Source: Syntrophomonas sp. DTU019 (GTDB lineage: Bacteria; Bacillota; Syntrophomonadia; Syntrophomonadales; Syntrophomonadaceae). From it: 64,000 nucleotides of DNA. This document shows, piece by piece, positions 1-64,000 of the stretch (positions are counted from its first letter, which is position 1; each line of letters opens with the position of its first letter). The stretch is taken from contig CAJYDM010000002.1 of NCBI GenBank assembly GCA_913757435.1, positions 62,001 through 126,000 on the forward strand. The letters run 5' to 3'. The notes under the pieces were generated by a model that was not told the origin of the DNA, did not search any database, and saw only the letters and a list, made by a program, of their open reading frames with translations. Position numbers and translations under genes: made by a program.

Positions 1-836
1 GCTGTTCTGTTCAGCCATTCTATACACCCCTGATTAAATGCTTGAATGTTGTCAAATATCCGGTGCCTGGCGTAGTTGCCTTTGGCATATTTGATAACTG
101 CCTCAATTTTGCCCTTGGTCTCCGGATCACTTTTGCGGCAAAGATATATCTTAAAACCCATCTGCTGCCGGAATCTCTCGAATTCTGCTGTGTATATGAT
201 ATCCCCAAAGTTTTCGTTTATAGCCAGGAGCCTGTCCTGATCGTACACAATTTCTTCTGGCACCCCTCCTATGTATTCAAAGGCCCGATAATGCACCTGT
301 ATGAATCTGGCTGCTGTAAGTGGCTTATCGTCCCATTCAACATATTTATAACGGCTGTGTGAGAGAACCAGCCCAAATCCTGTGAGCTTTACCCGCTGCC
401 CCTGGGTATTTACCAGGGTGGTAAAACCTAAATCTACTTGTGCCTGATAACCCATGGGCAGTTCTTCCACTGCTTGGTATTGACGCTGGATAATAGGCTT
501 CTTAATGTTATACTGAATCCGTAAACTCCTGATAAATCGTCTAAGCGTTCTCTCCTTTCCCTGATAATCTAAATAATGCTGTTTAAGCCAATCTTGTATT
601 TGTGCTGATGACATGTCGGGATGTTCCTGTAACCACCTCACAATTTGTTCTTCGTATTTTTCAAGCTTTCTGGTTCTTTTTGTGTTTTTTCTTATTTCGT
701 CATATTCGTCTGGCGTCACCTCCCAATAACGATCAACTGTTTTCCAATCTATGCCCAACTGCCGTTGAACTTGTGATTTATTAAGCCCCATCTCCTTTAG
801 CTGCTGTAATTCTTGATACATCGGCCACCCCTTCAC
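1..836 (-). CDS. istA: IS21-family transposase IstA (5' part, continues off the window)
   Basis: N-terminal and catalytic-core part of the DDE transposase of the element above. It encodes the same protein as the complete copy at 28242-29813: helix-turn-helix N-terminus, then the rve-type integrase core with the QVDLG aspartate. The GTG start at 836 sits in the same context (GAGGAGAGG a few bases upstream) as in the other copy; an ATG five codons further in is an alternative. It would work with IstB, which lies beyond the window edge. Confidence 0.9.
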   Translation of the reverse strand, partial: MKGWPMYQELQQLKEMGLNKSQVQRQLGIDWKTVDRYWEVTPDEYDEIRKNTKRTRKLEKYEEQIVRWLQEHPDMSSAQIQDWLKQHYLDYQGKERTLRRFIRSLRIQYNIKKPIIQRQYQAVEELPMGYQAQVDLGFTTLVNTQGQRVKLTGFGLVLSHSRYKYVEWDDKPLTAARFIQVHYRAFEYIGGVPEEIVYDQDRLLAINENFGDIIYTAEFERFRQQMGFKIYLCRKSDPETKGKIEAVIKYAKGNYARHRIFDNIQAFNQGCIEWLNRT

Positions 837-959
837 CTGGTTCCTCTCCTCGCATAATTGTAGTCTTTTACCCTACAATTTTAGCTGGTTTGGAACATTA
901 AGGTAAATATTCTCCGTTTTTAGTGGCCAATTTTTCTCCCTTTTATTTTACCGTTTACA
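1..959 (-). mobile_element. IS21-family element, copy 1 (cut by window edge)
   Basis: This is the istA-proximal end of an IS21-type element lying in minus orientation. It matches the complete copy at 28119-30571 base for base where I compared them, apart from one substitution (865 here, 28213 there). The terminal inverted repeat ends in ...CCGTTTACA at 959, the same end as the complete copy, and the match stops there. The other end lies outside the window, so no target duplication can be tested. Near identity implies recent transposition or an intragenomic copy event. Confidence 0.9.
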
Positions 960-976
960 AACGGTCAGCACATCCG

Positions 977-1443
977 TCAACTTTTGGCCAAATTACACCG
1001 TCTATCACCGGACATTATGGGGTGGCAGTAACAGTATACCGGTCCGGCTCGAAATCCCTGGGGACTTTTATAAGGGCCAATAGTATTGTTCATGGAAAAT
1101 ACTTTCCCCGGTTTTACTACCGTTCCGGCTAGAATTTGAGCAGCGTGGTGCACATTGTGTTCTTCCCCTGGCAAAGGATCATGCAAGACCGTACAGAAAG
1201 CGGCCAACAGAACCGGGGTATTATACTGGGCCTGAGCCTTTTGGAATGATTCATCATTCAGCCAGGGAACGTCCGCTACTGGCCCCGATGAAACAGGCGA
1301 CGCAGCCTGATTGCTAACATTTACGGGTTCAGTCTCGGATATATTCTTGGTACTGATCTTATTTGTTTCTTTAAATGCAAAACTAAAGGTGAGGATTAAA
1401 ATTATAAAAACACCTAAAACCAGGACAATCTTCTTCAGCACAA
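977..1443 (-). pseudogene. VanW-like secreted/membrane protein, truncated
   Basis: The product starts with a short basic stretch and one strong hydrophobic segment (VLVLGVFIILILTFSFAF), i.e. a signal anchor or signal peptide, then a low-complexity linker and the start of a VanW-type domain (NVHHAAQILAGTVVKPGKVF, then NNTIGPYK, then GFRAGPVY). In the family this is followed by a GGG-V/I-C motif and a further C-terminal part; here a degenerate GDRRCNLAKS is followed at once by a stop, only 18 bp from the end of IS21 copy 1. I chose the GTG at 1443 because GGAGG lies 8 bases upstream; a longer frame to 1549 lacks a ribosome site. Function in the family is unclear (glycopeptide-resistance associated). 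Probably non-functional. Confidence 0.6.
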
Positions 1444-1621
1444 CGCTTTCCTCCAGATAAGTTTGGTTATATTCAGTGTGCCCAATATGGCGGTCCATAA
1501 TTGACCTTGGATGACAGGTGGCCACATGACAAAAAAGGAACGTCCCCATCTGTCAAAGACCCCTTCGTTTTCGCTGCTGCCTCCTTTGCCTCTTCTGTAT
1601 CACCCCTGATTAAACGTAAAA

Positions 1622-1642
1622 GAAGCACGGATCCCGTGCTTC
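1622..1642 (-). terminator. Hairpin terminator downstream of the HicA-like toxin
   Basis: GAAGCACGG / CCGTGCTTC arms with a two-to-three-base loop; on the minus strand the hairpin is followed by TTCTTTTA. It lies about 40 bp after the stop of the toxin gene and before the VanW-like gene. Confidence 0.5.
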
Positions 1643-1680
1643 CTTAACATAAAAAATAGACCCCAATTAGAGTCTTTGAA

Positions 1681-1899
1681 CTAAATTTTTTTATAAAAGT
1701 CTTCTTCTGATACCTGAAGCTGCCTTTTAATGATTTCTTTCCAAAGATGGCCCTTGATTTCACCCGTCCCCATCGAAACTTTGGTGCGCTTCAATGTGCC
1801 GTCAGGCATGATTTTTCGATAAAACCAATGATCGGTGGTTTTATAAAGTTCCCACCCGTCTCTTTCGCAGAATCTCTTCAAATCTCTCCAACTAGGCAT
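1681..1899 (-). CDS. HicA-type mRNA interferase toxin (probable)
   Basis: A 72-residue basic protein with the layout of HicA/YcfA toxins: a short helix, a strand with TTDHWFYRK carrying the expected histidine, a second strand region, then KGHLWKEIIKRQL and an acidic-aromatic tail (EEDFYKKI). HicA proteins cleave RNA through a dsRBD-like fold. It overlaps the end of the upstream gene by 8 bp, as usual in TA pairs. A degraded second copy of part of this gene lies at 5851-5961. The order (antitoxin first) is the reverse of classical hicAB but common in related modules. Confidence 0.65.
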   Translation of the reverse strand: MPSWRDLKRFCERDGWELYKTTDHWFYRKIMPDGTLKRTKVSMGTGEIKGHLWKEIIKRQLQVSEEDFYKKI

Positions 1900-2302
1900 C
1901 GATTAATCCCTTTACTTCGTCCAGATCCTCCGCCAGCAATACTCTAAGAATATAGGGGTAATGCTGCCGGCGGTTATTAGAAGCGAAATACAGTTGGAAT
2001 TGATCGTAGTATTCCTGGGCGTATTCTATTAATTCCTCGGCCAACCTGGTTACTGCCTGTGCATGGTCTGCAGCATTAATAGCCAGATCAAAACCTTCCA
2101 GGATCGCAGTGACCGAACCATCCTCTTCAGCACTATAAATCGGCTTAAATCTGTACCCTTTCAGCAACCCTAAAACCTGTGCATTGGAGAGCAGCATTAG
2201 TTTGTCCCGGTTTCTTTTTAATGCCACCGGTTTCTCTCTTACTGCTTTATCGATTGCAGACGAAAAATTCTTTCTGATATCCGTCGCCGGTATTGTTTGC
2301 AT
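1892..2302 (-). CDS. Antitoxin, Phd/YefM-like N-terminus with HicB-like C-terminal half
   Basis: About 136 residues. Residues 1-50 (MQTIPATDIRKNF onward) look like a Phd/YefM DNA-binding domain; residues 60-120 (EEDGSVTAILEGFDLAINAA...) look like the RNase-H-like HicB fold that neutralises HicA. The start at 2302 has AGGTGAG just upstream; a frame eight codons longer (2326) has no obvious ribosome site. The region upstream contains TGTATATTATGTACA-like partly palindromic DNA that may be its operator. The chimeric domain make-up is my reading of the sequence and should be checked by profile search. Confidence 0.6.
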   Translation of the reverse strand: MQTIPATDIRKNFSSAIDKAVREKPVALKRNRDKLMLLSNAQVLGLLKGYRFKPIYSAEEDGSVTAILEGFDLAINAADHAQAVTRLAEELIEYAQEYYDQFQLYFASNNRRQHYPYILRVLLAEDLDEVKGLIDA

Positions 2303-2400
2303 AAAACTCACCTGCCTCACCTCCATTGTATATTATGTACATAGTGTACGCAATGGCAGAACGGATTATGCCGGGAATGTCTCGAATGAGGGAAGCGTGT

Positions 2401-2580
2401 AAAAATAGAGAGCCGCCTCTGCCCAGCGATTATCCACTGCTCAGGGCCAAATCTACGGTCCTGACGCCCCATATCGGTTATGCAACTCAGGAAGCCATGC
2501 AAAGAAGAGCCAATATAGTATTCCAAAACATATCCGCCTGGTTGAACCACCAACCCCAGAATGTCATAAAATATCGATAG
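2401..2580 (+). pseudogene. C-terminal remnant of a D-2-hydroxyacid dehydrogenase
   Basis: The translated segment EPPLPSDYPLL, then TVLTPHIGYATQEAMQRRA, then an AWLN..PQNVI tail is the typical end of NAD-dependent D-isomer-specific 2-hydroxyacid dehydrogenases (SerA/LdhA superfamily), including the catalytic-loop TPHIG. Everything N-terminal to it (about 250 residues) is missing, and the sequence to its left is the TA promoter region. It is therefore a leftover of a deleted metabolic gene. Confidence 0.7.
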
Positions 2581-2613
2581 TTTGCACCCGGCCCCCTGTC
2601 ACGGCAGATAACA

Positions 2614-2928
2614 CTACAATAGCTGCTCCCAATTACGTCTGCCGTATAATATCCTGATAATGGTTACTGTCCGTTCTTTTTCAGCAATGATATAGAACAC
2701 AATGTAGTTGTCTATCACCAGTCTGCGTATACCCTGAGAGGCCAGACTCCCATCTGCCACCAACTCGTGGCGGGTCGGCATTTCAGCGAGACTCATCACC
2801 TGGTCTTTAATTCTATCGACCAACCTCTGTGCTGATACCGGTTCCCGCAGCTCTATGGCAATATAGTGTGCTATTTGCTGCAAGTCTTCCGCTGCCGGTT
2901 TGGTCATCATGACCTTATAGTGCTTCAT
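2614..2928 (-). CDS. RelE/ParE-family toxin
   Basis: 104 residues with the ParE/RelE pattern: N-terminal KVMMTKPAAEDLQQIAHYI, a central helix pair, GIRRLVIDNYIVFYII and a final ILYGRRNWEQLL. The family either cleaves mRNA on the ribosome or poisons gyrase; ParE-like features (IAHYIA, ILYGRR) favour the latter. It overlaps the antitoxin stop by 4 bp (ATGA), so the two are translationally coupled. Confidence 0.85.
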   Translation of the reverse strand: MKHYKVMMTKPAAEDLQQIAHYIAIELREPVSAQRLVDRIKDQVMSLAEMPTRHELVADGSLASQGIRRLVIDNYIVFYIIAEKERTVTIIRILYGRRNWEQLL

Positions 2929-3188
2929 TTGGGAATCCCGCTGATAACTTTTTCAAACACATCCTCAGCCGGCACAACCTTGTTTTTCTTGTGGGCATCC
3001 AATCCTTCGTCCAGCAGTTTGTAAAGTTCAAACCGACCCACCAGCTTTTCGTAAACGTCAATACTCATGACCACCAAATCGCCTTGTCCATTTTTTGTGA
3101 TATATACCGGCTCGGAATAATTGTGGCAGAACTCAGAGATTTCGTTGTACTTATTCCTGAGCTCAGAGCTGGGCACTATTTTCGGCAT
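2925..3188 (-). CDS. Phd/YefM-family antitoxin
   Basis: 87 residues. N-terminal Phd fold (MPKIVPSSELRNKYNEI, then EPVYITKNGQGDLVVMS) and a short acidic toxin-binding tail. The ATG at 3188 is preferred over 3218 because GGAGGTG lies six bases upstream. Such antitoxins repress their own operon; a perfect 16-bp palindrome at 3223-3238 is the likely operator. Confidence 0.85.
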   Translation of the reverse strand: MPKIVPSSELRNKYNEISEFCHNYSEPVYITKNGQGDLVVMSIDVYEKLVGRFELYKLLDEGLDAHKKNKVVPAEDVFEKVISGIPK

Positions 3189-3222
3189 GGAATGCACCTC
3201 CGCCATTATTATATGCATATTT

Positions 3223-3238
3223 TATCAATATATTGATA
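3223..3238. promoter_or_regulatory. Palindromic operator of the Phd/ParE operon
   Basis: TATCAATATATTGATA is a perfect 16-bp palindrome 35 bp upstream of the antitoxin start, with a TATAAT-like box in between on the minus strand. Position and symmetry fit autoregulation by the antitoxin. The IS21-type element begins only 8 bp beyond it. Confidence 0.6.
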
Positions 3239-3413
3239 TGATGTCTGAGTATTCCGACGGTTTTGAGCCAGTGAATCCGATACGTAGAGCCACATAATCC
3301 GAAGTTGAGAGCCATTGGTTTTCAAAAAGAAATCCGCAATAGAGAGCCACTATCGTAAGTATTACAATGAAATTGCGGTAACGCCGTAATACTTACGAAG
3401 GGAGGACATATTT

Positions 3414-4973
3414 ATGTCCAAGGAAAAACAAATTTTGCAGCTTCGCACAAAGGGCTATAGCCAGCGAAGAATTGCAGATACCTTGAGGGTATCCAGAAAC
3501 ACAGTAGCAAAGGTGTTTAAGGCATTTGAGAAACATCCGGTTTCCGAGGATTCCTTGAATACCTTAAACGATCAGGAACTTCATCAGCAGTTGTTCCCAG
3601 AGGAATCACAAGTGCCGGTTCTTGTTAATCCTGATTACGATTATGTCCATAAGGAACTTCTGAAAAGCGGTGTAACATTAAAGCTTCTATGGGAAGAATA
3701 TGTGGATACCTGCCGCCGTTCAGAAAAGCCTCCGTACATGTATTCCCAATTCTGCAAACTTTACCAGGAATACGTGAACAAGCACAGTCTTACCCTGCAT
3801 ATCAAACATAAACCTGGAGATAAACTGATGGTGGATTGGGTAGGTACACCCTTGCCTCTTTACGACAAGTTGACCGGGAAAAGCTCTAAGGTTTATCTGT
3901 TTGCCGCCACACTGCCATTCAGCATGTACTGTTTTGCAAAAGCCTGTCTTACCATGAAAGAGGAAGACTGGATCAATGTGCATATTAGCATGTATGAGTA
4001 TTTCGGAGCATCCACCAGATTGCTTATCCCAGATAATCTCAAGACGGGGATACTCAGCAACAAAAAATATGAAGATCCCATCGTTAATCGTGCTTATCAG
4101 GAATTAGCAGATCATTATCAGACAGCCATTCTTCCTGCCAGAGTACTCAAACCTAAGGACAAAGCTGCTGTGGAAGGGACTGCGGGACAAGTTACATCCC
4201 ACATAATTGCCAAACTGCGTAACCGTCAGTTCTTTAATATCAATGAGATGAATGCAGCAATTAGGAAAGAACTGGATCGTTTCAATCACAATGAATTCCA
4301 GAAAAGAGAGGGTAGCCGGTATTCTGTATTCATGGAAGAAGAGCTTCCATTCATGCCACCATTGCCCCAATACCCGTATGAGTTTGCACAATGGAAAACT
4401 GCTACCGTTCAGCTGAATTACCACATAGCGGTAGATTACCAGAACTACTCGATTCCCTATGAGTACGTCAAGAAAAAAGTGGATGTAAGATACACCAAAA
4501 ACGTGATTGAAGTCTTCTACAAAGGTTCCCGTATTTGCAGCCACAAGCGAATTTATGGAATGCGTGGGCAGTATTCCACGGTCATTGATCATATGCCCGC
4601 AAATCATCAGCTATATAGTGAGTGGGACTCTGCACGTTTCCTGAAATGGGCTACAGGCATTGGGGATTCTACAAAAGATGTTGTGCAGAAACTGTTTGAT
4701 TCATACCGGGTAGAGGAACAGGCCTATAAGGGCTGCCTGTCCCTGTTGAAACTGGCAGATAAATACTCGCCTGAACGCCTGGAAAACGCATGTAGAATAG
4801 CACTTATCCGGATTCCCAGCCCCCGGTATAAAAATATTAGACTGATATTGGAATCCGGTCAAGACAAAAAGGATAAAGGTGCTTCCCAATCACATTTTTC
4901 ATCATCAGCATCTAACAAGTATGCCTACGTAAGAGGGGCTGGCTATTACGGAGGTGGAAGCCGTGAAGAATGA
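3414..4973 (+). CDS. istA: IS21-family transposase IstA
   Basis: 519 residues. N-terminal helix-turn-helix (GYSQRRIADTLRVSRNTVAK), then an rve-type DDE core: the first Asp in MVDWVG, the second in IPDNLKTG and the Glu in AAVEGTAG. The C-terminal part is the beta-rich Mu-like region. The ATG follows GGGAGG. It is unrelated at sequence level to the other IS21 transposase in the window. It overlaps istB by 11 bp. Confidence 0.95.
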   Translation: MSKEKQILQLRTKGYSQRRIADTLRVSRNTVAKVFKAFEKHPVSEDSLNTLNDQELHQQLFPEESQVPVLVNPDYDYVHKELLKSGVTLKLLWEEYVDTCRRSEKPPYMYSQFCKLYQEYVNKHSLTLHIKHKPGDKLMVDWVGTPLPLYDKLTGKSSKVYLFAATLPFSMYCFAKACLTMKEEDWINVHISMYEYFGASTRLLIPDNLKTGILSNKKYEDPIVNRAYQELADHYQTAILPARVLKPKDKAAVEGTAGQVTSHIIAKLRNRQFFNINEMNAAIRKELDRFNHNEFQKREGSRYSVFMEEELPFMPPLPQYPYEFAQWKTATVQLNYHIAVDYQNYSIPYEYVKKKVDVRYTKNVIEVFYKGSRICSHKRIYGMRGQYSTVIDHMPANHQLYSEWDSARFLKWATGIGDSTKDVVQKLFDSYRVEEQAYKGCLSLLKLADKYSPERLENACRIALIRIPSPRYKNIRLILESGQDKKDKGASQSHFSSSASNKYAYVRGAGYYGGGSREE

Positions 4974-5709
4974 GACATTAAGAAAGCTGAAGAACATGCG
5001 TCTTCCTGCATTTGCTGAAGCTTACCAAAAGCAGGTTGAGAATGAGATAGAGTATCAGTCATTGTCTTTCCACGAAAGGTTAGCGCTATTAGCAGATGCT
5101 GAATATGATTCCAGACATAACAACAACATCCGGCGTCTGATTAAGAATGCCAAATTTGTGAACTCATCCGCTTTTCTTGGAAATATTGAGTATCTTCCAG
5201 ACCGGCATCTGAACCGTGATCTGTTGGAAAGTCTGGCCGATAATGAATTTATCCGTCAGAGTCTCAATGTCATCCTCATAGGGGCTACTGGATCTGGCAA
5301 AACCTTTATTTCCAATGCCCTTGGGGTCAATGCCTGTCAGTCAGGTTATAAAACGAGATACATCCGCCTACCTGAACTGTTCAGCGAATTTGAAGCAGCA
5401 AGGGTCCAGGGGAAGTATCAACAGCTCATGAAGCAGTATCAAAAATACTCCCTGATGATTCTGGACGAGTTCCTGCTGATTCCCACCTCTGATTCTGAAC
5501 AGAGAGATTTGCTCGAACTGATGGAATCCCGTTGCGGTCAATCATCTACTATCATCTGTTCTCAGTTTGTCCCTGAAGGTTGGCATGAAAGACTGGGAGG
5601 AGGTGCCTTGGCCGATTCCATACTGGATAGAATCATCCCATCAGCATATACCATGATAATTGATGGAGATGTTTCCATGCGTCAGAGAAAACGACGAATA
5701 CCAGAATAA
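4963..5709 (+). CDS. istB: IS21-family ATP-binding helper IstB
   Basis: About 248 residues, DnaC-like AAA+ ATPase that assembles target DNA for IstA. Walker A is GATGSGKT; Walker B is LMILDEF. The GTG at 4963 is preferred over the GTG at 4954 because GGAGG ends 8 bases before it. Length and order are normal for the family. Confidence 0.95.
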   Translation: MKNETLRKLKNMRLPAFAEAYQKQVENEIEYQSLSFHERLALLADAEYDSRHNNNIRRLIKNAKFVNSSAFLGNIEYLPDRHLNRDLLESLADNEFIRQSLNVILIGATGSGKTFISNALGVNACQSGYKTRYIRLPELFSEFEAARVQGKYQQLMKQYQKYSLMILDEFLLIPTSDSEQRDLLELMESRCGQSSTIICSQFVPEGWHERLGGGALADSILDRIIPSAYTMIIDGDVSMRQRKRRIPE

Positions 5710-5850
5710 TATGAACATACTTCTGGAGCCATCCTAAGGGGTGGCTCCCACCATCAACACAGTGGCTCTATGTAAAAGATTGAGTGGCTCTTTTTTAGGA
5801 GATTAGGTGGCTCTGGAAACTCGTAATATTCAATGTCCATGTGAGAAGAT

Positions 5851-5961
5851 GGCCTTGGCTTTTACCCGTCCCCATAGATACTTTGGTGCGGCTTCAATGT
5901 GCCGTCAAGTATGATTTTAAAACTCACCTGCCTCACCCCATTGTATATTGTGTAAATAGTA
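5851..5961 (-). pseudogene. Collapsed second copy of the HicA-like locus
   Basis: 5851-5918 matches 1749-1817 (inside the HicA-like gene) with scattered mismatches and an indel; then, without a gap, 5919-5961 matches 2303-2341 (the antitoxin's 5' end and promoter). The antitoxin between them is missing. This is a deletion derivative of a duplicated TA locus. It directly follows the IS21-type element. Confidence 0.7.
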
Positions 5962-5987
5962 CTTTACTTCACACACTCCCTGGTGCT

Positions 5988-6751
5988 TTATGCGGCAACA
6001 GCAGCAAGTATTCTGGCCGGTTCAAATCCATGAACCTCACCGGCATAACGAGCCCGGCGCAGATCCCCCACCCCACTCTTCACTCCGGCCATTCGGGCCA
6101 ATCTCCGAATCACGGCATATATATGTCCCGGCTTCATCGACCACCCCGGACCAGATCCTACAAACAGGTAGTCGCCCCGCAGTATCGGCCTGAGAATTCC
6201 GTAATGTTCCAAAGCCAGGCAGGCCCTGGCATGCAGAGAGACCCGGCGCTCACCCACAGCTATGGAGTCAGAATCAGCATTCCAGCCAACCTCATATCTG
6301 AGGCTGCACAGTTCGCGTACCGACAGGCCAGCGTAAAGCAGCTCCACCACAGCGCGATCCCGTATATTAATAACATCCTGGTGGACTTCGGCACGCAGGC
6401 GTTGGACCCCGTCCCAGGCCTTTTGCATCTGTTCTTTGTTTATTTCCTCGCGGCCAGCGCGGGAAACCAGTTCCAAAGGATTGCCTTTTAGTAATCCCTT
6501 GCTCAGCAGGAAACGAGCAAAAGCAGACAGGGCCGACAAGCGCCGGTTTACGGTGGAAGGACGCAGATCCCGGTCGTATAAGAGATTGTCTTTGTAAGAT
6601 TGCAATTTATGGGGATTAAACTGTTTTAACAGGCCGCCATTCTTCTTTTGGCTGCCGCAATAAGTGGCAAACTCAGCCAGAGCTCGGCCATAACTCTTGA
6701 CAGTAGACTCCTTGCGGCCCTGCAGCCGCAGGTAGGCAGCAAAACAAACCC
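5988..6751 (-). pseudogene. XerC/XerD-like tyrosine recombinase, probably inactive
   Basis: About 254 residues: an N-terminal SAM-like core-binding domain (YLRLQGRKESTVKSYGRAL, then PSTVNRRLSALSAFARFLL) and a shortened catalytic domain. The first catalytic arginine is present (YAGLSVRELCSLR). The HxxR box is degenerate (GVGDLRRARYAGE, without the His), and the usual LGH motif and nucleophilic tyrosine are absent because the protein ends in ARILAAVAA. The ATG at 6751 has GAGGGG seven bases upstream. It may be a relic of the enzyme that once mobilised this island. Confidence 0.75.
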
Positions 6752-6830
6752 GGTAATTCATCAGCAATCCCCTCTTTGGCAGATGATAGTACATCTTATG
6801 TATTTGGAAGGAATTGGCTATTTCTGAAAC

Positions 6831-7148
6831 CTACCTCATTAGCCACCTGTAATCCTGCCTACAATCCACAATATATTCAACGTACACTGTCTGATCCTTG
6901 ATTTGGTATAAAATTAGATACCATTTTTCAATGAACATCTTGTGGTATTTGTTTGGCGGAATAAACTCGGCCTCCAGAAAAGGGAAACGTTCCGGCATGT
7001 GATGGAGGGTACGGATGGCACCTATCAAATCGTTTTTGATTTTGCGGGCGGCGGTGGGACTTTTCTGCGCCAGAAACCGGACCTGGCACGCCAGCATTTG
7101 ACGGGCGCGTTCGGAAACAATCACCTTATAATGAGGCTTTCTATCCAT
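6831..7148 (-). CDS. RelE/ParE-family toxin
   Basis: 105 residues, starting at MDRKPHYKVIVSERARQML. The layout is RelE-like: N-terminal strand, two helices (VRFLAQKSPTAARKIKNDL), then the strands KWYLILYQI and VYVEYIVDCRQDYRWLM. The ATG at 7148 overlaps the antitoxin stop by 8 bp. Longer starts lack a ribosome site. Likely a ribosome-dependent RNase or gyrase poison. Confidence 0.85.
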   Translation of the reverse strand: MDRKPHYKVIVSERARQMLACQVRFLAQKSPTAARKIKNDLIGAIRTLHHMPERFPFLEAEFIPPNKYHKMFIEKWYLILYQIKDQTVYVEYIVDCRQDYRWLMR

Positions 7149-7416
7149 GTTCCGCCTCATCAATAATGCTATCCAGATAGCTGTCCAGTTCATCTGGCGT
7201 TACTCCGGCACGACCGGCCAGACGATCTTCCTCTACGGCCAGCAGTTCTTCCCGCAGCTTCAGCATTTTTTCACGGCGGGCAAACGATTCTATATCCATC
7301 ACCACCAGATCGCCCTCGCCGTTTTTAGTAAGATACACCGGCTCACCGGTAGACCTGCACAAATCAGCTATCTCATTATAGTTCTGCCGGATGCTTGCGG
7401 ACGGTTTAATCTGCAC
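7141..7416 (-). CDS. Phd/YefM-family antitoxin
   Basis: 91 residues: Phd-type N-terminal domain (SIRQNYNEIADLC, then EPVYLTKNGEGDLVVMD) and an acidic helical tail that should wrap the toxin. It is a diverged relative of the antitoxin at 2925-3188. A 15-bp palindrome at 7441-7455 probably mediates autorepression. Confidence 0.85.
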   Translation of the reverse strand: MQIKPSASIRQNYNEIADLCRSTGEPVYLTKNGEGDLVVMDIESFARREKMLKLREELLAVEEDRLAGRAGVTPDELDSYLDSIIDEAEHG

Positions 7417-7440
7417 GGGATCAACCCCTCATAGTATAAT

Positions 7441-7455
7441 TATAATAATATTATA
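7441..7455. promoter_or_regulatory. Palindromic operator of the Phd/RelE operon
   Basis: TATAATAATATTATA is a perfect palindrome (seven-base arms around one A) 25 bp upstream of the antitoxin start; it also contains a -10-like TATAAT. Position fits antitoxin autoregulation. Confidence 0.5.
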
Positions 7456-7474
7456 TGTTTATCATGCTATGTCA

Positions 7475-7612
7475 TCAACTGCTTTGTTTGTCGTCGATCT
7501 CTTTGATAATTCTCCCCCAGAAGCAAAAACATTTTTCGGATTTGATTACCTGGATATCATCATCCTTGGCTTTAAGGGATTCCCGCATCTTTTGTAAATC
7601 GAACCATTGATC
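7475..7612 (-). other. In-frame coding extension after the helicase stop codon
   Basis: Past the TAA at 7613-7615 the helicase frame stays open for 45 codons (DQWFDLQKMRESLKAK..., then VIKSEKCFCFWGRIIKEIDD) and then ends at a TGA. The composition looks coding. Either the TAA truncates a longer ancestral C-terminus, or this is a fortuitous frame. Confidence 0.5.
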
Positions 7613-10600
7613 TTATTGTAGACCTGCGAACTTCAAATCGCCTGCCTTCTCAAAATGCACTTCAGGCAGAACGATTTTAATCTCGTCTTCCGAGTCTTCC
7701 TTTTGCCAGTACACAATAAATCTCACCTGGGCGTCCTTAGGTCGGTAGCCCTTACTGATCCAAGCACCAATTTCCCTGGCTGCCTGTTTAGATACCATTA
7801 TTACCGGCACCCCTTTGGCAGTGCGGCAGCATTCCCCGTCAAAGCTCAGCACATCGCCGCTTTTTAGGCCATTAATCATATTCTGGCGGGGTATAAAGAA
7901 ATCCAGCCAAACATCCTTATGAGTAAGCTGCATGGCCAGATGAGCCGGATGCACATATTGCTTGGAGTCGAAGCAAATATTAAGGCCCTCAGTTTTGATG
8001 TTGTCGAGATAGTTCCCATTGCAATGAATGGTCAGATTCCTTATTGCCCTGGTCATGCCCACATATAGCAGGCGTTTGCGTTCGTCCGCACCGGTGTTGA
8101 AATGGTCCAGCATCAAGAACACGTTGTCAAACTCGCGTCCCTTGGCTTTGTGTATAGTTGAAACAAATATAGTCTCCCTGTTGAAACCGAAGAAATCCTC
8201 CAGCTTGGATTCGCGGATAAACATCTCCAAATCGGACTTATATTTTGTACTTGGGTTGGTATATTCAAAATCCTTGACGACATTGGCAGTTATATCGAAA
8301 TTGGCACTATCGCCGTATTTTCGCTTCAGTGCCCATTTAGCTCTTACCCACATATCATCGCTAACGGTGTAGCTGCCATCATCCATCTGCAGCCGGTTCA
8401 AGAAAAACCTTATTTCCAAGAGGTTGTATAGATTGAATCCATCATTGGTTTGAATCAGCCGCGCTGTCATCCCGTTTTTCATAAGCAATCCGGTTATTTG
8501 CAGGGCCTCTTCATTGGTATTGGTTAATACACAGGTCGATCCGGTCAGTTCCGCCGACAGGATATCATTCACCAGCGGAGTGATCAGGTTAGTATTTCTG
8601 CTATACCGTATCAGCCTTATGGTGCCATTGTCTTTTTGCTGCGCTATTATCGGGGTTTCTTTTAATCTGTACGGTATCCTTTTTACATACTGGTTGGTAT
8701 AGTCAACTAGATTGCTTTTACTGCGATAGTTCTCTACCAATTCGTACTTGACCGCACCTTTGTCCTCCAGAATCATTTTAAGGTACTTCGAGCTGGCCCC
8801 TCTGAACTCATAGATATTCTGGTCATCATCTCCCACCGCAATCAGGCGCATGTCCTCATTCTGCTCCAGCAAAGCCTCAACCAAGGCATATTCGTTTGCA
8901 TCCATGTCCTGGGCTTCGTCGATTACCAAGACTGTCTTGGTAATTCGGCTGGGCTCCACTTCCCCGTTCTTTATCTTTTTAACCGTTTCTTGTATGATAT
9001 CTGCCGAATTTTCCACAGTGCCAACCCGTCCCAATAAGTCGAAGCAATAAGAGTGGAAGGTCTTAATTTCAACAAAATGGGCAGCAGAGCCGATCAGCTT
9101 AATGAGGCGTTTCTTAAATTCAGTGGCCGCAGACCTCGAAAAGGTCACCATCAGTAATTGTTCGTGCTTGACATCTTCCATGAAAAGCAAGGAAGCCAGC
9201 TTGTGCACCAGAATCCTGGTCTTGCCACTCCCCGGTCCGGCTGCCACTACTATGTACTTTGATTTACTGTCATTGATGATTTCCAATTGCAGCGGTGATA
9301 ACTGGCCAAATACCTCTCTGAACTTCTGTGGTGTAATGGGTCTATTAATCTCATCTTTTCGATTCCCCTTAAAATATTTAGTCAAAAAGGTATTATAGTT
9401 CAGCCGGAAATAATCATCAACGAATTCCAGGGCGGCTTTGTACGACTCCAGCATCTTGCGGGCGTATTCTCCGACAATGTGAATCTGCTGGGTTTTATTC
9501 TGGTAGTACTGGTTGAGCTTCGAGTAGTCCTCGTTTTTATAATTCTTGCGATTGTTTTTCTCCAGTCGTTCTATAGTGAGCGCGTTGTAGACTACCAGGA
9601 AGCCGCCTTCAATGGTAAGGGCTTCTATTCTTGACAAATAAAAAAGTGCGTCCTCAATCTCTTTTAAGCCGACCTCTCTATCGAAAAGCCCTATTTGATT
9701 ATCTATATGCTCTTTCAGTTCCAACAGGGAAAACTCAACCAGAACCTCATTCGAGCTAGTCTCTTCCCCACTGCTGAGCTGGTAAAAATACTCAACTATA
9801 TTGTCTGCCAAATCATTGCGCCTGGCCACTAGCTTCACAAATTCATCCTGGTCATACATAAACTTGGCCGCGATATGGTTCGTGGAGACATGCTGTTTCT
9901 TTATCCATTGCTTTATAGCCCATAAATTTAAGATAGTCTTGATTTTTGAGGTGGTGGTATCATTGCAGCCAGTTTCCTGGGCATCCTGATTCAGTTTCTT
10001 GATATTAAATACTTCTTCTTCGCTTCCTACCATATCTGAAACTAAGAACCTTTCGATGCGGTGGAATGATTTCAATATATTCCGAGAACGGTTGGCGTTG
10101 TCTTGCTTCCTGATAAAGACTGTTAAGTCTTTTCTGTCGCCCAGTATTTTCTCCAGGCGCAGCAGATTAACTGCATCGACCACTTCCTCTTTTTCCAAGC
10201 CCAAGTGATCTGCGATATAGTCAACCCTGCTTTCCGGTGAATCATCCAATTGCTGCCTGCTTCGGCTTGAAATCAGCTTCTTGATAATTCGTATAGCATT
10301 TACCCTTTGTTTCTCATCAAACCTTTGCGATGCGTTTATGCGGTTAATGGCCTCTTCAGCAGTCTTCACTTGGATGCTGTCAGCGTACACCCGGGGCATA
10401 TTCTGGCCGCGCCGGATATACCCAGACTGTTCCAAAGCCAAAACAGCGGTTTTGACTCTGGTTTCAATCTCTTTCACATTATCGTCCCATCCAGCTCTTC
10501 TAGCGATCTCCAGAGCTGACCGGGAAGCGGTAGCCCTAAATCTGGTGATATCTTTAATCGCTTTCCATATCTGCTGGATTTCTTGAATGCTGAGTTTGGT

Positions 10601-12427
10601 TTGGTTGAGAAGGATAAAGTGCTTGCTCAAATCATCATCATTAAACAGAACGAAACAATCGGCGGATATACTCTCATCCCGCCCCGCCCGGCCGGCTTCC
10701 TGAACGTAATTTTCCAGGGAGTCGGATATCTCGAAGTGGATTACCATGCCGACATCCTTCTTGTCCACTCCCATGCCAAAAGCCGATGTGGCCACCATTA
10801 TCTGTACCTTGCCACTTATAAACAGATCCTGGTTTTCAGATTTTTCGCGATTATCCATCCTGCCATGATAGGGTCTAGCGGAAAAGCCATCGGCCGTCAG
10901 CCTCTCTGCCAATTGATAAGCCTTCCTGGTACGTGAAACGTAAATAATGGTGGGGCAGTTCTTTTCCTGAATCAAATCTCGAACGGTATTATACTTCTCT
11001 TCTTCGGTGTCTTTATGAAACACTCTGTAGCGCAGGTTGCGCCTAGTTGCTCTAGTAGAGAATAACTCCAGGTCAAGATTGAGTTTCTCTTTGAAATACT
11101 GGCGGATGTCTTCTATCACCTGAGGTTTGGCGGTAGCAGTGAAGCAGGACACCGGAATGCTATCGGCCAGGTTCTTCTGCTCTTGTAATGATTTGATGAA
11201 ATCACCTATATACAAATAATCAACCCTGAAATCCTGCCCCCAGGAAGAAAAGCAATGCGCCTCATCAATTACAAAACGTACTACATTCCTGCCTAAGAGC
11301 AGACGTTCGATAGTCTTGGAGCGAAGGGACTCCGGGGAAATATAGAGTATCGAAGCAGAGCCTTCCTCTACCCGTTCGAATGACTTTGCCCGTTCAATCG
11401 GGTCGAGCAACCCGTTTATGGTCACTGCCTCAGTAATGCCCATTTTCTCCAGGTTGTCAACCTGGTCTTTCATGAGCGACTGTAAAGGAGAGATTACCAC
11501 AGTCAGACCTTTGGTATTTTCACCGCTCATCAATGCCGGGATCTGAAAAGTAATCGATTTGCCGCCACCGGTAGGAAATATTGATAAAAGCGATCGGTTG
11601 TCAATAGCCGCTTGTACAGCCTTCTCCTGTAAAGGCTCCCCGTCAAATGTTCGGTAGGAATCATAGCCGAAAAACCTCTTCAATCCTGCATGGACATCAA
11701 GTGCCTGGTTGCAGTAAGCGCAGCCCTTTATACAGGGTTTGCTGCGCAGTATGTACATTACCCTCTCTATATCAGGGTAGTTCCTGGTTACCCAGCGCGG
11801 CGTAATGGAATAGCGGCTGTTGGTATTGATTAGGGCCAGGCAGTAAGACAACTCTACCGGGTGTTCGGCAATAAGCCTCTCCAGATCGGCCCCTTCACAC
11901 ATCCGGCCTTGGAATTGTTGACGGATCATGCCCTCAATATTGTTCTCCGTTGACACAAATCCAACGAATTCAAAAAAGGATCGAAACTCCTCTTCATTCC
12001 CCAGGAGTCCATAATAGATCTGTTTTAATAAATCATCGGTTAGGTTAAAAGCGGTGACCTCGTCAAAGAACAGATCCCTGGCTTTGATGGCATCATTTAA
12101 AGGATTATTTAGTTCGTCGGTCTGTAGTTTATCGTCTTTTAGAAGGGCATGGTAAGGTTTCTTCGGAAACATCAAGGGGGAGAGATACAACGTATCTAAT
12201 ACCCGAAGCTCTTCAATCCCGGCTGTAGTCATCATAGGCCGTATATATTTTAAATCATGCTTGAAGATGTTATGACCGCATATGTACTCCGAGCCCCGCA
12301 AAAATGCTGCAAAATCAGAGCTTGAAGTGGAATGAAACGTACGATTATCACCCTTGATCGCGCCAAGGTCTAGTATCTTCCCGCTATTGGGCTCAACCTC
12401 GGTATCAATGAAAGTGATAGGTTTCAT
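7613..12427 (-). CDS. DnaQ-like exonuclease-RecQ-UvrD fusion helicase
   Basis: 1604 residues in three parts. Residues 1-130: DEDD-type 3'-5' exonuclease (TFIDTEVEP, then ICGHNIFKHDLKY). Residues about 255-600: RecQ-type SF2 helicase with Walker A PTGGGKSITFQ, DEAH box FVIDEAHCFSSWGQDFR and motif VI QEAGRAGRD. Residues about 1070-1490: UvrD/Rep-type SF1 helicase with Walker A AAGPGSGKTR, LVIDEAQDMD and STIHKAKGREFDNVF. A small C-terminal domain follows. Such fusions should degrade and unwind DNA from free ends; they recur in defence islands, but I cannot assign a proven system. It lies on the same strand as the DRT1 and GmrSD genes upstream. The stop may be premature, since the frame continues to 7475. 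Confidence 0.85.
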   Translation of the reverse strand: MKPITFIDTEVEPNSGKILDLGAIKGDNRTFHSTSSSDFAAFLRGSEYICGHNIFKHDLKYIRPMMTTAGIEELRVLDTLYLSPLMFPKKPYHALLKDDKLQTDELNNPLNDAIKARDLFFDEVTAFNLTDDLLKQIYYGLLGNEEEFRSFFEFVGFVSTENNIEGMIRQQFQGRMCEGADLERLIAEHPVELSYCLALINTNSRYSITPRWVTRNYPDIERVMYILRSKPCIKGCAYCNQALDVHAGLKRFFGYDSYRTFDGEPLQEKAVQAAIDNRSLLSIFPTGGGKSITFQIPALMSGENTKGLTVVISPLQSLMKDQVDNLEKMGITEAVTINGLLDPIERAKSFERVEEGSASILYISPESLRSKTIERLLLGRNVVRFVIDEAHCFSSWGQDFRVDYLYIGDFIKSLQEQKNLADSIPVSCFTATAKPQVIEDIRQYFKEKLNLDLELFSTRATRRNLRYRVFHKDTEEEKYNTVRDLIQEKNCPTIIYVSRTRKAYQLAERLTADGFSARPYHGRMDNREKSENQDLFISGKVQIMVATSAFGMGVDKKDVGMVIHFEISDSLENYVQEAGRAGRDESISADCFVLFNDDDLSKHFILLNQTKLSIQEIQQIWKAIKDITRFRATASRSALEIARRAGWDDNVKEIETRVKTAVLALEQSGYIRRGQNMPRVYADSIQVKTAEEAINRINASQRFDEKQRVNAIRIIKKLISSRSRQQLDDSPESRVDYIADHLGLEKEEVVDAVNLLRLEKILGDRKDLTVFIRKQDNANRSRNILKSFHRIERFLVSDMVGSEEEVFNIKKLNQDAQETGCNDTTTSKIKTILNLWAIKQWIKKQHVSTNHIAAKFMYDQDEFVKLVARRNDLADNIVEYFYQLSSGEETSSNEVLVEFSLLELKEHIDNQIGLFDREVGLKEIEDALFYLSRIEALTIEGGFLVVYNALTIERLEKNNRKNYKNEDYSKLNQYYQNKTQQIHIVGEYARKMLESYKAALEFVDDYFRLNYNTFLTKYFKGNRKDEINRPITPQKFREVFGQLSPLQLEIINDSKSKYIVVAAGPGSGKTRILVHKLASLLFMEDVKHEQLLMVTFSRSAATEFKKRLIKLIGSAAHFVEIKTFHSYCFDLLGRVGTVENSADIIQETVKKIKNGEVEPSRITKTVLVIDEAQDMDANEYALVEALLEQNEDMRLIAVGDDDQNIYEFRGASSKYLKMILEDKGAVKYELVENYRSKSNLVDYTNQYVKRIPYRLKETPIIAQQKDNGTIRLIRYSRNTNLITPLVNDILSAELTGSTCVLTNTNEEALQITGLLMKNGMTARLIQTNDGFNLYNLLEIRFFLNRLQMDDGSYTVSDDMWVRAKWALKRKYGDSANFDITANVVKDFEYTNPSTKYKSDLEMFIRESKLEDFFGFNRETIFVSTIHKAKGREFDNVFLMLDHFNTGADERKRLLYVGMTRAIRNLTIHCNGNYLDNIKTEGLNICFDSKQYVHPAHLAMQLTHKDVWLDFFIPRQNMINGLKSGDVLSFDGECCRTAKGVPVIMVSKQAAREIGAWISKGYRPKDAQVRFIVYWQKEDSEDEIKIVLPEVHFEKAGDLKFAGLQ

Positions 12428-12583
12428 AGGTTCACCACCCTAGTAGTTCCACAATTAAATCTGCATCTCAATATCCTTACGTACGTCCATTCCTACAGCA
12501 ATATTATCGATAAAATTCTAAAACACGGTCACCATACGGCTGTTTTTAGTTCTACGACACACTGATTCTTAATTTTATAACTA

Positions 12584-12796
12584 CTAATCGTACTTAACCT
12601 CGCGCCTAAGCTGCTCAATAGAGTACCGTTCTCTATCTTCAATGCATATCTCGCTAAAATACACAGGGTGCTGGCTTAGCAATCGACTTATGTCAGAATT
12701 TAATATTAACTGCATATGATTGTGTTCAGCTACTTGCTTAACAGAATCAGTAATCCCTTCTACTACATGTGGAATATCGCCATTGGAATTCTTGCG
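12584..12796 (-). other. Start-less coding remnant downstream of the reverse transcriptase
   Basis: An open frame of about 70 codons (IPHVVEGITDSVKQVAEHNH, then SDISRLLSQHPVYFSE, then an Arg/Glu-rich tail) has protein-like composition but no start codon with a ribosome site; its upstream in-frame stop is at 12797-12799, right at the end of the reverse transcriptase gene. It may be the tail of a deleted gene or a frameshifted extension of the reverse transcriptase. The rest of the 12428-12800 gap shows nothing recognisable. Confidence 0.35.
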
Positions 12797-12800
12797 TCAA

Positions 12801-15800
12801 TCAGGCAATCGTTTCGGCTTTGCGGTTACCCGGTTGTAAGTGAGATGTATTCATCTCATTAATTTGCTTTAAATAGTTCCAAAGCCTACCATTCTGCTTA
12901 AGCTCAGGGATGCTTGGATCGAAATTAGGAGGAGTTGGCTTAAAACGACCGTCGTCTCGCTGCAGTTCGTATTCCTTACGCTGGTAATCACGCAGAGCGT
13001 CTATGTTGATCTCATCTACCAGAATCGAATGGTTAGTTCCGCCTTTTGTTTTAATTAAATCCCTCAACTCGGCTTTGGTGGGAGATATGACCCGGCTATC
13101 TCCAAAGTCGGAAGAGTTGGCCTGGATACAATAACAATGCAAATCCCGGCACAAGGTCTCCATAATACTACCAAAGTAAGGAATATCTCGATTCCATTCA
13201 ACGGCCACCGTCAAATCCGCGAAGGATTGGAATAGCGCACGTTCTTCAATGGATGCCAACTCAAAGCAGCAATAAACGGAGAACCACAGATCCTTCCAAT
13301 GAAACAACTGATACTCGTTACCATGAAGTGGTTCCAATCGGTATCCTTTGATTTTTCGTTTTTCTTCTGGAGAGAAATGAGCCTTTTGGTGGTAAACGAT
13401 ATGGGCAAATTTATACTCATCTTTGCGATACGGAAGAATCACTGCAGTCAAGTTATAAACTTGCTGTTGTCTGCCCTCAACCTTGGGCGAGAGAATATGC
13501 TCCACGCCTGTAATTAGCGCCATTTGATTGTATGCGCACAATCTAGAAATATTAGGAATCCACTCCCATGGAAGAAAGTTTTCCGGTAGTACCAGCAGAT
13601 CTACGTTCAGCACAAGTGCCTCTTTTAACAGATTGTAAACCTGTTGATATCTTTCATAGGATCGATTGGGGGTTCCAGTCAGCGCCAGCTTGAAATCATT
13701 TTCATATAGTCTCGCATTCCCGATGGCGACTTTGATCTTTTTGGCCGCTGGCGTATCAACAGATACCGCATAACATGGTTTAGCTCTGTTATGGATCTTT
13801 TCAACTTTGATATTTTCAAATTCAGATATCTTGCTCGTATCCTTCTCTATACAATAATTATCAAGTAAATAGCGTTCTCGAATGTGAGCCCATTGTTCGC
13901 CAGGCGAAGCAATTTCTTTCCCGGCGGCGATATTTTTACATGCGAAAGCGTATGAGATTTCCTGTGGTGTTACCATATAAGGGAAGTACACATAGCTTTT
14001 CGACATCTTTGTCCAGTCGACGCTAGCAATGAAAGATTCCAAATGACACAGATTGATAGTTTTATCCTTCTGTGTAAATACATTTTCTTTCAGCCATCCA
14101 ATGGGTAGTGGCAATACGTATTTGTTAACCATGCGACTGCGGCAATATTGAGTGCGTAGCTCTGTTACTTTATGGAACAAGGTTGCTTCATTTTGGAATA
14201 CCTTCCCTACAGCATCTTGAATGTGTTTCAAAACGTCATCTATTTTAGGTCCCCAGTATAGAGCCGTAGTACGGCAAACAGCTACGTTCAGATATAAAAC
14301 CAGTGCATGACGGGATTGGTTCTCCGGCACTTTGATGAGCTCAGGCGGGACATTATATGCAGCAATAGCATCTATGATATTTATTACCAGCTTTTCGTAA
14401 TTCTCTAGGCGGTCATTGACGATCATTATTTCCAAAAGGCGTTCCCAAAGCGTATAGTTTTCGATAAGAGTGCGCTTGTTTAGAATGGTCAGCAAATCTC
14501 GGTCGAAAGCGCTTTCCTTCTTATCACGTATCATACTGCCGGCCTTGCGGTATTTTCCAAGAAATTTAGATAAAGAAAACTTATCCACAGAAACACCTGT
14601 GACACCGCGCAGCTTGTGTAGGGTCTCATCATTTTGCATCTTGAAAATTTCGCTATAATTGTTTTTCCCCAATATATGATCCATATCTGGCAAAAAGCGA
14701 AACTCACTGGCGTTCTGCCCGATTTGAGTGCGGAAGCAATCAAGCAGAGCCCTGGTCGCTCCTTCTCGGAAGTAAAATACCTTTACCTTATCATTTTGAA
14801 TTTGGATTTCCGGCTTAACCGTTGATGTACTGTCTTTCAGCAAAACAGCCGGGTTAATGCGATAACCTATACCTTGATACTTGTCGCAGTTTTCTTGATT
14901 ACTATATTCCTGTTTGCTTGCTTCCTGCTTTTTTTCAAATGTCCTTTTCTGTGAAGGGGTCATTTCATCTAATTCCAGCGGCAGAAAGAGTTGAATCTGC
15001 TTGCAGACATCTGGCATCTTCTCTACCTCAGAGCAGGAGCAGAAATAGTATTCGATTACATCCTGGGCTGTAAGCTTGGAGCCATCCGTGCTCTTTCCAT
15101 GTGCTCGCTTGCGCAGGGGACTATTTTTTTCCACCTTGTCTACTATGATAATATCGTCTACATATCTTCCGTAGTACACCGGATTAAATCGTCGATTGAT
15201 AGCCTCGTCAAAAGGGGTTAGTATCCAGTTTGAAAGGATGTTCGATGGCAAAAATCCAATAGGTAGAAATACACGTTCACCCAAAGGAAGCTCTGGGTCA
15301 GAATTTATCTCACGAACCTTCTGAGAATACTCCTTCAGGACACGATAAACGAAGTCGTGTAACTGCTTTGCCCAGACAGGGAGTTCTTTGTTATGTGAAG
15401 CGAATTGAAAAATTCTGTCAAAGCTATCCTCAGGAAAATGCACTCCGTAGAAAAAGCTACGCAGGTCAAGCGTTATAATCAACGCATCCTGCTTGTTATC
15501 TAGTCGTTCCTTTGCATATGACAAAGCAGTATCCCGCCAGCTTTCATACTGGGAGAAATAAGGTTCAAACAAATAAGGGGAGTAAGTAATATCTCCACTG
15601 TCAGCGTTGTAAAGATTCTTGCGCAGGCGGTTTCCATAGGAATGCTCATACATGAGCAGGTTATCTGTGTCATTACGATTATCCAGTTCCGCACCGACGG
15701 TAAGCACCCATATAGTACCGAGAATATGTCCACCTACCGGCAAATCAATAAAGTACTGCGCCTTTTCCATCTCAATCGGCTCATTGTCTGCATTGAAAAT

Positions 15801-16067
15801 CACCTGATTTTCCGGCCAAGAGTGAAGCTTTTTGGGATAGACTAGTACATCAATTTTGCTGGTGATATCTTCTACATAATCCTTCCATTTATCGTCGTTC
15901 TGTTCGAGAACTTCTACTATTTTGTCAAGGTTTTCTTCTAGACTCTCGTTTTCAAAGGATACAAGCTGATGAATCAGCGGGAGTCGTGTTTTATCAAAAT
16001 ACACATTGCCTTTGAGTTTTTTGTAAGCTTTCTTGACCCACTCTTTTGTTGAACAGTCGTTATTCAT
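12801..16067 (-). CDS. drt1: DRT1-type defence reverse transcriptase with C-terminal nitrilase domain
   Basis: About 1088 residues. The N-terminal third is a reverse transcriptase: motif A region ITLDLRSFF (near residue 200), motif B-like PIGFLPSNILSNW (near 270) and catalytic motif C YGRYVDDIII (YVDD near 302). The C-terminal part (from about residue 760) is a carbon-nitrogen hydrolase of the nitrilase family with the Glu in VLPENFLPW, a Lys in the HQKAHFSPEEKRKIKG region and the Cys in YCCFELASIE. An RT fused to a nitrilase domain is the defining architecture of defence-associated reverse transcriptase type 1 (UG1 class), an anti-phage protein. The ATG at 16067 has AAGGGG seven bases upstream. 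The stop codon of an HRDC scrap touches this ribosome site. Confidence 0.88.
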   Translation of the reverse strand: MNNDCSTKEWVKKAYKKLKGNVYFDKTRLPLIHQLVSFENESLEENLDKIVEVLEQNDDKWKDYVEDITSKIDVLVYPKKLHSWPENQVIFNADNEPIEMEKAQYFIDLPVGGHILGTIWVLTVGAELDNRNDTDNLLMYEHSYGNRLRKNLYNADSGDITYSPYLFEPYFSQYESWRDTALSYAKERLDNKQDALIITLDLRSFFYGVHFPEDSFDRIFQFASHNKELPVWAKQLHDFVYRVLKEYSQKVREINSDPELPLGERVFLPIGFLPSNILSNWILTPFDEAINRRFNPVYYGRYVDDIIIVDKVEKNSPLRKRAHGKSTDGSKLTAQDVIEYYFCSCSEVEKMPDVCKQIQLFLPLELDEMTPSQKRTFEKKQEASKQEYSNQENCDKYQGIGYRINPAVLLKDSTSTVKPEIQIQNDKVKVFYFREGATRALLDCFRTQIGQNASEFRFLPDMDHILGKNNYSEIFKMQNDETLHKLRGVTGVSVDKFSLSKFLGKYRKAGSMIRDKKESAFDRDLLTILNKRTLIENYTLWERLLEIMIVNDRLENYEKLVINIIDAIAAYNVPPELIKVPENQSRHALVLYLNVAVCRTTALYWGPKIDDVLKHIQDAVGKVFQNEATLFHKVTELRTQYCRSRMVNKYVLPLPIGWLKENVFTQKDKTINLCHLESFIASVDWTKMSKSYVYFPYMVTPQEISYAFACKNIAAGKEIASPGEQWAHIRERYLLDNYCIEKDTSKISEFENIKVEKIHNRAKPCYAVSVDTPAAKKIKVAIGNARLYENDFKLALTGTPNRSYERYQQVYNLLKEALVLNVDLLVLPENFLPWEWIPNISRLCAYNQMALITGVEHILSPKVEGRQQQVYNLTAVILPYRKDEYKFAHIVYHQKAHFSPEEKRKIKGYRLEPLHGNEYQLFHWKDLWFSVYCCFELASIEERALFQSFADLTVAVEWNRDIPYFGSIMETLCRDLHCYCIQANSSDFGDSRVISPTKAELRDLIKTKGGTNHSILVDEINIDALRDYQRKEYELQRDDGRFKPTPPNFDPSIPELKQNGRLWNYLKQINEMNTSHLQPGNRKAETIA

Positions 16068-16079
16068 GGCCAATCCCCT

Positions 16080-16172
16080 TCATCCAATAAGAATATCTTC
16101 TAAAAGTTCCTTTCCGTATCGCGCAGCCTTGACCTCTCCCACGCCGGAAATCTGCAAAAATAAATTGTCCAT
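16080..16172 (-). pseudogene. HRDC-domain scrap of a lost RecQ helicase
   Basis: Thirty residues, MDNLFLQISGVGEVKAARYG then KELLEDILIG, match the end of the HRDC domain found at the C-terminus of RecQ helicases (SGVG..K..RYG..FL). No helicase body precedes it; the GmrSD gene ends just upstream. It shows that the reverse transcriptase once followed a recQ gene that was since replaced. Confidence 0.6.
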
Positions 16173-16218
16173 GGCAAAACCCCAAATAAGAACTTCAATT
16201 TTGTGATTGCCTTGTCGG

Positions 16219-18030
16219 TTAATCCTCGTAGATTTCGTCCTTATCCATTTCCTCTCCGCTAGATTCACTGTCACTTAGAGCTACGTCTATGGATGGTTGT
16301 TTACCCATTGCTTTTTCAATTAGGTCAAGAAACGCCCGAAGCCGGTATTCAAAAAACCCTTCAAAATCATCTTTTCTTATCATCGATGGTTCGATCAAGT
16401 GCGAACACAATATTTCATCCATTCTATCAGGCTCAATTTCTGCGGTCTTCTGCAACCGTGCTAAGTACAGACTTGGAGCTTTGCCACCTATCATACGGTT
16501 GGTTTTTGCAGACAGGGGAGTTTTGTTCAAAATGCAATCGCAACGCCTGGCTTTAATGTTGTTATTTCTACAATAGTCTCTAGGGAATATGTGGTGAATA
16601 TCGATTTTCTCATCGAAGTACTTCTGGTGGTCAACTGGATCTCCACTACGAAAATCTTGTCCACCAAAACGTAACAGCAGCGCTGATAGCCCCTTATAGG
16701 CTGCACTATTACGGGTTCTGAGGCTAAATAGCCTTGATGCAACAAAATTGGCATCTGTAATGGTACTTGGCTCGTTGCCTCCGTTAATCCATTGCACTAA
16801 CTCAGGAAAATCCTTTGAAAACCTGGTTTCAATAGCACCGCCATACAGTTCTCCCAGAACCCCACACCAATACCACCTAGCAATCTTATTCTTAACCCCA
16901 TCAGTATCAGCCTTATCTTTAAGCAACCCCAAAAAAGCCGCTAGCGGAACCAACTGAGTACGGTAAGGAAGATCCCGGCTGTCATAGATTTTCTGATTGT
17001 ATAAGAATTGAACCGCCCGTAAAAAACCATCGGTTGCTACATTTGCCCAGCTTTGATAATCTGCTAATGACAAACTAAGTATGTCTTTACGTTTACAACT
17101 CACTGCAGTCTTACTATCTTTCAATCTCTTATCATATGTAGCCAGCAGGGTAACCGCCTGTAAGAAATCAGTATTCTCTAATCCCCTCAGCACCTTATGT
17201 TTGTATAACTGCTTCTCTCTTTCCGCCCAATCGTCACGTAATTGAAAATCTTCAGCAGCATATGTAGCGGTTAGCAACTCAAAAACTGTCAAGGATACTC
17301 CTCCGGTATTGACTTTCTCAAAGACCTGGCAGACCGCTTCCTTGGGAGTATCCTTTCCCAATGTAATCACGGGAATTTGATACTGTTCAAACCGTTTTAT
17401 AATCTCTTTATTAAACTCGTTAAAACGTTTCAGTTTGTCTTTGTTATACTCGAAGTATTCATCATATCCAGACTTCCATTCAAAGAAATCCTGTATAAGC
17501 GAAAGTGGGAATACTCCTGCCTCATATTCTTTTTCCCACGTACTGAAGTCTTCCACTGGTTTTCCCCAAAGATCTTTCTTTATTTTTTCAGCGGGAACCG
17601 AAATAATTGCCTCTTCTCTATCAATTTGGGGATCCAAAGCCTTATCGATATCAATATAGTACCAGCGTGTAATTGGCGTATTGCGGCTGTCTTTTGTGGA
17701 TACCGGTTCTCCCAAAAACAGTGCCTGGAACAGAGAAGTTAACCGTTGCTGACCGTCTAGAATTAAGCAATCCGGGTCTGGTTTGCTACCAGATAGCTTT
17801 GCTCCCTCAACCAAACGAGTCTTAAATCTGACGTCGGTATTCCCGGTCTGCATCATCATAACCGCTCCAATTGGGTAAGACAATGAGACACTCGCCAAAA
17901 TACTTTTAATGTGTTCATCATCCCATACCCACCCACGTTGAAAATCTGGTAGTTGCGTCTTTCCATGTTGTATATCATTTAACAGTTTAAAAAGGTATTC
18001 TTTTGTACTATCAAAGGTTGAAATATTCAT
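16219..18030 (-). CDS. GmrSD-like type IV restriction enzyme (DUF262 + HNH/DUF1524)
   Basis: 603 residues. The N-terminal DUF262 half has the ParB/Srx-like nucleotide-binding motifs QRGWVWDDEHI, SYPIGAVMM and LDGQQRLTSLFQAL. The C-terminal half has the HNH-type nuclease signature IHHIFPRDYC followed by NKTPLSAKTNRMIGGKAP. Enzymes of this build cleave modified (for example glucosylated hydroxymethylcytosine) phage DNA. Length is normal. The ATG at 18030 has GGGAGGA just upstream. A truncated N-terminus of another gene lies directly before it, so the upstream junction is a recombination scar. Confidence 0.85.
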   Translation of the reverse strand: MNISTFDSTKEYLFKLLNDIQHGKTQLPDFQRGWVWDDEHIKSILASVSLSYPIGAVMMMQTGNTDVRFKTRLVEGAKLSGSKPDPDCLILDGQQRLTSLFQALFLGEPVSTKDSRNTPITRWYYIDIDKALDPQIDREEAIISVPAEKIKKDLWGKPVEDFSTWEKEYEAGVFPLSLIQDFFEWKSGYDEYFEYNKDKLKRFNEFNKEIIKRFEQYQIPVITLGKDTPKEAVCQVFEKVNTGGVSLTVFELLTATYAAEDFQLRDDWAEREKQLYKHKVLRGLENTDFLQAVTLLATYDKRLKDSKTAVSCKRKDILSLSLADYQSWANVATDGFLRAVQFLYNQKIYDSRDLPYRTQLVPLAAFLGLLKDKADTDGVKNKIARWYWCGVLGELYGGAIETRFSKDFPELVQWINGGNEPSTITDANFVASRLFSLRTRNSAAYKGLSALLLRFGGQDFRSGDPVDHQKYFDEKIDIHHIFPRDYCRNNNIKARRCDCILNKTPLSAKTNRMIGGKAPSLYLARLQKTAEIEPDRMDEILCSHLIEPSMIRKDDFEGFFEYRLRAFLDLIEKAMGKQPSIDVALSDSESSGEEMDKDEIYED

Positions 18031-18031
18031 A

Positions 18032-18154
18032 CTATCCTCCCTGTACAGAGTATTGCAGCCAATTCGGGCCAAAGGTCTCGGCAAACAGCTCCACAAACAG
18101 CTCTTCCGCCTCGGTGGCCCTATCCACGGACGGAAAATACTAATAATCTTTCAT
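18032..18154 (-). pseudogene. N-terminal remnant of an unidentified gene with early TAG
   Basis: A good ribosome site (GGAGGAGACTTT) precedes ATG AAA GAT TAT TAG, and the same frame continues with YFPSVDRATEAEELFVELFA then ETFGPNWLQY before running into the ribosome site of the GmrSD gene. It is an acidic, helical N-terminus I cannot name with confidence. Codon 5 is a stop and the body is gone, so this is a dead fragment. Confidence 0.5.
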
Positions 18155-18253
18155 AAAGTCTCCTCCCCCATCAGCAGGAGCTCTCTCTAATATATCCTCT
18201 TGTCCGTATAACCCTGTCTCCGAACGTAAGCGTCAAACACGAACACCTATAAA

Positions 18254-19846
18254 TCAAGAATCACTTGTAGTATCCTTATGATCTGGCATTCTGCAATCAA
18301 CTGGCAGTGAATCTGACCAGGGTAGCAAGCTATTTATGGTTGCAGAATCTTGCGTATTTACATTGGGTAAGTGTTCAAACAGATAAACAAGGTAATTGTA
18401 GGGCTTCAGATTATTCTCCTTAGCCGTTTCGATAATGCTGTATATGATTGCACTCCCCTTGGCACCCCTGGGGGTGTTTGAGAATAGGAAGTTCTTACGT
18501 CCAATAATAAACGGCTTAATCGAGCGCTCCGCCCGATTGTTATCTATCTCCAACCTACCATCCAGCAGGAAGTGGTTTAAATCATCCCATTGATTCAAAC
18601 AATAAGTGATGGCCTGACCAAAGGCGCTCTTAGGCAGAGTTTGTTGCCGCTGTTTTTTGAGCCAGGTGTAAAAGTCGTCGAGCATCGGCTTACTTAACTC
18701 CAGCCGTTTTTCGTAACGTTGCTGACTGGATAGCTCTTTCAATTGTCGCTCAATAACAAATAATCGATTACAGTAATCTAAACCCACGCTAGCTGCCACT
18801 GGCTTGTCTTTCTGCTCAGTAGGCAATGCCTTTAGTGCTTCGGTAAATTTCCTGCGTGCATGCGCCCAGCAGCCAACCAGTGTCACACCAGTCAGTTTAC
18901 CATAGCCACTGTAGCCATCGGTTTGCAGATAGCCCGTAAATCCAGACAAGAAACTGTTCGGATGTTTGCTGGCTCTAGTTGTCTGGTAATCATACAGAAC
19001 AATAGCTGGCCCATCCCTTCCGGTTCGGTAGAGCCACATGTAGGACTTGGATTCGGCTAAACGGCCCGGTTCTTTCAATACTTGCAGGGTTGACTCGTCA
19101 GCATGCAGGATATCCCGCTGAAGCAGCTGCTCATGCATTCGGTCATAGATTATCTTAAGCCAGGGATCGGCGGCATTTAGCAACCAATTTGCCATGGTCT
19201 GGCGTGACAGATCAATACCCAGACGCGAAAACTGCTGTTCCTGACGGTACAAAGGCAGACTGCTGGTGTACTTTTGATCCATTATGTAAGCCAATATGGA
19301 GGGGGAAGCCAGGCTGCCCGGTAATATTGGCTTGGGCATTTCAGCCTTAATTATCGGTGTCGTAATGTTATCTGTTTCGCACTGACGGCAAGCATATATG
19401 TATTGGACATGTTTGACGACTGAAACCTGGGCCGGTATGATCTTAAGTTCCTGCCTGACCTGAGTGCTCATCTCATGCAGGGCACACTTACAGCTTGGGC
19501 AGAATTGCTCGTGTTCTTCAAGACGGTATTCGATAACTTCAACCGGCAGGTCCTTAAGCTTGTCTTCTCTCTGACCGGCCTGCTTTTTCTTGCGCTGATA
19601 TGTGATCGTTTCCACGGTCGGCTCTTCAAGCTCGGGGTTCGCACTATCTTCAGCTTCATTAAACAGGCTGATCTGCTCTGGAGTGGTCTTCTCACTAGAA
19701 GCACCGAACTGCTTTGCACGGCTCAACCGGAACTGTTCCTCATACCACTTTAATTTGGCATTAAGCTCAGCAATTTGTTGGTTCTGTTTAAGTATCTCAG
19801 CATTGAGTTGTTCAATTATCAAGTCCGAATTTTCTTGCATATCCAT
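18254..19846 (-). CDS. tnpC: IS66-family transposase TnpC
   Basis: 530 residues. Leucine-rich N-terminal coiled coil (NAEILKQNQQIAELNAKLKW), a Cys4 zinc-finger-like segment (CPSCKC...CRQC), then the DDE core with Asp in LHADESTLQ, Asp in QTDGYSGYG and Glu in DNNRAERSIKP. Length is normal and it appears intact. The start is weakly supported; an ATG two codons later is equally possible. Confidence 0.95.
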   Translation of the reverse strand: MDMQENSDLIIEQLNAEILKQNQQIAELNAKLKWYEEQFRLSRAKQFGASSEKTTPEQISLFNEAEDSANPELEEPTVETITYQRKKKQAGQREDKLKDLPVEVIEYRLEEHEQFCPSCKCALHEMSTQVRQELKIIPAQVSVVKHVQYIYACRQCETDNITTPIIKAEMPKPILPGSLASPSILAYIMDQKYTSSLPLYRQEQQFSRLGIDLSRQTMANWLLNAADPWLKIIYDRMHEQLLQRDILHADESTLQVLKEPGRLAESKSYMWLYRTGRDGPAIVLYDYQTTRASKHPNSFLSGFTGYLQTDGYSGYGKLTGVTLVGCWAHARRKFTEALKALPTEQKDKPVAASVGLDYCNRLFVIERQLKELSSQQRYEKRLELSKPMLDDFYTWLKKQRQQTLPKSAFGQAITYCLNQWDDLNHFLLDGRLEIDNNRAERSIKPFIIGRKNFLFSNTPRGAKGSAIIYSIIETAKENNLKPYNYLVYLFEHLPNVNTQDSATINSLLPWSDSLPVDCRMPDHKDTTSDS

Positions 19847-19922
19847 AGCTATATTATACCGTAAAATCGGCCTTTTTGCACTATGAAAATGCCTAAATAT
19901 CCGGGTTTAGAACCGTTTTCTG

Positions 19923-20276
19923 TTAAAGAATAATTCGTTGTTTAACTGCTTTATGAGCCTGAGTTTGTTTTATAGATAAGCCATCCAGTAGCCAGCGGAA
20001 TTCGCGGTAGCTGATGCTAACCACCTCGGTTTTATCTGTCGGCCAGTTAAACTTGCCGCGCTCCAAACGCCGGTAATGCAACCAGAAGCCATTATGCTCC
20101 CACTGCAATATCTTGAGTTTGTCACGCTTGCGATTGCAGAACACAAATAGACTCGGGCTAAACGGATCCAGATCAAACGCTTCTTTGACTAACACTGCCA
20201 ATCCGTCAATCGATTTTCTAAGATCAGTACTGCCGCAGGCCAGATAAACCTGCCTGATTGATATTTCACTGATCAT
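19923..20276 (-). CDS. tnpB: IS66 accessory protein TnpB (Orf2)
   Basis: 117 residues with the IS66 Orf2 signature: VYLACGSTDLRKSIDGLAVL, then LFVFCNRKRDKLKILQWEHN and GFWLHYRRLERGKFNWP. It is required for IS66 transposition but its biochemistry is unclear. It overlaps tnpA by 4 bp. Confidence 0.95.
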   Translation of the reverse strand: MISEISIRQVYLACGSTDLRKSIDGLAVLVKEAFDLDPFSPSLFVFCNRKRDKLKILQWEHNGFWLHYRRLERGKFNWPTDKTEVVSISYREFRWLLDGLSIKQTQAHKAVKQRIIL

Positions 20277-20584
20277 ATTGTCTGCAGGACCTGCATGATC
20301 TCGCGCAACAGCTGCTGATCAAATCCTTTTTTGACCTCAATTGTTGCTTGTCCGATATGCATTGCTATGGTGTCTGGGTCAAGACTTACCCGGTCTAATC
20401 CCAGGGCAAGCCATTTTACAGGTTGATTGTTGTCCGCCTGGCTGAAGCGCAGCTTCTTACGCCAATAGTAAAATTGATGTACTTTGACTGAATGATCATT
20501 GCACCAGGCAGCTATACTTTTACCGCTGACTTGATGTTCTGCCAGACGCTGTTCCCACAGGCTGCGCAGATCATTGCCTATCAT
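20273..20584 (-). CDS. tnpA: IS66 accessory protein TnpA (Orf1)
   Basis: 103 residues. LWEQRLAEHQVSGKSIAAWC then VHQFYYWRKKL is the typical helix-turn-helix start of IS66 Orf1 proteins. The ATG at 20584 is chosen over 20599 because GAGGTG precedes it. Confidence 0.9.
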   Translation of the reverse strand: MIGNDLRSLWEQRLAEHQVSGKSIAAWCNDHSVKVHQFYYWRKKLRFSQADNNQPVKWLALGLDRVSLDPDTIAMHIGQATIEVKKGFDQQLLREIMQVLQTI

Positions 20585-20666
20585 TCCTGAACACCTCATT
20601 GTTTTTGTGTTCAGGTTATTTTCTCATCTTTTGTTGCTACGCTCATATGTGTGAAGTTTTTGACGC

Positions 20667-20882
20667 TTACATCTCAAAAGCATTACCTGATCCAATTGTT
20701 CCAGTAATTTTATCATGGAAAAACCTGGTCAATTCTTGATCAAACGGAGTTGAAACTTCGCTAAGTATTATATCCTCTGCATCAGATTCAGGATTTTCTT
20801 TTATATACCTCTGTGAAAATTTTTTAGGGACATCATGTACGATAAGGGCATCAACGGCCAAAGTATTTAGACTATTTTTCAT
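20667..20882 (-). pseudogene. NdpA/YejK-like nucleoid-associated protein, truncated by IS66
   Basis: The first 71 residues (LAVDALIVHDVPKKFSQRYI, then LSEVSTPFDQELTRFFHDKI) resemble the start of the 37-kDa nucleoid-associated protein family, whose members are usually over 300 residues. The stop codon is formed by the first bases of the IS66 end (ATG then TAA), so the gene was cut by the element and the rest is not on its other side. AAGGAG lies seven bases before the ATG. It ends the operon of the DprA-like gene. Confidence 0.6.
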
Positions 20883-20930
20883 GTTTACGCTCCTTCGTTC
20901 AGCTCAAAACCTCACAAGAACATTGCTGTA

Positions 20931-21545
20931 CTACTCTATCTTAAAAATTTTAGCTCCCTGGGCCAATAGCTGTCGGTTATATTCACTATCCAAAGTGTAG
21001 AATATCTGGTGTCTTTGCGACAATTCCAAACACAGTTGTTCTAAATTACCACACGGGTGTGCATACGGAATAAACAAAGTATGCGATAAAGCAGCCAGTA
21101 TGCTGTTGCGTTTTAGAGAACTGGCTGTGCTAATGCGCTTTATATCAGTTTCAAACGGAGACAGCAAAAGCAAACGATCCTGATCGAGTAGGGTACGATA
21201 TTCTGGTTTCAGGCGCATGCCTTGAAGGCTGCGCGCAAGCATGATAATAACAGGAGACGTGCCCCGTATTATAATCTGCAGCGCCTCCTGCTCGACCGGC
21301 GAATGAAAACCACTGGCAATGGAATAATCACAGTTGCGTATGACTTTGAAGATGTCGCCGATTTTTAATATCAGGGAGGGGGGGCAGTATTGTGAACAGG
21401 CAAATCCCATAACTTTATTTTGTAACAAAGAGGAATTGCCGAGGCAGTGGAGATACCCCGGTGCTTTTTCGCCCAGGCGTTGGTAGAGCGGGTGGGGATA
21501 ATTTTCATTTCCTTTCGCTATAGAAAACGTTTTATTATTAATCAT
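20931..21545 (-). CDS. DprA/Smf-like Rossmann (SLOG) protein
   Basis: 204 residues. Features of the DprA core are visible: YPHPLYQRLGEKAPGYLHCL at the start, VMGFACSQYCP, IASGFHSPVEQEAL, a central hydrophobic strand, and SLKRNSILAALSHTLFIPYA near the end, equivalent to the RNR.IA.LS region of DprA. DprA loads RecA on single-stranded DNA; shorter SLOG relatives in defence loci are thought to sense nucleotides. The start codon overlaps the stop of the winged-helix pseudogene upstream (TATGA), so both belonged to one operon. It is the only apparently intact gene left in this operon. Confidence 0.65.
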   Translation of the reverse strand: MINNKTFSIAKGNENYPHPLYQRLGEKAPGYLHCLGNSSLLQNKVMGFACSQYCPPSLILKIGDIFKVIRNCDYSIASGFHSPVEQEALQIIIRGTSPVIIMLARSLQGMRLKPEYRTLLDQDRLLLLSPFETDIKRISTASSLKRNSILAALSHTLFIPYAHPCGNLEQLCLELSQRHQIFYTLDSEYNRQLLAQGAKIFKIE

Positions 21546-21830
21546 AACTTGGCTTCTAGGTACTTTCTCCCCTCATCGCTAATTTCCCAAATCCCCCGAG
21601 GAGAATCGTTTTTTAATAAGCCTTCGTCAACCATGGCTTGACGTGACCACTGAGCGGTATTTCGCCACAGATATAGTATCAGGATCAGGATGGCAGGTGG
21701 TCACAATCAACGTCTTTTAATATACCCATGTGCTTTTCCAGCTCAGCCAGAACTACCCCTGCATGCGCCGAGCCTCCGCTTTCACAAAGGATTTTCAGAT
21801 ATGGGCAGACGGATTCTGGTTACGGAAGTG
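21542..21830 (-). pseudogene. Mrr_N-like winged-helix protein, frameshifted
   Basis: Two frames together give ILCESGGSAHAGVVLAELEK, HMGILKDVDCDHLPS, then WRNTAQWSRQAMVDEGLLKN and RGIWEISDEGRKYLEAKL. This is the winged helix found at the N-terminus of Mrr restriction proteins and in small regulators. The frame breaks near 21670 with two stops. The intact ancestor would have been about 95 residues and was translationally coupled to the DprA-like gene. Confidence 0.55.
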
Positions 21831-21890
21831 CATTCCCCTGTGGGTAATCTTCCTGGCTCCGCGCTCATCAATCTCAGTATTACAGGGTTC

Positions 21891-22163
21891 CTATTTCAGC
21901 ATCCTGTAACCTTCTTCATCAGAAAACAGAGCCTCCCATTTCTTCAGCTGAAACTTCGTCTCTGAAAGATAATGAGTCTGGAGCTTCTTTACTAGGTTGC
22001 GCTGAAAGTCCCTCTCTGCCAAACGTGGAGCATTGATTCTGCCCTAGGGTGACGCGCGTTTCAATTTTCCCTCCAGTAACATTTCGAAAGCCGCAGAAAC
22101 ATCGTCCAGATTGCGATCTAGTTTATACCCCCGTCCATTAATTAGTTTTATCCACAGACCCAT
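21891..22163 (-). pseudogene. Small unknown gene downstream of the methylase, frameshifted
   Basis: The ATG at 22163 directly follows the methylase end (TAAATG) and reads MGLWIKLINGRGYKLDRNLD then VSAAFEMLLEGKLKR before a stop; another frame continues with RLAERDFQRNLVKKLQTHYL, then KFQLKKWEALFSDEEGYRML and ends at 21891. I do not recognise the family. The linkage suggests a small partner of the methylase. Confidence 0.4.
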
Positions 22164-23507
22164 TTAAAACCCATACGGTACTTTACTATCATAGTTAACA
22201 ATAGTTTGTTTCCTCATCATAAAACCATAATGTTGCTGCGTTATCAATTCTACAATAGATGGGTTTGGATAACCTTGGATAAAAATTCTTGATAAACAAT
22301 TTTCCAGTTTTGATGATTGTTTTCATATACTTTTATTTGTATATTCATCCATTAACTTTCTACACAAGTACGATTGACCTTATTTTATACGCTTCTTATA
22401 CCGTCGTATATTGGAAATTCAAGATCCTCCGATTAAGATCGACAGTTTGTCGTTAATATAAAATACCAATAAAATAGTGAGCTACTTAGAACTGAAATAA
22501 TAACATTTCTACTTTCTGTGTTCTGAGCATATAAATAATTTTCACGACTTGACACCGATATTTCGCCATTTAACTGGAAATAAGGTCGGAAATTAGTGAA
22601 TATTTTCCAGTATCTCCCTCCGCCTATTCTATAATAGATTATAAAATCCGATTCGTTAAGTAAGGAGTTTTTTAGCGCTCTCTTGTCTTTAAGAATCTTA
22701 TTAATTATATCTGCTTCTATTACATGTCCAGCTTTAGGAATAACATAGTCTTTTATATAGACATCATTAACTTCATATCGGATTAAGTTAAACAAATATA
22801 ATCGTTCGCTGGAAGTCCATTTTATAAATGTGGTAGAATGCCTAGTACTAGGACTATTGCTCTTACTTCCAATTATTATGGTAATTAGTATCTCAGCTCC
22901 TGCAAAAAGTTTACTAGGCCGCTCCGCATAACTGCTGAACCATAGATTAGAACATGCTGAATTTAATGTCTGCTGAACTAAATGCATTCGTTGAGTGCAA
23001 GTTATACTGATCGGAACAATAAGCCCAACTTTACCGTATCCGTTTAATAAAAAGACGGATCTCTCAACCGTATAACTGTACAGATTGCCACACGACTCCG
23101 TAGTATAATTCATTATTCTATAATTTTTTCTTACCTTGCTATATTCTACATATGGCGGATTGCCAATAATCACATCAAACCCCATATTCTTTTCCATAAT
23201 CCCATAAAACTCAACCAGCCAATGAAAGGGTTGATGTGTATTTAGCCAATGTTCGTATTGTTTCATATTTTTAGTATTCCTGGCATCTATTCCATATTCA
23301 CCTGCTAGGTATTCATTTAATTCTTTTTCTAGATTCAGTAAACGTGCCTTTAACTGTTGTTTGGTTGAGGTATAATCACTACTACTAAACTGATGGTCAA
23401 AATGACCACTTTGCATCTTCTGAAACAGCAAGAACATCCGATCAACTTCTTCTAGCCTTTCCTTAATAGCAGTTAACGGGTCGTCAAATAGTCCTCCCTT
23501 AATAAAC
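22164..23507 (-). pseudogene. Eco57I/PglX-like adenine methylase, C-terminal part
   Basis: Continuation of the gene at 25316-27313 beyond the IS110 element. It begins GGLFDDPLTAIKERLEEVDR and contains the catalytic motif IV DVIIGNPPYVEY, then the target-recognition region. An in-frame TAA after FYWYFILTTNCRS (22433) interrupts the usual NCRDLN..D...FPI motif, which continues in frame as SEDLEFPIYDG; several frameshifts follow, with HYGF and VNYDSK still visible near 22200. Stops and indels show the gene is dead independently of the IS. Confidence 0.8.
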
Positions 23508-25315
23508 TAATTATTTCATCCAATGTCTCTTGTTTTCACAGTATTTCATTTTATTCACGGACAGCATATCTCTTGATTATTACATCTTTGTGTAATTATG
23601 GATGATGACGGGTAACCTCACTCAAGGCCGCGTGTTTTCTGTATTGTGGCCAGAGGGATTTCACATCGTCTCCCGGCAGCAAACCTCCCATGTCTTCCTG
23701 GGTCTTCGCCCTAAATTCCTTCGTCCTGCCTATCCAAGAGGTGAAACGTCAGTCATGCTCCTAGACGGGGTCATTGCCCTATGGAAAAATTCAACCTGAC
23801 TGTCCCGGCTCTCCGTTTTATGAGTCTGTATTAGTGTTAATTCTATTCAACATCCTATGGTGCTCAGTTTACGGCATTACCCTTGCTCCAAGGATGTGCT
23901 TCTTAGTTTCAGTAAGGTCTCAGCTTCCTTTATGCCGCCTGCTGCATAGGTTGATGGATATCATTTAGCATCTTTTCTGGGTCGTAATCTACACCTTTGC
24001 TTAACAATGCATAGAATATGCGAATTAATTTCCCGCAAAGGGCGACAATGGACTGCATTTTGTTAAGCGGGTTGTTTTCCCGCGTAAGATTCCTTTGATG
24101 AAGTGATCGAAATTCAGGATTATGGGCTAGTATGGCAATCATGGCAAAGAATAAACTGTGTCTCAACCGTTTTCTGCCTCGCCGGCTGATGGTGGTTTTC
24201 CCTTTGTGTTTACCGGAACTGTTCGCCACCAAGTTAAAGCCTGCTAGTTTCTGGATCTGACGTGGATCTTGAAATCTGCTGATATCTCCTACTTCGCCCA
24301 CAAATGTTGCTGCTGTGCCTAAACCCACCCCTTTAATATCTAAGAGTTTACTGGCATTGGGAACTTGCATCAGTAGCTCCAGCATGAGTTGTTCCAGGCC
24401 TTCATATTGTTTACAGTATAGATCGTATTGTGCCAGTAGGTTTTTCAAACTGGCTTCGGAGGCTAATTTGCCACTGGTTCTACCTATACTGTTACTGGCT
24501 ACTTTTACAAGTGCCTCTGCACGTTTAAAACTGGGACGTTTCATTTCTGTTTTCCATGTCTCGCAAATCTTTCTGGCTCCTGCTTCTACAATCTTTTCCG
24601 GGGTGGGAAAGGATCTCAGGGTGATCAGTGCTGCGTTTCTGCGCCAGTCTTTAAAGACCTTCTGGAATTCTGGAAACCTTATATCCAGCCATCTTACGAC
24701 TCGATTGTGGATGGATGTCAATTGCTCCTGCAATCGCTCCCGTTCTGCCACCGCTTCTCTTAGTTCCTGATAGATATCATCGGGTATGTACACTTCCCGG
24801 TAACGTCCATCTTTGACCAGCATAGCGATGGTCTTACAATCTTTACTATCGTTTTTACTTGGGCTGTTATCATCCAATTCTTTGGTCCGATTAACATGGA
24901 ACGGATTCACTATGGCCAGCTTATGGCCCTGGCGCTTAAGATGATCACCCAACACAAACCAATAATGTCCTGTAGGTTCAAAGCCGGCTACGATCTCTGT
25001 CTTGCCTTTCTGCTTACATATATCCTGCATCCACTGGTCTAGAAGTTTAAATCCTTCCGCTGTGTTGCTAAATTTCAGCAGTCTGGCCAGCTCAATCCCC
25101 CTGTAATCAAAGGCTCGTGCGTAGTGGGTCTCTTTTGCTACATCAATACCAACTACTAATGTTTCATTTTTGATTTGCGAAATCTTCTGATTTTGTGTAT
25201 TTTTCATATAGGGACGCCTCCTCAATCTTTTGTCTTGTGCCTTTCTTTGACTGGGATCAGCACAATTCAATTGTAATTGACTGGCGTCTCTTTTTTCAAA
25301 GACCTCTGTTAAGCA
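23508..25315 (-). mobile_element. IS110-family element inserted in the methylase gene
   Basis: Host coding sequence stops on both sides of this stretch, which carries one IS110-type recombinase. IS110 elements lack clear inverted repeats and target duplications, so the edges are only known to within tens of bases. About 420 bp of non-coding DNA (23508-23929) follow the recombinase gene and about 110 bp precede it. In this family a non-coding flank encodes the bridge RNA that guides target and donor pairing, so the long 3' flank is a candidate. Confidence 0.75.
23930..25207 (-). CDS. IS110-family RNA-guided recombinase (transposase)
   Basis: About 425 residues. The N-terminal RuvC-like DEDD domain shows VVGIDVAKETHYA (Asp), AGFEPTGHYW (Glu) and SPSKNDSKDCKTIA (Asp pair). 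The C-terminal Transposase_20 domain has LLDIKGVGLGTAATFVGEVG, KLAGFNLVANSSGKHKGK and ISRRGRKRLRHSLF, with the serine nucleophile region. The ATG at 25207 has GAGGAGG upstream. The gene looks intact. Confidence 0.93.
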   Translation of the reverse strand: MKNTQNQKISQIKNETLVVGIDVAKETHYARAFDYRGIELARLLKFSNTAEGFKLLDQWMQDICKQKGKTEIVAGFEPTGHYWFVLGDHLKRQGHKLAIVNPFHVNRTKELDDNSPSKNDSKDCKTIAMLVKDGRYREVYIPDDIYQELREAVAERERLQEQLTSIHNRVVRWLDIRFPEFQKVFKDWRRNAALITLRSFPTPEKIVEAGARKICETWKTEMKRPSFKRAEALVKVASNSIGRTSGKLASEASLKNLLAQYDLYCKQYEGLEQLMLELLMQVPNASKLLDIKGVGLGTAATFVGEVGDISRFQDPRQIQKLAGFNLVANSSGKHKGKTTISRRGRKRLRHSLFFAMIAILAHNPEFRSLHQRNLTRENNPLNKMQSIVALCGKLIRIFYALLSKGVDYDPEKMLNDIHQPMQQAA

Positions 25316-27313
25316 TTACAGGAATGCTCCAATATTAGGGGAATTCTTTATACTGTTTTCAACTTCCTGGTAGCTGGTAAAGCCTACCAGGGTATTACCG
25401 GTCTTAATATTAAAATCAATATCGGGCAGGGGTTCCAGTTCATTTGCTTCTTCAACTTGGGCTACCAGTTTCAGGAATAGACGCAGTTTGCATATTTCCA
25501 CCGCTTCCGGCATAATGTCTACCCCATATAGGTTTTGTACGATAATTGATTTTAATATGGAATAACGCCGGTTACGATGACGTTGATACAGCTGGATAAT
25601 CTCACGAAAATCTTGTAGTTTGTCAGCTCTACTTCCCTTTTCCTGAGTCTCTTCCAGCAAGAAAAGCATCCGGTCCAGACAAGCTTCATATAAAGGTTCC
25701 AAAATGTTTAAAGCCGCAAACAGGAAGGCACCCGAGCCGCAGGTCGGATCAAGAATACTCATTCCGCGCTGATAGGCTTCATTAGATTTGCGAGGTATTC
25801 TGCCAGCTAGAGTATAATAAAAAGCGCGAATTAATTGGGGGTCATCACTATTTTCAATGACATCCTGGGCAAACTGACGGATATTGAGATTGTAAGTAAT
25901 CAAATCATTGATAGATTTTATCTCACCCGCCTGCATTTTCTCCATGATTTCAGCACAACGCTGACGACGGGTTATCACTTCGCGCCATATTTCTGTGGGT
26001 AAGGCATATTGTTCAGGAGCCAATGTGTTCCATCCACCTCGAAGGGAAATGTCATTAATACCCTTGGCTATATTTTCCGGTAGTTCTAATTCCATGCCCT
26101 TTAACATGGGCGGATAAATATACCTCGCAGGATTTTCGGCTAAGATATTAAAGACACTATCATCACCCGAAAATGATTGGGGTAACTTACGCTGCACTTC
26201 GTCAAAGAGGAAGGGTATTATCGTGTTCTTGCTAATATATTCGGTGATGTCTTCCTTGGTATAGTAAGCCCCCATTTGTTTCTGGTTAATGTATTTTTCA
26301 AAAATGTACCCCAATATGTCCGGGTTGATTTCATTGCCCTCCACGATGGGCCGTTCATCCAAACGCCAGTTAAATCCTTCAAAGAAATTAAAAACATTCT
26401 CAAAGGCTTGATCTGCAATATCAATATCGGGAAAATTAATTTCTATTTCGTGCTTCATAAACAGGCCGCCGTTCAGATAGGGAACATCTCCCAATAATTG
26501 AATATCTTTAGGAGTTCGTTTATCCTTGGGGCAGGCAAAGCCGCCAAAAAATAGGGGCTGCAGAAAATGGCGATAATAAAGATCCGGACCATCCTGCTGT
26601 GATTGCCGCAGTCTATTATGCAGGTAATCATGATCATTGTCTAAACATCCGTTATTATCCCTGAATGCTTTCTTCTGAATAAAGTAAATAAACATCAGTC
26701 GATTCATCATTACGGAAGAATACCAGCTTAATTGCTCGTCAGGCAGGCCATTAATAAAGGACATGAAAAGCTCACGTTGCTTTTTAAATTTATCGTAGAA
26801 ACTGCGGGTAACCTGATCCTCCAGAGCGAAAGCCTGATCGACAGTTTGGGTGGCCTGAATTATGGTTATTTCGGCATCTTCCATAAACTGCTCCATGGTA
26901 AAAGTTATCGCATTCAATTTCTCAATTAGTAGCGTTCCGGAACGACCTTTAATGTGTTTGATTTCTCGACAGACTTCAGGCTTTCCCGTTTCACGGCGTA
27001 CCCGCTGCCATATTTGCTCAGTTTCAGCCTCATCACAGAAGATTATCAAGTGCTCCATCTTTTGTTTGGTCAGCTGTTTCTCGATGGCCCGTCGTATCGG
27101 TCGTACAGGGATAATGCCTTCCGCATTGGGTGAGCAACGATAAACCACTAATCCCTGGCCATCAGCTACTGGATGAAGGTGATAATTCTCACTATTTATA
27201 TTTAGACTTATATCTTCTTCGTCACTATAATTCCAGCCAACTTCTTCTATAAAGAGGTCTTCAAATGCAAATGAATCCAGATATTTTTTGACGCGATCAG
27301 GATTAAGCTGCAT
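25316..27313 (-). pseudogene. Eco57I/PglX-like adenine methylase, N-terminal part (split by IS110)
   Basis: 665 residues. After an N-terminal region of about 300 residues, the methylase core shows the MGAYYTKEDITEYI segment, motif I ILDPTCGSGAFLFAALNIL and NLYGVDIMPEAVEICKLRLF, ending in FNIKTGNTLVGF shortly before the IS110 element. Motif IV (NPPY) lies on the far side (22164-23507). The family makes N6-methyladenine; members act alone as type IIG enzymes or in BREX/DISARM-type systems. The start codon shares its A with the helicase stop (TAATG), so helicase and methylase formed one operon. Confidence 0.88.
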
Positions 27314-28118
27314 TAATCATTTACCTCCTCTTCATTCTTCAGTCCCATTGAACACACGATCAAAGGATCAGTCAATTGCCCCTGACTTTGTTTAATGCAC
27401 AACCTCCGCTCTTCCCAGAGTTCCAATACCAGACGTGCCAGTTCTTCATCACTGGCTTCGGCTTTAAGTTGGCGCATAATAGCCTCAGTGGCAATCTCGG
27501 TTAAAGGATACTTGTATACCTCATCGATAGCTGAATTTAATGAAGGTATCTCAAAAACCGTGCTTTCACGGTTTCCCATAAGACGTTTTAAGCGATTATA
27601 AATTTTATACCGTGGTTTGCTTTTGGGTCCCAATTGTCCCCCAGAGTTGCGATGTTGTTCAACCAGATTCTTTACTCCGTTTTGCACCAAATCGTGATGG
27701 TTTACAGAACGAATTAATGCTGGGGTATCAGGATAGCATCTGGCAGCGCGCAAAATGGCCAGCTGCGACTGACTGACGATGTTTCCGTCTTGATCAACCC
27801 AGGTCAAGGAATCATTGTCTGCATTTCCCTTCATATAGACCAATACTCCCGCAGGTTGATCTTTTTTGCTGCGATGACTCCTACTAGAATACACCACCGG
27901 CGGTAATGCAGGTATTATATTGGCCAGTTCAGGTTGCTTTTCGATAGCCTTTTTCCATATTTCAAAGGCATAGGATGCCAGATCCACCTCATCATCCTCT
28001 TCCCCGTCCAGAACACCTGCTTTCTCAGTATAAAGATCGCGAACTACCTGATCATCCTGATCATCATCAAAAAATATTTCATCGGTTCCTACGACTTCGG
28101 CACTCTCATGCAGGCGTT
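27313..28118 (-). pseudogene. PLD-SNF2 helicase, C-terminal part (split by IS21)
   Basis: Encodes the last 266 residues of the helicase at 30572-33178. The frame opens in the IS21 end (MANFSPFYFTVYKR is IS-encoded) and then reads LHESAEVVGTDEIFFDDD, the usual sequence after the SNF2 helicase core. The tail has an acidic stretch and helices ending in GLKNEEEVND. The IS-derived ATG could allow synthesis of this separate piece, but nothing shows that it is used. Confidence 0.85.
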
Positions 28119-28241
28119 TGTAAACGGTAAAATAAAAGGGAGAAAAATTGGCCACTAAAAACGGAGAATATTTACCTTAATGTTCCAAACCAGCTAAAAT
28201 TGTAGGGTAAAATACTACAATTATGCGAGGAGAGGAACCAG

Positions 28242-29813
28242 GTGAAGGGGTGGCCGATGTATCAAGAATTACAGCAGCTAAAGGAGATGGGGCTTAATAA
28301 ATCACAAGTTCAACGGCAGTTGGGCATAGATTGGAAAACAGTTGATCGTTATTGGGAGGTGACGCCAGACGAATATGACGAAATAAGAAAAAACACAAAA
28401 AGAACCAGAAAGCTTGAAAAATACGAAGAACAAATTGTGAGGTGGTTACAGGAACATCCCGACATGTCATCAGCACAAATACAAGATTGGCTTAAACAGC
28501 ATTATTTAGATTATCAGGGAAAGGAGAGAACGCTTAGACGATTTATCAGGAGTTTACGGATTCAGTATAACATTAAGAAGCCTATTATCCAGCGTCAATA
28601 CCAAGCAGTGGAAGAACTGCCCATGGGTTATCAGGCACAAGTAGATTTAGGTTTTACCACCCTGGTAAATACCCAGGGGCAGCGGGTAAAGCTCACAGGA
28701 TTTGGGCTGGTTCTCTCACACAGCCGTTATAAATATGTTGAATGGGACGATAAGCCACTTACAGCAGCCAGATTCATACAGGTGCATTATCGGGCCTTTG
28801 AATACATAGGAGGGGTGCCAGAAGAAATTGTGTACGATCAGGACAGGCTCCTGGCTATAAACGAAAACTTTGGGGATATCATATACACAGCAGAATTCGA
28901 GAGATTCCGGCAGCAGATGGGTTTTAAGATATATCTTTGCCGCAAAAGTGATCCGGAGACCAAGGGCAAAATTGAGGCAGTTATCAAATATGCCAAAGGC
29001 AACTACGCCAGGCACCGGATATTTGACAACATTCAAGCATTTAATCAGGGGTGTATAGAATGGCTGAACAGAACAGCAAACGCCAATATACATGGCACAA
29101 CAAAAAAGGTACCGGCAGAAGTGTTTAAAGAAGAACAAAAACACTTAAAACCGATACCGACCATAATTAATCAACCTGAAGAAATTATAACAAGACAGGT
29201 ACGCAAAGACAATATCATTTGGTACAACAGCAACCGATATACTTTGCCCCTGGGCACTTACCATCCTGAAAGAGAAGTGAAGATTAAAGCAGACCAGGGC
29301 ATACTAATCGTTTTTGACCTTGAAACCGATGAAGAGCTGGCCCGTCATGAAATATCTCTGGATAAAGGCCGATTGATCAGGAATAACAATCATAAACGCG
29401 ACCATTCTGCCCGGATAGCCGAATTATATCAAGATACCCTGGCCAATATGGGAGGAAGTGAAATAGCAGCTGTTTTCCTCGATGGTATTCGTAAAGAAAA
29501 ACCCAGATATGTTCGTGACCAGTATAATCTCATTATCCAAACGATTAAAAATTACTCTTTGGAAACAATATCCCAGGCATTAGATTATTGTGTGGAAAGG
29601 AGTATTTTTAGCGCAGTTGAATTCAAGACCGCCCTGGAGTATTTTGCCCAGCAAAACAACAGCCCGGCGGAAACTATACTTGATACGTCTGCCATACCTC
29701 TTGCCTATCGGATTAAAACCGAGATCAGAAATATTAGCGAATACGCCGCTATTTATGGAGGTATGAGTATTGAACAAGGCCGAAGAAACCAGGACTTATT
29801 TAAGAAGCCTTAA
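28242..29813 (+). CDS. istA: IS21-family transposase IstA
   Basis: 523 residues (GTG start; an ATG five codons in is possible). N-terminal helix-turn-helix (MGLNKSQVQRQLGIDWKTVD), then the DDE integrase core with Asp in QAQVDLGFT, Asp in EIVYDQDRL and Glu in TKGKIEAVIKYA, and a beta-rich C-terminus. It overlaps istB by 44 bp. Confidence 0.95.
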   Translation: MKGWPMYQELQQLKEMGLNKSQVQRQLGIDWKTVDRYWEVTPDEYDEIRKNTKRTRKLEKYEEQIVRWLQEHPDMSSAQIQDWLKQHYLDYQGKERTLRRFIRSLRIQYNIKKPIIQRQYQAVEELPMGYQAQVDLGFTTLVNTQGQRVKLTGFGLVLSHSRYKYVEWDDKPLTAARFIQVHYRAFEYIGGVPEEIVYDQDRLLAINENFGDIIYTAEFERFRQQMGFKIYLCRKSDPETKGKIEAVIKYAKGNYARHRIFDNIQAFNQGCIEWLNRTANANIHGTTKKVPAEVFKEEQKHLKPIPTIINQPEEIITRQVRKDNIIWYNSNRYTLPLGTYHPEREVKIKADQGILIVFDLETDEELARHEISLDKGRLIRNNNHKRDHSARIAELYQDTLANMGGSEIAAVFLDGIRKEKPRYVRDQYNLIIQTIKNYSLETISQALDYCVERSIFSAVEFKTALEYFAQQNNSPAETILDTSAIPLAYRIKTEIRNISEYAAIYGGMSIEQGRRNQDLFKKP

Positions 29814-30519
29814 CCTTTCCTGGTGCAGAGACAACCTGGATCAAACCCTGCAGACAGCAAGCAGTACCGACATATCCTATCTGGATTTTCTTAACCGGCT
29901 GCTGCAGGGAGAGATAAACTACCGTGAAAAAAGATCTGAAGAGCGCCGGATGAAGATGGCGGGGTTTCCCTTTGTTAAAAGCATAGATGAATTCGATTTT
30001 GCATTTCAGCGTTCTATTACCCGTAAACAGGTTAATCAATTGCTGGATATGCAATGGATTGAGAAGTTCTACAATCTGATTTTCCTTGGGCCTCCGGGAG
30101 TGGGGAAAACTCATTTGGCTGTAGCTATCGGGCTTGAGGCTGTGAAAAAAGGTTACAAGGTAAGCTTCGTAAATATGGATGATTTAATCAAGCATCTTAA
30201 GCTGGAAACTACCTCAACCCGGAGCCGCCAGAGGATGAAACGGATCATGGCTTCAGATTTAGTGGTAATTGATGAGATAGGTTTTGTCCCCATTACCAGG
30301 CAGGAAGCTAATTTGTTTTTTCAATTGATATCATCACTTTATGAACAGACGGCCTTAATAATAACTTCAAACAAGGGTTTTGAAGACTGGGCCGAATTGA
30401 TGGGAGACCCGGTTATAACTACCGCTATCCTGGATCGAATCGCTCATCATAGTGAGATATTCAATCTGACCGGCGACAGTTACCGCCTTAAACATCGAGA
30501 TTCTATACTAAGACTGTAG
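29770..30519 (+). CDS. istB: IS21-family ATP-binding helper IstB
   Basis: 249 residues, DnaC-like AAA+ ATPase. Walker A FLGPPGVGKTHLA, Walker B DLVVIDEIGF, and the ILDRIAHHSEIF sensor region are present. The start is TTG: GGAGG ends 8 bases before it, and the nearby ATG at 29763 belongs to the istA frame. Confidence 0.95.
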   Translation: MNKAEETRTYLRSLNLSWCRDNLDQTLQTASSTDISYLDFLNRLLQGEINYREKRSEERRMKMAGFPFVKSIDEFDFAFQRSITRKQVNQLLDMQWIEKFYNLIFLGPPGVGKTHLAVAIGLEAVKKGYKVSFVNMDDLIKHLKLETTSTRSRQRMKRIMASDLVVIDEIGFVPITRQEANLFFQLISSLYEQTALIITSNKGFEDWAELMGDPVITTAILDRIAHHSEIFNLTGDSYRLKHRDSILRL

Positions 30520-30571
30520 TCCTATGGAAAATTATTGGCCAAAATTTCTCCAAAATACTTGACCGCTTACA

Positions 30572-33178
30572 GCGTTGTCTTACTCTCCGTCGTAGAGCCA
30601 GAATGTTCTCCACACCATCAACCGGCAAAAAGGAATAACATAATATCCTTTCTGCATGTTGACCGATTCTATCCACACGACCAGCTCGTTGTACTAAACG
30701 TATAATAGCCCAGGGCAAATCATAATTAACCACTATGGAACAATCCTGCAAATTTTGACCTTCGCTTAATACATCGGTGGCGATAAGAACTCTAATCTCT
30801 TGGTTCTTTTTGATGGACCAGTTCTTGCCGTTACTGATCGGGCTAAAGCGCCAAGCCAGCACCGTCGGATCGGCGCTTTGACCGGTTGCCGCTTCGATTT
30901 CTTTTACTCCCTGACGCTGAAGCTGTTCCTTCAGATAGTTTGCTGTATCAGCAAACTGGGTAAATACCAATATTTTCTCTCTCGGATGTGTGACCGTAAT
31001 AAGTTCATGCAGGGCATTTAATTTATGATCATTTTCCACCCGCCATTCTCCGGTCTTGGCTAATAGTTTTATCAATGCTCGGGCATCCTGTTCCAGATCG
31101 TCTCTTAGATCAGGTTTGAAGAGGTCACTACGCAGCCATTTAAAGCGCCGCTTATAATGAGTACGATAGCTATCATATATTGTACCGGCGTGATTTAAAA
31201 AATCTGCTTCCGAATAGAGGCAGATGGGTTTTTCTATAGGCTGATCATTATCATCTGTTTCATCATCAGCGAATATGCTGACTACCGGATCAACTGCATC
31301 CAAATCCTCATCAGAAAAGCGAGCGTCCAACATCTCGGCATCCTGCGTTCCAATGGGCAATGGCAGATTATTCTCAATGGCATATAAATAAACATAGTTG
31401 CGTAATATATGACGTTCCAGGGAGAGTATAAATGATTGGCCGCTGCTTTCAAGTCTCTTAAATAGATTGGTACGGCAAAAACCCATTAAGCGTTTCCCAG
31501 CGCGGGAAAGTCCTTGTAATTGCTTAACCTCAACAGGTGTAGGAGGCTTATGAGGTTTGGTGGCTTCGTAGTTTCCTAATCCATATCGGGGTAGATTAAG
31601 TTCATCAATCACATTTACCACTTCATTCGAATATAAACGCGCATACTGATCACTGGCATCCTGCTCATTTATCGCAAATGTTAGAGTATGTGGTATGCGA
31701 ATGGGGAAATATGATCGTCTGCCTTCTTCCAAAGGCAAATAATAACGGCCGTTTTCATCGACTTGGGCATAGTTTTCAATAATAAAACTCCGAGTTCTGC
31801 GCACCAGATACATACGCATAAGATCCCGCCAGTCATCTGGATAGTCACTCTTTTCAAATGCAGCTATCGTATAAGGGGAGTATTGAAAACGTCTTATAAA
31901 ATCCGTTTCACGCATATCCTGCATACGCAAAAACATTTCCGGTCTAATCCCCAGATTCTGTTCATCGGATATAAACAACCTCAATTGATTGGATAGATCG
32001 TTGTATGTCTTGTTATAAGGAGTTGCGGTCAATAATATGACCCGACTGCCGACAGATTCTAAATATTCCTTAATCACTTGATATCTTTTGCCATCTCGAT
32101 TGCGTAAGTTGTGACTCTCATCAATGACGACCAATTTATATGATTTGGTCTCAGGCAGATCGTTTATTACGTTCCCAATTGACATTACTTTTCCGCGCAG
32201 GCCATAGGTCTCGCGATAATCCTCCCACATCTTTTGAAGTTTTGGCGGACAAATTATCAGTGTTTCCCATCCATGATCATCTTCAAAGATACGAGCCAAG
32301 GCGGTAGCGGTAAGGGTCTTTCCCATACCAACCACATCACCGATTACAACCCCACCACGGCGATTAAGATGATGGGCAGCAATTTTCACCGCTGCTTCCT
32401 GAAAATCAAATAACCGGTTTTTAAAGACGGCTGGTATCCGAAATTCTGATAAACCCACGCGGGCATCCTGAGAAAGATGATAGACCATTTTCATATATAT
32501 GTAATAAGGTGGTAAGGGTACTTCGCGTGCCCAGCTCTCATCAATTACTTTGACCAAATCCTCGGAAATATCGATACACCAGCGGTCATTCCAGCGGTCT
32601 TCAAACCAGTTCTCCAGTTTGTTACAAGCATCATGATCGAGAACATCAATATTTAATTCACCCTGCTTAGACAATCCTGCAAAGGTAAGGTTACTGCTAC
32701 CCAGATAGCCTACTGCCGGATTAATGGGGTCAGGCCGAAACAGCAAATACAGCTTGGCATGAAGTGGGTGACGCAAGAATAGCTTCACTATGACCTTTTT
32801 ACTTTTGATCTGTTTAACCAGTTTTCTCAAACCATCTTCATCATCGTTTGTTGGCACTCCGATGGTAAGCTGTTTACGGAATTCTTCCGCTAACTGTTTT
32901 CTTTTTTGAGCTGCAACACGCATATCGATTCGCTGCTCTTTGTCTCCATCTATACTAAATGCAACTCGCAAATCCTGGACGGGAAGACGTTGCATACCTA
33001 CCAGGAGACGACAGCATTGCCCATTTTCCCCAGACCAGTGTTCAATATGTGATTCTAGGTGTTTCCATCCCCGGAGATTAAAGTATCCAACACAAAAATC
33101 GGCACGGTCTGAATGGTCCAACGTTAACTGCAAAGTAGGTAATAAAGTATTTTCGATATTGTCAAAGATTTGCGGCAT
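30572..33178 (-). pseudogene. PLD-SNF2 helicase, N-terminal part (split by IS21)
   Basis: 869 codons before the IS21 junction. Residues 1-200 are a phospholipase-D-like domain with one HxK motif (HPLHAKLYLLF). Residues about 260-850 are an SNF2/SF2 helicase: Walker A GDVVGMGKTLTA, DESH box LVVIDESHNLRN, motif III LLTATPYN, then VLIATDVLSEGQNLQD and motif VI LVQRAGRVDRIGQ. The frame now runs 23 codons into the IS. Joined to 27313-28113 the protein is 1135 residues. The ATG at 33178 has GGAAGG upstream. The pairing with an adenine methylase suggests a restriction-type defence operon; DrmA and DrmB of DISARM are absent. Confidence 0.88.
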
Positions 33179-33365
33179 TAGACACCCTTCCTTCCAAAAA
33201 TACAGCAAGCTGAAATAATATGAGATTAAAAACCGTTTATTGTCTAAGTCATAGAGAGTTTAAGCAGAACATGTTTAGCACAGCTGAAGGTTCTTAAAAT
33301 CATTGGCGGTAGTTTGGTTTCTCGTATGTGATATTGTAATTTACCTATCTACCTTTGTTTAATTG

Positions 33366-34286
33366 CTAATCATTACTGTCAACTTTGGCCGTTTCTACAA
33401 CTATCTCTTTTCTGATACTGCTTTTTCCTTTAATCATAGTTTCCACCATATTTACAGCCTTAAGAACAGTTTCAATACTAATATCGGGGATTTCTTCGCT
33501 ATTGCCTAGATACCCGTTCAGATATTCTGCTGACGGATTCTTAATCCCCATCCTCTCACATACCAACCAGCAAACACTTTCGGCTTCAAATTCCTTAACA
33601 TCCCTTGGGAGCATTGGCCTACCAGTCCACCATTTATCACTCGGACTGCCAAGGTGTCCGCAAAATAGATGCCCTAATTCATGGGCTATCGTGGCAAACT
33701 TAGTCTCTATTGGACGGTTTCTATTTATAACTATGTTGTAAAGAATCTTAATCCAATACACCTTATTTGATTTAACTACAGCCTGCTGTTCGGGGTTTCT
33801 TTTATTCTGTACTAATCCTGCGCTACTCGACCCGTGGTCAGATTCATAATAAGCAATACCGTAGTTAATAAGGCTGTTTAATAGTCTGTTATAATCAACA
33901 ATGCCTATTTTACCTTCAACTCTGAATGGGTTTAATAATTCAGGCGGAAATGGCTTTGTGCCTACAGTATCTCCAAGTTCAAAAACAAATGTCACCGGTC
34001 CAAATGGGCGCAATATTACGAGCGGCCTAGCTCCGGGCACAATTTGCCTACCGAACCTCTCCCTCCAAACCGACGCTGATGCAACATATTGGCTGCCTGG
34101 TTTCTGAATATTGATAAGCATTGCATTGAAGGGCGCCATTTCTGGGAACTTCTTGATGAACTTAAGAAGGTCAGAATAATCCTGGCTTCGGCGATATGTA
34201 CCGATTTCTTGGAATAGTTTATCTAGTTCGGGGGTATCTTTCTTGGCCATATGGTACCATTCAATTTCATGTGGTTCCTTATACAT
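33366..34286 (-). CDS. ImmA/IrrE-type zinc metallopeptidase
   Basis: 306 residues. The zinc-protease motif is ATIAHELGHLFCGH with a downstream glutamate in EFEAESVCWLVCERMG, as in ImmA/IrrE (COG2856) enzymes that cleave repressors of mobile elements. The N-terminal half (SDLLKFIKKFPEMAPFNAML, then IVPGARPLVILRPFGPV) resembles the ArdC-type N-terminal part often paired with such peptidases. No obvious repressor substrate lies next to it. A start at 34250 (MAKKDTPEL) is possible; neither start has a strong ribosome site. Confidence 0.75.
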   Translation of the reverse strand: MYKEPHEIEWYHMAKKDTPELDKLFQEIGTYRRSQDYSDLLKFIKKFPEMAPFNAMLINIQKPGSQYVASASVWRERFGRQIVPGARPLVILRPFGPVTFVFELGDTVGTKPFPPELLNPFRVEGKIGIVDYNRLLNSLINYGIAYYESDHGSSSAGLVQNKRNPEQQAVVKSNKVYWIKILYNIVINRNRPIETKFATIAHELGHLFCGHLGSPSDKWWTGRPMLPRDVKEFEAESVCWLVCERMGIKNPSAEYLNGYLGNSEEIPDISIETVLKAVNMVETMIKGKSSIRKEIVVETAKVDSND

Positions 34287-34400
34287 ACATTTACCAGATA
34301 CTAAATATTTACAATGAGTATTGTGAGCCAGACATCATCCAGCTTTTAATAATTTTTCTGACTTACTGCTTTCAACTATTGCTATCACTTATTAACGGAT

Positions 34401-34508
34401 TTAATGGGTCCTCAAATATCTAATAAGAACCCATATAAGCCAAAGCCCCCCAGTAAAGAGTGTCATAACAAAATCGAATAGGATACCGAACCAACTTTGT
34501 TGTTTCAT
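34401..34508 (-). CDS. 35-residue single-pass membrane peptide
   Basis: MKQQSWFGILFDFVMTLFTG then GLWLIWVLIRYLRTH. One long hydrophobic segment followed by a basic end fits a small inner-membrane protein. GGAG lies nine bases before the ATG. Similar tiny proteins with a GGLWLIWVLIR core occur in other bacteria, to my memory, without known function. Confidence 0.6.
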   Translation of the reverse strand: MKQQSWFGILFDFVMTLFTGGLWLIWVLIRYLRTH

Positions 34509-34611
34509 GGCGAAAACTCCATTCAATAGACGAATACAAAAGGAACGGGCTTCATACAGTGCTCAACACAATAAACGAATTCCTAATTCCATAGGCTTCT
34601 ATTGGGAAGAG

Positions 34612-34645
34612 TGAGCACCCAGGCTCGTTATAGTTAGGGTGCTCA
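34612..34645 (-). terminator. Hairpin after the DUF1232 gene
   Basis: TGAGCACCC / GGGTGCTCA arms (9 bp) with a 16-base loop, immediately after the DUF1232 stop on the minus strand. The T-run is weak (ACTCTT). Confidence 0.4.
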
Positions 34646-34651
34646 TTAAGT

Positions 34652-35020
34652 TTATTGGACATCGTTGAGCCAATCATTTGCTTGTTTACGATGTTTATCC
34701 GTAATTACAGAATTTACTGCAGCCATTGCTGCCGCTATCGCTCCAGCATCATCTGCAAACCCGACAGCGGCAATCACGTCTGGTATTGCATCGGCTGGCC
34801 ATATAAAGTAAGCTAGTGCTGCAACAATGGTTGTTTTTGCCCATAAGGGGGTTCCGTTATCTACCATAGTATTGTACATGGTAACAGCATCTGGTACGAA
34901 AGGAACCTTTGCAGCAAATTGCTTAACCTTACTGAAAAAACCCCTTTTAACATAGTCCTCTTGGGATTCCCCAGCATGTTGTTCAAAGTCCTTATCATTG
35001 TTTGCATAATCTCTTGACAT
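34652..35020 (-). CDS. DUF1232 (YkvA-like) membrane protein
   Basis: 122 residues. The DUF1232 core is AALAYFIWPADAIPDVIAAV followed by GFADDAGAIAAAMAAVN, with two hydrophobic segments. The family function is unknown. The ATG follows GGGAGG. It lies between the Lhr-like helicase operon and the small membrane peptide. Confidence 0.85.
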   Translation of the reverse strand: MSRDYANNDKDFEQHAGESQEDYVKRGFFSKVKQFAAKVPFVPDAVTMYNTMVDNGTPLWAKTTIVAALAYFIWPADAIPDVIAAVGFADDAGAIAAAMAAVNSVITDKHRKQANDWLNDVQ

Positions 35021-35169
35021 TGTTTTCCTCCCTCTCCAAATTTAATTTGACGCACAGTATTCAACAAACTAAACCACCATAAGGCCTTTCCCCATTTATA
35101 TCTCAAAGGATGGACAATATGTTGTCACCCTTCGATTCTGTTAATATATAAGAAAATTCCAGATAATGA

Positions 35170-37239
35170 CTAGGAAGTCAATACCCTTAGCGCGGAAACT
35201 AAATCCCATGCTTCCCAGTACCTGCGGTTGACCCTCTCCACTTCCCTCTCAACCCCCAGCCACCCCTTAACCTCATCGATCCGTGCCTTAAGTGGCAGTT
35301 TTTTATTGGCCGCCGGGCGGGAGAGTTTATTCTCTAATGAACTGAGGTTTTCCACGATGTCCTGATGCAGAGCAGTTGCAGATATCTTGGTCAACCAATC
35401 TGGTTTTTCGCTTACAAGACCGGGGAATCTCAAGTAAATATCGTTACATTCTGCTATCTGCAGATTGGCTTGCCGTCCTGCCTGTTTAGCCAACATATTG
35501 ATCAAGATTTTTGTTCTTCTGCCGCCAAAATGAAACACATAAGTTTCATTCTCGGTCTGAACTATTGGCCAAACATCGTCGGGAATATCAAGAAAGTATC
35601 TCAAGGCCTGGGCCTGGTTGCTGCTGTCCGGGCCTTCAAAGCCCACATAACCCCAACTGGCTTCCTCCTGCGCTTTCTTCTGCTTGGTAACCAGCAGCCG
35701 GTTGGATTCGATGCCTTGCACCTGCAGTTTCTTACCTCCGGTTTTAAGCCCTTTGCCCTGGCTGTATCTGACCCCGGAGGCGATCCTTTCCCCGGTGGTG
35801 GCATCTACCACTTGGTAGCCGCCTTTGTCTTCGATATTGCTATGGATGAATCCAGTTCCCATGCGGTCTAACCAGAATCGTCCCAGTTTTATTCTGCCAT
35901 GGTCATTGACCAGTTCGCTTTCAGTCACCAGGGTATCTAACAGGCCTTGCAAGGGTTGGCCGGGCACACACTCATTGATCAGCGATTGTATTTTCTCGAG
36001 GCTTCTATAACCTTTCGGTGACTGAAATATGTATGAAGCCACTTGCTGGCGGGCCACAGCGTAGTGTGGCCCTGGGACATTATCGCCCAGGAACCCGTAT
36101 CTAGCCGCCTCCAGCATGGCGGAATTTATCAAAGCATCCTTTTCATTGCTGGCACAGAATAAGACTCGGGTCTTATTAGTGCGGCGGTTGCCGCGCCCGA
36201 TGCGCTGCAAGAGATCAGACACATTTGGGGCGGGGCCGTTTAACACCACTAAATCGATATCCCCTATATCTATCCCCAGCTCCAAAGTAGAGGTAGCAAA
36301 AATTATCACCGCATCTGATTTCCTGGCAATTTCCTCGGCCTGTTCGCGGATGTGCTGGCTCAAGCTGCCGTGATGGGCCAGGATTTCATAGCCATGGTGG
36401 GTCAGCTCTTCCCTCATGGTGTAGGCCAAATAGTCCACATCTTTCCTGGCATTGCAGAACACCAGGATTTTTTCTTTTTGGGGCTCTTTTGCTATGTAAG
36501 TTAATAGACTGTCTATTAGTCGTTTTGGTTCTTGGGGTGAGGCAATGCATTCTATCTCTCTTTTACCTTTAACCACAACCGGCTGGCCACCGGGAATGAA
36601 GGCTTCTAAGACCAATTCCGGGTTGTTTATGGTAGCGCTCAGCCCTACCACCTGGATAGCCTGGCTGCGGCACCAGCCTTTTTCCCGGGCCTGCTTTTTA
36701 AGTTTCCTTAGGCGCTGCAACAGCCACCTGACCTGTTCGCCACGGGCACTCCCATACAACAGATGGATCTCGTCGAGCACAATAGCGACCGTATCAGCCA
36801 GTATATGCCCGTGTGCAGTTTTGCCCCGGCACAGCAAGGAGTCGAATGATTCCGGAGTGGTGAGGATCACCTGGGCCCGCTCACAGGCCATATCATGATG
36901 GTCTCCGGTCCTGCGGGCCACGGTTAATCCCAATTCCTTTAAAGCATCGGCCAGCCGGCCATAAAGGTCATTTACCAAGGCCCGCGTCGGTGTGACATAG
37001 AGGATTTTCCACGGGGTGATTCGGTCAATGTTCCGTTCCACCAGAGGGGCGCACACCGCTTCGGTTTTGCCGCTGGCGGTAGCCGAACAGAGCAGGATGT
37101 CGCGGCCTTGGCTGATTACCGGAATGGCCGCCCGTTGCACTGCGGTCAACCGTCCGAACCTGCCGAAGAATGCCGACCAGGCCCGGGGCATGCTGGCTGC
37201 AAGCTGACGATCCAGTTTAAGATCAGGATCAATTGCCAC
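35170..37239 (-). CDS. Lhr-like SF2 DNA helicase of the triple-ATPase operon
   Basis: About 689 residues. Helicase domain 1: ATASGKTEAV (Walker A, near residue 52), VTPTRAL, DEIHLLYG (box near 156), LSATINNPE. Domain 2: LAHHGSLS, ATSTLELGIDIGDIDLVV, LQRIGRGNRR. The C-terminal 250 residues are an Lhr-like extension. It resembles the helicases (BrxH) that accompany BrxD in BREX-like loci. The GTG at 37239, with GGGGAGG upstream, gives an 11-bp overlap with the preceding ATPase gene; a longer start at 37269 is possible. Last gene of a five-gene operon. Confidence 0.85.
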   Translation of the reverse strand: MAIDPDLKLDRQLAASMPRAWSAFFGRFGRLTAVQRAAIPVISQGRDILLCSATASGKTEAVCAPLVERNIDRITPWKILYVTPTRALVNDLYGRLADALKELGLTVARRTGDHHDMACERAQVILTTPESFDSLLCRGKTAHGHILADTVAIVLDEIHLLYGSARGEQVRWLLQRLRKLKKQAREKGWCRSQAIQVVGLSATINNPELVLEAFIPGGQPVVVKGKREIECIASPQEPKRLIDSLLTYIAKEPQKEKILVFCNARKDVDYLAYTMREELTHHGYEILAHHGSLSQHIREQAEEIARKSDAVIIFATSTLELGIDIGDIDLVVLNGPAPNVSDLLQRIGRGNRRTNKTRVLFCASNEKDALINSAMLEAARYGFLGDNVPGPHYAVARQQVASYIFQSPKGYRSLEKIQSLINECVPGQPLQGLLDTLVTESELVNDHGRIKLGRFWLDRMGTGFIHSNIEDKGGYQVVDATTGERIASGVRYSQGKGLKTGGKKLQVQGIESNRLLVTKQKKAQEEASWGYVGFEGPDSSNQAQALRYFLDIPDDVWPIVQTENETYVFHFGGRRTKILINMLAKQAGRQANLQIAECNDIYLRFPGLVSEKPDWLTKISATALHQDIVENLSSLENKLSRPAANKKLPLKARIDEVKGWLGVEREVERVNRRYWEAWDLVSALRVLTS

Positions 37240-38569
37240 TGCTCCTTGACCTCCCCGGACCGTATTCATTATCCAGAACCGCCATATAGTATTTGATGAA
37301 AGCCCGCACCAGATCGGTTTGGTCGCGGCTTTCCAAGAGCATCTGGGTTTTGTCTATCAGACCCTGGTCATAACTGGCTGCTATCTGGTAAGTGGATTGA
37401 TATAGGGTATAGATACTGTTGGCCAGTTGCTCTTTCTGGGCATCGGACCAGGGGTTGAGGAAATACTGTTTACCACCGCCGCTATCCACCAAGTTTTCAA
37501 CCCAGGGGTCGCCCTTGTGCCCGTCCTGGCTAACAGCCCCAATAAAGATGGCTAACGGGGCTGGCGGAATACGGAAATCCTGTGAAACGTAGTGTTCCAA
37601 AACGCTGATTAACTCTCTGGCCTTGGCCCGGTCTGAGGCGCTTAACATGCGATGAGCCTCAAATTCATCAATAGTGATTACTAAGCCCTTATAGCCTGCG
37701 GCCTTAGCCAGTACGGCATGCCCGGCCAGAGACATTATGAACATTATGAATTTATCGCGGGCTCCTTTGGCTACCATCGGCTTGAAGTTGATTTGCGCCC
37801 GCTTGAGGTTGGTTTCCATAGCCAAATCGGCTTTGACCTGGGTTGCGCTGACATTCTCGCTGCCAGCTAAACATTCCTCCAAAAGGTGAGCCAAGCCTTC
37901 GATTTGCTGGCTGGTTTTCAGTTTGCGGATGAAATCGAAGTTTTCGGGAAAATAGTCTAAGTCTTTTAGAGGTTTTGGTATGGAGTCATAACCATTTTGC
38001 ATGGCTTTAAGATAAACATCCAGCAAGGGCATCTCTATGCTTAAGTCCTTGCCTTCAAGGGATAACCAGATATTATACAACAGCCTCTGCGGGGCCGAGA
38101 AATTATTACTCTTGCCGTCGATCTCTATTTTAGCCGCCAAATAGCCCTGATCCAGGGCAATCTGTCTGACCAGGGCCATGGTATGACTCTTTCCGGTGCC
38201 AAAAGGCCCGCATATTTCGTGAATACGGCATTTCCGGGCGGGAAGGCAATTTCCGATCCATCCCGCCATATCTTGGTATCCCACCGTTAAGAACTCCAGG
38301 TGGGATTCCGGCACCAGACCGAAGCGTAAGGCTTCCAGGGCTTTGACTTGCTGGAATTTATCCATATCCACAGCCGCTCTAACCGGTGGCGACATTTCCG
38401 GGATGTCGTTTTCCTCATCTATGGCGGCGATGTTGTCATAGGATTGTTTAATAGTCAACCCGGCGGGAGAGACCAGCTTGACCAAAGCGCCATCACCGGT
38501 CAGTTTTACAATTATGGCTTCTCCCAGTTGTTTGACCAGGACTTTCATGCCGGTGCGAAATCCCATCAT
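37229..38569 (-). CDS. BrxD-like (DUF2791) P-loop ATPase 1
   Basis: 446 residues. A beta-rich N-terminal region of about 60 residues precedes the ATPase. Walker A is GPFGTGKSHT (residues 121-130), Walker B is LVITIDEFE (Asp301-Glu302), and a sensor region IFIGAVSQDG follows. It belongs to the DUF2791/BrxD group of BREX ATP-binding proteins, thought to couple ATP hydrolysis to DNA transactions with a helicase. It is the most diverged of three paralogues in tandem. Two bases separate it from the upstream gene, and it overlaps the helicase gene. Confidence 0.8.
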   Translation of the reverse strand: MMGFRTGMKVLVKQLGEAIIVKLTGDGALVKLVSPAGLTIKQSYDNIAAIDEENDIPEMSPPVRAAVDMDKFQQVKALEALRFGLVPESHLEFLTVGYQDMAGWIGNCLPARKCRIHEICGPFGTGKSHTMALVRQIALDQGYLAAKIEIDGKSNNFSAPQRLLYNIWLSLEGKDLSIEMPLLDVYLKAMQNGYDSIPKPLKDLDYFPENFDFIRKLKTSQQIEGLAHLLEECLAGSENVSATQVKADLAMETNLKRAQINFKPMVAKGARDKFIMFIMSLAGHAVLAKAAGYKGLVITIDEFEAHRMLSASDRAKARELISVLEHYVSQDFRIPPAPLAIFIGAVSQDGHKGDPWVENLVDSGGGKQYFLNPWSDAQKEQLANSIYTLYQSTYQIAASYDQGLIDKTQMLLESRDQTDLVRAFIKYYMAVLDNEYGPGRSRSSGN

Positions 38570-38571
38570 TC

Positions 38572-39798
38572 CTATACCTCATCTTCCTCAAGCGGAGATA
38601 CTGCGGCTGCGGCCTCCAAGGAGCCACGGTTGAGTATGTTTAACAGCAGTGTGGAGGTGCGTTTGGTCATCTCCCTGCGGCTGCTGCTGGATATGTCCTC
38701 TTCGATGATATCCGCTGCGATCTGGTTGATTTTATTGATGGCCTGGCTCTTATCAACGGCTAGTGGCATCCCGGCATGATCATAAAGCAAATCCGCCAGA
38801 CGATGGCCAATTTTTCTCAGTTCTGCTTCCCGGTCAGTGGGTGCCGTTAGACTGATCAAGGCAGCGTAATCATTCCCGTCCATGAAGCCCTGTCCCGGGG
38901 GGGTGTCGATGCGCTGCTTTAAAGCCATGTATTGCATCATGCTCTGTACCACTTCATCGGTTAAGGCATAGACGAAAAACACCGCACCACCGGCCAGGTC
39001 GTTTATTACCCCGATATCGGCCCTTAATAAGGCCAGAATCTTTTGTATTTTATCTTTGCTGGTTTGCTGGAACCCGATGTCGGCTTCATCCAAGCACACC
39101 ACGGTTCCCTTAAATCCTGCATAGCGGATAAACTGGAACATGGAGAACATGGCCTGGCTGGCACATAGTTTCAATTCGTCACCTTTTACCGGCTGTTCTC
39201 CCAGACGACTGGCTATTTCTTTACTATCAAAGGCTCCCTCCAGCCACTGGCAGGCGGTCTTGAAACCGTCTTGATCTTCTTGGTCATAATACCTGACTGC
39301 CTTTTGGGCTACACGCGCGAATTTGTCCAACTTAAAATCATGGTCAGTGATGCCATTAAGCCAACCTTGAAAAGCTGCTTCGGCTGCATCGGGGTCAGGC
39401 AGCATACCCTGCACGTTCTTTGCAGAGGCCGTCAGCATTTCTCTCATGCCCCGCCCGGAAGAGTCGGGCATGCGCAGGTTGCGGACGATTTCCTTATAAA
39501 CCAGGAGACGGTTGCTATAATCCAGGTCTTTGTCCAAACTGACCTCTGAAGTGGCAAACCCCTGATTGGCCGCGATCTCCATCAGCTGGCGCAAGAAATG
39601 GGTTTTTCCGGAGCCAAATGGACCCACCACGAACTTCTCGGCTGATCCCCCGCGAACGGCAATGCGGTTTTGCAGATATACCTTATTAAGGCGCTCGAAA
39701 ACATTTTCATAGCCAACCCCGAACAGGCTGCAGCCCGCTGCCGGTGCCACCCCATTGGTAGCCATGGTCTCTAAAATGCCGATGTAATCAATAGTCAC
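38572..39798 (-). CDS. BrxD-like (DUF2791) P-loop ATPase 2
   Basis: 408 residues. Walker A is GPFGSGKTHFL (residues 59-69), Walker B is TVVCLDEADIG (Asp237-Glu238). Residues 1-35 (IDYIGILETMATNGVAPAAG) match the same N-terminal segment in the next paralogue, showing they arose by duplication. The GTG start at 39798 overlaps the previous stop (GTGA). Probably forms hetero-oligomers with its two paralogues; this is inference. Confidence 0.8.
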   Translation of the reverse strand: MTIDYIGILETMATNGVAPAAGCSLFGVGYENVFERLNKVYLQNRIAVRGGSAEKFVVGPFGSGKTHFLRQLMEIAANQGFATSEVSLDKDLDYSNRLLVYKEIVRNLRMPDSSGRGMREMLTASAKNVQGMLPDPDAAEAAFQGWLNGITDHDFKLDKFARVAQKAVRYYDQEDQDGFKTACQWLEGAFDSKEIASRLGEQPVKGDELKLCASQAMFSMFQFIRYAGFKGTVVCLDEADIGFQQTSKDKIQKILALLRADIGVINDLAGGAVFFVYALTDEVVQSMMQYMALKQRIDTPPGQGFMDGNDYAALISLTAPTDREAELRKIGHRLADLLYDHAGMPLAVDKSQAINKINQIAADIIEEDISSSSRREMTKRTSTLLLNILNRGSLEAAAAVSPLEEDEV

Positions 39799-40958
39799 CT
39801 TTCTCTCCCCCTTATCCGCTCCATCGCTAAGACAGCGAGCCCTTTCATCAAGTCCCGCTTGTAGCCGCTGCCGGCGTTTTGTTCGATTATCCTGGTACCC
39901 TGCTGGTTCATGGTCTCAGCCAGACCTTGGCAGGATGCGCCGCATTTTTCGACTACTGCACATAAGCGGCCAATCGACTGTTCCAGGAATAGCTCGGCTT
40001 CCCGAGCGGTATTGACTTGTTCCAGGCCTAAAACAGGCCAGCGCCAGGAACCATTTATGCCTTGATCTCTTACCATGGCCAGGCGCTGCCCCAGGGCTTG
40101 ATAGTGTATAATCATGGTTTCCAGGAATCCCGGCAGTATGGTAAAGACCACAATGGTGCGAGGCAGGGTGCCGGTTATGCACCCGTCCACCAGATGGCGC
40201 ATCAGATTAGCCGCATTTAGTTGCTTTTGGTTGGGCTTGCCGCCTTTAGGCTGAAATGATTTTTCATTCTCATCGAATAGGAACATGAAGCCAGACAGGC
40301 CTAATATGTTAAGGCTTTCAATGAGAGTCTTGATAAATGCTTCGGCATTGCGTTCATTTAAAGAATTCTTGACCCCATAAATACCGGCCCTTTTTAAGTC
40401 CGCTGCGGTTACTTTATCGCCATGCAGGAAAGCGCGCAGCAAATTCGCCTTAGTGGTGTTGCTATTACTCTGCTGAACGGCCTGAAAGATGGCGTTTTTA
40501 AATCCCGGATGGGGCATAGGGGTGGTTTTTAATTGCGCTAGGCCTTTCGCTCCCTGGCGGCCTAAGGAGGTCACGATATTAAACAATGACCGCACCGGTT
40601 CACCATTAATATTGGCCTGCATATTCTGGAGAATATATCGAGTGATGGCCTTCCAGTCCTCCAGGCGGAGGTCCGAGGACAGGTCGGTCCTTACTACTGC
40701 AAATCCTGCTTCCAAGGCCCGCTCTTCCAATAGTTTGAGCAGATGGGTTTTACCGGCTCCATATGGCCCCTCAAAAAATCGGCAGGTAGAGCCGCCACCA
40801 GCTACCAGGTGGTCGCATATCTCCTCGACAAAAAACCTCAGGTAGTGATCACTGCCAACATCAAAGACTGAGGCGTTGGTCTGTGGCGGTTCACCGTATT
40901 CAGCCATAGTTTCCAAGGCGGTTATTATAGCATCAGGAGTGACATCTGTTAGGTACAT
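39795..40958 (-). CDS. BrxD-like (DUF2791) P-loop ATPase 3
   Basis: 387 residues. N-terminal TPDAIITALETMAEYGEPPQ matches the paralogue downstream. Walker A is GPYGAGKTHLL (residues 64-74), Walker B is FMFLFDENEKSF (Asp229-Glu230), and TIVVFTILPGFL is a sensor-like strand. AAGGA lies eight bases before the ATG. It overlaps the next gene by 4 bp. Confidence 0.8.
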   Translation of the reverse strand: MYLTDVTPDAIITALETMAEYGEPPQTNASVFDVGSDHYLRFFVEEICDHLVAGGGSTCRFFEGPYGAGKTHLLKLLEERALEAGFAVVRTDLSSDLRLEDWKAITRYILQNMQANINGEPVRSLFNIVTSLGRQGAKGLAQLKTTPMPHPGFKNAIFQAVQQSNSNTTKANLLRAFLHGDKVTAADLKRAGIYGVKNSLNERNAEAFIKTLIESLNILGLSGFMFLFDENEKSFQPKGGKPNQKQLNAANLMRHLVDGCITGTLPRTIVVFTILPGFLETMIIHYQALGQRLAMVRDQGINGSWRWPVLGLEQVNTAREAELFLEQSIGRLCAVVEKCGASCQGLAETMNQQGTRIIEQNAGSGYKRDLMKGLAVLAMERIRGRER

Positions 40959-41018
40959 ATCTGATTTCCTTCTTGGTGCCGGGCCTATTCAAGTGCCTTT
41001 TGGCCTCGGCTGCCGTGG

Positions 41019-41894
41019 TCATCTCAAATTTCCTTCTTGCGCTTGTTTTACATAACAGATAAACCTGTATTCATTAGCGGCCTCCAAGCCGTTTACTACT
41101 ACCCCATTGCCTTTATTGACCTCGCTCATACTGCCCGTCTGCCAGGCTAGCTTGATCTCTGCAGGGATTTGGGATGTCATACTGCGGTACAGATCGAGGT
41201 TGTATAAAAAGGCGTACTTAGGGAATTCAACAAAGCGGTCCAGTTTAAGGTGAGGTTTTTTGGTTTCATACCTGCTTCTTACCAGGGCGATGCGAACCTC
41301 GCGGTAGAAATCATTAATTGCCACCAGCGATTGGTCCAGGCTGCGGGAATTCCTTTTGCGGGCTTCCACATAAGCCTCCCAGAATACCTTGGTCAACAAT
41401 TCAGGAGGCAGAGCGGCCTTCTCTAATAGCGTTAAGGCGGTCCCTTCGGCCTTTTGGATATCTTCCACAGAACCCACTGACTGCCACTTGGTCAGATTCT
41501 CCTGGTTGTAACAGAAGCTGATCATGGCTTGTTCAAAGTTGATTTGCAGCTCCAAGGGGCCGATCCGCCAGCCTTTGATAAACTCGCGGGTAGCTTTGCC
41601 GCTCTGCTGTGCGTCCCTGATGTAGGCAGAGATCAGGCGTTTAATGTTGTTGGCGCGATTATGGCGGGCAGTAGTGACAAAGGATTGCGCCTTGGTTTTA
41701 TAGGCTTGATAGTGATGAATGAACTCCGCATCATTGGGCATAGTCTGCAAGGCCTTATCTAATTGCGCTAAAGCCTGGGGGTCGGATGCTTTTATCTTAG
41801 CTATGCTTTCAAACCATTTGCTTAAACTTTTAGCTTCTTTCTGGATCTCTTTAAAGGATTGAGTTTCGTTGAAACCGTCTATATTCTCAGGCAC
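41019..41894 (-). CDS. Unrecognised first gene of the triple-ATPase operon
   Basis: About 291 residues, mostly helical, with no membrane segment or nucleotide-binding motif. The C-terminal part FPKYAFLYNLDLYRSM then IPAEIKLAWQTGS and AANEYRFICYVKQAQ is distinctive but I do not know the family. A GTG at 41894 has AAGGAG ten bases upstream; a TTG at 41924 would add ten residues. As the leading gene with an ATPase trio behind it, it could be the recognition or adaptor subunit; that is a guess. A 21-bp palindrome lies 85 bp upstream. Confidence 0.65.
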   Translation of the reverse strand: MPENIDGFNETQSFKEIQKEAKSLSKWFESIAKIKASDPQALAQLDKALQTMPNDAEFIHHYQAYKTKAQSFVTTARHNRANNIKRLISAYIRDAQQSGKATREFIKGWRIGPLELQINFEQAMISFCYNQENLTKWQSVGSVEDIQKAEGTALTLLEKAALPPELLTKVFWEAYVEARKRNSRSLDQSLVAINDFYREVRIALVRSRYETKKPHLKLDRFVEFPKYAFLYNLDLYRSMTSQIPAEIKLAWQTGSMSEVNKGNGVVVNGLEAANEYRFICYVKQAQEGNLR

Positions 41895-41978
41895 CTGGGG
41901 ACCACTCCTTACAAAAATATCCAAATGCGCTTAATCCACACTTTAGTAAAATTTTCTAGAAATAGTTACACAATTCCT

Positions 41979-41999
41979 GCAAAAACGGTACGTTTTTGC
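41979..41999. promoter_or_regulatory. Perfect 9-3-9 inverted repeat upstream of the triple-ATPase operon
   Basis: GCAAAAACG GTA CGTTTTTGC lies in the divergent gap between the 41894 operon (minus) and the RelB/YafQ module (plus). No T-run follows on either strand, so it looks like an operator for a dimeric regulator rather than a terminator. No regulator gene is adjacent. Confidence 0.5.
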
Positions 42000-42085
42000 G
42001 GAGTGGGCGTGACTCTCCTCGATATTTTTCTCTTATTGTAATGACAGCGCAAAGCAAATATATCTATTTGATTGCATTGATGCAT

Positions 42086-42100
42086 ATAATACGATATTAT
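42086..42100. promoter_or_regulatory. Promoter -10 and operator of the RelB/YafQ module
   Basis: ATAATA CGA TATTAT is an inverted repeat overlapping a perfect TATAAT (42085-42090), 26 bp upstream of the antitoxin start. This is the expected arrangement for antitoxin autorepression. Confidence 0.55.
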
Positions 42101-42125
42101 CAAGCTGTAGAAAGGAGTTGATACT

Positions 42126-42395
42126 GTGGCTAGCACGACCAACTTAAATATTCGTGTAGATGAGGAATTAAAACGCAAGGCTGAGGCCTTATTTGCCGAA
42201 CTGGGGCTTAATATGTCCACAGCCATGAATATTTTCCTGCGGCATGCCGTTCGCTACGGCGGCATTCCTTTTGATCTCCGTATTGAAAGGCCAAATGCCG
42301 AAACCCTAGCTGCAATTGATGATGTCAATCACAATCGAAATATGAGCAAAACCTTTGACAGCGTTAGTGCGTTAATGGAGGATCTGAATGCTTAG
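42126..42395 (+). CDS. RelB/DinJ-family antitoxin
   Basis: 89 residues. NLNIRVDEELKRKAEALFAE then GLNMSTAMNIFLRHAVRYGG is the ribbon-helix-helix DNA-binding domain of RelB/DinJ; the tail binds the toxin. GTG start with AAAGGAG upstream. The gene overlaps the toxin gene by 8 bp. Confidence 0.9.
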   Translation: MASTTNLNIRVDEELKRKAEALFAELGLNMSTAMNIFLRHAVRYGGIPFDLRIERPNAETLAAIDDVNHNRNMSKTFDSVSALMEDLNA

Positions 42396-42660
42396 AATCA
42401 GGTACTCCAGTCGGTTCAAAAAAGACTTCAGGGCAGTTGTCAGGCGCGGCTATGATGTCCGGCTGTTAGAAGAAGTCCTTAACCTGCTGGTTCACGAAAA
42501 GGCGCTTCCTTATAAGTACCTTGATCATCCTCTTGCCGGTAACTATGCCGGGCATCGGGAATGCCATATAACCCCTGACTGGCTGTTAGTTTATAAGGTT
42601 GAAAGAGACATCTTAATACTGTCTTTGACACGAACCGGGACACATAGTGACCTGTTTTAG
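42388..42660 (+). CDS. YafQ-family mRNA interferase toxin
   Basis: 90 residues with the YafQ signature: SRFKKDFRAVVRRGYD, HPLAGNYAGHRECHITPDWL and LLVYKVERDILILSLTRTGT HSDLF; the conserved histidines and the C-terminal HSDLF are present. YafQ cleaves mRNA in the ribosomal A site. Confidence 0.92.
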   Translation: MLRIRYSSRFKKDFRAVVRRGYDVRLLEEVLNLLVHEKALPYKYLDHPLAGNYAGHRECHITPDWLLVYKVERDILILSLTRTGTHSDLF

Positions 42661-42822
42661 TCTGTCGGCACACGATTGCAGAAGCTATGAACTATTAGGT
42701 AATGCCAAATAGTTTGAATATCTCGATTTCACAAGTTAAATCGGCTACCAATGCCGGAACAGTTATTCTTTTTTCCGAAGGCGCTAGCTGGAATAAATAA
42801 AACCTACGCAAAGGGTATTAGG

Positions 42823-43038
42823 ATGTTCTTCTCGTTCCGTTTCCGCAACAAAACCGTAAAAGAGCTCCGCAAGAACCGGGGCTACACCGCCAATGAGCTG
42901 GCGCAGACACTCAAGATAAAACCCAGCATCATACATCGGGTTGACGATACCCCACTTAAAAACGTGCCAGAACCGCTATATTCCAAATTGCTCCCCATCT
43001 TGCGCGGCGATGAGGTTGACAAAGCCCCATGGCTGTAG
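42823..43038 (+). CDS. Small helix-turn-helix-like protein
   Basis: 71 residues. KTVKELRKNRGYTANELAQT then LKIKPSIIHRVDDTPLKNV looks like a short XRE-type helix-turn-helix; the end is SKLLPILRGDEVDKAPWL. AAGGG lies eight bases before the ATG. Its 3' end is repeated in degraded form at 54578-54637. Role unknown. Confidence 0.5.
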   Translation: MFFSFRFRNKTVKELRKNRGYTANELAQTLKIKPSIIHRVDDTPLKNVPEPLYSKLLPILRGDEVDKAPWL

Positions 43039-43090
43039 AATTTACCTCACCCATTCACAGCCGATATGCACTTCACTGTGCTATTCCCCA

Positions 43091-45364
43091 CTAATCATCA
43101 TGTATCCTGAGTAGACCAGATAGGCCCGTCATTATATTACGTCTCGTTTTATTCTTGTATAGTTCTTTTGTAACTAGATTATATATGTCACTTGAGGACG
43201 AAAGCCTAAAAGCGTTTTCAATCAAATTATCTAGATCTGAATCGTCCCACTCATCTATTATGTTTTTAAGCGAGGTAGTGTTAATCTTTGATTTTGCAGT
43301 CTTAATCTCAACGTATTTTTGCAAAAGTTCCCGCTTCATTACGGTTTTGCCTTTCTCATAGGCTCTATCAATTTCTTCTGTGACTAACTGAATCAAGGCA
43401 TCTTTAGTGTCACCTATTTCATGGTTTGATACAGTGATATCTGGCTGTAGCGTTGTCGCTGCCTCTGCTCGATAAGCTTCGACTTCGTATTGCGCGATGG
43501 CTCTCTCCACCTCATCTATGGCAACTATCGAAAATAGATGACCTTCGATGTTTAAAACGGGCTGAAAGCTATTGTTGTTTATTAGGGTTTCTACATTCAC
43601 AGATTCAGCACCATCAATTTGACTCATTACTAACACTGAAAGTCTACTATTGTCCTCAAGCTTTTCCCTGCGTTCACCATCGATTCGATACTGGCGTAAA
43701 TGCAATCTGTAGGATTCCATTTTACCTACAGCCATGTCGACCTCTTGCCCTGTGGCAATGTCTCTAATATAGTTAATGAAATAATTTGACGCACCATTGT
43801 CCACTCTGGCTATCTGTCCCATATGCACTACTGGTGGAGCGTGATTAATTAATTCGTTATAGTTTAATATCTGTGATTTTACGGGAATACCACCTGCCTC
43901 AAGATTGACGGTGATCACCCCCGACTCATTATCCAAGCCCGGTATCAAATCGATTGACCTAGCCCCGGTTTTATCTATGTGTATTTGATAGATAGGTTCC
44001 CATCTTCCACCTTGTTTATCGAACACGATTAATGGTGCTGTCTGCCCTTCACCTTCCATAATGATCTGGTTCCTCTTAGCTTGTATCAAATTGGTTTTAG
44101 GGGTGATTAAAGTCCCGGCTTCAACCAATACAACTATTCTCTTGTTCTTATAGTCCCAGATCCCGTAAGTATTTTCACACAGGCGCTCGATCAGATCGCG
44201 ATATCGAGGTACCAAAGCTAAACTTTGAGCTAGTGTGCCATTGCCGCTGTAGTCATTTATTACTTCGGCATGACTAAAACATTCCTTGAAAAGTTTTGTA
44301 ATACAGGGCATCCGTGAACTGCCGCCGGCAAGGAATACCTTTTCAACAGGCTTACCATCGTTTATTTGCCGTAGTAGTGCTGTGATCTGTGTACGTATGT
44401 AGTCCAGGCCGGGTTTAAGGGCTGCCTCTAGGTCAGAACGTGATATGTTTATTTTGAGTTCTCCAAACCTGCAGGGATGCTTTAAAGTGGTGGTTGTTTT
44501 GCTTGAAAGGGATATTTTACTTTCCTCTATCGCATCCCACAGAGGGTAGTCCTCTATCTCTGAGGCTCTCTTGACCTCGTAACTCCTGGTCAGTTGCGGC
44601 ACGCGTTCTCCGACCCATTCCATCAGGTACTCATCAAATCGGTTGCCCGCCATATCGCATCTTATCTGGCTCAAAACCTTGATATGGAAATCCCCTTCGA
44701 TAGCTGTCAGGTCAAAGATGCACATATCCAGGGTTCCACCGCCGTGGTCCGCAACCATGACCCGCTGCGTACCTGACTGCTTGTAATCCAAACCGCAGCG
44801 CAGCGCTATAGCCAGTGGCTCAGGGAAAAGAATTATAGCATTTTTATCTGCTGCCCATTTAGCCCTTATCAGACTATTGATGATTCTTTTCCTTCCCAAT
44901 TCTGAATAACCCAGCGGCAGTCCTACCACTACTCGCTCAGCTGCAGCGAATTGACGTGACCGTTCATATAAATCCTTGAATATGAAATCCAATGATTCAA
45001 CCAGTTCATGCTCCTGATATACCCCACCCCCGCTCTTGGGAATTGGATGCCTTTTAACCTCCAACTGGTACTCAGGATCGTTGTTTATCGGAATCAAACA
45101 CTGTTCCATCTGATCATACTTAAACTGTGGTACTGCATTTATTATCCGTTTGATCGATACTTCTCCACGCGCTGATTGGTCAGCAGCCAGTTTGAAGTTG
45201 CGCAATTCTACACCATTAGATAACCGGGCTATCGTCTTGATAACCTGTTTATCCACTCTGGATTTTTCGTCCAGATTAATCAGTTGGGGTTCCTGTCTCT
45301 GATCTCCTGACCATCTTGCTACTGCGCAACGGGTGGTCCCAAAGTCAATACCTATAATAGCCAT
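43091..45364 (-). CDS. Divergent Hsp70/DnaK-like ATPase
   Basis: 757 residues. The actin-like ATPase domain shows IIGIDFGTTRCAVA (phosphate 1), VADHGGGTLDMCIFD (phosphate 2) and KVFLAGGSSRMP (adenosine motif). The C-terminal 350 residues are beta-rich and then helical, in the place of a substrate-binding domain, but diverge from DnaK and lack the usual linker sequence. It is the last gene of a four-gene operon, 22 bp after a gene whose C-terminus looks like a nucleotide-exchange factor. A housekeeping dnaK would sit with grpE and dnaJ, so this is a specialised chaperone. Confidence 0.85.
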   Translation of the reverse strand: MAIIGIDFGTTRCAVARWSGDQRQEPQLINLDEKSRVDKQVIKTIARLSNGVELRNFKLAADQSARGEVSIKRIINAVPQFKYDQMEQCLIPINNDPEYQLEVKRHPIPKSGGGVYQEHELVESLDFIFKDLYERSRQFAAAERVVVGLPLGYSELGRKRIINSLIRAKWAADKNAIILFPEPLAIALRCGLDYKQSGTQRVMVADHGGGTLDMCIFDLTAIEGDFHIKVLSQIRCDMAGNRFDEYLMEWVGERVPQLTRSYEVKRASEIEDYPLWDAIEESKISLSSKTTTTLKHPCRFGELKINISRSDLEAALKPGLDYIRTQITALLRQINDGKPVEKVFLAGGSSRMPCITKLFKECFSHAEVINDYSGNGTLAQSLALVPRYRDLIERLCENTYGIWDYKNKRIVVLVEAGTLITPKTNLIQAKRNQIIMEGEGQTAPLIVFDKQGGRWEPIYQIHIDKTGARSIDLIPGLDNESGVITVNLEAGGIPVKSQILNYNELINHAPPVVHMGQIARVDNGASNYFINYIRDIATGQEVDMAVGKMESYRLHLRQYRIDGERREKLEDNSRLSVLVMSQIDGAESVNVETLINNNSFQPVLNIEGHLFSIVAIDEVERAIAQYEVEAYRAEAATTLQPDITVSNHEIGDTKDALIQLVTEEIDRAYEKGKTVMKRELLQKYVEIKTAKSKINTTSLKNIIDEWDDSDLDNLIENAFRLSSSSDIYNLVTKELYKNKTRRNIMTGLSGLLRIHDD

Positions 45365-45385
45365 CCGTATCCCCCCATCGTCCAG

Positions 45386-47719
45386 CTATTTGACCATAGC
45401 ATGCCTAACCAGGGTACCATCGTTCATGCAGATGCCTGGAAATATTATTTGTATCCCGTCACCGGGTTGAAGGTCCTGATTGCTTCGATGTATTGCTGGA
45501 TCAAAACCCGAGTTGGAAGCACCAATTTCAGTTATCAATCGGCCACCGATAGCGTATATCATCTCTGCTATACAGGCCTGTACGGCCTGCTGTGCATCTA
45601 TCGGCGCTTCCTGGAGGCATATAAAGGCTCTTTCGATATTTAGGCTTATGCCCATCAGGATTCGCAAATTCACCTGATACTGTAGTGGGATGAATGACTG
45701 TAGGTTCTGATGATCGAAAAGTACCTGTTCCCACGCCATCAGGTAGTCTTCTGGGTTGGCGATGTCTGTCGTTTCTGATTTTAGAACAGTATCCAGCTGC
45801 TGTTCCTGACTGACCAGGATGTCCTCAACTATCGAAAGGCAATCCTGAAAATATCCGCCTATATAATCTGCGGTTGCGGGGTGGCATTGGTTTGCGCAAG
45901 CGGTGATGTGAGCTATTGATTTATTGATTCTATTTAAGCACTCGACTCGATACTGGCGCAATTCCCCGGACAATTGAGATCGTTGCATATCTAGATTCGA
46001 GCGCGCCTGATTTAAATAAGATAGAAAAATAATGGCTGACGAAGGCCAGTTGATTTCTATAAGATGTGAATAAGCCTTTCGGAAGCCTAAATCCGCCATA
46101 CCCAATCGGGTGAAAAATATCAGTCCGGATAGAAGGTCTGCACTGCGGCGCAACCAATCATCCATGATGTCTGCAGACAGATCTGTATATTGGTGCAACT
46201 GCTCTGATTGCGGAATTTCCAGGTCATAACCCGGCTTGCTATAGAACTCGTTGAGAGCGGTTGCCAGTACATGTCGATAGTTTGATGTTACCGGTTTACT
46301 TTTCTGAAACAACTCTATGCTGTCGGGACGGGCTCGTAATTCTCTGAGAACAGCATCGTGGAGTGAACGATCGTGAGTGTATTCGGTATAGACGGCTAAT
46401 TTCTCCAACAACCATACCAGATCAGACACGCTGTCCAATTGAGGCGTGAAGCGATCCAATGCCTGAATCAAAATATTGGGCACTGAATCGGGACTCCGTT
46501 TGTGCAGATCCTCCAGCAATGCATCACGTTTTTTGCAACGGTGCAATACAGGAACTTCGCGGCCGCCGCTATAGCCCAACAACTCTAGATACACTTCAGC
46601 GCGATCTTGCCAATGGTCGGCCAGTTCCATATACAGGGCAGTTCTCTTTACAAAATCCTCTGTCTTGGCAGTTGGCAGTAATTTTGAGCGAAGCAGGAGT
46701 CTTGCCGCTCTGACTTTGGCTGATATAGAACCTGTTTCGAATGCTTTTACCAAGGAGTCTTTAAATATGGGTATGAGTTCGTGATGCTGCTCCAAATGCC
46801 GTATCCCATTCTCCAAGTTAGAGGGGCTGCTGAACAGTTTTCTGATTACCTCATTACGTACCTTTGGCGGAAGAACTGCAAACAATTGCTGCTGCTCGAT
46901 GCAACTCAATTTGCATACACTGTCGATGAGAACTTTATCTTTTATCCCCGCCCCAAAAAATGCCAATATGGTCGTACAATATCTCAAAATGGACGCAGAC
47001 ATTTTGGGCTTGGGCTTGGATTTCGATGGGGCAAGAAGACTCAATGCATGATTGCGCGCCTGTTCTTCAAAGGCAGGGTATTCTTTCAACACTTTGAGCC
47101 AGCTCAGTAATTCATTGATAGATAATTGTGCCAGTCTGGGATGCAGGTCTTCTATAGAAAAATCTTGTATGGCTTGAAGTGAAGGAGTATTGGTTTTCAA
47201 TAGTGCCAGAATATTATCTCTATCACCAATCTGAATTATCAGACCTTTCACCTTGCGGGCTAATTCCAGTTTACCTTTGTCAGGCTTCTTAGTTGAGGCC
47301 AGTTTATTCTCGATTTCTTTAAGGTTATCCAAATGAGAACAATCACCCAGTTTCTCACACGCGCTGAGCAGTGCAAGTTGACCGGCGGGCTCGGCGGTAT
47401 GGTACTTTTCCAGCAGAGGTGACAGCCATGCCGCATATTGTGAGTCCTTTAAACGTTGAGCCAAAATCCTAATCATAGGCCCTTTAGCATGTGACACCAG
47501 GTTAACATACTCTTCAAGATTGTTTTCCGCCAGAAGAGCATCGACTTGCTCCGCAAGTATCTTCTCCAAGCTTTGTGCTTCAGCTCTGAACAGGCTATTG
47601 AGCATTTCTGCTCCCATGGCTGCATTGAGTCCCTTAGACTTTGCCCATTCTTTATAGCTCTTATAAGAGAAAAACTCAATACATCGAGCAGTCGCATCCT
47701 TATCGTATCGCGTAGGCAA
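45386..47719 (-). CDS. Helical-repeat protein with GrpE-like C-terminal domain
   Basis: 777 residues. The first 600 residues are leucine-rich helices with HEAT/TPR-like spacing and no catalytic motif. The last 40 residues read GFDPAIHRSNQ, then GDGIQIIFPGICMNDGTLVR and HAMVK, closely following the end of GrpE (FDP..HEAV..., G....V..GY...dr.lRpA.V), preceded by an EMIYAIG helix as in GrpE. I infer it is a nucleotide-exchange factor for the Hsp70 encoded next to it. TTG start with AAGGGGG upstream. 22 bp separate it from the Hsp70 gene. Confidence 0.6.
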   Translation of the reverse strand: MPTRYDKDATARCIEFFSYKSYKEWAKSKGLNAAMGAEMLNSLFRAEAQSLEKILAEQVDALLAENNLEEYVNLVSHAKGPMIRILAQRLKDSQYAAWLSPLLEKYHTAEPAGQLALLSACEKLGDCSHLDNLKEIENKLASTKKPDKGKLELARKVKGLIIQIGDRDNILALLKTNTPSLQAIQDFSIEDLHPRLAQLSINELLSWLKVLKEYPAFEEQARNHALSLLAPSKSKPKPKMSASILRYCTTILAFFGAGIKDKVLIDSVCKLSCIEQQQLFAVLPPKVRNEVIRKLFSSPSNLENGIRHLEQHHELIPIFKDSLVKAFETGSISAKVRAARLLLRSKLLPTAKTEDFVKRTALYMELADHWQDRAEVYLELLGYSGGREVPVLHRCKKRDALLEDLHKRSPDSVPNILIQALDRFTPQLDSVSDLVWLLEKLAVYTEYTHDRSLHDAVLRELRARPDSIELFQKSKPVTSNYRHVLATALNEFYSKPGYDLEIPQSEQLHQYTDLSADIMDDWLRRSADLLSGLIFFTRLGMADLGFRKAYSHLIEINWPSSAIIFLSYLNQARSNLDMQRSQLSGELRQYRVECLNRINKSIAHITACANQCHPATADYIGGYFQDCLSIVEDILVSQEQQLDTVLKSETTDIANPEDYLMAWEQVLFDHQNLQSFIPLQYQVNLRILMGISLNIERAFICLQEAPIDAQQAVQACIAEMIYAIGGRLITEIGASNSGFDPAIHRSNQDLQPGDGIQIIFPGICMNDGTLVRHAMVK

Positions 47720-47751
47720 TTGTTAGTCCCCCTTATTGATCGGATAAAGCG

Positions 47752-48894
47752 TCATAAATAATCAGTTTCAGCGAGTAAACGTGTCATTTCTTCGGGTGTG
47801 CACGTTTTCATATGTGCAAGTTTATGTCTTAAATCTCTCAAGAAATGTAGACGTTCATAATCTGTAGCTTCAGGAATGTATAATCGCCGTTGGTCATTCT
47901 CATCCTTATCCTGTGTCAAATAAACTAGAGTGCCTAATTCAACATCATAGGGATCAGTAATATTTTCTCTATACTGTTTAATAGGCAGGCAAGCTTTCAC
48001 AACCACCTCATACTTCTTAATAAAAGCAACCCGCTCCTCCTCTATCAGGGCGAAGGCCACCATAAGTTGGGCTCTCCACAAGCGATGGGATAAGCTCTGA
48101 AGGTTATTGCTGCGCAGTAACGAAAACGGGTGTGGCTGGGTATTGGTTTGTTCAACGGTTCCTCTGTTTACCAGTATTTTGCCTTCATAATACAGGTTGT
48201 TCAGGCTTTCCAGAGGTGATGTGGTTTCGAAATCAGTGATTGAAATCAGTTCATCCGCCAACTCTGCGTCAGTTAGGCAGAGGTTGGCGGCTACATAACT
48301 TATATACTGATGGAGATGAATAGGAATATTGCTCTGAGATAAAACCATCAATGCAAACAGTTGGGTATCATAATGAGAAACATAATCATAGTAACGAATC
48401 ACCGAAACGTATTGGGGAAAACGGGCATCAGGAAAATAACCGGCTGCCTCTATGACAAAAGCCCCGTGTTCGTTAGTATCAGTCCGGTAATCCCGGCAAA
48501 TCGAAGCCCATTCTCCAATCTGATCTGCCGGTATCCCTTTAATCCATATGACCTGTCCAGAAAGAGCGCGCAACTTATGCAGATAGCTGAGTGGTTTGCC
48601 AAGATGGGGGCGATACGCGGCTACATCATTTCTTGATGCATATCGTTCCAGCAGGAAACTGCTTATGTCGCCGCCTTTAAACTCATCTTCCCAGTCGATG
48701 TAATCCACGACCAGACTACAGGTATTCTTGATCTGTTCCTCTATGGTATATCGCATTTCCCGGCGCCAGGGCATATCTGGATCGCTGATATATATTACCG
48801 ATCGACTGTTTGTCAACGCAGAACTAATTTCATCAACAAGACGCCGCGGCCCGGTAATCTGCGTCCACCAGATAACAGACGGATGTGAAGTCAC
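47752..48894 (-). CDS. Unknown protein with C-terminal HEPN-like Rx4H motif
   Basis: 380 residues. The N-terminus (ITGPRRLVDEISSALTNSRS, then VIYISDPDMPWRREM) looks like a P-loop-type fold that has lost its phosphate loop. A helical middle part follows. The C-terminus reads ERLHFLRDLRHKLAHMKTCT then PEEMTRLLAE; RHKLAH (DNA 47812-47829) fits the Rx4H motif of HEPN RNases, though with His where Asn is usual. The start overlaps the stop of the ATPase gene by 4 bp, so the two are co-translated. Effector role is inference. Confidence 0.5.
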   Translation of the reverse strand: MTSHPSVIWWTQITGPRRLVDEISSALTNSRSVIYISDPDMPWRREMRYTIEEQIKNTCSLVVDYIDWEDEFKGGDISSFLLERYASRNDVAAYRPHLGKPLSYLHKLRALSGQVIWIKGIPADQIGEWASICRDYRTDTNEHGAFVIEAAGYFPDARFPQYVSVIRYYDYVSHYDTQLFALMVLSQSNIPIHLHQYISYVAANLCLTDAELADELISITDFETTSPLESLNNLYYEGKILVNRGTVEQTNTQPHPFSLLRSNNLQSLSHRLWRAQLMVAFALIEEERVAFIKKYEVVVKACLPIKQYRENITDPYDVELGTLVYLTQDKDENDQRRLYIPEATDYERLHFLRDLRHKLAHMKTCTPEEMTRLLAETDYL

Positions 48895-51800
48895 ACTGAA
48901 GCCACCTCACTTTCCTCCAGCAAAGCACTAAGTACATCATCCTCACTGCCGATTAGCTGTAGAAAACTATTTTTCCTGAAACGAAACATTTTGGAATTCG
49001 GCTTGCTTGATAATATCCCCATATCAGCCATCTCATACAGAAGGGCTTCAAGATCCGATTGGCTTAAATCTCCGAGGTGCGGACTGTCAGTGTTTTCCCG
49101 GATATTCTTCAGGATATCATTTACATCATAGTACCCCTGCCACTGTGCATTTTCGTTGCGTTCGTCTTCGTAGTTCATAAAGGCGATCACATTTGCGATC
49201 ATCTTATAACGGGTATCCAGGTTCAAAGTCAAATGTAATTTGTCTTTTATGTTGTTGTTCAAGTCTTCCGAGGCAAAAATTGCCTTCATTTGATCATCTT
49301 TCAATATATAGGGAGGATTACCCCCGGTTACACTGTAATATGATTTATAATTATCGGATACTGACTGCACCAAAGTATAGCAGAAGAAATGGAGTATACC
49401 TGGATAGTAATTGGTGTTGGCCAATATGAGGGCTAACTGCTGCTCGCCCATCCGAAAACCCAGGTATGAAAGAGGTCGTTCCACTAGCTTTTTGGCATCG
49501 GCTGGAGACAGAGGCCTGATGCACAATGGAGCTCCTAATTGTGGCAATATGCCGTTATTATCCAGTGCACGCCTTGACCTGGCTACATTATGAAGTCCAG
49601 CCAGAACAAATTTGAACTGGTTTTTGGTCTTCCGCTTTAAATCCACAAAAGGCCACAGTACTGAATAATTATCCATAGAAGATTCACTCAGGAACTCATC
49701 GGCCTCATCGATAAAAAGGTACAATTGGACGATTCTTTTCTTGGCGAAATTACTTTCCAACTCTTTGCAGATTTCTTCTAAAGAGTGACAGGTCTTATCA
49801 ATCAGCCTCATATTTTCCAATGACTGGTTGAGGCGTTCGATCAGCTCTGATTGCCCTTTTTCCCTGATATCAATATAAAGTGCAAACTTTTTCTCAGCAG
49901 GTTGATGGGTGATGCTCCTTGCTCGTTCCAGCAGAGCAGTCTTGCCAAGCTGACGTCCGCCATAAACCAAACAAGTTCCCGTAGGCAATAAAATATCATT
50001 TAGTTCAGCCTTTCGGCCATAGAACATTTCATCTGCAATCGGTCCGCTCCCCTTCGAATATGGCTGGTAAAACGTGTAGGGAAGTGTGCATTTGAACATC
50101 GCTACCAAACGTTCTCCTGCGTCCAGTGTTGCCAGGTAGAGCATAAGCACACGATCAATAAGCAGAAACGCATTCTGACCACTGGTTTCTGCCTTAAACT
50201 CTTCGGCTACCTTCCGTCGTTCGATTAGACTCAATGCTCCATCCATCAGCACTATGGTATTTCCGCCTAATTGCAGCTTGTTAGTCATTATGTTTATCAG
50301 CTCGTTGGCACTGTTACTGCCGAACAGACACACCACATTTATGTAGTCATTCATAAGAGTGCCATTACTAGCAATGGGGTGAGGATAATCACGTAGATGC
50401 TTCTGAACGGGTGTTACATAGACCTTATAGTGGTTATATTTATCGCCTGCCTTTTCCAAAGGATGTCGTTCAGCTTTTACCGTATCAAAGCCTATATACT
50501 TCAAAAGATTGACTACCGCGTTGACATTGCCAGAATCATTTTTTCTTTTCGGCCAACTTCGAATAAACTGTTCGGAGTTCCTAATGTGGCGTACCGTCCA
50601 ATCAGGTTTCAAAAGAGATTCGATACTTTTGAATCCCCAATTACTCATGACATCGCCTTTATTCTTTTGCTGCTGACATATCTGATATAGCCGTTCATAT
50701 TTTTTTAGGAAAGCATCGTGATAATCGGTCTCTTTATCCACCTCGATCTCTTCATCCGGGATGCTAACCTCACCCTGTTCAAGCCTATTAAGATACTCTT
50801 CAGCCACTGCCAGATTTTGGTTTAGTAAGTGTTTTTCGATATTCTTCAATATGGGCGCGTTTTCGTATGTTAAACCGCCGCTATCTGTAATTTTACTCAT
50901 TCTGGCTACCAGGCTGTTTTCAAGCTCTTTGGTTTCTTTTTCGCTGTTGTTCAGGAGTATCTCTAGGAATGCCCTGTAATGGGCAATATCGCCGGCCGTT
51001 CTGAAATGATCACTCAACACGCATGCGGTATGGAAAATCGATTCCTTGGTGCTTTCCTGAATGCATCCATAAGCGTATTTTAACTCTAATTCGCTTTTAA
51101 ACTCCTCTTCATGTTTTTCAGCTAAATGCTGTGCAGCTATGTGGGTTTGACTCAGGTCATTAATAGGGTGCTCAGTTGTTTCATATAAATAAAGGTTCAG
51201 GTGTTCGGCGGTTCCATAGTTGCTGTACCAATTAGATTCATTGGGATCATCGATTAGTGCTATTGCCTGGAGGGGTTCGATTTTAGGAGAGACAATATGC
51301 CCCAGTATTCTTCTCCAAGGTTCAAATCCCGTTATGTCTTGCGTCCCAGTAATAATGTTCGGTTTGAGCTCCTTATTGAGGTTGATCTGATAGGAAGAAA
51401 GGAGGGCAATATATTCCCACTTCTCATGCGGTGAAATCCCGGCCTGCAGGTATCGATGCAACCTTTTCAATGTATGACTAAGCACGCACATCCCGGCCTG
51501 AACTGGCAATTCAAGGGAACCATACAAATCTACAAGCTGATAATAAACTGAATCAAGACCTCTCAGTAGTTGATTACGGGTCTTTTCCAATGTGCCAAAA
51601 ATCGTGTTTGGCAATATGCGAGAGTTATCGTCAGTAATCTCGAGCCATTCACAGACAACATCTAAACGCTTCTTAATCCCAAACTCGATGGTATTTCTGG
51701 GGCTGGATTTCAGAACCGGGGCTCTACCATTAATGGCTTTCCAGGTTTTGTCTATATAATCATTGATTCTTTGTTCTGAATAGGAAAAAGGATCCTCGTT

Positions 51801-54272
51801 TTCTGAGTTGCCGTCGGAATGATTGTTCTTGTTGAAAAAGGCGAGGGTTTGCTTCACGAAAGATTTCTGCTCAAATTCATTGTTATATATGATTTTCATA
51901 CATTTATATAGGTCGCTATTTTTCCCAAAGCATGATGAGAGCAGTTGCGGAACTCCGTTGATACGGTGCCTAATTTGCGGTTCCGTCATCAACTCTTCCG
52001 CGCGTTTAATCAGGTCTGACTGTTGCTTTTTCCTGTCCTCTTCTGAAATGAAATTTTTCAAAACAGTATGAGAAAACCCAGATGGTGAAGAGTCCTTAAG
52101 ATCAAACAAGGCTACATAGATTTGTTTTATTTCCACAAAAATACTATCCAATTGTGGGGAAATTGTTCCTAAATCATCGATCTCGTCCAGCAAAGCGGTC
52201 CTATAGTTGTAGAGATGGAAATCATGCCTTTCATCAGGCATACAAAGCGCCCATGCGAAGCAACTCAATCGCAGGAGTTTTAGCAGTATGCTATCAAAAA
52301 CTTCGGTCGATGCCTCATTGTCATCCAGATTGCTCAAGGATAACCCAGTATACCTGTGCGGATCCAGGGACAAATTGGCAGCCGACAACAATCGGCTATA
52401 AAACTTTCCGGACTCGAACCTATCACTGACTAAAGATAGAGCTTTGGCCAACACAGCAGTTTCCATTATATGGTTCTCGGCCAGTAAATGAGTCAGTAAA
52501 GGTGCAAAATCGGACTCTCGAAAACCGTCTTTATCATTGAAATCAGGTTGATTATATTTGTCCAATAGTTGTGTGGCTATTTGTACGGATGAGGATACAT
52601 CGGTAATGGGAACCCCTTCGCTATCCTCATTTTTTGATTCTCCGTCGGAAGTATTACAGCTTGTAGACGGTTCTCCGACTGGCTGGTCAGGTTTGGCGTC
52701 AGATTCTTGGGAACCGCTACTGATGACTTCAGACTCCAGCGAGGCAACTCGTGGAGGCTCATCTTGTCCAATAGAGTCAGAAGCTTCTACGCCCTGATCC
52801 TCATCTGGTGTTTCCGGGTGATCCGATTGTTCGGACCATACTATAGAATTGTGGGAAATGCCCGCTTCATCCCAATAGGTTATCTGCGCATCGCTAATAC
52901 GAGCGATGTAACAGTGACCTGAATCATAAGAAAGACTTCGCAATAGGTTCCAGGCAACTTCATCGGAGTCTTCAATAGGCAAATAAACAATCTTGTCGAA
53001 ACGGCTTTTATTGAGTATGCCATTTATCTCCTCTATCGCTCCTTCCCGTTCACTGCCCTCCGTTAACAGCAAATAATGCATATTGGGAGTGGAGAAAGTA
53101 AGATAAGGAATCCGGCATGTCAGCGTCTCATAATGGCAATAATCAGCTGCCAGTGGCCGCTTACTATCATGGATGATCGATAAGGCTACCTCATTTAAGA
53201 GCAGCGTCTTGTTTAACAAGTCAGGGCGTTCTTTTAGAGGCCTTATCAACTCCTGTTCGCATAGAAGCCATTTGGATTTACGGAACTCGTCAATAAGGCT
53301 CTTCTTAGTAAAGATCTGTCGTCCTTTATCCGAAAGACAAAAGTATTTCTCCTGACCTCCTGTTTCACTTATTTCGGTTACATAACCTTGTTTAATAGAT
53401 GGAGTGATGTAATAGCAGAGCAGGTTCGCATCCTGGAATCCCCATCGTACCAATTGTGACGCAGACATGACCTGGCAATTGTTTAGCATAGACAACAGTT
53501 TTCTCTTGTCTTTAGTATCTTTTTTTAAATATTTCCGAATTTCCTTGACTTGTATTTCGGTTCCTTCCTTAGCGGTGCTAAAAGTATATTGAGAGGGAAC
53601 CTCATCACAAACCTCATCCTTAGGTGCTTCGGGTTCTATCACGGGTATAGCTTTCATCGATGAAATAGTTTCTTCACTATGGCTGGATTCCAGATAAAAC
53701 TTGCCTTGGTACAATAACCGGGGAATAGGACGTGGGAACTCTGATTCCAGAGCCTCCTCCTCAACAGGAGTCAATTCTATGTCCTGATGATCCACAACCT
53801 GTAAAAATACCTTATACGGCAATACCCTCAATTCCAAGCCTTCCGGGGCGGTGGTTTGCGGTATTTCTAAGGCCTTCATTTTACATTCGGTAAGCAGTGG
53901 CATTACGTCCGAATTGTCTATACCGACCTGTTGAAACCTGGATAGAATCGCCAAGGAATCCTGCACAGCGGTTTTGGCCTCAGCATCCTCAAGAATCTCT
54001 TCTGCCATTGAATAATTATTGTCAACAAGCCCCGGGAAATTGGCCTCCATTTGTTCCCAGAATTCTTCTTGTATTTGTAGATAATTATTGAGAGACTCTG
54101 CGGAAGAAATCAGTAATTGAGGATCTATATAGTTTTCAGCTTCTGCGGATTCACATATTTCCGCCAGCTTCTGTTTCATTTCAATAGCATAATTCCTTAT
54201 ATATAGTATCTGGTTTTTTAAATCGTTAATTGTATCCATGGCAATGTCTGACACCATTTCTGAGCTTTTCAT
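48891..54272 (-). CDS. Giant STAND-type ATPase with N-terminal winged helix
   Basis: 1793 residues. Residues 1-200: helical. About 260-315: a winged-helix-like segment (SASQLVRWGFQDANLLCYYI, then CLSDKGRQIF). About 480-560: an acidic Ser/Glu/Asp-rich linker. About 600-1250: helical repeats. Then a nucleotide-binding-like domain without P-loop, and from about 1425 an AAA/STAND ATPase with EMFYGRKAELNDILL, Walker A YGGRQLGKTALLE (near 1435), Walker B LYLFIDEADEFL (near 1520) and a C-terminal winged helix. STAND ATPases act as ligand-triggered switches in defence. AGGGGGAT precedes the ATG. First gene of a four-gene operon. Confidence 0.75.
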   Translation of the reverse strand: MKSSEMVSDIAMDTINDLKNQILYIRNYAIEMKQKLAEICESAEAENYIDPQLLISSAESLNNYLQIQEEFWEQMEANFPGLVDNNYSMAEEILEDAEAKTAVQDSLAILSRFQQVGIDNSDVMPLLTECKMKALEIPQTTAPEGLELRVLPYKVFLQVVDHQDIELTPVEEEALESEFPRPIPRLLYQGKFYLESSHSEETISSMKAIPVIEPEAPKDEVCDEVPSQYTFSTAKEGTEIQVKEIRKYLKKDTKDKRKLLSMLNNCQVMSASQLVRWGFQDANLLCYYITPSIKQGYVTEISETGGQEKYFCLSDKGRQIFTKKSLIDEFRKSKWLLCEQELIRPLKERPDLLNKTLLLNEVALSIIHDSKRPLAADYCHYETLTCRIPYLTFSTPNMHYLLLTEGSEREGAIEEINGILNKSRFDKIVYLPIEDSDEVAWNLLRSLSYDSGHCYIARISDAQITYWDEAGISHNSIVWSEQSDHPETPDEDQGVEASDSIGQDEPPRVASLESEVISSGSQESDAKPDQPVGEPSTSCNTSDGESKNEDSEGVPITDVSSSVQIATQLLDKYNQPDFNDKDGFRESDFAPLLTHLLAENHIMETAVLAKALSLVSDRFESGKFYSRLLSAANLSLDPHRYTGLSLSNLDDNEASTEVFDSILLKLLRLSCFAWALCMPDERHDFHLYNYRTALLDEIDDLGTISPQLDSIFVEIKQIYVALFDLKDSSPSGFSHTVLKNFISEEDRKKQQSDLIKRAEELMTEPQIRHRINGVPQLLSSCFGKNSDLYKCMKIIYNNEFEQKSFVKQTLAFFNKNNHSDGNSENEDPFSYSEQRINDYIDKTWKAINGRAPVLKSSPRNTIEFGIKKRLDVVCEWLEITDDNSRILPNTIFGTLEKTRNQLLRGLDSVYYQLVDLYGSLELPVQAGMCVLSHTLKRLHRYLQAGISPHEKWEYIALLSSYQINLNKELKPNIITGTQDITGFEPWRRILGHIVSPKIEPLQAIALIDDPNESNWYSNYGTAEHLNLYLYETTEHPINDLSQTHIAAQHLAEKHEEEFKSELELKYAYGCIQESTKESIFHTACVLSDHFRTAGDIAHYRAFLEILLNNSEKETKELENSLVARMSKITDSGGLTYENAPILKNIEKHLLNQNLAVAEEYLNRLEQGEVSIPDEEIEVDKETDYHDAFLKKYERLYQICQQQKNKGDVMSNWGFKSIESLLKPDWTVRHIRNSEQFIRSWPKRKNDSGNVNAVVNLLKYIGFDTVKAERHPLEKAGDKYNHYKVYVTPVQKHLRDYPHPIASNGTLMNDYINVVCLFGSNSANELINIMTNKLQLGGNTIVLMDGALSLIERRKVAEEFKAETSGQNAFLLIDRVLMLYLATLDAGERLVAMFKCTLPYTFYQPYSKGSGPIADEMFYGRKAELNDILLPTGTCLVYGGRQLGKTALLERARSITHQPAEKKFALYIDIREKGQSELIERLNQSLENMRLIDKTCHSLEEICKELESNFAKKRIVQLYLFIDEADEFLSESSMDNYSVLWPFVDLKRKTKNQFKFVLAGLHNVARSRRALDNNGILPQLGAPLCIRPLSPADAKKLVERPLSYLGFRMGEQQLALILANTNYYPGILHFFCYTLVQSVSDNYKSYYSVTGGNPPYILKDDQMKAIFASEDLNNNIKDKLHLTLNLDTRYKMIANVIAFMNYEDERNENAQWQGYYDVNDILKNIRENTDSPHLGDLSQSDLEALLYEMADMGILSSKPNSKMFRFRKNSFLQLIGSEDDVLSALLEESEVASV

Positions 54273-54577
54273 AACAGCATCCCCCTGTGGATGGACTTAG
54301 AAAAAATCCTTCATTAATCTGCAATTATTTCCAAATATTATTATAATTCTATATAATTCTCCAAGTACCTGCTATTTGGTAATTGACCGATTACTTAGCA
54401 ATACTAACCAGTTTAATACGCATGTCATTCCAATGGGTTGTTATTTTCTACTTTCACGGCATCATACGATCCAATCCAACAATTAATTAATTAACAGTCG
54501 TTCAATCTGCTTTACTGTATGTGCAAGCTTTGCGTTCTTACCTCCTGCTTTAGTAATAATCTATTCCATGATGGCTG

Positions 54578-54637
54578 TATTCCAAATTGCTCCCTGTGTT
54601 GCGCGGCGATGATGTTCACAAAACCCCGTGGCTATAG
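54578..54637 (+). repeat. Degraded 3' copy of the small HTH gene (direct repeat)
   Basis: The segment translates as YSKLLPVLRGDDVHKTPWL plus stop, against YSKLLPILRGDEVDKAPWL at 42979-43038; the DNA is about 83 percent identical by eye. Both copies lie on the plus strand and bracket the four-gene Hsp70/STAND operon. The remainder of 54273-54708 shows only AT-rich promoter-like DNA and no other gene. Confidence 0.7.
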
Positions 54638-54708
54638 ATTGCTGTGTCATATCACGCAACCAGAGCATACTCCTATCGAACGACACTTCATTGTCATAAA
54701 AATTAATG

Positions 54709-56343
54709 CTACTCCCCCACTGCCATCCCCTCATCATGCAGCACATATAACAAAAATCTGGCCCGGGAGCCGCCCACGTATATATCTGCTGGAGTGCAGG
54801 CCCGGCTTGGCCTTATGTCCACCAGAAACACTATATCCGCCTCCAGTCCTTTGAAGGAGCGAATGGTGCCGAAGCGGATCAGGTTGCCGCTCTGCTCCAT
54901 GCCTACCGCCACCGGCCATTCCTTGATGCGTTCTTTGCCTGCCAGGCAGCTCTTGGCGTAGATATGGGGCGAGAGCACGGTGATCCTTTTGAGTTGGACC
55001 CCCTGGCTGACCAGGCGGCCGATCTCTTTTTCCAGGGTACGATACTGCTGGTCTTCACGGCAGGGGATGGAAACCACCGGCAATCCGCGGGGATTGAGGC
55101 ATTTAAGAGACAACCCCGGCAGGAATTTCAGCATCCACTCGTTGATGGCTTGAGTGCTGCGGATGTTGCGGGTTAAGCGGTGCCGGGAGATCGATAATCC
55201 CTGTATCTTATCTATGTCGTGGCAGAAAATGGACTGGGCGGGATCGGCGAACACATACAGCTCGCCCTCGGGGCGTAGCATGGCTTCGATGCAGTCGAAC
55301 CAGTCGGCCTGGAAATCCTGGCCTTCATCGATTATGATGCTGTCAAAGCGATAACTGTCGTCCTGCTCAGCCAGGATGTCAAAGGCCATCAGGGGCAGGG
55401 TCTGGCTGAAGAACTCGGAACGCTCCGCCGTTGCTGCGGGGATCTCGGGCTGGCCGTAAACAGGCTCAATGACCTTAAGGAAATAGTCGTGGATGTTCTG
55501 CACATATACCGCCTCTGGCAGCTGGGTGCGCAGGTAGGCGGCCAGGTTCTTGTTGAAGCAGGTTAAAAACACTTTTTTGCCAGCGGCCTCAAGGCGGCGG
55601 GCTTTCTCTATGGCTAAAAAAGTCTTGCCGGTGCCGGCCGCGCCCAGGAATATCTTACGCCGGTCCAGCTCGGTCTCATCTAAAATGCGCTCCTGCTCCT
55701 CGCTTAAGAGGCGCTCTCCAGAACGGCAGAACTGCTCGATCTGTTCCTCCAGGCGGCTGAATACCCTGAAGCTGGGGTTGAGGATCTTTTTCACCAGCAG
55801 TTGATGGGCCTCCGGGTTCTCGGGCCGGAGCGGTTCGAACAGGCGGTAAATCCTACTCTCCAAAAGACCAGGGTCTTCAATTTCGTCAAACAGCCACACG
55901 CTGTTTACGTTCAGATCACTGGGAAGGTTGCCATCCAGACGCGCGCTTTCTGGAAAGCACAGGGCGTATCTGCATTTAAGCGGGTAATATTTCTGGCCGG
56001 TGATCTGCTCATAACGGTGCAGGATGGCGAACATGGCCCGCTGGGCCTGCTCAAGAGGGTCTTTGCGCATAGGCTGGTAGTTACCCGATTTGAATTCTTG
56101 CCAGGCGTTATTCTGGTATTCAACATGACCCTGCTTGACCTCGACCACCACGAAGCCCAGGGCGGGATGGGCAATGACAAAATCGGCCTCTCGCAGTATC
56201 TCCAGGCCGTCTTCATTATCGTTATATTTGTAGGAATAGCAAACTGTGAAAGGGTCGGGCAGGGCTGAACAAGCTTGATAGAACCTTCTCTCTCCCTCAT
56301 TGGCTATCCCCTGGGGATGTAAATCCGGTACCATTACGGCCAT
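54709..56343 (-). CDS. NERD nuclease-UvrD-like helicase
   Basis: 544 residues. Residues about 15-130 are a NERD domain (restriction-endonuclease-like): ANEGERRFYQAC, READFVIAHPALGFVVVEVK give the Glu, Asp and ExK catalytic set. Residues about 225 on are an SF1 helicase: Walker A FLGAAGTGKTFLA, SIIIDEGQDFQADWF, and FGTIRSFKGLEADIVFLV near the end. Such nuclease-helicase fusions are common in mobile and defence DNA, but I cannot name a system. It lies upstream of the STAND operon on the same strand, 437 bp away. Confidence 0.85.
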   Translation of the reverse strand: MAVMVPDLHPQGIANEGERRFYQACSALPDPFTVCYSYKYNDNEDGLEILREADFVIAHPALGFVVVEVKQGHVEYQNNAWQEFKSGNYQPMRKDPLEQAQRAMFAILHRYEQITGQKYYPLKCRYALCFPESARLDGNLPSDLNVNSVWLFDEIEDPGLLESRIYRLFEPLRPENPEAHQLLVKKILNPSFRVFSRLEEQIEQFCRSGERLLSEEQERILDETELDRRKIFLGAAGTGKTFLAIEKARRLEAAGKKVFLTCFNKNLAAYLRTQLPEAVYVQNIHDYFLKVIEPVYGQPEIPAATAERSEFFSQTLPLMAFDILAEQDDSYRFDSIIIDEGQDFQADWFDCIEAMLRPEGELYVFADPAQSIFCHDIDKIQGLSISRHRLTRNIRSTQAINEWMLKFLPGLSLKCLNPRGLPVVSIPCREDQQYRTLEKEIGRLVSQGVQLKRITVLSPHIYAKSCLAGKERIKEWPVAVGMEQSGNLIRFGTIRSFKGLEADIVFLVDIRPSRACTPADIYVGGSRARFLLYVLHDEGMAVGE

Positions 56344-56534
56344 ATCTTATAAATCCTGCCAAATTAAGCCAATATAATTATATTATAGACATATTTTTTG
56401 TCACGTATAGAGTACTTTAGTATATATTGGTGCAAAAAATATCTACGCCGCATACAAGCCTACTTAAGATGCCTGGGGTAGACCGCTGTTTAGTGCCTTA
56501 CCACTTTAGGAAACTCAGGAGAAAGCCCGTTCTG

Positions 56535-56800
56535 AGGTACGGGGACTATTGCTTCGACTTAGAATAAACTAAGGACACAGGGGGGGCACAGGGGGACGTT
56601 TTATTTGTGTCATTTTTTAGTCGGATATGAATCACTTGGGACCTGGGGACAGCACAAGTCTATTGCCACCCCCTACAGCGGGTACACTGAGGACAGTCTC
56701 GCTCTTTAATTTGCTTCGGGACACACAGGGGACAGTCACTCTGTATCCCTAGAGGGACACAGAAGGGACAGTCCCCGTGTATCCCTCTCGTAGATCTCCC
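56535..56800. repeat. GGGACA-type dispersed repeat block A
   Basis: Contains many units of the type GGGACACAGGGGACAGTC, CTGTATCCC and AGAAGGGACAGTCCCCGTG. A 120-bp stretch (GCTTCGACTTAGAATAAACT onward) recurs at 58354 with few changes. Similar motifs continue to about 56890. The rest of 56344-56534 shows no gene. Confidence 0.8.
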
Positions 56801-56911
56801 TATCCCGGGTTTCCCCATCCCAGGCAAGACAGTCCCCCGTATCCTTTATCCGGTTTCCTTTGCATGCAAGACAGTCCCCGTGTATCCCGTGATTTCTAAG
56901 CGCACCCATAA

Positions 56912-56944
56912 AAACCCCTATCCCACGGTTTGGGATAGGGGTTT
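56912..56944 (-). terminator. Strong terminator of the peroxiredoxin gene
   Basis: AAACCCCTATCCC / GGGATAGGGGTTT, a perfect 13-bp stem with a 7-base loop, followed on the minus strand by TTTTTA. It lies 55 bp after the peroxiredoxin stop. Confidence 0.85.
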
Positions 56945-56999
56945 AATTTCATATTGATGCAGATTTAACAATAGCAGTGGCCTTACATCTTTAAGCTGA

Positions 57000-57716
57000 T
57001 CAATCGTCGAAGGCCTCGCTGACTTTCCACACCTTCCATACGTTGCCGACCAGATCGGGGCCGGGTTTAAGGGTTTTTTTGCCCGGCTTCCAGCCTGAGG
57101 GGGTGGCTTCCAGACCATCGGTCTGGCGCACCAATTGGAAAGCCTGGATCTGGCGCAGCGATTCGCTGACATTGCGGCCTACCGGTGCGGTCAGGACCTC
57201 GAAGCCCTGAATTATGCCGTCGGGGTCGATTATGAAGCGGCCTCTGGTCTCCACGCCGCTGTCGCTGTCATAGATACCGTAGCTCTTGCCGATGCTGCCG
57301 TCCTGGTCGGAGAGCATGGCATAAGGGATATCCTGATTGATCATCTTGGATATTTCGTGGTCATTCCACATTTTGTGTACGAAAACGCTGTCTACGCTGC
57401 AGGCCAGGACCTCCACGCCCAGCTTCTGGAATTCGGGGTACTTTTCAGCAACTGCTGAAATCTCCGTCGCTCAGACGAAGGTGAAGTCTCCGGGGTAGAA
57501 ACACAGGACTACCCATTTTCCTTTAAATTCGGACAGGCTGATATTCACGAATTTACCCTGTAAATAAGCCGGGGCAGTAAAATCCGGGGCTGGTTTGCCA
57601 ACAGCTACCATTGTTTGCGTCGCCTCCTTTGCTGTTTGCTGTTCGCCTGCATCTGCAGCGGGCTGGGGCTTGTTAATGGGGGGCCGCTTACATCCGGGTT
57701 TGAATTCTTCGGGCAT
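57000..57716 (-). CDS. Selenocysteine-containing peroxiredoxin (AhpC/Prx family)
   Basis: 238 residues with one in-frame UGA at codon 82. The sequence around it, [28 protein letters not shown], places the UGA exactly at the peroxidatic cysteine of the typical FxFVCPTE motif, so it is read as selenocysteine. The downstream part is a normal Prx ([31 protein letters not shown]). The usual C-terminal resolving Cys (VCP) is replaced by ATPSGWKPG; another Cys is near the N-terminus (PGCKRPP). A 35-residue N-terminal extension precedes the thioredoxin fold. ATG at 57716 with GGGAGGA upstream. Reduces hydroperoxides in the cytosol. Confidence 0.92.
57443..57473 (-). promoter_or_regulatory. SECIS-like element directing UGA recoding
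   Basis: Ten bases after the UGA (57471-57473) the mRNA can fold UUUCAGC-AGUU-GCUGAAA, a 7-bp perfect stem (8 bp if the loop is only GU). Spacing and a GU-containing apical loop fit bacterial SECIS hairpins that bind SelB. Confidence 0.75.
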
Positions 57717-58118
57717 TTGGTTTCCTCCCTTCTTTTGCAATAGTGTGGAATCTATGTTTCTATTATATACACTTGTAGACATTGTTTGCCAGCAACAAAA
57801 CTGCCTTACTAGGTGTCGCAGGGACGAATTTTTAGGCATTTTCTGAGGTGGCTGACGCGGTGTTGTTGACAGCGTAACAGGCAGTTGATACAGTGGCTAG
57901 AGCGCGGAGGTAACAAGTCCTCAAGAATTTTATTTGCGTCCCAACAGCCGATTTGGTGATGATTAAAATCGTCATTTCGCCTTGGGAGCAGATTCCATGA
58001 CATTTGCCCGAACCGGGACAACGGATCTTTTCCCCGTCTATCCAGTCTCAAATATTGTTAATTGCTTAAATATTTTCTGGCTATTTTCCTCAAGCTATTA
58101 GCAAAGGAGGAATTTTCT

Positions 58119-58346
58119 ATGGATCAGTTTGAAATTGTGGAAGTGAGGCATGATGAGCAGGGGCGCCTGACCCGGTTCAAATTATCCGATGGCCGCGAGC
58201 TGAATTTTCAGCAGGCTATAGAGATGGGCAAACAGGGGCAGATCAGGAATATCGATGTGGTGGATCGGAGCAGCGGCCAACAATTTATCCGCAGCGAACG
58301 AGACCAGACCGAAGAGAACAACCTCGACAACCTGCCTGAGTTCTGA
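58119..58346 (+). CDS. DUF3892 protein
   Basis: 75 residues. VRHDEQGRLTRFKLSDGREL, then IEMGKQGQIRNIDVVDRSSG and IRSERDQTEENNLDNLP fit the DUF3892 family of small proteins of unknown function. AAAGGAGG lies eight bases before the ATG. It is transcribed away from the peroxiredoxin gene; the 57717-58118 gap between them shows no gene I can support. Confidence 0.8.
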   Translation: MDQFEIVEVRHDEQGRLTRFKLSDGRELNFQQAIEMGKQGQIRNIDVVDRSSGQQFIRSERDQTEENNLDNLPEF

Positions 58347-58616
58347 GTGACTGGGACAGTTGCTTCGACTTAGAATAAACTAAGGACACAGGGGGACGCT
58401 TTATTTGTGTCATTTTTTAAGTCGTAAATGAATCACTTGGAACCTGGGGACAGCACAGGTCTATTGCCACCCCCAGTAATGAGACGCACTGAGGACAGAC
58501 TTACTCTTAAATTCGCTTCGGGACACACAGGGGGCAGTCCACTCTTAAATTCGCTCCGGGACACACAGGAGATAGTCCACTCTTTAATTTGCGTCGGGAC
58601 ACACAGGGGACAGTCC
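58347..58616. repeat. GGGACA-type dispersed repeat block B, left half
   Basis: A second copy of block A: the same GCTTCGACTTAGAATAAACT segment, GGGACAGCACAGGTCTATTG, and several GGGACACACAGGGGACAGTC units. The block is interrupted by an IS1182 element and continues at 60287. Confidence 0.8.
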
Positions 58617-60286
58617 GAGACCACTGAAAAAGTACCCTTATTAAGCCGCTACTGAGTACTTTTTGAACCATCCCTTTCGGTTAATCAATAATCTGCGTTG
58701 CATCAACTGTGCAAAAGTAATATTTAGGCTCTGTGAAGCGGATACCAGCTTGGCTATCCGCTTTAAATTTACCGCTAGGGCCGTTAGTTTGGCCTGAATG
58801 CGGATACTTCGTAGACCGTAGCCTTTAGCACGGTCTAATCCGTGGATTCTTTTTAGTTCTGCGTTTTTGGGTTCGATCTTCGCTCGCTTGCGGTATTCGT
58901 CAAGGAATTCCTTGGTTTTTGCCCTTTGGCTGTATTCATATAACTCAGGGGTATTGATACTGATGGATAAGATTCGGGCTATTTTTTTGCTCTTGCCTAT
59001 ACACTCAGTCCGACGGGGGCAGTTTCGGCAGCGCTCACGTTCAAAGCTGTAGTCCAGTAGTTTCTGCTTTTTGCCGTTCCGTTCTCGGGTTTTGGATTTT
59101 ACTTTTACCGTTTCGTTCCCCATAACACAAAACCACTGGTCGCTATCCTTGTTGTAGCTAAACAGTTCTTCATCGATTTTGTAGGCGCTGGCACTTACCG
59201 GTATGTAGGCTGAAGCTCCATTTTCCTTGATCAGATTAAGGATATCAGCGCGGAAATAGGCTTTATCACCATATACTCCAGTCACGGTTAGTCCTGATCG
59301 CAGGAACTCATTAAGATGATCTTTAAAGTGGAAACCGTCCACATAGTTACCCGGTTCCACGATCATGCTGGTTATTAAACCACCGTCAGTGGTCTGGCAT
59401 AGCTCTGCCTTGTAGCCATAAAACGATTGGGTCTTGCTTTTGTAGCCTACCCGGGCGTCTTTATCAACCAGGGAACGTATGCCCTTTTGTTCTATGAACA
59501 GGTCACTGGCTAAGATCTCCTGGGCTTCCTCTACGGCATGAAGGACTTCTTCTGAGGTATCGTCGCTAACTTGTTCTATCAGTTCTTCCAGATAATCCTT
59601 CATAACTTGTTTGGCTTTAACATGGTCTTCTATTTGCGTGTAATCGGGTATTTCAGGTTCTTGCTGGCCCAATGCTTTAAATATGTTCCTGGCCAGATGC
59701 TTCATAACTCGCTCCGGCACCTTTTTACTGGTGTTGGCTTCGATATGAGTGGTGTCTATTACGACACCGTTGCTGCTTTTAATAATGCCTCTTTCCACGC
59801 ATTGCCGTACAATCTCGGTAATGATGGTATCCATACTAATATCCTTAAGGCGTTGGGTGCGAAATTTAGTAAGTAGGCTGGTTTCGGGTAGGGGGTCCTC
59901 GGGATTAAGTCCGATGAACCATTTGTAGGCTAGATTTACGCTTAAGTCCTGAATCAGTTGTTCATCTGACAGGTTATACAGGTATTTCAGTATCTGGATT
60001 CTTAGCATCATTTCCGGTTCTTTGGCGGGTCTGCCAAAATGTCTGCAATACCGGTCTGCTAATAGTTCATTAACAAAACTGAGGGAGATAGCTGCGTTTA
60101 TCCGTTTTAGAATGTGATCATCGGGTATCATTTGGTATAATGCGTAGTAGAAGCTGCTTTGTTTAAAGGTGTTTTCGACTAACATAAAAAGCATTCCCTC
60201 CGTTTGGTTTATTTTGTTGTGGTGACTTAATTATACCGCAGGTGGGTATGCTTTTTATGTTTTTATTGGACTTTTTCAGTGGTCTC
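58617..60286 (-). mobile_element. IS1182-family element inserted in repeat block B
   Basis: 1670 bp. Terminal inverted repeats are perfect over 17 bp (GAGACCACTGAAAAAGT at both ends). GGACAGTCC occurs directly at 58608-58616 and 60287-60295; it may be a 9-bp target duplication or two neighbouring repeat units. Confidence 0.9.
58641..60185 (-). CDS. IS1182-family transposase
   Basis: 514 residues. N-terminal DUF772-like domain (FYYALYQMIPDDHILKRINA), then the DDE domain with Asp in GVVIDTTHIEA, Asp in GVYGDKAYFR and Glu in KIEPKNAELKRIHGL; a Cys cluster (ERCRNCPRRTEC) is typical. ATG at 60185 with GGAGGG upstream. It appears intact. Confidence 0.93.
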   Translation of the reverse strand: MLVENTFKQSSFYYALYQMIPDDHILKRINAAISLSFVNELLADRYCRHFGRPAKEPEMMLRIQILKYLYNLSDEQLIQDLSVNLAYKWFIGLNPEDPLPETSLLTKFRTQRLKDISMDTIITEIVRQCVERGIIKSSNGVVIDTTHIEANTSKKVPERVMKHLARNIFKALGQQEPEIPDYTQIEDHVKAKQVMKDYLEELIEQVSDDTSEEVLHAVEEAQEILASDLFIEQKGIRSLVDKDARVGYKSKTQSFYGYKAELCQTTDGGLITSMIVEPGNYVDGFHFKDHLNEFLRSGLTVTGVYGDKAYFRADILNLIKENGASAYIPVSASAYKIDEELFSYNKDSDQWFCVMGNETVKVKSKTRERNGKKQKLLDYSFERERCRNCPRRTECIGKSKKIARILSISINTPELYEYSQRAKTKEFLDEYRKRAKIEPKNAELKRIHGLDRAKGYGLRSIRIQAKLTALAVNLKRIAKLVSASQSLNITFAQLMQRRLLINRKGWFKKYSVAA

Positions 60287-60360
60287 GGACAGTCCCTCTG
60301 TATCCCTAAAGGGACACAGAAGGGACAGTCCCCGTGTATCCCTCTCGGTCCCGTGTATTC
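60287..60360. repeat. GGGACA-type dispersed repeat block B, right half
   Basis: GGACAGTCCCTCTGTATCCC then AGAAGGGACAGTCCCCGTG and CCTCTCGGTCCCGTG match the end of block A (about 56730-56800). It completes the copy interrupted by IS1182. Confidence 0.75.
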
Positions 60361-60400
60361 CTTATAAGGGTCTGCTACAAGGCTTATTTATCAGCCGGTT

Positions 60401-61180
60401 CTAATCAATCCAATCAGGTTTTCTTTTTTCAAGAAAGGCTTTAATACCCTCTTCGCAATCCCTGGTGGTACTGTTTAAAGCCATCACTTCATTGGCATAG
60501 TTGAGTGCCTTGAAATCGTCCATGTTGATCTGTTCGTAAAACATGCGTTTTCCTATAGCCAGACACGACTTGCTGTATTGGGCGATGGTCAGAGCCATGG
60601 TATAAGTTGCTTCATTAAGTTGGTCAGCGGGAACAACTTTGTTTACCAACCCATGGATTAGAGCCTCCGCGGCGGGCATAAATTCTGCCGTAAACAGCAT
60701 TTCCAGGGCTTTTTTGCGGCCTATGTTACGGCTTAAAAAGACCGCCGGAGCACTACAGAAGAGCCCGATCTTCATTCCTGGAGTGCCAAATAAAGAATCA
60801 TCGGCAGCTACAGCCAAATCACAGGCTGCCACCAGCTGGCAGCCGGCAGCAGTGGCGATTCCATGGACTTGAGCAATCACAGCTTGAGGCATCTCCCTAA
60901 TGGTACGCATGGTTAGAAAGCAAGTTCTAAAAAGGTCGGCTTTTTCCTGGGGATCAAATTCATGCACCTCGGTTAAGTCATGACCTGCAGAGAAAACCTT
61001 CCCTATTCCTTTGATGATTACGACGGATACATTGTTTTCCTGGGCAATAGTATTCAGAACCGCGGTAAGTTCCTGTAATAGTTCTTTGGAGAGTGCGTTC
61101 CTTTTTTCGGGGCGGTTAAGACTTATAACGCCGATCTTATCATTTCCTTGTTCCTCATAAATAAGATAGTTGTAAGTCAT
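60401..61180 (-). CDS. Enoyl-CoA hydratase/isomerase (crotonase) family protein
   Basis: 259 residues. Crotonase landmarks: ISLNRPEKRNALS, FSAGHDLTEVHE (oxyanion hole 1), QVHGIATAAGCQLVAACDLA (oxyanion hole 2), GTPGMKIGLFCSAPAVFLSR. The two catalytic glutamates of true hydratases (normally in GGGCELA and PEI.LG) are Gln and Lys/Gly here, so the chemistry may differ, as in ECHDC3-like members. A perfect palindrome lies 19 bp upstream. Confidence 0.85.
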   Translation of the reverse strand: MTYNYLIYEEQGNDKIGVISLNRPEKRNALSKELLQELTAVLNTIAQENNVSVVIIKGIGKVFSAGHDLTEVHEFDPQEKADLFRTCFLTMRTIREMPQAVIAQVHGIATAAGCQLVAACDLAVAADDSLFGTPGMKIGLFCSAPAVFLSRNIGRKKALEMLFTAEFMPAAEALIHGLVNKVVPADQLNEATYTMALTIAQYSKSCLAIGKRMFYEQINMDDFKALNYANEVMALNSTTRDCEEGIKAFLEKRKPDWID

Positions 61181-61198
61181 TTTTATGCCTGATGTGAT

Positions 61199-61213
61199 TG
61201 TACATTATGTACA
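61199..61213. promoter_or_regulatory. Palindromic operator upstream of the crotonase gene
   Basis: TGTACATTATGTACA is a perfect 7-1-7 palindrome 19 bp upstream of the start codon at 61180, a likely repressor site. A near match (TGTATATTATGTACA) lies at about 2328-2342. No regulator gene is adjacent. The following 61214-61462 shows no gene. Confidence 0.5.
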
Positions 61214-61462
61214 TCAAATCAGTTTCACCTCCCTTTCCACTTCTAATTCTAGTTCTTCCCAGATTAGGCAACAAGTTGCTAGTTACTTATTATGATAAAA
61301 ACGCCTTCAATATGTGGGCGGCCCTTTACGGTGGCATGCGACAGCGAGCGGCAGCAGAGAATGCTTGCATACCACGCTATATCAGCAAGCCGTGTAAAGG
61401 CACTGCTATTGTGACCAACACACCAATTCAAATACTGGTGTGGAGGAGGAATTAAGCGTAAG

Positions 61463-61513
61463 AAACGGCCCCTCCGGTGAACTGCTCAAAGTACTCCTAA
61501 GGGGCCGTTTTTT
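61463..61513. terminator. Bidirectional terminator after the TIM-barrel gene
   Basis: AAACGGCCCCT / AGGGGCCGTTT arms (11 bp) separated by 26 bases that can pair partly, with T6 on the plus side and TTTCTT on the minus side. It ends the two-gene Tm-1-like operon. Confidence 0.75.
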
Positions 61514-61532
61514 GTGACCGGTGGTCAAGTAT

Positions 61533-62363
61533 TTACCTGAACTTGATGCTCTTAAAGGCAATGGTCTGATTCTTGATGGCTTTCTCCGTAGGCAGCCTTT
61601 CAATACTGGAAGCCCCGAAGAATCCATCCACACCATGGGTGCGCTCCAGTACATATTGGGCATCCTCTGGCTCTGAAACCGGCCCTCCATGGCAAATCAC
61701 CATAACATCCGGATTGACGGATTTTCCAGCATCGTGAATGGCCTGGATCCTTCTTACCGCCTCATCTAAATCCATGGTGGTTTCAGCCCCAATGCTGCCC
61801 TTGCTGGTCAAACCCATATGTGCCACCAGTACGTCCGCACCGGCTTTCGCCATCTGCCGGGCATCCTCTTCATCAAATACATATGGAGTGGTGAATAAAC
61901 CGATCTCATGCGCTTTGGCGATCATCTCGATTTCCAGACCATAACCCATGCCGGTTTCCTCCAGATTGGCTCTGAACTTACCGTCGATCAAACCTACCGT
62001 GGGGAAGTTCTGCACCCCGGCAAAACCCATATCCTTTAATTGCCTCAAGAAATAGTCCATCTCCCGGAAAGGGTCTGTCCCGCATACCCCCGCCAAAACC
62101 GGAGTATCTTTGACGATTGTCAATACCTCCCGGGCCATTTCTACAACTACCTGATTGGCATCACCATAAGGCATCAGACCGGCCAGAGAACCTCGACCCG
62201 CCATTCTATAGCGGCCTGAATTATAGATAATAATCAAATCCACACCACCAGCCTCTGCAGACTTGGCAGATATGCCAGTGCCGGCACCGGCACCTACCAA
62301 TGGCCTCCCCGCCTTGATTTGTTCCTGCAGCCTGGCCCTAACTGTTTCTATCGTCCACGCCAT
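61533..62363 (-). CDS. PEP-hydrolase/TIM-barrel family protein (Tm-1 C-terminal half)
   Basis: 276 residues. Phosphoenolpyruvate-hydrolase-like TIM barrel: [68 protein letters not shown] and [17 protein letters not shown]. The exact substrate is unknown. Together with the next gene it equals the two halves of plant/fungal Tm-1-like proteins, which are single-chain fusions. The ATG at 62363 has AAAGGAGG nine bases upstream; a TTG at 62372 is too close to it. Confidence 0.88.
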
Positions 62364-62381
62364 AGATGACAACCTCCTTTG

Positions 62382-63593
62382 CTATTTTTCCAGCATGTCT
62401 ACTAGTTTCTTGGCCATGGCCAGGGCAAATATTTCATCATTGATAGTGTTATCCATCTCGATCAACTCAACTTTATCCCGGTCGATGTTAGTTCTCAGGG
62501 TATCAAATAGAACTTGGTTTTCTTCAGGTCCATAGAAAGGCTGTCCTTCAACGTCGATCAATGAGACGCCCTTCAACGGTAAGAACAATGCGGTCGGGCC
62601 TGTGGTCATGTTGAGCTTTGCGGCGATGATTTGCCCCAGCTGCCGATTTTCGTCTACTGTGGTACGCATCAAAGTAACCGTAGCATTGTGTTTATAAAGA
62701 TTGCGATCTTTAAACTGTGCCGGAACCGTATCCATGGCTCCAAAATTGACCATATCCAGAGCACCGGTGGAGACCACCTGGGGAATGCCCATCTTGCCTG
62801 CCGCTTCTAGTCTGTGGGGACCGGCGCTGAATACCCCGCCCACCAGTTCATCACACCATTCGGTGGTGGTGATATCCAGTACGCCTTTGATGAAACCGGC
62901 GTTCACCAGTGCCTCCATCGATCCTCCACCGGCTCCGGTAGCGTGGAAGACCAGTACTTCATAGCCTTTTGACTCTAAGTATTCTCTAGCGGTGGTAACA
63001 CAGGGAGTGGTTACCCCAAACATAGTGGCCGCTAACAAGGGTTTTTCCTCTTCCAGGGCTGGCGTGACCCCTTTGGCCATGCCTGCGATGGCGAAAGCAG
63101 CATTGGCCAGGATCCTGGAGGATATCGAATTAATCCCGGAGATATCTACCACCGAGTACATCATAGTAATGTCTTTGTTACCTACATAAGGCCGGGTGTC
63201 ACCAGAAGCAACCGTAGAAACCATCATTTTGGGAATACCCACCGATAATGCCTGCATCGCATTGGTGCCGATAGTAGTGCCGGCGGTCCCGCCTAAACTG
63301 ATGATGCCCGCTACCACATTTTCCTTTTCCAGCTCGGCTACGATCTTTGCACTGCCTCTCATCATCACATCAACCGCCTGTCCCCTGTCATTGGCGGCGA
63401 CCAGTTCGGAAAGCTCTGTACCTCCGGCCTGGGCAACGGCCGTATTAGGTATGTCTGGTTCAAAGTAGGGTTTGCCTAGCACTCCGGCATTGATAACCAG
63501 AGTTGCCACACCTTGAGATTCAATGATATCCTTGATGAACTTAAATTCCGCGCCCTTAGTATCAAGAGTCCCTAAGATAACGACTTTCTTCAA
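62382..63593 (-). CDS. UPF0261 (Tm-1-like ATP-binding domain) protein
   Basis: 403 residues. The UPF0261 family is recognised by KKVVILGTLDTKGAEFKFIK, ISLGGTAGTTIGTNAMQAL, STVASGDTRPYVGNKDITMM and FHATGAGGGSMEAL. It binds nucleotide in structural studies of the plant homologue; the physiological reaction is not known. The start is TTG at 63593 (AGGGGG nine bases upstream). It is 18 bp from the TIM-barrel gene and forms an operon with it. Confidence 0.88.
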   Translation of the reverse strand: MKKVVILGTLDTKGAEFKFIKDIIESQGVATLVINAGVLGKPYFEPDIPNTAVAQAGGTELSELVAANDRGQAVDVMMRGSAKIVAELEKENVVAGIISLGGTAGTTIGTNAMQALSVGIPKMMVSTVASGDTRPYVGNKDITMMYSVVDISGINSISSRILANAAFAIAGMAKGVTPALEEEKPLLAATMFGVTTPCVTTAREYLESKGYEVLVFHATGAGGGSMEALVNAGFIKGVLDITTTEWCDELVGGVFSAGPHRLEAAGKMGIPQVVSTGALDMVNFGAMDTVPAQFKDRNLYKHNATVTLMRTTVDENRQLGQIIAAKLNMTTGPTALFLPLKGVSLIDVEGQPFYGPEENQVLFDTLRTNIDRDKVELIEMDNTINDEIFALAMAKKLVDMLEK

Positions 63594-63740
63594 GATAACA
63601 CGCCCCCTTTTAATATACTCTGCACTTCCGCTAGAAAACATATCCTACAAATTCAGTCTATGCCTACTACCACTATATGTAAATTACTATTTTCAAATTT
63701 CCCATCTAACCGTGATCGGGGACGCTCTTCAGCCAAGTCA

Positions 63741-63769
63741 AAAGGCCGTTCCTCGCCGGAGCGGCCTTT
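63741..63769. terminator. Bidirectional terminator upstream of the Tm-1-like pair
   Basis: AAAGGCCG / CGGCCTTT arms (8 bp) around a GC-rich loop, with short T/A runs on both sides. It would end transcription entering from the right. The remaining 63770-64000 shows no gene I can support. Confidence 0.65.
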
Positions 63770-64000
63770 GTTAATTCCAAGCTTGCGGATTCGCTAATGA
63801 TTTTATTACCCTCATGCTATTGGCAGTCTACTATGCACATTTCCTGACAGGATCTATTATGCATCTGTTGTAGGGCAGCAAAAACTCTCTTATACCACTT
63901 GAATACGGGGCAATATCGTATTGTTGAAAATATACCACCACTCCCTCTGTGGTGCTATAAAAACTATCCACCTTAAAAGTCTGTTTTACCAGTTGCTCAT

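Follow-up and report, generated by a model that had tools for sequence, protein, structure and literature searches.

A stretch of DNA from Syntrophomonas sp. DTU019 encodes three tandem BrxD-like ATPases and a helicase with no BREX core gene among them, which raises the question whether such an operon is a part of BREX, a form of some other described system or a machine of its own. The original prediction was that of a stand-alone DNA-processing or defence module in which the ATPases form a mixed oligomer. The comparisons described below suggest that the operon probably encodes an immune machine which has not been catalogued and which is a relative of Shango and of a part of BREX. Throughout the text, the window denotes the whole stretch of 64,000 nucleotides that was analysed, and positions refer to it.

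Organization of the operon

The operon extends from position 41894 to 35170 on the minus strand and comprises a leader gene, three ATPase genes (T1, T2 and T3) and a helicase gene, in that order (Table 1); inspection of the open reading frames revealed all five to be intact and closely packed. T1 and T2 share 4 bases (GTGA), T2 and T3 are separated by 2 bases, and T3 overlaps the helicase gene by 41 bases. The five reading frames had been described and placed correctly in the original prediction, the end point 41894 being the GTG that follows the AAGGAG ribosome site, and the P-loops quoted there are also correct, with GPFGTGKS, GPFGSGKT and GPYGAGKT belonging to T3, T2 and T1, respectively.

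Table 1. Features of the five-gene operon (window coordinates)
Feature	Coordinates	Strand	Description
Leader gene	41019..41894	(-)	291 aa from GTG; alternative TTG start at 41924 gives 301 aa
ATPase T1	39795..40958	(-)	BrxD-like AAA+, 387 aa; Walker A GPYGAGKT, Walker B LFDENE, arginine finger ALGQRL
ATPase T2	38572..39798	(-)	BrxD-like AAA+, 408 aa, GTG start; Walker A GPFGSGKT, Walker B CLDEAD, arginine finger ALKQRI
ATPase T3	37229..38569	(-)	BrxD-like AAA+, 446 aa; Walker A GPFGTGKS, Walker B TIDEFE, without arginine finger
SF2 helicase	35170..37269	(-)	699 aa; BrxHI/SngC/DpdJ group, Lhr/Ski2-like core; motifs ATASGKTE, DEIH and QRIGRGNR intact
Shine-Dalgarno-like AAGGAG	41905..41910	(-)	10 nt upstream of the leader GTG start (from sequence)

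All three ATPases score above the cut-off of 22.2 bits for the Pfam family BrxC_BrxD (PF10923), with 106 bits for T1, 106 bits for T2 and 53 bits for T3. At its N-terminus, T3 carries about 60 extra residues which are missing from the remote orthologues. DEAD and Helicase_C domains were identified in the helicase by Pfam. The dN/dS values between the window and a sister species (L003) lie between 0.09 and 0.18 for each of the five genes, indicating purifying selection. These values, and the retention of the five genes in other genera at 31-48% identity (as seen for the L022 and L005 proteins against the five of the window), show that the operon is not a chance array; a chance tandem of P-loops was rejected as a reading of the three ATPases.

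Distribution and mobility of the five-gene unit

The same five genes occur in the same order in ten genomes of anaerobic bacteria, that of the window included, which represent two remote lineages of the phylum and carry the operon at unrelated sites. Two loci from Syntrophomonas MAGs (L003 and L004) and L022 belong to the family of the window, and the remaining loci (L005, L047 and L072-L075) belong to a remote order; the T1 frame is broken in L075. The neighbourhood comparison across genomes bears out the proposed operon, as the three ATPases keep the leader and the helicase in one order in all ten carriers. Full-strength matches to T1 were obtained in only 4 of the 398 genomes of the phylum that were sampled, which shows the five-gene unit to be rare, and its spread beyond the phylum was judged from one scan of genome contigs with close-match patterns, in which two Syntrophomonas loci were found.

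Among the 13 genomes of the remote order, the operon lies between csrA and a flagellin gene in six and is missing from that place in seven (the names csrA, fliW and flagellin are our own reading of the sequences). Comparison of carrier L073 with non-carrier L076 revealed a 6.68-kb insertion, which consists only of the five genes preceded by about 180 bases. A sister species of the window (G255) lacks 6.4 kb between the positions equivalent to 41544 and 35162. The deletion scar (L048:5382-6342) retains about the first 127 leader codons, its flanks are conserved and the two genes downstream are the same as in the window, and the bases at the junction match neither flank of the window exactly. 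Taken together, the insertion and the deletion show that transfer needs nothing beyond the five genes and that the cell can dispense with them. As gain and loss involve precisely the five genes, the module is indeed a stand-alone one, as had been supposed.

The csrA-flagellin stretch is an accessory hotspot in the genus (L073, L075, L076, L081 and L082, with the same site in L047 and L077), where a PDC-S01 candidate defence ATPase, nucleotidyltransferase/HepT-like pairs and, in some species, the five-gene operon are found.

Relationship to Shango

BREX type 2 had been given as the known setting of an ATPase-helicase pair of this kind, which is right, but it is not the only one, since Shango has the same core (PMC10250203). 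This closest described system, with the same ATPase-helicase pair plus TerB, had been overlooked. Shango consists of SngA (TerB), SngB (a BrxD-like ATPase) and SngC (a helicase), and is a tested anti-phage system which protects Pseudomonas and E. coli against phages (PMC10250203).

The five-gene operon resembles Shango in the succession of a BrxD-like AAA+ ATPase and an SF2 helicase belonging to the same group, in the third, unrelated-looking gene that takes the lead, and in its compact build within defence islands. It might thus be a divergent Shango, in which the TerB protein has been replaced and the ATPase triplicated and the way of working has remained the same, a reading to which the shared order of roles (first gene, BrxD-like ATPase, helicase), the common helicase group and the experimental support for Shango itself against phages (PMC10250203) lend weight. 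However, Shango possesses one ATPase as compared to three here, and SngA with TerB_N/TerB_C as compared to the leader, which displays no match to TerB_N or TerB_C. PADLOC recorded no SngA in the window, 27-59 bits for SngB (the ATPases) and 225 bits for SngC (the helicase), as compared to 199, 626 and 754 bits, respectively, at a true Shango locus (L049). TerB_N was not found in any of the ten carrier genomes by a search that was positive in four Shango genomes, and the trees place the ATPases outside the SngB group and the helicase outside SngC. The missing TerB_N, the low SngB and SngC scores and the separate clades led to the rejection of plain Shango, and a divergent Shango with the same way of working also appears unlikely. 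No published description of the five-gene unit was found in the open-access papers searched.

Helicase kinship and defence setting

The helicase core is closest to antiphage SF2 families, the best PADLOC matches being BrxHI, SngC, again BrxHI, and DpdJ; the helicase of the window itself scores 263 bits with BrxHI, 225 bits with SngC and 92 bits with DpdJ. SngC, BrxHI, DruE and DpdJ constitute one SF2 clade defined by antiphage function in a published helicase tree (PMC12278908). In our helicase tree, the helicases of the five-gene loci group together in one clade (100/99), separately from SngC plus BrxHI.

The part of the window around the operon is a defence island, with a UG5-nitrilase reverse transcriptase, a fused helicase, a GmrSD_N protein, a IIG methylase and a DrmD/phospholipase-D-type helicase pair; the DRT UG5-nitrilase reverse transcriptase (12801-16073) scores 753 bits in PADLOC. 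Similarly, L003 adjoins GmrSD-like and NERD-helicase genes, and L022 adjoins SNF2 helicase and methylase genes. The csrA-flagellin site holds few other defence genes (the PDC-S01 candidate and the nucleotidyltransferase/HepT-like pairs), and the main support for the defence-island argument therefore comes from the Syntrophomonas group and L022. A defence role of the operon is made likely by its island context, its turnover and the kinship of its helicase, and an immune machine is probable as the cassette comes and goes as one unit, often beside phage-defence genes. Neither a methylase nor a recognised nuclease or other killing part is present in the five-gene unit, and the lack of the latter makes the effector step a guess.

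The same helicase core, being common to Lhr and Ski2/Brr2 enzymes, would also suit an accessory DNA-repair or replication-restart machine, in which the ATPases load an Lhr-like helicase at damaged forks, and the related two-ATPase loci L026 and L051 stand beside housekeeping genes as well. Evidence against such a machine comes from the patchy, all-or-none presence of the operon within one genus, from the deletion scar, from the defence genes that adjoin the loci of the Syntrophomonas group, L022 and the cousin L045, and from kinship to a helicase clade tied to antiphage systems (PMC12278908), and this reading is considered quite improbable as compared to the preferred reading of an immune module.

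Some other features of the window are worth recording. A single protein of 1604 aa (7613-12427) carries a DpdF/PsyrT-like SF2 helicase fused with a GajB/UvrD-like SF1 helicase. An IS66 transposase is encoded at 18254-19846, and the type IIG-like restriction-methylase (25316-27313) matches the first ~640 of 1100 profile positions and is apparently truncated. The next operon upstream on the same strand (43091-54272) encodes an Hsp70-like protein of 757 aa and proteins of 777, 380 and 1793 aa, the last of which displays a STAND-like P-loop region at its C-terminus. PADLOC named no defence system in this operon, which is possibly another uncatalogued defence operon.

Relationship to BREX

Within BREX, the closest named relatives of the five-gene proteins are BrxD and BrxHI. 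BREX type 2 (Pgl) likewise has an ORC/Cdc6-type BrxD adjoining the BrxHI helicase; BrxD has been interpreted as an ORC-Cdc6 ATPase with a possible role in loading BrxHI (PMC12839542). The present operon differs from BREX type 2 in its five genes without PglX, PglY/BrxC, PglZ and PglW, and in its three ATPases. None of PglZ, PglX, BrxC/PglY and PglW is encoded in the five genes that come and go together, PglZ being the one searched genome-wide. PglZ was not found anywhere in the genome in six of the ten carriers (G000, G256, G204, G366, G449 and G450), it is encoded elsewhere in the genome in three (G254, G448 and G445), and only a fragment below the cut-off was detected in G291. With PglZ missing in six carriers and below the cut-off in a seventh, homologous loci are not always accompanied by pglX/pglZ, and the description of the operon as one without BREX core genes holds.

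A pair homologous to BrxD and BrxHI is present, but the NCBIfam model BREX_BrxD gives 45-84 bits for the ATPases against a cut-off of 350. In PADLOC, T1-T3 score 44-85 bits with BrxD and the helicase scores 263 bits with BrxHI; a BREX type 2-like locus with PglZ (L062) displays 384 and 679 bits for BrxD and BrxHI, respectively. A decayed or auxiliary fragment of BREX type 2, needing PglX, PglZ and BrxC encoded elsewhere, would account for the kinship with BrxD and BrxHI and for the PglZ of three carriers, yet it is highly improbable in view of the six carriers without any PglZ, the transfer of five genes only and the scores far below those of L062; a BREX remnant was rejected for the missing PglZ and the low BrxD/BrxHI scores.

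ATPase motifs and related two-ATPase loci

In the ATPase tree, T1, T2 and T3 form one clade each, with supports of 100/100, 99/100 and 100/100, respectively, and all three lie outside the SngB/BrxD group. Judged from these sequences, T1, T2 and T3 are separate old clades, and the long branches in the ATPase and helicase trees make the deeper joins unsure.

The motifs are those of ORC/Cdc6-type AAA+ proteins. Walker A and an acidic Walker B are kept in all copies of T1, T2 and T3, and the arginine finger is kept in T1 (AL[GA]QRL) and T2 (AL[KQ]QR[IL]), which thus carry all three elements. T3 has the Walker motifs only, with no conserved arginine at the finger position in any of ten orthologues. 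The finger is kept in all the single-ATPase systems compared (SngB and BrxD). In heteromeric AAA+ loaders such as ORC and the clamp loaders, one active site is common to two subunits, and ORC and Cdc6-type loaders employ several diverged AAA+ subunits with asymmetric fingers to load a helicase. The operon resembles the eukaryotic loaders of this type in its several diverged subunits of one family and its asymmetric arginine fingers, with loading being putative here, and differs from them in the organism and in the helicase, which is MCM in their case.

A widespread and apparently unnamed type of locus (L023-L027, L050, L051, L053-L056, L058 and L064) encodes a leader of ~265 aa without a family match, followed by two BrxD-like ATPases. 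No published name was found for these loci. Their first subunit always keeps the finger (ALWMR[IL] or ALKLRI), mostly shows IDD or IDN at Walker B, and can have GSGRT as Walker A or have lost this motif (L053); the second subunit keeps GxxGxGK[TS] and DE, and has lost the finger in seven of nine cases. An SF2 helicase adjoins most of them and, where read, is PbeA/XPB-like and divergently transcribed. They resemble the five-gene operon in a leader followed by BrxD-like ATPases among which finger and Walker duties are split, and differ from it in having two ATPases, a helicase of another group and leaders that are only weakly alike.

One further locus (L045:6096-11127, genome G122) comprises four genes, encoding a leader-like protein, two ATPases (the first with a finger, the second without) and a helicase, whose ORF is short at the N-terminus and which groups with the five-gene helicase clade (100/99). 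It is flanked by a DUF1156-methylase/phospholipase-D-helicase pair on one side and a PD-Lambda-4-like gene on the other. L045 shares the leader-like gene and the helicase clade with the five-gene operon, differs in having two ATPases only, and is possibly an intermediate between the two- and three-ATPase forms.

The finger pattern, together with the sharper work-sharing in the two-ATPase relatives, makes a fixed-order mixed ATPase oligomer, which would load or gate the helicase, the best reading of the three ATPases. The mixed oligomer originally proposed is hence favoured by the finger pattern and by the co-inheritance of three old clades, and it stands as a prediction from sequence. The loss of the finger could also mean that T3 acts in a separate assembly of its own which needs no finger.

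The leader protein

No family match to the leader was obtained in Pfam, PADLOC or NCBIfam. Its orthologues are 88, 76, 40, 36 and 35% identical and always come first in the operon, and its C-terminal region is conserved (FYxExR ... KPxxK ... EFPKxAFLYNLDxYR). The weak likeness between the leaders of the five-gene and two-ATPase loci (E 1.4e-4 in a single comparison, probability 53%) is suggestive of homology. Structure predictions of the leader and T3, made with three close sequences each, gave a mean pLDDT of 36 and 37, respectively, and the models were not used. Searches of PDB sequences with the leader and T1 returned chance matches only, with no chain matching T1. In viral contigs, nothing related to the leader and a single short match to an ATPase turned up, and plasmids yielded no leader match, their sole ATPase match being a Cetobacterium Shango-like locus. 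The leader is a putative adaptor or sensor subunit.

Proposed mechanism and significance

The operon is rather likely to be a self-contained, mobile module that provides immunity against invading DNA, akin to SngB-SngC and BrxD-BrxHI, in which a three-ATPase assembly licenses the helicase. T1, T2 and T3, as ORC/Cdc6-type AAA+ paralogues, would form, on DNA, an asymmetric arc or ring with a fixed order of subunits, with T1 and T2 each lending an arginine finger to the ATP site of the neighbour. T3 would bind ATP and lend no finger, and for this reason it is proposed to mark either one end of the assembly or a joint that is inactive. The leader may recognise a substrate or partner, and ATP binding and turnover would load or license the SF2 helicase on foreign or damaged DNA, where it may block phage or plasmid replication through unwinding and remodelling. 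As there is no methylase in the unit, the distinction between self and non-self would depend on the structure or replication state of the DNA and not on a modification mark.

A bolder and more tentative proposal is that an ORC-style asymmetric loader has evolved for defence, in which a fixed-order hetero-oligomer of three ATPases, one of them fingerless, would load the helicase on invader DNA, and the leader would represent a new family of sensors. To our knowledge, what the ATPase contributes to the helicase has not yet been shown for BrxD-BrxHI or SngB-SngC in the known immune systems. The present operon offers the pair without methylase, PglZ or TerB, as a naturally minimal five-gene unit in which the ATPase is split into three specialised subunits. 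The loss of the finger in one named subunit, T3, also leads to testable predictions of the subunit order and of the active ATP sites. A class of hetero-oligomeric BrxD-like loaders is not named in PADLOC 2023 or NCBIfam 2026, and the five-gene and two-ATPase loci together suggest that such a wider class exists.
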